IMG/VR virus record: IMGVR_UViG_3300046010_007226
Span: 1 to 20,309 of that record
Strand: one strand, 5' to 3'
DNA: 20,309 nt
Source of the DNA: a virus
Made by a program: the position numbers and the translations under genes. The notes under the pieces were generated by a model. The model was given only the letters and a program-made list of their open reading frames with translations. It was not told where the DNA came from and did no database searches. Shown here in pieces: positions 1-20,309 of the stretch (position 1 is the first letter of the stretch; each line of letters starts with the position of its first letter).

Positions 1-75
1 GATGTAAATATTGTCCATTTAAAACAGATTACGAAAGATGTCCGAAAGAGAACAGAATACGAGAATAAGATATAA
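1..75 (+). CDS. C-terminal end of an upstream gene (partial, 24 residues seen)
   Basis: Frame 1 is open from the first base to a TAA at 73-75, giving the tail DVNIVHLKQITKDVRKRTEY followed by ENKI. It is probably the 3' end of a gene whose body lies outside the window. It overlaps the next reading frame by 38 bases, which is more than the 1-17 base overlaps elsewhere here. Either this tail or the first 13 codons of the next gene could therefore be spurious. Too little is present to suggest a function. Confidence 0.35.
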   Translation, partial: DVNIVHLKQITKDVRKRTEYENKI

Positions 76-280
76 ACATGAACATATCTATGTTTACCAA
101 TTTGAAATGGAAAATCATTCTAGTTGGGGTGGAAAGCGTTGGGGAACGCAAGAATATACATTATGCACTAACTATCCAGATCCAAACAGCAAAGCAAATA
201 GAACATTGTTAGAATCAATGCTCCGTACGGTGTATGGACATATGCCAAAGAGTGTTAAATTTTTACGTGAAAAAATATGA
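38..280 (+). CDS. Small unknown protein, 80 aa
   Basis: No family was recognised. The protein is soluble-looking and rich in charged and aromatic residues, with alternating hydrophobic residues near the start (residues 9-23, a likely beta strand), a Ser-Trp-Gly-Gly turn near residues 28-31 and a basic C-terminal helix. The ATG at 38 has no clear Shine-Dalgarno sequence. An in-frame ATG at 107 would avoid the overlap with the upstream tail but would lose the strand-like segment. Its stop overlaps the next start as ATGA (277-280), so the two are probably translationally coupled and may share a task. Confidence 0.6.
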   Translation: MSEREQNTRIRYKHEHIYVYQFEMENHSSWGGKRWGTQEYTLCTNYPDPNSKANRTLLESMLRTVYGHMPKSVKFLREKI

Positions 281-681
281 ATCGAGTAGCAGTAATCGGA
301 AATACAAATTGGCAAAATAAACGCAAAGTTCAAGAAACTCTGCAAATGCTCAAAAAGAAATTTGGAGAAGAATTAATAGTTGTAGGCGCTGGAGGTAATG
401 AAGGCGCTAATAGCATGGTTAGAAAATATGCATTAGAATTTGCAATACAATATGAAGAATATAATCCTAGTTTTTCAGGATATAACATGTACTCTGCTAT
501 GCCAGAATCATATTATGGAAAATCTTATCATTTTAGTCAGTTGCATCACCGCATGAAACTAATTGCAGAACGATGTGATTACATGATGATATTAACCAAT
601 GAAATGCAATTAGATCCGGTGCTACAAACTGCATGGACAAAAACAAAAAAACTTAATAAACCGGTGGTTATCTTAGGATAA
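277..681 (+). CDS. SLOG/DUF2493-like Rossmann-fold protein, 134 aa
   Basis: The N-terminal strand and loop (VAVIGNTNW, residues 4-12), the glycine-rich segment VVGAGGNEGANSM (about 35-47) and the C-terminal pattern of a conserved Arg (HHRM), a 'cD' strand (ERCDYMMIL) and a final strand (PVVILG) follow the layout of DUF2493/YspA-type SLOG proteins. These typically show GSR at strand 1 and a GGA-x-GAD loop that binds nucleotides or nucleotide-derived ligands. In this protein the loop reads GAGGNEGA, so the ligand may differ. It is translationally coupled to the small gene before it. The family includes nucleotide sensors and nucleotide-processing enzymes, and the sequence does not say which applies here. 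The fold assignment is reasonably sure and the biochemical role is unknown. Confidence 0.6.
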   Translation: MNRVAVIGNTNWQNKRKVQETLQMLKKKFGEELIVVGAGGNEGANSMVRKYALEFAIQYEEYNPSFSGYNMYSAMPESYYGKSYHFSQLHHRMKLIAERCDYMMILTNEMQLDPVLQTAWTKTKKLNKPVVILG

Positions 682-698
682 TCATATTTATATAAAAG
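682..698 (+). promoter_or_regulatory. CATATTTATA motif, copy 1, before the sugar locus
   Basis: The gap 682-712 starts directly after a TAA stop with TCATATTTATATAAAAG. The same core, CATATTTATA, recurs at 14248 and 16257, always at a stop codon and ahead of a new functional block. This suggests a phage promoter element. TATTTATA is the reverse complement of the T4 late-promoter box TATAAATA, so the polarity is uncertain. The function is inferred from position and recurrence only. Confidence 0.45.
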
Positions 699-712
699 TT
701 ATAAAGGATAAA

Positions 713-2203
713 ATGGAGTTACCAAAGTTACAAAAATTCGACACTAACAAGCCGAAGAAAAAGAAAATTTTATTGTTAGCAGATGATTTTCGATTACCAT
801 CGGGAATTGGCACAATAAGCAAAGAAATCATTTTTAATACCGTACAACATTATGATTGGATTCAATTGGGTGCAGCACTACATCATCCGGATGCTGGCAA
901 AGCATTTGATTTATCAGCTGACATTACACGAGAAACAGGTGTAGAAGATGCATCAGTTAAATTGATTGCATGGAACGGATATGGAGATAGGAATATTTTA
1001 TTTTCAATCCTTCAACAAGAAAAACCAGATGCAATATTCCATTTTACGGATCCTAGATATTGGACATGGTTGTATGCATTAGAACATGAAATTAAAACTA
1101 CATATGCAACGCCAATTATTTATTATTCTATTTGGGATGATTTACCCTATCCAATGTGGAATGCACCTTTTTATGGTAGTTGCGATTTAATTATGGGCAT
1201 TAGTAAGCAATCTGACAATATTCATAGAGAAGTGCTTACGCAGAACGGATTTAAAGTTGTAGACTATGATGAATCAGATGAACTTTGTGCTGAAGTTAGT
1301 GCAGATGAAATCATTACAGGATTTGTTCCTCACGGATTAAATGATAATACATTTAAACCATTAGATAAAAAAGATCCGCAATATGTTTCAATGCACGAAA
1401 AAATCAAACAAGCAAATGATGTTGATTTTGTAGTATTTTGGAATAACCGAAACATCAGAAGAAAACAACCAGGAGATGTAATTTTAGCATTCAAACATTT
1501 TGTAGATGGGTTACCGGAAGATCAAAGATCTAGAGTTGCACTTTTAATGCATACTCAAGTTGTAGATGACAACGGAACGGATCTGAATGCCATATGGAAA
1601 ACATTAGCGCCAGAATGTAAAGTATTATTTTCAGAAGCAAAGGTTAATGCACAGGAACTTAATGCAATGTATAATGTTGCTGATGTAGTAGTTAATATTG
1701 CTAGCAATGAAGGTTGGGGACTAAGTTCCACTGAAGCAATATTGACAGGAACGCCAATTGTTAATAACGTTACCGGAGGATTACAAGACCAATGTGGTTT
1801 TACGGATGAAAATGGGGAATGGATTAGATTCAACAATGAATTTGCAACAAATCACACCGGTAAATTTACTAAACATGGCAATTGGGTAAAACCAGTATTT
1901 CCAAGTAACCGTTCGCTGCAAGGTTCACCAGCAACTCCATATATCTTTGACGACCGAGTAAATTTCGAAGATGTAGCTGATGCATTTCGATATTGGTATG
2001 ATACTCCAGAAACGATTCGTGAAGAAATGGGTTATGCAGGTAGAGAATGGGCTTTAAAGAATGGTTTAACGGCTCAACAAATGGGACAAAAAATGATCCA
2101 TATGATAGATTATTTGTTTGAAGCAAAACCAATAGCAAGAAAGCGTTATACATTAACACAAGTTACAGAAACAAAATACGAAAAAACAGGAATAGTAGAA
2201 TGA
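713..2203 (+). CDS. GT4-like (GT-B) glycosyltransferase, 496 aa
   Basis: This is a retaining-type glycosyltransferase of GT-B fold that would transfer a sugar from a nucleotide donor in the cytoplasm. Visible features are the N-terminal strand KKILLLADDF (about 17-26) followed by SGIGT, the acceptor-side Rossmann domain to about residue 205 (ending GFVPHGL), and a second Rossmann domain opening with VVFWNNRNIRRKQPGD (240-255). The GT4 E-x7-E donor motif is present as EGWGLSSTE (E333, E341) and is followed by TGTPIV and a GG loop. A Shine-Dalgarno-like AAAGGA at 703-708 supports the ATG at 713. The first residues, MELPKLQKF, resemble the last residues of the next protein. No membrane segment is seen. 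It ends in an ATGA overlap with the next gene. Donor and acceptor are not predictable. Confidence 0.85.
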   Translation: MELPKLQKFDTNKPKKKKILLLADDFRLPSGIGTISKEIIFNTVQHYDWIQLGAALHHPDAGKAFDLSADITRETGVEDASVKLIAWNGYGDRNILFSILQQEKPDAIFHFTDPRYWTWLYALEHEIKTTYATPIIYYSIWDDLPYPMWNAPFYGSCDLIMGISKQSDNIHREVLTQNGFKVVDYDESDELCAEVSADEIITGFVPHGLNDNTFKPLDKKDPQYVSMHEKIKQANDVDFVVFWNNRNIRRKQPGDVILAFKHFVDGLPEDQRSRVALLMHTQVVDDNGTDLNAIWKTLAPECKVLFSEAKVNAQELNAMYNVADVVVNIASNEGWGLSSTEAILTGTPIVNNVTGGLQDQCGFTDENGEWIRFNNEFATNHTGKFTKHGNWVKPVFPSNRSLQGSPATPYIFDDRVNFEDVADAFRYWYDTPETIREEMGYAGREWALKNGLTAQQMGQKMIHMIDYLFEAKPIARKRYTLTQVTETKYEKTGIVE

Positions 2204-3435
2204 GAACAGCAGTTATATCATCACCAGTAGCAACACAATCAGGTTACGGACATCATGCCCGCGAAGTAATCAAACAATTCATAGATAAACGAGGAGAAGA
2301 ATGGGACATCAAATTGCTTTCAATGCCATGGGGTCACACACCATTTACTTTTCCTATTCCATTGGATTGGCAACGCAGAATTATTCCGCTTCCATTAACA
2401 GCACAGCCAGACATTTGGGTACAAATAACAGTTCCAAATGAATTTCAGCCGGTAGGTAAATACAATATTGGTGTAACAGCTGGGACAGAAGGAGATGTTT
2501 GTCCTGCAGATTGGATTGCAAAAATCAATCAAATGCAAGTTACAATTGTACCTAGTCAATTTACTAAATCAGTATTTGTTGAAACAGCAAAACGAAATAA
2601 TTTATCAATAACAACGAATATACAAGTTATTCCGGAATATTTTGATGAAACACAATACAATAATAAATCAGTAACAACCTCAGTTGCTGGATTAAATGAA
2701 ATTAAACAATCAGAAGCATTTTTAAGTGTAGGGCATTGGTTGCAAGGTCAAGTTGGAGAAGATCGTAAAAATATTGGAGGAATGATTCATTGTTTCTTTA
2801 ATACATTTAAAAATAAAAAAGATGCACCTGCATTAATACTTAAAACAAGTGGCGCAACATATGCAGTAACAGATCGTTTCGAAATGCAAAATCGAATCAA
2901 TCAGATTGCATCATTGTTCCGAGGAGAACGATTACCTGCAGTATACATATTACATGGCGATTTAACAACTGCTGAAATGAATGCATTGTACAATCATCCT
3001 AAAGTAAAAGCAATGGTATCATTTACGAAAGCTGAAGGATTCGGAAGACCATTACTTGAATTTGCAACTACAGGTAAACCAATCATTGCTCCGCATTATT
3101 CCGGCCAAGTCGATTTCTTAAAGAAAGATTTTATATGTGCATTGCCAGGACAATTGACTCCTATTCATCAAACAGCACAAAATGATTTTTTAATTGGAGA
3201 TGCTAAATGGTTTACACCTGATTACGGATATGCAAGTGCCATGTTTAAAGATGTTTTAAAGAATTATAAAAAATGGGTAGAATTAGCAAAACGTCAAAGA
3301 TACTTCGTTAATTCAACATTTACTGAAACGGCAGTATCTACCATATATGACCGCGTATTAGAAATTATAGATTCTGGTATTGATAAGTTACCAAAAGCTG
3401 TTGAGTTAAAATTACCAAAACTACAAAAGGTTTGA
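2200..3435 (+). CDS. GT4-like (GT-B) glycosyltransferase, 411 aa
   Basis: A second GT-B transferase. It opens with a hydrophobic strand (TAVISSPV) and a glycine-rich loop, SGYGHHAREV (14-23), as in GT4 acceptor domains. The middle carries VTIVPSQFTKSVF (114-126), the usual end of the N-terminal domain where a candidate acceptor loop lies. The C-terminal domain begins near residue 173 (AFLSVGHWL) and has a donor-site Lys around LKTSGAT. The E-x7-E motif is EGFGRPLLE (E279, E287), followed by TGKPIIAP. The start overlaps the upstream stop as ATGA, so translation is probably coupled. The C-terminal tail LKLPKLQKV repeats the LPKLQK string found at the N-terminus of the upstream transferase. No membrane segment is seen, and the sugar specificity is unknown. 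Confidence 0.85.
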   Translation: MRTAVISSPVATQSGYGHHAREVIKQFIDKRGEEWDIKLLSMPWGHTPFTFPIPLDWQRRIIPLPLTAQPDIWVQITVPNEFQPVGKYNIGVTAGTEGDVCPADWIAKINQMQVTIVPSQFTKSVFVETAKRNNLSITTNIQVIPEYFDETQYNNKSVTTSVAGLNEIKQSEAFLSVGHWLQGQVGEDRKNIGGMIHCFFNTFKNKKDAPALILKTSGATYAVTDRFEMQNRINQIASLFRGERLPAVYILHGDLTTAEMNALYNHPKVKAMVSFTKAEGFGRPLLEFATTGKPIIAPHYSGQVDFLKKDFICALPGQLTPIHQTAQNDFLIGDAKWFTPDYGYASAMFKDVLKNYKKWVELAKRQRYFVNSTFTETAVSTIYDRVLEIIDSGIDKLPKAVELKLPKLQKV

Positions 3436-3459
3436 TATTAACAACAATTTTAATATAAT
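3432..3459 (+). promoter_or_regulatory. Sigma70-like promoter candidate (TTGATA-N16-TATAAT)
   Basis: TTGATA at 3432-3437 and a perfect TATAAT at 3454-3459 are separated by 16 bases. A start 6-9 bases after the -10 box would fall at 3465-3468, on or next to the ATG of the following gene, giving a leaderless or nearly leaderless transcript. The gap is strongly AT-rich, so a chance match is possible. Confidence 0.3.
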
Positions 3460-3464
3460 ATAGT

Positions 3465-4085
3465 ATGAAAATAACATATGCAGTTACTGTTTGTAACGAA
3501 TTCTTAGAAATACAACGCTTATTGAATTTTTTGTTAACACACAAAAGACCACAAGATGGAGTTGTTGTATTATTTGATTCAAAAAATGGCGACCCAGAAA
3601 TAGAATCATTTTTACGAAATCGGTCTGTTAATAAATCATTTGCCTGGCATAAAGCTGAATTTCAAGGACATTTTGCAGATTGGAAAAACCATTTAACAAG
3701 CTTATGTGATGGCGATTATATCTTTCAGATAGATGCTGATGAGATGATTAATGAATATGTTTGTCGATTGCTTCCACAAGTATTAGAATCAAATCGAGTT
3801 GATGTAATCCGAGTACCAAGAATCAATACAGTAATTGGTATGAATCAAGATCATATGCAACAATGGGGTTGGGCTGTTAATGAACATGGATGGATTAATT
3901 TTCCAGATTACCAATGGCGTGTATATCGAAACACTCCAGAAATAAAATGGCAAAATAAAGTACATGAAACATTGACGGGATATGAAACTATAGCACACTT
4001 ACCAACAGAAACAGAATGGTGTTTATTGCATCCAAAAACAATTGAACGACAAATCCGACAAAATAATTATTACGACACTTTATAA
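3465..4085 (+). CDS. GT2-family (GT-A) glycosyltransferase, 206 aa
   Basis: The protein begins with the GT2-type strand ITYAVTVCNE (3-12) and has a metal-binding D-x-D within QIDADEMI (D90, D92), preceded by DWKNHLTSLCDGDY. The C-terminal part has YQWRVYRNTPEIKW and KVHETL (165-170), where the His-Glu pair resembles the KVHE element of WaaE-type LPS-core glucosyltransferases. Its length is near the short end of GT2 catalytic domains, and there is no C-terminal membrane anchor. It follows a 29-base gap with a promoter-like sequence and is followed one base later by the nucleotidyltransferase gene. The GT2 assignment is sound; the WaaE comparison is a distant likeness only. Confidence 0.8.
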   Translation: MKITYAVTVCNEFLEIQRLLNFLLTHKRPQDGVVVLFDSKNGDPEIESFLRNRSVNKSFAWHKAEFQGHFADWKNHLTSLCDGDYIFQIDADEMINEYVCRLLPQVLESNRVDVIRVPRINTVIGMNQDHMQQWGWAVNEHGWINFPDYQWRVYRNTPEIKWQNKVHETLTGYETIAHLPTETEWCLLHPKTIERQIRQNNYYDTL

Positions 4086-4086
4086 T

Positions 4087-4515
4087 ATGAAACATGCTAT
4101 AACATCGATGTATGCTAATCCAATACATCCAGGACATATTGATTGTTTACGTTTATCAAAACAATTAGTTGATAAATTATGGGTCATTGTTAACAATGAT
4201 TTACAAGCAGAATTAAAACGCGGAACTAAATCATTTCAAGATGAAACGTTTCGAATCAATATAATTGAATCTATTAAATATGTAGATGTAGCAATTATGT
4301 CAATTGACACTGATACAACAGTATGTAATTCAATCAAATTAGTATATGATTTAATTAAACAATCTGATTCTGATTCAGAGATAGTATTTACGAAGGGCGG
4401 CGATAGATTTGCCACAGAAATTCCTGAAAAACAAATTTGTGATGAACTTAATATCAGTATAGTTGACGGATTAGGTGAAAAAACTTATAATTCGAGTCAA
4501 TTAATTAAAGTATAA
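4087..4515 (+). CDS. RfaE2/TagD-like cytidylyltransferase-fold nucleotidyltransferase, 142 aa
   Basis: This enzyme would activate a phosphorylated sugar or polyol as a nucleotide diphosphate. The N-terminal MYANPIHPGHIDCL (8-21) carries the HxGH signature (H14-P-G-H17) that contacts the nucleotide. IKYVDVAI (63-70) matches the RYVDEVI strand of TagD. FTKGGDRF (101-108) matches the KGGD element of RfaE2, and KTYNSSQLIK (132-141) occupies the place of the C-terminal STTSII motif. The frame extends upstream to a TTG at 4042 inside the previous gene. The ATG at 4087, one base after the upstream stop, begins exactly where family homology starts and is preferred. The substrate is unknown: glycerol phosphate, heptose phosphate and others are used within this family. 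No partner kinase is present in the window. Confidence 0.8.
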   Translation: MKHAITSMYANPIHPGHIDCLRLSKQLVDKLWVIVNNDLQAELKRGTKSFQDETFRINIIESIKYVDVAIMSIDTDTTVCNSIKLVYDLIKQSDSDSEIVFTKGGDRFATEIPEKQICDELNISIVDGLGEKTYNSSQLIKV

Positions 4516-4516
4516 T

Positions 4517-5374
4517 ATGATTGCACCATTAACATTTTGTATATCGACATATAATAATTTACCTTATTTAAAGTTAGCTATTCATTCAGTTAGAAAGAAT
4601 AGTTATTATAAAGATGCACCTTTTATCATTCATGCAGAAAATTGTACGGATGGCACCAATGAATGGCTTGAACATGTTAAAAATGAATACAATTTAACTA
4701 TAATTATCGAACCAAATAATGAAATAGTTAAAGGTATCGGAGGGGGCATGAATGTTTGTGCAGAACATGTAGACACAGAATATATCATGTTTTTACACTC
4801 TGATTTTTATGTATCAGAAAATTGGGATTTAAGTTTATTAAAAATATTCGAAAAATATCCAAATGAAAAGATGTGGATAAGTTCACATCGTATAGAGCCT
4901 AGAATGTTTGAAAATTCAGATTCTCGTCCAGGTACCATTATAATTAATAAAGATGTATGGGGTGCATATCATGATGATTTTACTCCGGTTGAATTTGAAA
5001 GATTTGCAAACGAGTTTACAGAACAAAATTTAGAATATGAAATTCCTAAGGGAGAAGGCGTATCGGGCTTGATTCGAAAATGTGATTGGGATGAAGTTGG
5101 CGGTAATGATCCTTTATTTGCACCCGCAAGTTGGGATGATATGGATTTATTTTTAAGGATGACGAATTCTGGATTCAAATTTGTTCTAACTGCATCATCT
5201 TTAGTTTGGCATTTTGGAGCACGTGGCAGTCATAGATTAGAAGAGAATAACGGAAAAACAGCAGACCGACAAAAACACGCTGAAGAAAAAAATATACATA
5301 TATGGTTAAATAAATGGCATGGTTTGCCTAAATATAATGATGTAGGTATGATAACAGGAATAGTAATCAATTAA
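4517..5374 (+). CDS. GT2-family (GT-A) glycosyltransferase, 285 aa
   Basis: The GT-A start is LTFCISTYNNLPYLKLAIHS (5-24). A nucleotide-binding segment follows at HAENCTDGTNEWL, and the D-x-D equivalent is HSDF (94-97) in IMFLHSDFYVS. The catalytic acidic region is GGNDPLFAPASWDDMDLFLRM (D207, D208), followed by the late motif VWHFGARGSHR (230-240). These late motifs align with those of the transferase at 13075 (LLFAPFPYEDSDIFQRW and VYHLTCRGHRW), so the two are likely paralogues. There is no membrane segment. The gene starts one base after the upstream stop, followed by a 12-base gap before gmd. Donor and acceptor are unknown. Confidence 0.85.
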   Translation: MIAPLTFCISTYNNLPYLKLAIHSVRKNSYYKDAPFIIHAENCTDGTNEWLEHVKNEYNLTIIIEPNNEIVKGIGGGMNVCAEHVDTEYIMFLHSDFYVSENWDLSLLKIFEKYPNEKMWISSHRIEPRMFENSDSRPGTIIINKDVWGAYHDDFTPVEFERFANEFTEQNLEYEIPKGEGVSGLIRKCDWDEVGGNDPLFAPASWDDMDLFLRMTNSGFKFVLTASSLVWHFGARGSHRLEENNGKTADRQKHAEEKNIHIWLNKWHGLPKYNDVGMITGIVIN

Positions 5375-5386
5375 AAAAAATAACGT

Positions 5387-6355
5387 ATGAAGAAACGAGC
5401 ATTAATTACGGGAATTGGCGGAATGGATGGGTCGCATCTAGCTGAATTCTTATTATCTAAAGATTATGAAGTATTTGGATTAGAACGAAGAAAATCTACT
5501 CCATATTCGCCAAATTTAAAAAATGTTAGTAATAACATTAATTTATTGAAAGGAGATTTATCCGATCAAAACTCATTGCTTCGAGCAGTTAAAGAAAGTG
5601 AACCTCATGAAGTTTATAATTTAGGTGCACAATCATTTGCAGGAGAAAGTTGGGGAACACCAGAACAAACATCAGATATTACAGGTTTAGGTGCATTACG
5701 GGTACTTGAAGCAATTCGAGAATATGGAAATAAAAATACTAAATTTTATCAAGCATCAACATCGGAAATGTTTGGAAAAAAAGGTGGAACTGCAAATGAA
5801 TTAACAGATTTTCATCCTTGTTCACCATATGGGGTATCGAAATTATACGCACATTGGATAACGCGTAATTATCGAGAAAGTTACGGTATTTTTGCAGTAA
5901 ATGGAATTTTATTTAATCACGAATCTGAAAGACGCGGCGTAGAATTTGTAACAAGAAAAATTACAGATGGCGTTGCAAAAATTCATTTAGGTTTAGCTGA
6001 TCATATTACCTTAGGTAATTTAGATTCAAAAAGAGATTGGGGATATGCACCAGATTACGTAGAAGGTATGTGGATGATGTTGCAACAAGATCAACCAGAA
6101 GATTACGTGTTAGCAACTGGCGAAACTCATTCAATTAAAGAATTTTTAGATGAAGCATTTAGATGTATCGGTGTTGATAATTGGACTAAATTTGTTAAAT
6201 TTGATAGCAAATTTCTTAGACCAGTTGATCCAATGTATTTATTAGGAGATTCTACAAAAGCAAGAGAAAAATTAGGTTGGGCTCCTAAAACATCTTTTAC
6301 GGAAATGGTTTCTAAAATGGTAACTAACGATATCTCATTACTTCAAGGTATTTAA
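5387..6355 (+). CDS. gmd: GDP-mannose 4,6-dehydratase
   Basis: Gmd converts GDP-D-mannose to GDP-4-keto-6-deoxy-D-mannose, the branch point to fucose, rhamnose, perosamine and related sugars. It is an extended short-chain dehydrogenase. The NADP-binding loop is TGIGGMDG (8-15). The catalytic residues are visible as T125 and E127 in ASTSEMFG and Y148-x3-K152 in SPYGVSKLYAHW. Family hallmarks NGILFNHES (172-180), FVTRKI (187-192) and LGNLDSKRDWGYAPDYVEGMW (209-229) are intact. At 322 residues it is shorter than typical bacterial Gmd (about 370). The RRSS arginine pair of the NADP site appears as ERRKS. No matching reductase (Fcl, Rmd or Per type) is visible in the window. The stop and the next start share an A (TAATG). 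The assignment is firm. Confidence 0.93.
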   Translation: MKKRALITGIGGMDGSHLAEFLLSKDYEVFGLERRKSTPYSPNLKNVSNNINLLKGDLSDQNSLLRAVKESEPHEVYNLGAQSFAGESWGTPEQTSDITGLGALRVLEAIREYGNKNTKFYQASTSEMFGKKGGTANELTDFHPCSPYGVSKLYAHWITRNYRESYGIFAVNGILFNHESERRGVEFVTRKITDGVAKIHLGLADHITLGNLDSKRDWGYAPDYVEGMWMMLQQDQPEDYVLATGETHSIKEFLDEAFRCIGVDNWTKFVKFDSKFLRPVDPMYLLGDSTKAREKLGWAPKTSFTEMVSKMVTNDISLLQGI

Positions 6356-7296
6356 TGAAAAAAATATTATTTATAAGTAGAAAAGCTGAAAGATGTGGCG
6401 TTGCTGATTACGGACGCCGCATCAATTCGGTATTACAAACATCTACATTATTTATAACCAATTGGGTTGAAATTGAAACAGCTGAAGAATTTACATTAGC
6501 TTTCAATGAAATGCAACCAGATCTTGTTCTATACAATTATTATCCTATAATATTACCGTTTATAACAGATGAATTTTTAAGTGATAAACGCCATGTTCCC
6601 CATGTTGCATTATATCATGAAGTTGGGTTAGCATTTACTCCCACTGCAATAATTGATGTCGATTCTACATTACCAGATAATTTAGAAAGTTTACATTTTT
6701 CTGTTCCTAGGCCATTATTTGATAATTTTAAAGATGATAATACATCAACACATAATGATATCATTACAATTGGAACATTTGGATTCGGATTTCGCGATAA
6801 AAATTTTCCAAAATTAGCACAATTGGTTTGTGAGCAATTTGATAACGCAAAAATAAGAATAAATACGCCATTTGCTACATTTGGCGATGCCGACGGGCAA
6901 TCAGCTCGTAACGAAATTGAAAAAATGAAATATGTAATTGCAAATAGTGGCAAGAATATTATTTTAGATGTTAATCATGATTTTTTAGAACATGAAGATT
7001 TATTAAATTTTCTACGAGGAAATGACATCAATATCTTTATGTATGAACCATTTAATGATAGAAGTTTAAGTGGAAGTATTGATTATGCGTTATCAGCTAG
7101 AAGACCGATCGGTATTTCTAGAAGCTGGATGTTTAGGCATATCAATTGGGTCAAACCATCTATATTTGTAGATGAAATGCCTATAATAGATATAATAAAA
7201 AATGGAATAGAACCGTTGCAACCTATATATGAAATTCATTCAACGACGCAACTACTACTAAAATATGAATACATATTAAATACGATTTTAAAATAA
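6355..7296 (+). CDS. GT-B-like glycosyltransferase of an unusual family, 313 aa (paralogue 1)
   Basis: The N-terminal strand KKILFISRK and the loop ERCGVADYGRRI (12-23) resemble the glycine-rich acceptor loop of GT4 proteins (CGI-x-xYT). Further on are PDLVLYNYYPI (55-65), a hinge near PRPLF (118-122), and a second-domain opening IITIGTFGFGFRDKNF (136-151), where GT-B donor domains usually start. There is no standard E-x7-E motif. The end of the core is SIDYALSARRPIGIS (about 235-250). All these blocks recur in order in the protein at 8541, so the two are diverged paralogues separated by the methyltransferase gene. The glycosyltransferase call rests on fold-level likeness and context, and the donor is unknown. 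The start uses TAATG coupling to gmd. Confidence 0.6.
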   Translation: MKKILFISRKAERCGVADYGRRINSVLQTSTLFITNWVEIETAEEFTLAFNEMQPDLVLYNYYPIILPFITDEFLSDKRHVPHVALYHEVGLAFTPTAIIDVDSTLPDNLESLHFSVPRPLFDNFKDDNTSTHNDIITIGTFGFGFRDKNFPKLAQLVCEQFDNAKIRINTPFATFGDADGQSARNEIEKMKYVIANSGKNIILDVNHDFLEHEDLLNFLRGNDINIFMYEPFNDRSLSGSIDYALSARRPIGISRSWMFRHINWVKPSIFVDEMPIIDIIKNGIEPLQPIYEIHSTTQLLLKYEYILNTILK

Positions 7297-7309
7297 AAAA
7301 AAGGAATAC

Positions 7310-8539
7310 ATGAAAAACACAACAAAACTATTTAGTTTAGGCGATTTATATGTATCTGATTTCATTAATGTTGATTCAGATGCAAGAGCCGGCAAACACG
7401 ATATGACATTAGTTATCGATGAAAGATATGGAGCAGCTCGATTGGATAAATGTACTCCGATACATTCAATGTTTGGAAAATATTGGTATCGAAGTGGAAC
7501 TAACTTAACTATGACAAATGAATTAAATTCAATCGTTAGTAGTGTAACATCAGTTCATAAATTAAAAGATAATGATTTATGGTTAGATATTGCATGTAAT
7601 GATGGCACGTTATTAAAAGCAGTTCCTAATAACATTTTAAAATTAGGTATTGATCCTGCAGAAGATTCATTTGTAGAAGAATCATCTAAAGTAGCAGATG
7701 AAATTATACAAGATTTTTTTACGGCTGAGAGTTATAGTAGATCACAATTTAAAGATAAAAAAGCATCGGTTATAACATGTATTGCAATGTTTTATGATTT
7801 AGATGAGCCGATTGATTTTTTAAATGATGTTCATTCAGTATTAGATGATGATGGATTATTCGTATTACAAATGAGTTATACTCCATTAATGATTGAACAA
7901 TTGGCATTTGATAATATTTGTCATGAACATGTTTATTATTGGTCACTGTTTTCAATTAAAAAATTATTAGAAGCAGCTAACTTTCAAATTGTCGATTGTC
8001 AATTGAATGATGTAAACGGCGGTAGCTTTAGAATATACATAAAAAAATCTAATGCTGATTTAAGTACATTTGCATCTAGACCATATCGAGATGTATGTAA
8101 TGTTAGAATTAATTCTTTGTTAGAATGGGAATCTAATTTAAAACTTGATCAAGTAGATACTTGGATTGATTTTTATAATAGAATTGAACAATTAAAAGAA
8201 CAAACTGTTAATTTTATTAAAGAAGAAAAAGCTAAAGGTAAAGTTATTTGCGGATATGGTGCATCTACTAAAGGCAATACCTTATTGCAATATTTTGGAT
8301 TAGATAATACATTAATTGATGCAATTGCAGAACGTTCTCATTACAAATTTGGACTGAAAACAATTGGAACAAACATTCCAATTATTTCTGAAGAACAAAT
8401 GCGTGAATTGAATCCAGATTATATGTTAGTATTACCATGGCATTTTATTTCTGAATTTATTATAAGAGAAGATGAATACTTAACAAAAGGCGGGAAATTT
8501 ATCGTTCCATGTCCTAGATTTGAAATTATTGGAAAATAG
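7310..8539 (+). CDS. SAM-dependent C-methyltransferase family protein (TylCIII-like), 409 aa
   Basis: Members of this family add a C-methyl group to keto-deoxysugar nucleotides. Residues 8-60 match the N-terminal domain by pattern (FSLGDLYVSDF, then FGKYWYRSGTN). The SAM-binding strand and loop is LWLDIACNDGTLL (90-102). The active-site block is DNICHEHVYYWSLFSIKKLL (201-220), with the HEH-x-Y residues (205-209) that hold the catalytic base in TylCIII/TcaB9-type enzymes. VNGGSFRIYI (235-244) follows. The C-terminal Methyltransf_14-like domain carries VICGYGASTKGNTLL and ends in PDYMLVLPWHF. The N-terminal CxxC zinc knuckles usual for the family are missing; only C48 remains. A Shine-Dalgarno-like AAAGGAA precedes the start. 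Gmd upstream would supply a suitable 4-keto-6-deoxy substrate, which is an inference from context. Confidence 0.82.
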   Translation: MKNTTKLFSLGDLYVSDFINVDSDARAGKHDMTLVIDERYGAARLDKCTPIHSMFGKYWYRSGTNLTMTNELNSIVSSVTSVHKLKDNDLWLDIACNDGTLLKAVPNNILKLGIDPAEDSFVEESSKVADEIIQDFFTAESYSRSQFKDKKASVITCIAMFYDLDEPIDFLNDVHSVLDDDGLFVLQMSYTPLMIEQLAFDNICHEHVYYWSLFSIKKLLEAANFQIVDCQLNDVNGGSFRIYIKKSNADLSTFASRPYRDVCNVRINSLLEWESNLKLDQVDTWIDFYNRIEQLKEQTVNFIKEEKAKGKVICGYGASTKGNTLLQYFGLDNTLIDAIAERSHYKFGLKTIGTNIPIISEEQMRELNPDYMLVLPWHFISEFIIREDEYLTKGGKFIVPCPRFEIIGK

Positions 8540-8540
8540 A

Positions 8541-9548
8541 ATGAAAATACTTTATGTTAATCCATCCAATCGCGAATGTGGTATATATCAATACGGATTA
8601 CGCGTATATAATGCATTAGAAACATATTTACCTGAATGGTGTGATTATGAATTACACTATACTGAAAATTATGATAATGTTGATCAACATATTGAATTGT
8701 TACATCAACTTAAACCAAATGTTGTTTTATATTCATTTAATGATACAGCAATGCCATTTGTAAAACATTATATGAGTAATCCAGATCGTTCAATCCATCA
8801 TATTGCAATATCACATGAACAAGAACAAGTCGTAATAGATAATCCGGGTATGTTCCCGGATGATTGGATCGGCGGAAATTTATTTGATAATTGGATTGGA
8901 CACGATCCTACATTAAATATCTCTAGACCAAATATATTCAATGCAACTCGTCCAGTATTACGAAGTGAAAATAAACCTACAAATAAAACAGATGATCGAA
9001 TAGTATTTGGTAATTCTGGATTTGGTCATCGTAGAAAAATGCATTATGAAATTGTAACTGCAATTCAACAAGAATATGATGAAGCTGTAATTAGATTCAA
9101 TATGCCACCGTCGCATTTTGGAGATAAACATTGCGTAGAATCTAGAGCAATTGCTGAGCATTGTCGTAATTTAATTCATAAACCAGGTATCGAATTGCAA
9201 GTTACATATGATTTATTAGAAACTGAACACGATTTAGTTGAATGGATGTATGGAAATGATGTTAATATTTATTTTTCTCAACAATGGGACGTGCCGCATC
9301 AGATGCGAGGTGTTAATTCATCGCCGGATACTGCATTATCTACTAGACGGCCATTAATTGTAAATCATTCATCGATGACTCGACACTTAACACCATATTT
9401 TGGTGCATATGGTGCAGACGGTTCAATTAGACAATTAATTAATATGCAATTAAGAAATAAAACACCAGAATTAGTATACAATGAATGGAACCCATCTAGA
9501 ATGGCTAGCGAATATTATAAAATGATAAAAAAGGTATGTAACGTATGA
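8541..9548 (+). CDS. GT-B-like glycosyltransferase of an unusual family, 335 aa (paralogue 2)
   Basis: This is a paralogue of the protein at 6355. Matching blocks are RECGIYQYGLRVY (11-23) against ERCGVADYGRRI, KPNVVLYSFNDTAMPFV against QPDLVLYNYYPIILPFI, VFGNSGFGHRRKM (155-167) against IGTFGFGFRDKNF, WMYGNDVNIYFSQ against FLRGNDINIFMYE, and PDTALSTRRPLIV against IDYALSARRPIGI. The two Rossmann-like halves suggest a GT-B glycosyltransferase, but no E-x7-E motif is seen. The frame extends upstream to a TTG at 8520 inside the methyltransferase gene. The ATG at 8541, one base after that gene's stop, begins exactly at the conserved MKILYVN strand and is preferred. The end overlaps the epimerase start as ATGA. 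Placement of the paralogues around sugar-nucleotide enzymes suggests each handles a different sugar, which is inference. Confidence 0.62.
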   Translation: MKILYVNPSNRECGIYQYGLRVYNALETYLPEWCDYELHYTENYDNVDQHIELLHQLKPNVVLYSFNDTAMPFVKHYMSNPDRSIHHIAISHEQEQVVIDNPGMFPDDWIGGNLFDNWIGHDPTLNISRPNIFNATRPVLRSENKPTNKTDDRIVFGNSGFGHRRKMHYEIVTAIQQEYDEAVIRFNMPPSHFGDKHCVESRAIAEHCRNLIHKPGIELQVTYDLLETEHDLVEWMYGNDVNIYFSQQWDVPHQMRGVNSSPDTALSTRRPLIVNHSSMTRHLTPYFGAYGADGSIRQLINMQLRNKTPELVYNEWNPSRMASEYYKMIKKVCNV

Positions 9549-10516
9549 AAACGATATTAATAACAGGTGCAGGTGGATTTATTGGATCACATCTAGCAGA
9601 AAGACTAAAACGAGAAGGAAATTATATAATCGGCGTAGATATTAAATATCCTGAATTCAAACAACATTTGGAAATATGTAATGAATTTCATATTATTGAT
9701 TTAAGAGTTCAATCTAATGTTGAACATTTTATACCATCTCGTAAGATTGATCAAATATTTCATTTAGCAGCCGATATGGGTGGTATGGGATATGTTTTCG
9801 GAAAAGATGCGCAGATTTTACAAAATAGCGGAAGAATTGATTTGAATATATTTGATTGGGCACATAAATATAATGTAAATGATATTTTATTTACATCTTC
9901 TGCATGTAGATATCCAGATGAGTTACAAAATGGAGATGATATTATGTTACGAGAAGATATGGCATATCCAGCAAACCCACAAGATGGGTATGGTTGGGAA
10001 AAGATCTTTGGCGAATTGTTATGTAGATTTTATCATGAAAATTATAACATGAATACCCACGTTGTCGCATTTCATAATATATATGGCGAAAATGGAACAT
10101 GGTGTGGCGGAAAAGAAAAATCTCCAGCAGCAATATGTCGAAAAGTAGCAGAAGCAACTGATGGAGGATTTATAGAAATTTGGGGAGATGGAACTCAGTT
10201 ACGTAGTTTTTGTCACGTATCAGATGCAATCGAAGGTATGATTCGAACAATGAATACAGATTTTCATTCTGCAATTAATATTGGTACCGATCGTTGCATT
10301 TCAATTAAAGATTTTACACAAATGATTATAGACATCAGTGGTAAAAATTTAACTATTAAATATGTAGATGGTGCAATTGGAGTAAAAAGTAGAAATTCGG
10401 ATAACACATTAAGCAAACAACTTTTGAAATGGGAGCCTACTATCGATTTAGAAGAAGGAATGGCAAATTTATATACGTGGATATTACAACAAGTTAATTT
10501 GGCAAAACATGATTAA
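9545..10516 (+). CDS. GDP-mannose 3,5-epimerase-like SDR enzyme, 323 aa
   Basis: GDP-mannose 3,5-epimerase makes GDP-L-galactose (and GDP-L-gulose) from GDP-D-mannose and is best known from the plant ascorbate route. This protein has the NAD loop TGAGGFIGSHLAE (7-19) and the plant-GME-like string HLAADMGGMGYV (73-84). It has SSACRYP with C121 (Arabidopsis C145), PQDGYGWEK with Y149-x3-K153, FHNIYGENGTWCGGKEKSPA with K192 (Arabidopsis K217), and EIWGDGTQLRSF (211-222). The C-terminal GVKSRNSDNTL matches the GVRGRNSDN region. These features favour GME over GDP-fucose synthase, which has a different GSSCIYP context and lacks ADMGGMG. It is coupled to the upstream gene by ATGA and overlaps the next gene by 8 bases. 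The family call is strong; the exact product sugar is unproven. Confidence 0.85.
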   Translation: MKTILITGAGGFIGSHLAERLKREGNYIIGVDIKYPEFKQHLEICNEFHIIDLRVQSNVEHFIPSRKIDQIFHLAADMGGMGYVFGKDAQILQNSGRIDLNIFDWAHKYNVNDILFTSSACRYPDELQNGDDIMLREDMAYPANPQDGYGWEKIFGELLCRFYHENYNMNTHVVAFHNIYGENGTWCGGKEKSPAAICRKVAEATDGGFIEIWGDGTQLRSFCHVSDAIEGMIRTMNTDFHSAINIGTDRCISIKDFTQMIIDISGKNLTIKYVDGAIGVKSRNSDNTLSKQLLKWEPTIDLEEGMANLYTWILQQVNLAKHD

Positions 10517-10862
10517 AATTAGTTTAGATGAATCATATGTATTTGATTTATTATCAATATATGAAGTTAAAATAGATTATAGTACAGATTTAGATAAAAA
10601 AACTAAGTTGCAACAATCATATGATTTATTGAAATCAGAAATTACTGACACAATAGGTAACAAATTAGTTGTTGATATTTTAGCTAGTGATGAATATGCT
10701 CAATTGAAGCAAAGCAACCAAATTGTATTTGAATTAGTAGATCGAGCAAATGAAACTGAATTATCAAAATTAACAGCTGATGCAAATTATATGAGATATT
10801 TAAACAAAGTATCATTGCAAAATAAATTTTTTAATACAATTGTAACGGAAGTAAAAATATGA
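10509..10862 (+). CDS. Small helical protein, 117 aa, possibly DUF6165-like
   Basis: A soluble, mostly helical protein. An N-terminal strand (IKISLDE) leads into a helix with IYEVKIDYSTDL and a K-rich stretch (LDKKTKLQQSYDLLKSEI, about 28-45). A second helical part ends with ANYMRYLNKVSLQNKFFNTI. The order of a short strand, a 'hxIKh' helix, a 'KL...Y..L' helix and a final 'N..R...K..IN'-like helix recalls the DUF6165 family found in polysaccharide loci. The match is from memory of the pattern and is weak. It overlaps the epimerase gene by 8 bases and the GT9-like gene by ATGA, so it is embedded in the locus. The function is unknown; an accessory role beside the neighbouring transferase is a guess. 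Confidence 0.65.
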   Translation: MIKISLDESYVFDLLSIYEVKIDYSTDLDKKTKLQQSYDLLKSEITDTIGNKLVVDILASDEYAQLKQSNQIVFELVDRANETELSKLTADANYMRYLNKVSLQNKFFNTIVTEVKI

Positions 10863-11566
10863 ATTATCTAGGCGGCGGAAAAATGGGAGATTTTATCCAT
10901 AGTTTACTTGTATGTAAATATAAGTTTGATCAAACTGGAGAAAAATCAAATATATTTTTATCAAATAATGGCCATGCTTTTGAATATGATTTAGAATTTA
11001 CATTCAACGAGTTAAAACCATTAATGATGTGTCAGCTATGGGTGGATACATTTAGTATACATGATTCTGAATCAATTGATATCGATTTAACTGAATGGCG
11101 ACATTCTCCATTATTATATCAAACTAATTGGTTGGAAATATATTCAAACATGTATCTAAATAATATTAAAATTCCTAATGAATATAATTGGATAACGGTT
11201 GAAAAAGACAGCCGTTATTCAAATTCATTAATGATTAATAGATCTTTGAAAACAGTTGATAACAATAAATTACATGTATATGATGATTTGATTTCAAAAT
11301 ATGATGATGTATATTTTATTTGTTTTGATATCAAACAATATTACCAGTTTCCATTACATTATAAAACGAAGTTATTACTTGTTAATAATTTATATGATTT
11401 CTTTATAAAGATTGCTAGTTGTCATTTTTTTATAGGAAATCAATCCGGGCCGTTTGCATGGGCATCGGCATTGAATACTCCTAGAGCTGTTGAATTATTA
11501 AATATTATTGATAGGCAACATTATATCAATGATTCGAATTATTATGAATTTTTTAATTATTTTTAA
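10859..11566 (+). CDS. GT9-like (heptosyltransferase-type) protein, 235 aa
   Basis: The start GGGKMGDFIHSLLVCK (5-20) resembles the GD-x-I/V-x-x-L loop of GT9 enzymes, and HFFIGNQSGPFAWASALNTPRAVEL (189-213) resembles their donor-site block (fiGndSGpmHlAaAlGtP). The usual His of that block is replaced by Ala or Trp (FAWASA). At 235 residues it is well short of typical heptosyltransferases (about 320-350), so the central region is reduced. It may be a minimal GT-B transferase, or a protein that has kept the fold but changed its chemistry. It starts with an ATGA overlap and ends two bases before the next gene. No membrane segment is seen. The donor is unknown, and heptose should not be assumed. 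Confidence 0.6.
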   Translation: MNYLGGGKMGDFIHSLLVCKYKFDQTGEKSNIFLSNNGHAFEYDLEFTFNELKPLMMCQLWVDTFSIHDSESIDIDLTEWRHSPLLYQTNWLEIYSNMYLNNIKIPNEYNWITVEKDSRYSNSLMINRSLKTVDNNKLHVYDDLISKYDDVYFICFDIKQYYQFPLHYKTKLLLVNNLYDFFIKIASCHFFIGNQSGPFAWASALNTPRAVELLNIIDRQHYINDSNYYEFFNYF

Positions 11567-11568
11567 TT

Positions 11569-12351
11569 ATGCATAACATAGTTTTATATTGTAAATCATT
11601 TAAACGTGATATTGAATTAGTTAAACGTTTAATGGAATCTATTGATCAATACAATCGAGATAATATTGTAACATATCTAAGTGTACCTAAACATGATATG
11701 GAATTATTTCAATCATTAAATTTAAACAATGTTATTTTAATTGAGGATGAATTAGTATACGAAGGAAATGCTTCTGGTTGGATGCAACAACAAATTGTAA
11801 AGTCATCATTTTATAAATTAAAATTAGCAAAAAATTGGGTATGTTTAGATTCAGATGCATTCTTTATAAAACCATTTTATATTACAGATTTTATATATGA
11901 AGATGATATTCCATATACAGTGATGCATGAACAAAAAGAATTATTTACTTGGACTGCCATTAATTCTAACATATTAGGGTTTGATCCTAAAGAAAGTTTC
12001 AATTCCGATCGCAAACAAATCATGGATGTATTTGATAGAAAAGGTCGAATATATGATTTCGGCCCAGCACCTATAATTTGGTCATCTAAAGTTTGGCTAG
12101 ATTTAGAAAATAATTATATGATACCAAATAATTTAACTATGCAGCAATTAATTGAATTTTGTGCATCTGAATTTACTTGGTATGGAGAAGCATTATTAAG
12201 ATTCAAATCAATACCAATTTATCCTGCAGAACCATTATTCAAAGTTTTTCATTATAAACAACAATTGGAAGAATTTAATAAATTAAATATTACAGCTGAA
12301 TGTATATCAAAAAATTATTTAGGTATCATTGTACAATCAAATATCAATTAA
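11569..12351 (+). CDS. DUF6492-like GT-A glycosyltransferase, 260 aa
   Basis: The protein starts with a strand and loop, IVLYCKSFKRDIELVKRL (4-21). It carries SGWMQQQIVKSSFYKL (69-84), matching the 'GW..QQ.lKl' segment of DUF6492-type proteins, followed by WVCLDSDAFFIKPF (90-103), which holds the metal-binding D-x-D (D94, D96). Later, FGPAPIIWSSKVW resembles that family's 'pa.iws..vl..l' region. FTWYGEALL supplies an acidic residue (Glu) that could be the catalytic base, which is an inference. It is soluble, with no membrane anchor. It lies two bases after the GT9-like gene and one base before the next transferase, so it is probably cotranscribed with both. Confidence 0.68.
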   Translation: MHNIVLYCKSFKRDIELVKRLMESIDQYNRDNIVTYLSVPKHDMELFQSLNLNNVILIEDELVYEGNASGWMQQQIVKSSFYKLKLAKNWVCLDSDAFFIKPFYITDFIYEDDIPYTVMHEQKELFTWTAINSNILGFDPKESFNSDRKQIMDVFDRKGRIYDFGPAPIIWSSKVWLDLENNYMIPNNLTMQQLIEFCASEFTWYGEALLRFKSIPIYPAEPLFKVFHYKQQLEEFNKLNITAECISKNYLGIIVQSNIN

Positions 12352-12352
12352 T

Positions 12353-13078
12353 ATGTTAATAGCAACACTTAATCACAACTTACCAGATCTAACAGATAAT
12401 CTTGTTAATCAATTACAACGAGATGCATATTTTTCAAAATGTGAACTTATGGTATTAGATAATGGATCTTCAGAAACTTTGGCGCAATCAACAACACATC
12501 GTTTAGAACAAAATGTTTTCTTTGGAGGAGGATTCAACGTAGTACTTGATTATTTTCTAAACGAAACCGAACATGAGTGGTTGTATTTTTTAAACAACGA
12601 TTTGATATTCCATGGACCATCATTTCTAAAAACATCAATTGATAATGCAATTACTAGCAATGCAGATGTATATTCTCCGTCAGTTATAAACGCATCAATT
12701 GAACAATGTCATTGGAAACAAATGTGGAATTGGGGAAAGGGTATGCGTTCTGTAAAATGGATTGATTTTCAATGTCCACTTATACATCGCAGAGTATTAG
12801 AAAAAATACAACAGTTTCCGCATGAATTGATATATGGTTGGGGATTGGACTTTTATACGGGATGTATTACGGAGACTAATGATTGGAAAACTGTAGTAGA
12901 TGATACGCATACAATTTGTCATTTGAATTCACAAACATTCAAACAAAATAAAATTGATATAGGCGTTACTGATTTTTGTAGGAATGCTGAAACAAATATG
13001 AATACATTCTTTTTGAATTCTGAATTTAATTCATTATATTTTAATATGAGACAATACGGAGAAACTTATAACATATGA
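12353..13078 (+). CDS. GT2-family glycosyltransferase, 241 aa
   Basis: The GT2 layout is clear. The start is MLIATLNHNLPDLTDNLVNQ (1-20), the nucleotide-binding motif is LMVLDNGSS (32-40), VFFGGGFNVVLDYF (55-68) corresponds to the 'N.G.a.a.N.g' helix, and the metal site is YFLNNDLIF (78-86). This combination resembles rhamnosyltransferase-like GT2 proteins. The reading frame extends upstream to a TTG at 12329 within the previous gene. The ATG at 12353, one base after that gene's stop, starts directly on the GT2 beta strand and is preferred. No membrane segment is present. The ATGA at its end couples it to the next transferase. The sugar is unknown. Confidence 0.8.
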   Translation: MLIATLNHNLPDLTDNLVNQLQRDAYFSKCELMVLDNGSSETLAQSTTHRLEQNVFFGGGFNVVLDYFLNETEHEWLYFLNNDLIFHGPSFLKTSIDNAITSNADVYSPSVINASIEQCHWKQMWNWGKGMRSVKWIDFQCPLIHRRVLEKIQQFPHELIYGWGLDFYTGCITETNDWKTVVDDTHTICHLNSQTFKQNKIDIGVTDFCRNAETNMNTFFLNSEFNSLYFNMRQYGETYNI

Positions 13079-14247
13079 TATCTTTTATAATACCTAGTTA
13101 CAACAATTTGCGGCACTTAAAGAATGTGTACGCTAGTATTCAAAAACATGCATCAGAAGCTGAAATAATTTTATTAGATGACGGGTCAACTGATGGCACA
13201 TGGGAATGGATGCAAGAACAATATAAACAAGATGAAAATCTAGTTATATTACGAGTAGATGAACGAATAGGACATACAATCCTTTATGATAAAGGAATTG
13301 ATATGGCTACAAATGATATAGTGGGTATATTACACGCTGATATGATTTTAGGGCCAAATTATATTGAGAACATGATAAAGCACTTACGACCAGGGAGAGT
13401 TGTCTGTGCAACCCGTATAGAACCACCTTTACATCCTGCAGGAAAAGAAAAAATCATAATGGATTTTGGTCAAGATTTTGATACATTAGATATTGATTCA
13501 TTTGAAGAGTTTGTTATGTATCAACAAGAAAAAACAGTTGATGAAATTAGTTACGGAATGTTTGCCCCATGGATTTTATATAAAAAAGATTTCCAAGCTA
13601 TAGGAGGACACGATCTATTATTTGCTCCATTTCCATATGAAGATTCAGATATATTTCAACGTTGGATATTAGCAGGTTACGATCTCATACAAAGTAGAGA
13701 TGCACTTGTATATCATTTAACATGTAGAGGACATCGATGGACTGAACAAGTTGGCCAGGATGATGAATATTATAAAAATGCATGTCACAAAGCTAGTAGA
13801 AACTATTTACGTAAATGGGGTAGTTGGATTAAAAATAATGAATATCAATATCCTATTATTACACCTAAATATAACATTGCATTTGTAGTTCAAAATTGTA
13901 CGTTATCAATGCTTGAAACATTAGAGCCATGGTGTGATAGAATATACATAGAAGATGATATGCAAGTTATCACTACAGCATATATTGAATCAGAACAACC
14001 AAATACACGATTTGATCTAACTAAGAGAATTTTTGTTATAGGACATAATGATCCACAAGGAGAAAATGATATTGTAGTTGAGTTTGACGCTAAACAACTA
14101 AGCAATCACAACTTCCAGTACATACAACAACTTGCAGCAATTATCAAAGATAGTGGTGCTATAGGTGAGTTTGAAATAGACATATTCAAAATTACAATAT
14201 ATTCATTAGAGGAACAACAAGATAATCTTATTATTTTGAAACAATAA
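13075..14247 (+). CDS. GT2-family glycosyltransferase with an extra C-terminal domain, 390 aa
   Basis: The catalytic domain (about 1-250) has MISFIIPSYNNLRHLKNVYA (1-20), the nucleotide motif LLDDGSTDGT (33-42), the D-x-D equivalent LHADMILG (86-93) and the acidic catalytic site FAPFPYEDSDIF (183-194). VYHLTCRGHRW (212-222) closes the domain. These late motifs match the transferase at 4517, indicating a paralogue. Residues about 260-390 form a further alpha/beta segment starting YNIAFVVQNCTLSMLETLEP and ending with strands rich in Ile and Phe. This segment is not part of the GT2 core and I do not recognise it. It may bind the acceptor or another enzyme. The gene is the last of the sugar block; a CATATTTATA element follows its stop directly. 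Confidence 0.82.
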   Translation: MISFIIPSYNNLRHLKNVYASIQKHASEAEIILLDDGSTDGTWEWMQEQYKQDENLVILRVDERIGHTILYDKGIDMATNDIVGILHADMILGPNYIENMIKHLRPGRVVCATRIEPPLHPAGKEKIIMDFGQDFDTLDIDSFEEFVMYQQEKTVDEISYGMFAPWILYKKDFQAIGGHDLLFAPFPYEDSDIFQRWILAGYDLIQSRDALVYHLTCRGHRWTEQVGQDDEYYKNACHKASRNYLRKWGSWIKNNEYQYPIITPKYNIAFVVQNCTLSMLETLEPWCDRIYIEDDMQVITTAYIESEQPNTRFDLTKRIFVIGHNDPQGENDIVVEFDAKQLSNHNFQYIQQLAAIIKDSGAIGEFEIDIFKITIYSLEEQQDNLIILKQ

Positions 14248-14257
14248 CATATTTATA
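14248..14257 (+). promoter_or_regulatory. CATATTTATA motif, copy 2, before the lysis block
   Basis: CATATTTATA starts directly after the TAA at 14245-14247 and ends one base before the ATG at 14259. It is identical over ten bases to the cores at 683 and 16257. If it works as a promoter for the ATG at 14259, the transcript would begin inside that gene, so it may rather serve the holin and endolysin genes downstream. The function is inferred. Confidence 0.4.
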
Positions 14258-14258
14258 T

Positions 14259-14579
14259 ATGAAAATACGAAAACCAAAGTTATTAGAAACCGTGAAGGAT
14301 GTAATGAAAAAAAGCACAAATTTTTTTCAGAGAATGTTGTCAGATTCGAGAAGTGGAGATATATCATCAAAGCGCGTTATCGGCGTGTCTGGTTTTATTG
14401 CGTTGACTGCTATGATGTTTATCAATGCATTGTATCCAAAGTCGATTGCCCCGTCTCATGAATTAATTTCTGCTATTGAATATATTGTTATTGCTGCATT
14501 GTTTAGTGCTTCAGTTGATAAATTTTCGTATAAAAATGATATCAAGGAAATAAATCAAGAAAAAACACCAAAACAATAA
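14259..14579 (+). CDS. Small two-TM membrane protein of the lysis block, 106 aa
   Basis: A basic N-terminal cytoplasmic part (1-38, with a run of Lys and Arg) is followed by two hydrophobic segments at about 40-58 (VIGVSGFIALTAMMFINAL) and 68-86 (ELISAIEYIVIAALFSASV), then a charged C-terminal tail. The segment SGDISSKRVIGVSGFIAL resembles small membrane proteins found next to holins in phages of Bacteroidetes-type hosts. A holin, antiholin or lysis-regulator role is inferred from position just ahead of a holin and an endolysin. No signal peptide or lipobox is seen. Its start directly abuts the CATATTTATA motif, leaving no room for a Shine-Dalgarno sequence. Confidence 0.7.
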   Translation: MKIRKPKLLETVKDVMKKSTNFFQRMLSDSRSGDISSKRVIGVSGFIALTAMMFINALYPKSIAPSHELISAIEYIVIAALFSASVDKFSYKNDIKEINQEKTPKQ

Positions 14580-14582
14580 GGA
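14578..14582 (+). promoter_or_regulatory. Ribosome binding site for the holin start
   Basis: AAGGA overlaps the stop of the previous gene. It lies 1 base from the ATG at 14584, too close for normal use, and 10 bases from the ATG at 14593, which is workable. It therefore favours the second start. Confidence 0.5.
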
Positions 14583-14592
14583 TATGATAAGA

Positions 14593-15021
14593 ATGAAAAC
14601 CATACCGTTACTAGCACTTACATTTACAACCACAGTCACATTTATTTGTTCATATTTTTACAACTTAACAATGGATAACTTTGAACAATATACTTCATTG
14701 TTAGCAGTTGTGTTGTTAGATGGATTTTTTGGAATCATAGCAGGATGTAAACGCGAAGGATTTAAAACATTCAAGGCAATCAAAGTATTACGAACTGCAA
14801 TAGTTTGGACAATGTTTTTAACGGTGCTGCTTTTAGTAGAAAAAGGTTTTGCAGGAACAGCATGGTTAAGTGAAACAATTGTTATTCCATTTATCATATT
14901 TCAATTGATAAGTGCTCTTAAAAATGCATCAATGATAGGTTGGATACCGTCTAGCTTATTAAACCAAATATTAGATAAGATAGATTTACATAAAGGTCAC
15001 CGAGACGAAGATAAAAAATAA
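14593..15021 (+). CDS. Holin of the Phage_holin_4 (TcdE/Cp-1-like) type, 142 aa
   Basis: Holins form lesions in the inner membrane to release or activate the endolysin. Counting from the upstream ATG at 14584, hydrophobic segments lie near 6-26, 37-54, 69-86 and 97-113. The block LLAVVLLDGFFGIIAGCKREG (39-59), with a conserved Asp before the FFGIIA turn, is typical of the Phage_holin_4 family. KTFKAIKVLRTAIVW follows, and the C-terminus is charged (DLHKGHRDEDKK). Two in-frame starts lie three codons apart (MIRM). The Shine-Dalgarno spacing favours 14593, while 14584 would add one Arg and give a 145-aa form, as in dual-start holins. The gene is nine bases before the endolysin gene. Family assignment is fairly sure. 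Confidence 0.8.
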   Translation: MKTIPLLALTFTTTVTFICSYFYNLTMDNFEQYTSLLAVVLLDGFFGIIAGCKREGFKTFKAIKVLRTAIVWTMFLTVLLLVEKGFAGTAWLSETIVIPFIIFQLISALKNASMIGWIPSSLLNQILDKIDLHKGHRDEDKK

Positions 15022-15030
15022 AGGAAAGTT

Positions 15031-15906
15031 ATGGTATTGAAACGAGGTAGCAAAGGCGAATCAGTAAAAACGTTACAAGAATTTTTAAAATTAACTGCAG
15101 ATGGGGACTTTGGTCCTAAAACAGAAGCAGCAGTTAAAGATTGGCAAAAAACACACGGATTAATGGTTGATGGTGTTGTAGGTCCTAAAACATGGGCAGC
15201 AATGGGTATTTTAAATACTGACAATGCAGAAAACATTGAAGTAGCAAATGCTTTGCAAATTAAAAAATATTGGATGGCTGAAGGAACTTATTTCAAAGGC
15301 CCTGTTCCAAAAGATTGGATATTCTTACATCATACAGCCGGCGGAGATAATCCTTACCAAGTAGCTGATATGTGGGCTAGAGATAATCGCGGCAATGTTG
15401 CAACAGAATATATCTTAGGCGGACAGAATGTATCAAATAAGAACACTAAATTTGACGGGGAATTGATTCAATGTTTTCCTGACGGAGGTTATGGGTGGCA
15501 TACTGGAACCGGAAATTCTGTAATGCACAGAAATTCAGTTGCAATTGAAGTTTGTTGTATGGGTCAAATCGTTAATGGTAAAACATATGTTAACACTCCA
15601 GCTGATCCATACCAAGTAATTAAATTAGCAAAACCGTTTAGAGGGTTTCAATATTGGCATAACTATTCTGATGCGCAAATTACTGCGTTGAAAAATTGGA
15701 TTTTGTTTGTAGCAAATAAATATAGCATTGATCCGCGTATAGGATTAGTAGAATATGTACGAGCTAAAGGTGCTGATGGATTTGATGTATTAGATGTTCG
15801 AAAAGCAGAATCAACTCCAGGAATGTATTCGCATACCAACGTTATCCGCGGCAAAGTGGATATGTATCCGCATCCGGATCTAATCGATATGCTCTTATCT
15901 CTTTAA
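15031..15906 (+). CDS. Endolysin: N-terminal PG-binding domain plus Amidase_2, 291 aa
   Basis: N-acetylmuramoyl-L-alanine amidases cut the bond between the glycan strand and the stem peptide of peptidoglycan. Residues 1-60 form a PG_binding_1 domain (LKRGSKGESVKTLQEFL, then DGDFGPKTEAAVKDWQ and DGVVGPKTWAAMG). Residues about 95-290 form the amidase, with FLHHTAGG (H100/H101), HRNSVAIEVC (166-175) and SHTNVIRGKVDMYPHPD (H268 and D277 as likely zinc ligands, as in AmpD). The binding domain comes before the catalytic one, an order seen in endolysins of some large Gram-negative phages. No signal peptide is present, so export would need the holin. AAAGGAA at 15021-15027 is a good ribosome site for the ATG. 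Confidence 0.92.
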   Translation: MVLKRGSKGESVKTLQEFLKLTADGDFGPKTEAAVKDWQKTHGLMVDGVVGPKTWAAMGILNTDNAENIEVANALQIKKYWMAEGTYFKGPVPKDWIFLHHTAGGDNPYQVADMWARDNRGNVATEYILGGQNVSNKNTKFDGELIQCFPDGGYGWHTGTGNSVMHRNSVAIEVCCMGQIVNGKTYVNTPADPYQVIKLAKPFRGFQYWHNYSDAQITALKNWILFVANKYSIDPRIGLVEYVRAKGADGFDVLDVRKAESTPGMYSHTNVIRGKVDMYPHPDLIDMLLSL

Positions 15907-15907
15907 T

Positions 15908-16255
15908 ATGAATTATAAACACATTGCTCTTGCATTTGCAATGTTTCTTGTTGGACAAATCATTGTTTGGGTACAAGTTAACGGTCCTTTGATATGGGAT
16001 TGGGCAAAAACATATCGCACAGCATTAATGTTATTAGGAGTACCTATAACATGGTTATTCATGGAAGCAACACGTTATTGCGTAAGTGGTTTTGGTGGGC
16101 TATTCTGGCCAGGACGCTTTACATCATTTGTAGCTGGAATTTTTATATTTACATGTATGACATACATATTCCGAGATGAAACAATCAATCTAAAAACTGC
16201 AGTATCATTACTATTAGCATTTTGCTTGATACTTGTACAACTCTTTTGGAAATAA
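15908..16255 (+). CDS. Four-TM membrane protein, 115 aa, of unknown role
   Basis: Four hydrophobic segments are visible at about 6-23, 38-56, 67-87 and 95-113, with short polar loops. It shows the string GLFWPGRFTSFVAGIFIFTC (64-83) and ends in QLFWK. I recall similar small membrane proteins with a WP-x-R-F motif from environmental phages, but none with an assigned function. The gene follows the endolysin by one base, so it is likely part of the lysis transcript and could assist lysis or superinfection control; that is inference from position. It has no lipobox or coiled coil, so it does not look like a spanin. Confidence 0.7.
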   Translation: MNYKHIALAFAMFLVGQIIVWVQVNGPLIWDWAKTYRTALMLLGVPITWLFMEATRYCVSGFGGLFWPGRFTSFVAGIFIFTCMTYIFRDETINLKTAVSLLLAFCLILVQLFWK

Positions 16256-16272
16256 TCATATTTATAATAAAA
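16256..16272 (+). promoter_or_regulatory. CATATTTATA motif, copy 3, before the virion block
   Basis: TCATATTTATAATAAAA starts directly after the TAA at 16253-16255 and is nearly identical to the first copy (TCATATTTATATAAAA). The gap also holds AGGA at 16277-16280 as a possible ribosome site for the ATG at 16291. This copy has the most room for a promoter and leader. The function is inferred. Confidence 0.45.
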
Positions 16273-16290
16273 TACTAGGATCTATATATC

Positions 16291-18219
16291 ATGACCGTTA
16301 TTAAATATAATTTTCGAGAAAATAAACAATTAATTGCAAGATTGCTAACTGAAACTGCATTAGTTGCGTCTGCAGCAGACAAATATCCAGATTGGACACC
16401 GGGTGAAGCTTGGACAGGTACATATGCTAAATATGAATCTTTATTAAAAGCAATGGGTGCTAAACCATATCCTAGACCATTTGGTAAAAAAGCAAATTAC
16501 GAAATGAAAGTTGGAGATGATTATATTCGTTTCTATGATAATGGCGTTGCATATTCTACAAACAATTCTCAAGAAATGGGATATGGCATTGATACAAACA
16601 TGTTTGCAATATTGCCAGGTAGTAAACCTAGACTTACATTGTATGATAAAGTGGGAGGCAAAAAAGTACATGGATACATTGAAAATAATAACGGTAAACT
16701 AACATGGATAGCACCAGATGCAGAATCAGCAGTAGAAGAAGAACCAGAAACATGGGTTGATTATTTACAATTGGCCTTAGATGTAGTAGGGTTGATTCCG
16801 GGATATGGTGATATTGCAGATATTATTAATGCTGCAATTTCATTCGGCCGAGGTAATTATTTAGAAGGATTTCTTAGTTTAATCGGAGCTATACCGGTAG
16901 TAGGAAGTGTAATTGCAATTCCATTGAAAGCTATATTGAAAACATTTAATAGAGCAGGCGATGTTTTAAAGTCAGCCTGGCGTGGAAAAAAATCAGCTGA
17001 TGAAATTTGGTTGTATGTTAAAAATAGTGGCAAATTGGGACCTAAAGAATTAGATGGAATAGTTAAAGGTATGGGCGATGTTGCTAGTTACGTAAGATCG
17101 TTTAGAAAAGAAGCTGATTGGGCACTTCCAAAATCGGCAGCAGGTGCATTAGATGAATTTGCATCATTTTTACAAAAAAATAGCGATGAAGCTGAAAAAA
17201 TATTTAAAGGTGCTGCTAAACAAGCAGATACAGCAGGCACCGGAATACTTAAAGTAAGAAAAGAATTAGATCAAGTTGGCGGACTTCAAAGATTATTAGG
17301 AGGAGGTTTATTCCGTCGATTAAGTAATACATTTAGCACTGCATTAAGTCCTAAAGAATTAACGGCATTACGCGGAGCAATGGATATAAAATTCTTTAAG
17401 AACATGGATAATCCAGGCAAATTAACAATCTTATGTAAAACTGACCCGAACCTTGCAGCAAAAACTTTGACAGGTATTGGTAGCGATGTAGGTAAATGGT
17501 TTTCTAAAATGAGTAACGCTCCTGCTGTCGGCAAATTTAATCCTGCTGCAGCCGGCGCTAGATTACAAAAAGAATGGGACAATATAGCAAAAGCATATCC
17601 AGGTCAAGGTGCAAAACAATTAGAACAACAATTAAATTGGTTAAAGAAAAATAATCCAGACATATATTCAAAAGCACATAAAAATATTGTAAATATGGCT
17701 CAAGAATCAAATAATCCATTATACAAACAATTTATGACCAATGAGATAAATGGATTAGGTTCATATTTTAGTCGAGAGTATACAGAGTTAGCTGGTATTA
17801 AATCAGCTGCAGCTCGTTGGAATAATTTAGCACCAGTAGTTTATAATGAATTAAGTGATATGGGTGAAGATGCGTTAATGGCTGCAGGTATTGAAACAAA
17901 AGATGATGTTAATGGATTATTTTGGCCATTGCTTAAATCTGCAGTAGATGCATCGAAACATGTTCCAGTGCTAGGAGATTTTGTACAATGGACATCGACG
18001 AATGTAGCTGAACCAGCTGGCAAGGCTGTGAAATGGGCATCAAAAATTCCAGTAATCGGCGCCGGTATTAATACAGCTAAAAATGCATTAGGTGTAGATG
18101 CAGATAAACGATATGATCCAAATGTGAAATTCCAGATTGTTCCAGATGATGATCCTGGATTGCAACAACAGGAAAAAGAAAAAGAAAAACGCATAGAAAA
18201 AAATAAAAGCACGTTTTAA
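16291..18219 (+). CDS. Large virion-associated protein with a pretoxin-like hydrophobic segment, 642 aa
   Basis: The N-terminus NFRENKQLIARLLTE|TALV (7-25) looks like an amphipathic leader ending in L-x-E, the kind of site cut by T4-type prohead protease. Residues about 30-145 form a small mixed domain of unknown type. Residues 155-217 (YLQLALDVVGLIPGYGDIAD, then IPVVGSVIAIPLKAIL) match the Gly-Pro-rich hydrophobic segment that precedes toxin domains in polymorphic toxins and also occurs in some phage virion proteins. A second such segment lies near 553-597 (HVPVLGDFVQW, IPVIGAGI). The middle is Ala/Lys/Gly-rich and helical. The C-terminus is strongly charged (QQQEKEKEKRIEKNK). No catalytic domain is recognised. 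It may be a capsid-internal or ejected protein; this is inference. Confidence 0.7.
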   Translation: MTVIKYNFRENKQLIARLLTETALVASAADKYPDWTPGEAWTGTYAKYESLLKAMGAKPYPRPFGKKANYEMKVGDDYIRFYDNGVAYSTNNSQEMGYGIDTNMFAILPGSKPRLTLYDKVGGKKVHGYIENNNGKLTWIAPDAESAVEEEPETWVDYLQLALDVVGLIPGYGDIADIINAAISFGRGNYLEGFLSLIGAIPVVGSVIAIPLKAILKTFNRAGDVLKSAWRGKKSADEIWLYVKNSGKLGPKELDGIVKGMGDVASYVRSFRKEADWALPKSAAGALDEFASFLQKNSDEAEKIFKGAAKQADTAGTGILKVRKELDQVGGLQRLLGGGLFRRLSNTFSTALSPKELTALRGAMDIKFFKNMDNPGKLTILCKTDPNLAAKTLTGIGSDVGKWFSKMSNAPAVGKFNPAAAGARLQKEWDNIAKAYPGQGAKQLEQQLNWLKKNNPDIYSKAHKNIVNMAQESNNPLYKQFMTNEINGLGSYFSREYTELAGIKSAAARWNNLAPVVYNELSDMGEDALMAAGIETKDDVNGLFWPLLKSAVDASKHVPVLGDFVQWTSTNVAEPAGKAVKWASKIPVIGAGINTAKNALGVDADKRYDPNVKFQIVPDDDPGLQQQEKEKEKRIEKNKSTF

Positions 18220-18225
18220 ATTGCC

Positions 18226-19278
18226 ATGATAAACGAATACGAAACACAGAGCACACTTAATCCAAAGCTTTGGGACGACACGCGTCTCAAACCCAAGTTG
18301 GACAAAAAATTTATTCGTATTGCAAAAGCATTTTATGATTTTCTAGAAATTGAAGCACCTATACTTGATATTATTCTTATCGGAAGCAATGCTAATTACA
18401 ATTGGACGGAACATAGTGATATTGATTTGCATGTTGTGATAGATTATCAGGCAGTGAATAAAAATTTGCATCTTGTTAAAAATTACATGATGGCAAAGAA
18501 ATCAATTTGGAATGCAAATTACCCGCTAACCTATCAAGGTATGGCTATTGAATTATATGCTCAAGATTGGAATGATAAATTGCATTCAACGGTAGGTCAA
18601 TATTCATTAGCAAAAGGCAAATGGATCAAACAACCTTCTGCAGATACAGTTTCAATTGATGATGATGTAATTGATCAAAAATCTCAGCCGATTGAATTTC
18701 AAATTGATGCATTGCAAGAATCAGATCCAAAATTAGAAATCAAAATACAAAATATTTTATTGCATTTGCGTAGAATGCGACAAACGGGATTAGAAGCCGA
18801 AGGCGAATATTCTATAGAAAACTTAGCTTACAAGAAACTACGTAATAGCGGTCATTTAGAACGATTAAAACTTTTATTAACTAAGAGTACTATGGCTTCT
18901 TTAGATGTAGATTCTCCATTACAAGAAGGGAAAATGGAGTCATGTATTGAATCTTTAGCTCGGCACATAACAAAGAAACGCGTAATGACAGAAACGGATT
19001 GGGAACGTGTAATGCAAGAGACAGATGCTGTGGAAGATGCAATGGGTCAATGGAAGCACCCCGGTCGTTGCACCATGATACCTAGTAACAATATTACAAT
19101 GCAACGAGTTGCATATCCAGTATTAGGAATAGATGATACAGGTCATTCCAAAATAATGCATCCGGAACAATCATATACATATCCAGGTAAACGAGTATTT
19201 GAAATACCAATGAACGGACAACAAAAAACTTTATTAATGCAATTACGCAATGCAATAACAGATTGGAATAGCTTATGA
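18226..19278 (+). CDS. Pol-beta-superfamily nucleotidyltransferase-like protein, 350 aa
   Basis: Residues 12-115 carry the nucleotidyltransferase core. IILIGSNANYNWTEHSDIDLH (49-69) has the GS motif (G53, S54) and the D-x-D pair (D65, D67), and GMAIELYAQD (105-114) offers the third acidic residue (E109). A complete active site is therefore visible. Residues about 120-245 are helical and charged. The last hundred residues contain a distinct segment, GQWKHPGRCTMIPSNNITM and then HPEQSYTYPGKRVFEIPM, which I do not recognise. Related nucleotidyltransferase genes with the N-terminal LNPKLWD opening occur in large environmental phages. The target (nucleotide, tRNA, protein or sugar) is unknown. It sits six bases after the pretoxin-like gene and overlaps the next gene by ATGA, within the virion block. 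Confidence 0.78.
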   Translation: MINEYETQSTLNPKLWDDTRLKPKLDKKFIRIAKAFYDFLEIEAPILDIILIGSNANYNWTEHSDIDLHVVIDYQAVNKNLHLVKNYMMAKKSIWNANYPLTYQGMAIELYAQDWNDKLHSTVGQYSLAKGKWIKQPSADTVSIDDDVIDQKSQPIEFQIDALQESDPKLEIKIQNILLHLRRMRQTGLEAEGEYSIENLAYKKLRNSGHLERLKLLLTKSTMASLDVDSPLQEGKMESCIESLARHITKKRVMTETDWERVMQETDAVEDAMGQWKHPGRCTMIPSNNITMQRVAYPVLGIDDTGHSKIMHPEQSYTYPGKRVFEIPMNGQQKTLLMQLRNAITDWNSL

Positions 19279-19469
19279 GTGCAAGTAGAGGTTTAGGCGA
19301 TGATATTAAAAAAATAACTGCAGCAACGGGTTTAGATCAACTTGCAAAACAAATTGCACGTATTCTCGATGAAGATTGCGGATGTGATGATCGTCAAGAA
19401 TGGATGAATGAAAAAACAAAGAATTGGCCTATATATAAGAAAAGGAACGTAAATGGCAATAATAAATAA
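19275..19469 (+). CDS. Small phage protein with a Cys-Gly-Cys motif, 64 aa
   Basis: The sequence GLGDDIKKITAATGLDQLAK (6-25) followed by EDCGCDDRQEWMNEK (33-47) resembles a short protein common in T4-like and other large environmental phages (pattern GLGDxIxKITKATGI...DCGCxxRxxxLN). The close cysteine pair may bind metal or form a disulfide, but no function is established to my knowledge. It starts in an ATGA overlap with the nucleotidyltransferase gene and overlaps the tail-fibre-like gene by 17 bases. Its position suggests a virion or assembly role, which is inference. The last residues (NVNGNNK) are low-complexity and overlap the next start. Confidence 0.72.
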   Translation: MSASRGLGDDIKKITAATGLDQLAKQIARILDEDCGCDDRQEWMNEKTKNWPIYKKRNVNGNNK

Positions 19470-20309
19470 AACAGGTATTACTACGGGTGGAACAATACAA
19501 GCTGAACATGTAACTAGAACCATAGATGCATTGAGTGGCGTATCAACGGATACCATAGTTGCAACGGGATCTTTCTCTGGTTCTTTTAAAGGAGATGGTT
19601 CGCAATTAAGTGGAGTTACAGCTGGATTTCCTTTTACGGGTTCGGCTAGAATAACAGGATCATTAGCTGTTACTGGATCTTTTAGAGTTAATGATACAGG
19701 TTCCGTTGGAATTAGCATGACCTCAAATGCAATAACATTGAGTGGATCTGCAGGATCATTGCATGAATTCTTAGCATCAACCAGTAGTTTCGGCGATTCT
19801 CTTCAACTCACAAATACACGTGTAGTCGGCCCTGTCAACATCACCGGACCAGTTTCAACATTAATGGTATCTGGTGCATTTGAGAATATGGTTAGTGTTA
19901 AGAATACATTAGTAACATATGGTGATATTGTATATGGTAATACTTCCGATGCGGTTAAGGTAGGTAATATCGTATCATTGGATTATGCTACGAATAAATG
20001 GCTTCCGGTTTCGCAAAGCTCATATGATTCAAACAGATTACCTGTATTAGGTACGGCATTAAATATTTCGACTGCAGGACAAGTAATGTTGTCTGGATAC
20101 GTTACTGCATATAAATCTGGATCTAACGATGGAGCAGGAATTGCAATAGTAGAAGATGATATTATACGAGTAGGAAACTCTATATTTTTGAGAGAATCAA
20201 ATACCGGAGTTACTAGTGATACAATACCTGCAGGTGGCGAAATAATACAAGTAGGACATATTATTCATATCGGTTCTGCATTTTCAACTAACTATGTTAT
20301 TCGATTTGA
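19453..20309 (+). CDS. Tail-fibre-like virion protein, partial (285 residues seen, 3' end outside)
   Basis: The frame from the ATG at 19453 stays open to the window end, which cuts it after two bases of a codon. AAAGGAA at 19441-19447 is a good ribosome site. Residues about 37-100 are built from Thr-Gly-Ser units (ATGSFSGSFKGDGSQLSGV, then FPFTGSARITGSLAVTGSF). GDGS-x-L-x-GV and 'xITGSLxVTGSF' are typical of phage tail-fibre and other virion proteins. Residues about 130-285 form a beta-rich domain (YGDIVYGN, KVGNIVSLDY, AGQVMLSGYV, GGEIIQVGHIIHIG) that could be a trimeric or decoration-type fold. No membrane or signal segment is seen. It is likely a host-facing fibre or decoration protein; the exact component is not decidable here. 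Confidence 0.8.
   Translation, partial: MAIINKTGITTGGTIQAEHVTRTIDALSGVSTDTIVATGSFSGSFKGDGSQLSGVTAGFPFTGSARITGSLAVTGSFRVNDTGSVGISMTSNAITLSGSAGSLHEFLASTSSFGDSLQLTNTRVVGPVNITGPVSTLMVSGAFENMVSVKNTLVTYGDIVYGNTSDAVKVGNIVSLDYATNKWLPVSQSSYDSNRLPVLGTALNISTAGQVMLSGYVTAYKSGSNDGAGIAIVEDDIIRVGNSIFLRESNTGVTSDTIPAGGEIIQVGHIIHIGSAFSTNYVIRF

Follow-up and report, generated by a model that had tools for sequence, protein, structure and literature searches.

Plant GDP-mannose 3,5-epimerase (GME) of the ascorbate pathway is represented by solved structures from Arabidopsis (2c59) and Myrciaria (8sg0, which contains substrate, product and NAD). The bacterial GME MfGM35E from Methylacidiphilum fumariolicum has been purified and assayed (PMC6678494). 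It has also been reported that ORF123 of the cyanophage S-SCSM1 is a GDP-mannose-3,5-epimerase (PMC9602691), and the GME type appears among cyanophage genes (PMC10665884). A published residue key with residue roles distinguishes GME, GDP-fucose synthase and GalE (PMC8787198). It includes a triad of Ser, Tyr and Lys, Cys as the acid, Lys as the base (replaced by His in GDP-fucose synthase), a diphosphate Arg, an Asn and an Arg beside the Cys; the Cys/Lys pair is absent from GalE.

By using pattern scans, at least 574 stretches encoding relatives were found in bacterial and archaeal genomes and at least 162 in IMG/VR. Among annotated phages, an SDR relative occurs in 171 records, and the best 36 of these 171 (39-46% identity, variously labelled) come mostly from Synechococcus and Prochlorococcus phages. 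The published cyanophage enzyme and these bacterial and phage relatives indicate that the gene type is already known in phages. Thus, the view of the first-pass annotation that GME is mainly a plant enzyme and unusual in a phage was not borne out: relatives are abundant in bacteria, and a phage GME is a good annotation and no surprise. Among the papers searched, none was found on GDP-L-galactose or C-methyltransferase cassettes in phages.

The window analyzed here is an entire IMG/VR record of 20,309 bases. Its origin from a phage, as assumed earlier, was borne out by a holin and a peptidoglycan-binding amidase endolysin (14584..15906, plus strand), which are phage hallmarks, and by other phage genes in the same record. 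Compared with named phages (S-CRM01, Lak and huge phages of 634-735 kb), the proteins of the window show about 38% identity or less, with the exception of one sugar 3-C-methyltransferase (CMT) match at 63%. The GME gene (9545..10516, plus strand) is a complete ORF of 323 amino acids with its ATG at 9545 and its stop at 10516. It sits within a tightly packed run of plus-strand genes extending from about 0.3 to 14.2 kb, sharing 4 bases (9545-9548) with the upstream gene at its start and 8 bases (10509-10516) with the downstream gene at its end. All motifs listed in the first-pass annotation could be located in the ORF at the residues given: ADMGGMG (residues 76-82), SSACRYP (118-124, with Cys121), Tyr149-x3-Lys153, GGKEKSPA (188-195, with Lys192) and RNSDN (283-287). 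Moreover, GAGGFIG at residues 8-14 (GxxGxxG) together with S119, Y149 and K153 places the protein in the extended SDR fold.

Several lines of evidence were used to define the enzyme class. The closest solved proteins are plant GMEs (phmmer E 1.1e-87 for 8sg0 and 1e-85 for 2c59; about 43% identity), followed by UDP-xylose synthase (6e-28) and GDP-fucose synthase (about 1e-24), so that a gap of about 57 orders of magnitude separates the E-values of plant GME from those of the next solved relatives. All eight published active-site residues of GME are present: S119, C121, Y149 and K153 correspond to Arabidopsis S143, C145, Y174 and K178, and N178, K192, R220 and R283 to N203, K217, R243 and R306, including the Asn (Asn178), the diphosphate-binding Arg (Arg220) and the Cys-acidifying Arg (Arg283). 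The same catalytic set is found in MfGM35E according to its published alignment (PMC6678494); that bacterial-type enzyme differs in being a host gene in an LPS-like context. In comparison with plant GME, the phage protein is shorter at its N-terminus, reads GxxGxxG instead of the Arabidopsis GxxGxxA, carries Arg122/Ala175 in place of the plant Ile/Arg, and belongs to a phage glycan cassette rather than to the ascorbate pathway.

Database labels would suggest a competing assignment, namely that the protein only looks like GME and is in fact a GDP-fucose synthase or a generic nucleotide-sugar 4-epimerase: the PHROG label is nucleotide-sugar epimerase, and the top NCBIfam match is GDP-fucose synthase (NF047922). 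That match reaches only 127.6 bits against a cut-off of 500, which is why the earlier warning about mislabelling was right, and GalE (TIGR01179) is likewise below its cut-off (95.9 bits versus 262), the window protein having the additional Cys/Lys pair that GalE lacks. GDP-L-fucose synthase (E. coli Fcl, GMER) does share the SDR fold, the Cys acid and the Ser/Tyr/Lys triad, but its identity to the phage protein is 24-28%, and its catalytic base is His (E. coli H179). At this position, 10 of 10 GDP-fucose synthases have His, the plant references have Lys, as do nearly all GME-type sequences, and the window carries Lys192. The NAD-binding residue Asp32 is also as in GME, whereas E. coli Fcl has Arg. 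A separate criterion, Arg versus Lys, is less clean, with some GDP-fucose synthases having an Arg aligned at the position concerned.

In a balanced tree, a branch with 100/100 support separates the 10 GDP-fucose synthases from 29 proteins of the GME type, among them the window, two plant GMEs and cyanophage S-SCSM1; this support applies to the split and not to the attachment point of the window inside GME. The balanced tree replaced an earlier one with E. coli GalE as outgroup, in which rooting of GDP-fucose synthase on the window lineage had an AU p of 0.7; this value concerns the rooting and not the split, and the very long GalE branch is uninformative at depth. The window protein falls outside both the GDP-fucose synthase and the GalE clades. 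Its AF2 model (mean pLDDT 94) is closest to plant GME (TM 0.95-0.96 and rmsd 1.3-1.4 A for GME structures; 0.96 and 1.3 A for 8sg0); for E. coli GDP-fucose synthase the values are TM 0.83 and rmsd 3.1 A. In a viral structure library GME was absent, and the top match had 23% identity. Residues, scores, tree and fold all speak against GDP-fucose synthase or GalE, and this assignment was rejected as extremely improbable. Sequence, catalytic residues, tree and predicted fold all support the GME-like class proposed at first, and the protein is very probably a GME-type enzyme.

One feature distinguishes the window from nearly all relatives. Among 169 GME-type sequences, only the window and its nearest relative (L090) combine Arg122, which adjoins the catalytic Cys, with Ala or Val at position 175 (Ala in the window). 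The other 167 of 167 have Arg175 together with Val, Ile or another uncharged residue at 122. This exchange might alter activity. The loss of an otherwise invariant Arg175, together with the long stem branch leading to these two members, could mean that the active site has been altered and that the gene copy is drifting or inactive. Such decay is nevertheless very doubtful: the catalytic residues are all intact, and the swap is maintained, because it is reciprocal and common to two phages whose GMEs are only 66% identical, i.e., it has been kept across 34% divergence. The dN/dS value is about 0.23 between the window and a relative (L262), a pair in which synonymous sites are nearly saturated; for GME pairs inside the linked phage group it is 0.04-0.2. 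These low values, reflecting purifying selection on relatives, indicate that the gene has been kept functional.

The surrounding genes, all on the plus strand, form a glycan cassette. GDP-mannose 4,6-dehydratase (Gmd; 5387..6355) matches PF16363 (E 3e-121), scores 398 bits for TIGR01472 (cut-off 415) and has 1rpn as its nearest solved relative (E 3.5e-101). The CMT gene (7310..8539; PF08484, E 9e-46) is related to D-mycarose 3-C-methyltransferase 4rv9 (E 4e-38) and to TcaB9. The gene overlapping the GME start (8541..9548) encodes a glycosyltransferase predicted as GT-B and GT4-like (best TM about 0.6, and thus at the fold level only), which is the likely partner of GME. By alignment, a second glycosyltransferase (6355..7296) belongs to the same family, which lacks a Pfam match and often adjoins GME in phages. 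Further glycosyltransferases (PF00534/PF00535) lie at 713-2203, 2200-3435, 3465-4085 and 4517-5374, with some of these Pfam matches being weak, under or near the cut-off. A cytidylyltransferase-like protein (4042..4515; PF01467, TIGR00125) is also present, and its gene type adjoins CMT in 13 of 80 loci. Downstream of GME, two small genes of 117 and 235 amino acids without a Pfam match (10509..11566), the first overlapping the GME end, also come after the cassette in four other loci (L090, L235, L236 and L256), and are followed by a DUF6492 protein and two family-2 glycosyltransferases (11569..14247). The cassette edge carries a YspA/SLOG-family protein (277-681; PF10686).

To what extent this arrangement recurs was examined from the CMT side, since the pattern chosen for the first viral GME set had missed GME genes linked to Gmd and CMT. 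At least 191 IMG/VR stretches with CMT relatives were obtained and 80 loci were kept; these are fragments of 4 to 19 kb that can miss genes, so that the counts are lower bounds on presence. In 47 of the 73 loci with enough sequence to tell, Gmd lies upstream of CMT at a distance of no more than 2.5 kb. GME occurs in 21 of the 80 loci, 20 of which also contain Gmd, and of the 21 full-length CMT-linked GME genes examined, 19 are immediately preceded by a member of the window's glycosyltransferase family. Together with the window, the CMT-linked GMEs represent about 11 lineages at 90% identity and 6 at 70%, and thus the 21 loci are not 21 independent events. Gmd, CMT, glycosyltransferase and GME are a recurrent phage cassette. 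In the nearest relative (L090, GME at 8001-8966), identities to the window are 66% for GME, 78% for Gmd, 79% for CMT, 58% for the GME-adjacent glycosyltransferase, and 58% and 47% for the two small genes. The glycosyltransferase-GME pair lies on opposite sides of CMT in the two phages, as if it had moved as one unit. The published S-SCSM1 enzyme (44% identity) is likewise a phage GME, and its glycan cluster also contains Gmd and glycosyltransferases; unlike the window gene, it adjoins a GDP-fucose synthase, no CMT was identified beside it, and it belongs to a separate cyanophage clade.

These linkages bear on whether the enzyme, a GME by descent, might act after Gmd and CMT, inverting C5 and reducing C4 of GDP-4-keto-6-deoxy-3-C-methyl-hexose and thereby replacing GDP-fucose synthase on the way to a virenose-type 3-C-methyl-6-deoxy-L-sugar. 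In the isolated Synechococcus phage DSL-LC02, Gmd, CMT and GDP-fucose synthase follow each other in a row, and a virenose route ending in GDP-fucose synthase has been proposed for Coxiella (PMC3539893). GDP-fucose synthase occurs in 7 of the 80 CMT loci but together with GME in none, and the presence of Gmd in nearly all CMT-linked GME loci would fit a joint pathway. This mutual exclusion keeps the reading alive at a low probability, but the loci behind the zero overlap are not independent by descent and are short enough to miss genes. Moreover, Gmd occurs with neither GME nor GDP-fucose synthase in 17 CMT loci whose two flanks each extend for 5 kb or more, suggesting that Gmd-CMT needs neither. 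P. aeruginosa-type Gmd has been described as also reducing its own product (PMC3539893), which could explain cassettes without a separate reductase. Retention of all GME catalytic residues, a GME-type rather than Fcl-type NAD site and the frequency of phage GME without Gmd also argue against a role after Gmd and CMT, which is on balance unlikely. It is slightly less probable still that GME was recruited as a C5-epimerase/C4-reductase for GDP-3-C-methyl-6-deoxy-L-hexoses with the Arg122/Arg175 swap reflecting a changed substrate fit; if so, this would be a new phage way to these sugars.

A GME acting on GDP-mannose itself is favored by three observations: the glycosyltransferase-GME pair appears to move as a unit, Gmd-CMT often occurs without GME, and GME often occurs without Gmd. 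Gmd was absent from the retrieved flank in 81 of the 82 GME loci of the first viral set (these loci being fragments), which indicates that GME commonly occurs without Gmd and could use GDP-mannose directly. Considering family, catalytic residues, predicted fold and gene linkage, it is likely that the phage GME converts host GDP-mannose to GDP-L-galactose and some GDP-L-gulose as a donor for a phage-encoded glycan; the gain of Arg122 beside the Cys and the loss of Arg175 speak against this reading insofar as they might change activity. In the predicted reaction, C4 of GDP-mannose drawn from the host would be oxidized by bound NAD+ with the assistance of Tyr149/Lys153, C5 and C3 would be inverted by the acid-base pair Cys121/Lys192 with Arg283 tuning the Cys, and the C4 ketone would be re-reduced. 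The product would then serve the phage's own glycosyltransferase, most likely the adjoining GT-B enzyme, while Gmd and CMT may in parallel supply this glycan with a branched deoxysugar; the glycan could alter the host surface or decorate the phage particle.

These findings provide a firm enzyme name for phage proteins annotated as nucleotide-sugar epimerase, UDP-glucose 4-epimerase or NAD-dependent dehydratase, and reveal a repeated phage link between putative GDP-L-galactose synthesis, GDP-mannose dehydration and sugar C-methylation, in which the CMT, usually right after Gmd, would offer a phage route to branched deoxysugars. If so, many environmental phages would be equipped to decorate the cell surface, or their own particles, with rare L-sugars and with branched sugars, which could affect receptor masking, competing phages or grazing.

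Several additional observations were made. In a 735 kb phage (L175, LR756501.1), a CMT 63% identical to that of the window lies about 4 kb from another CMT (13995-15221 and 9300-10523). Very divergent SDR paralogues with an incomplete catalytic set were found beside phage GME in three loci (L161:2406-3401, L172:10606-11460 and L093:1995-2837). The window also encodes a nucleotidyltransferase-like protein (18226-19278; Polbeta, phrog_36119) with relatives in Lak and Synechococcus phages.
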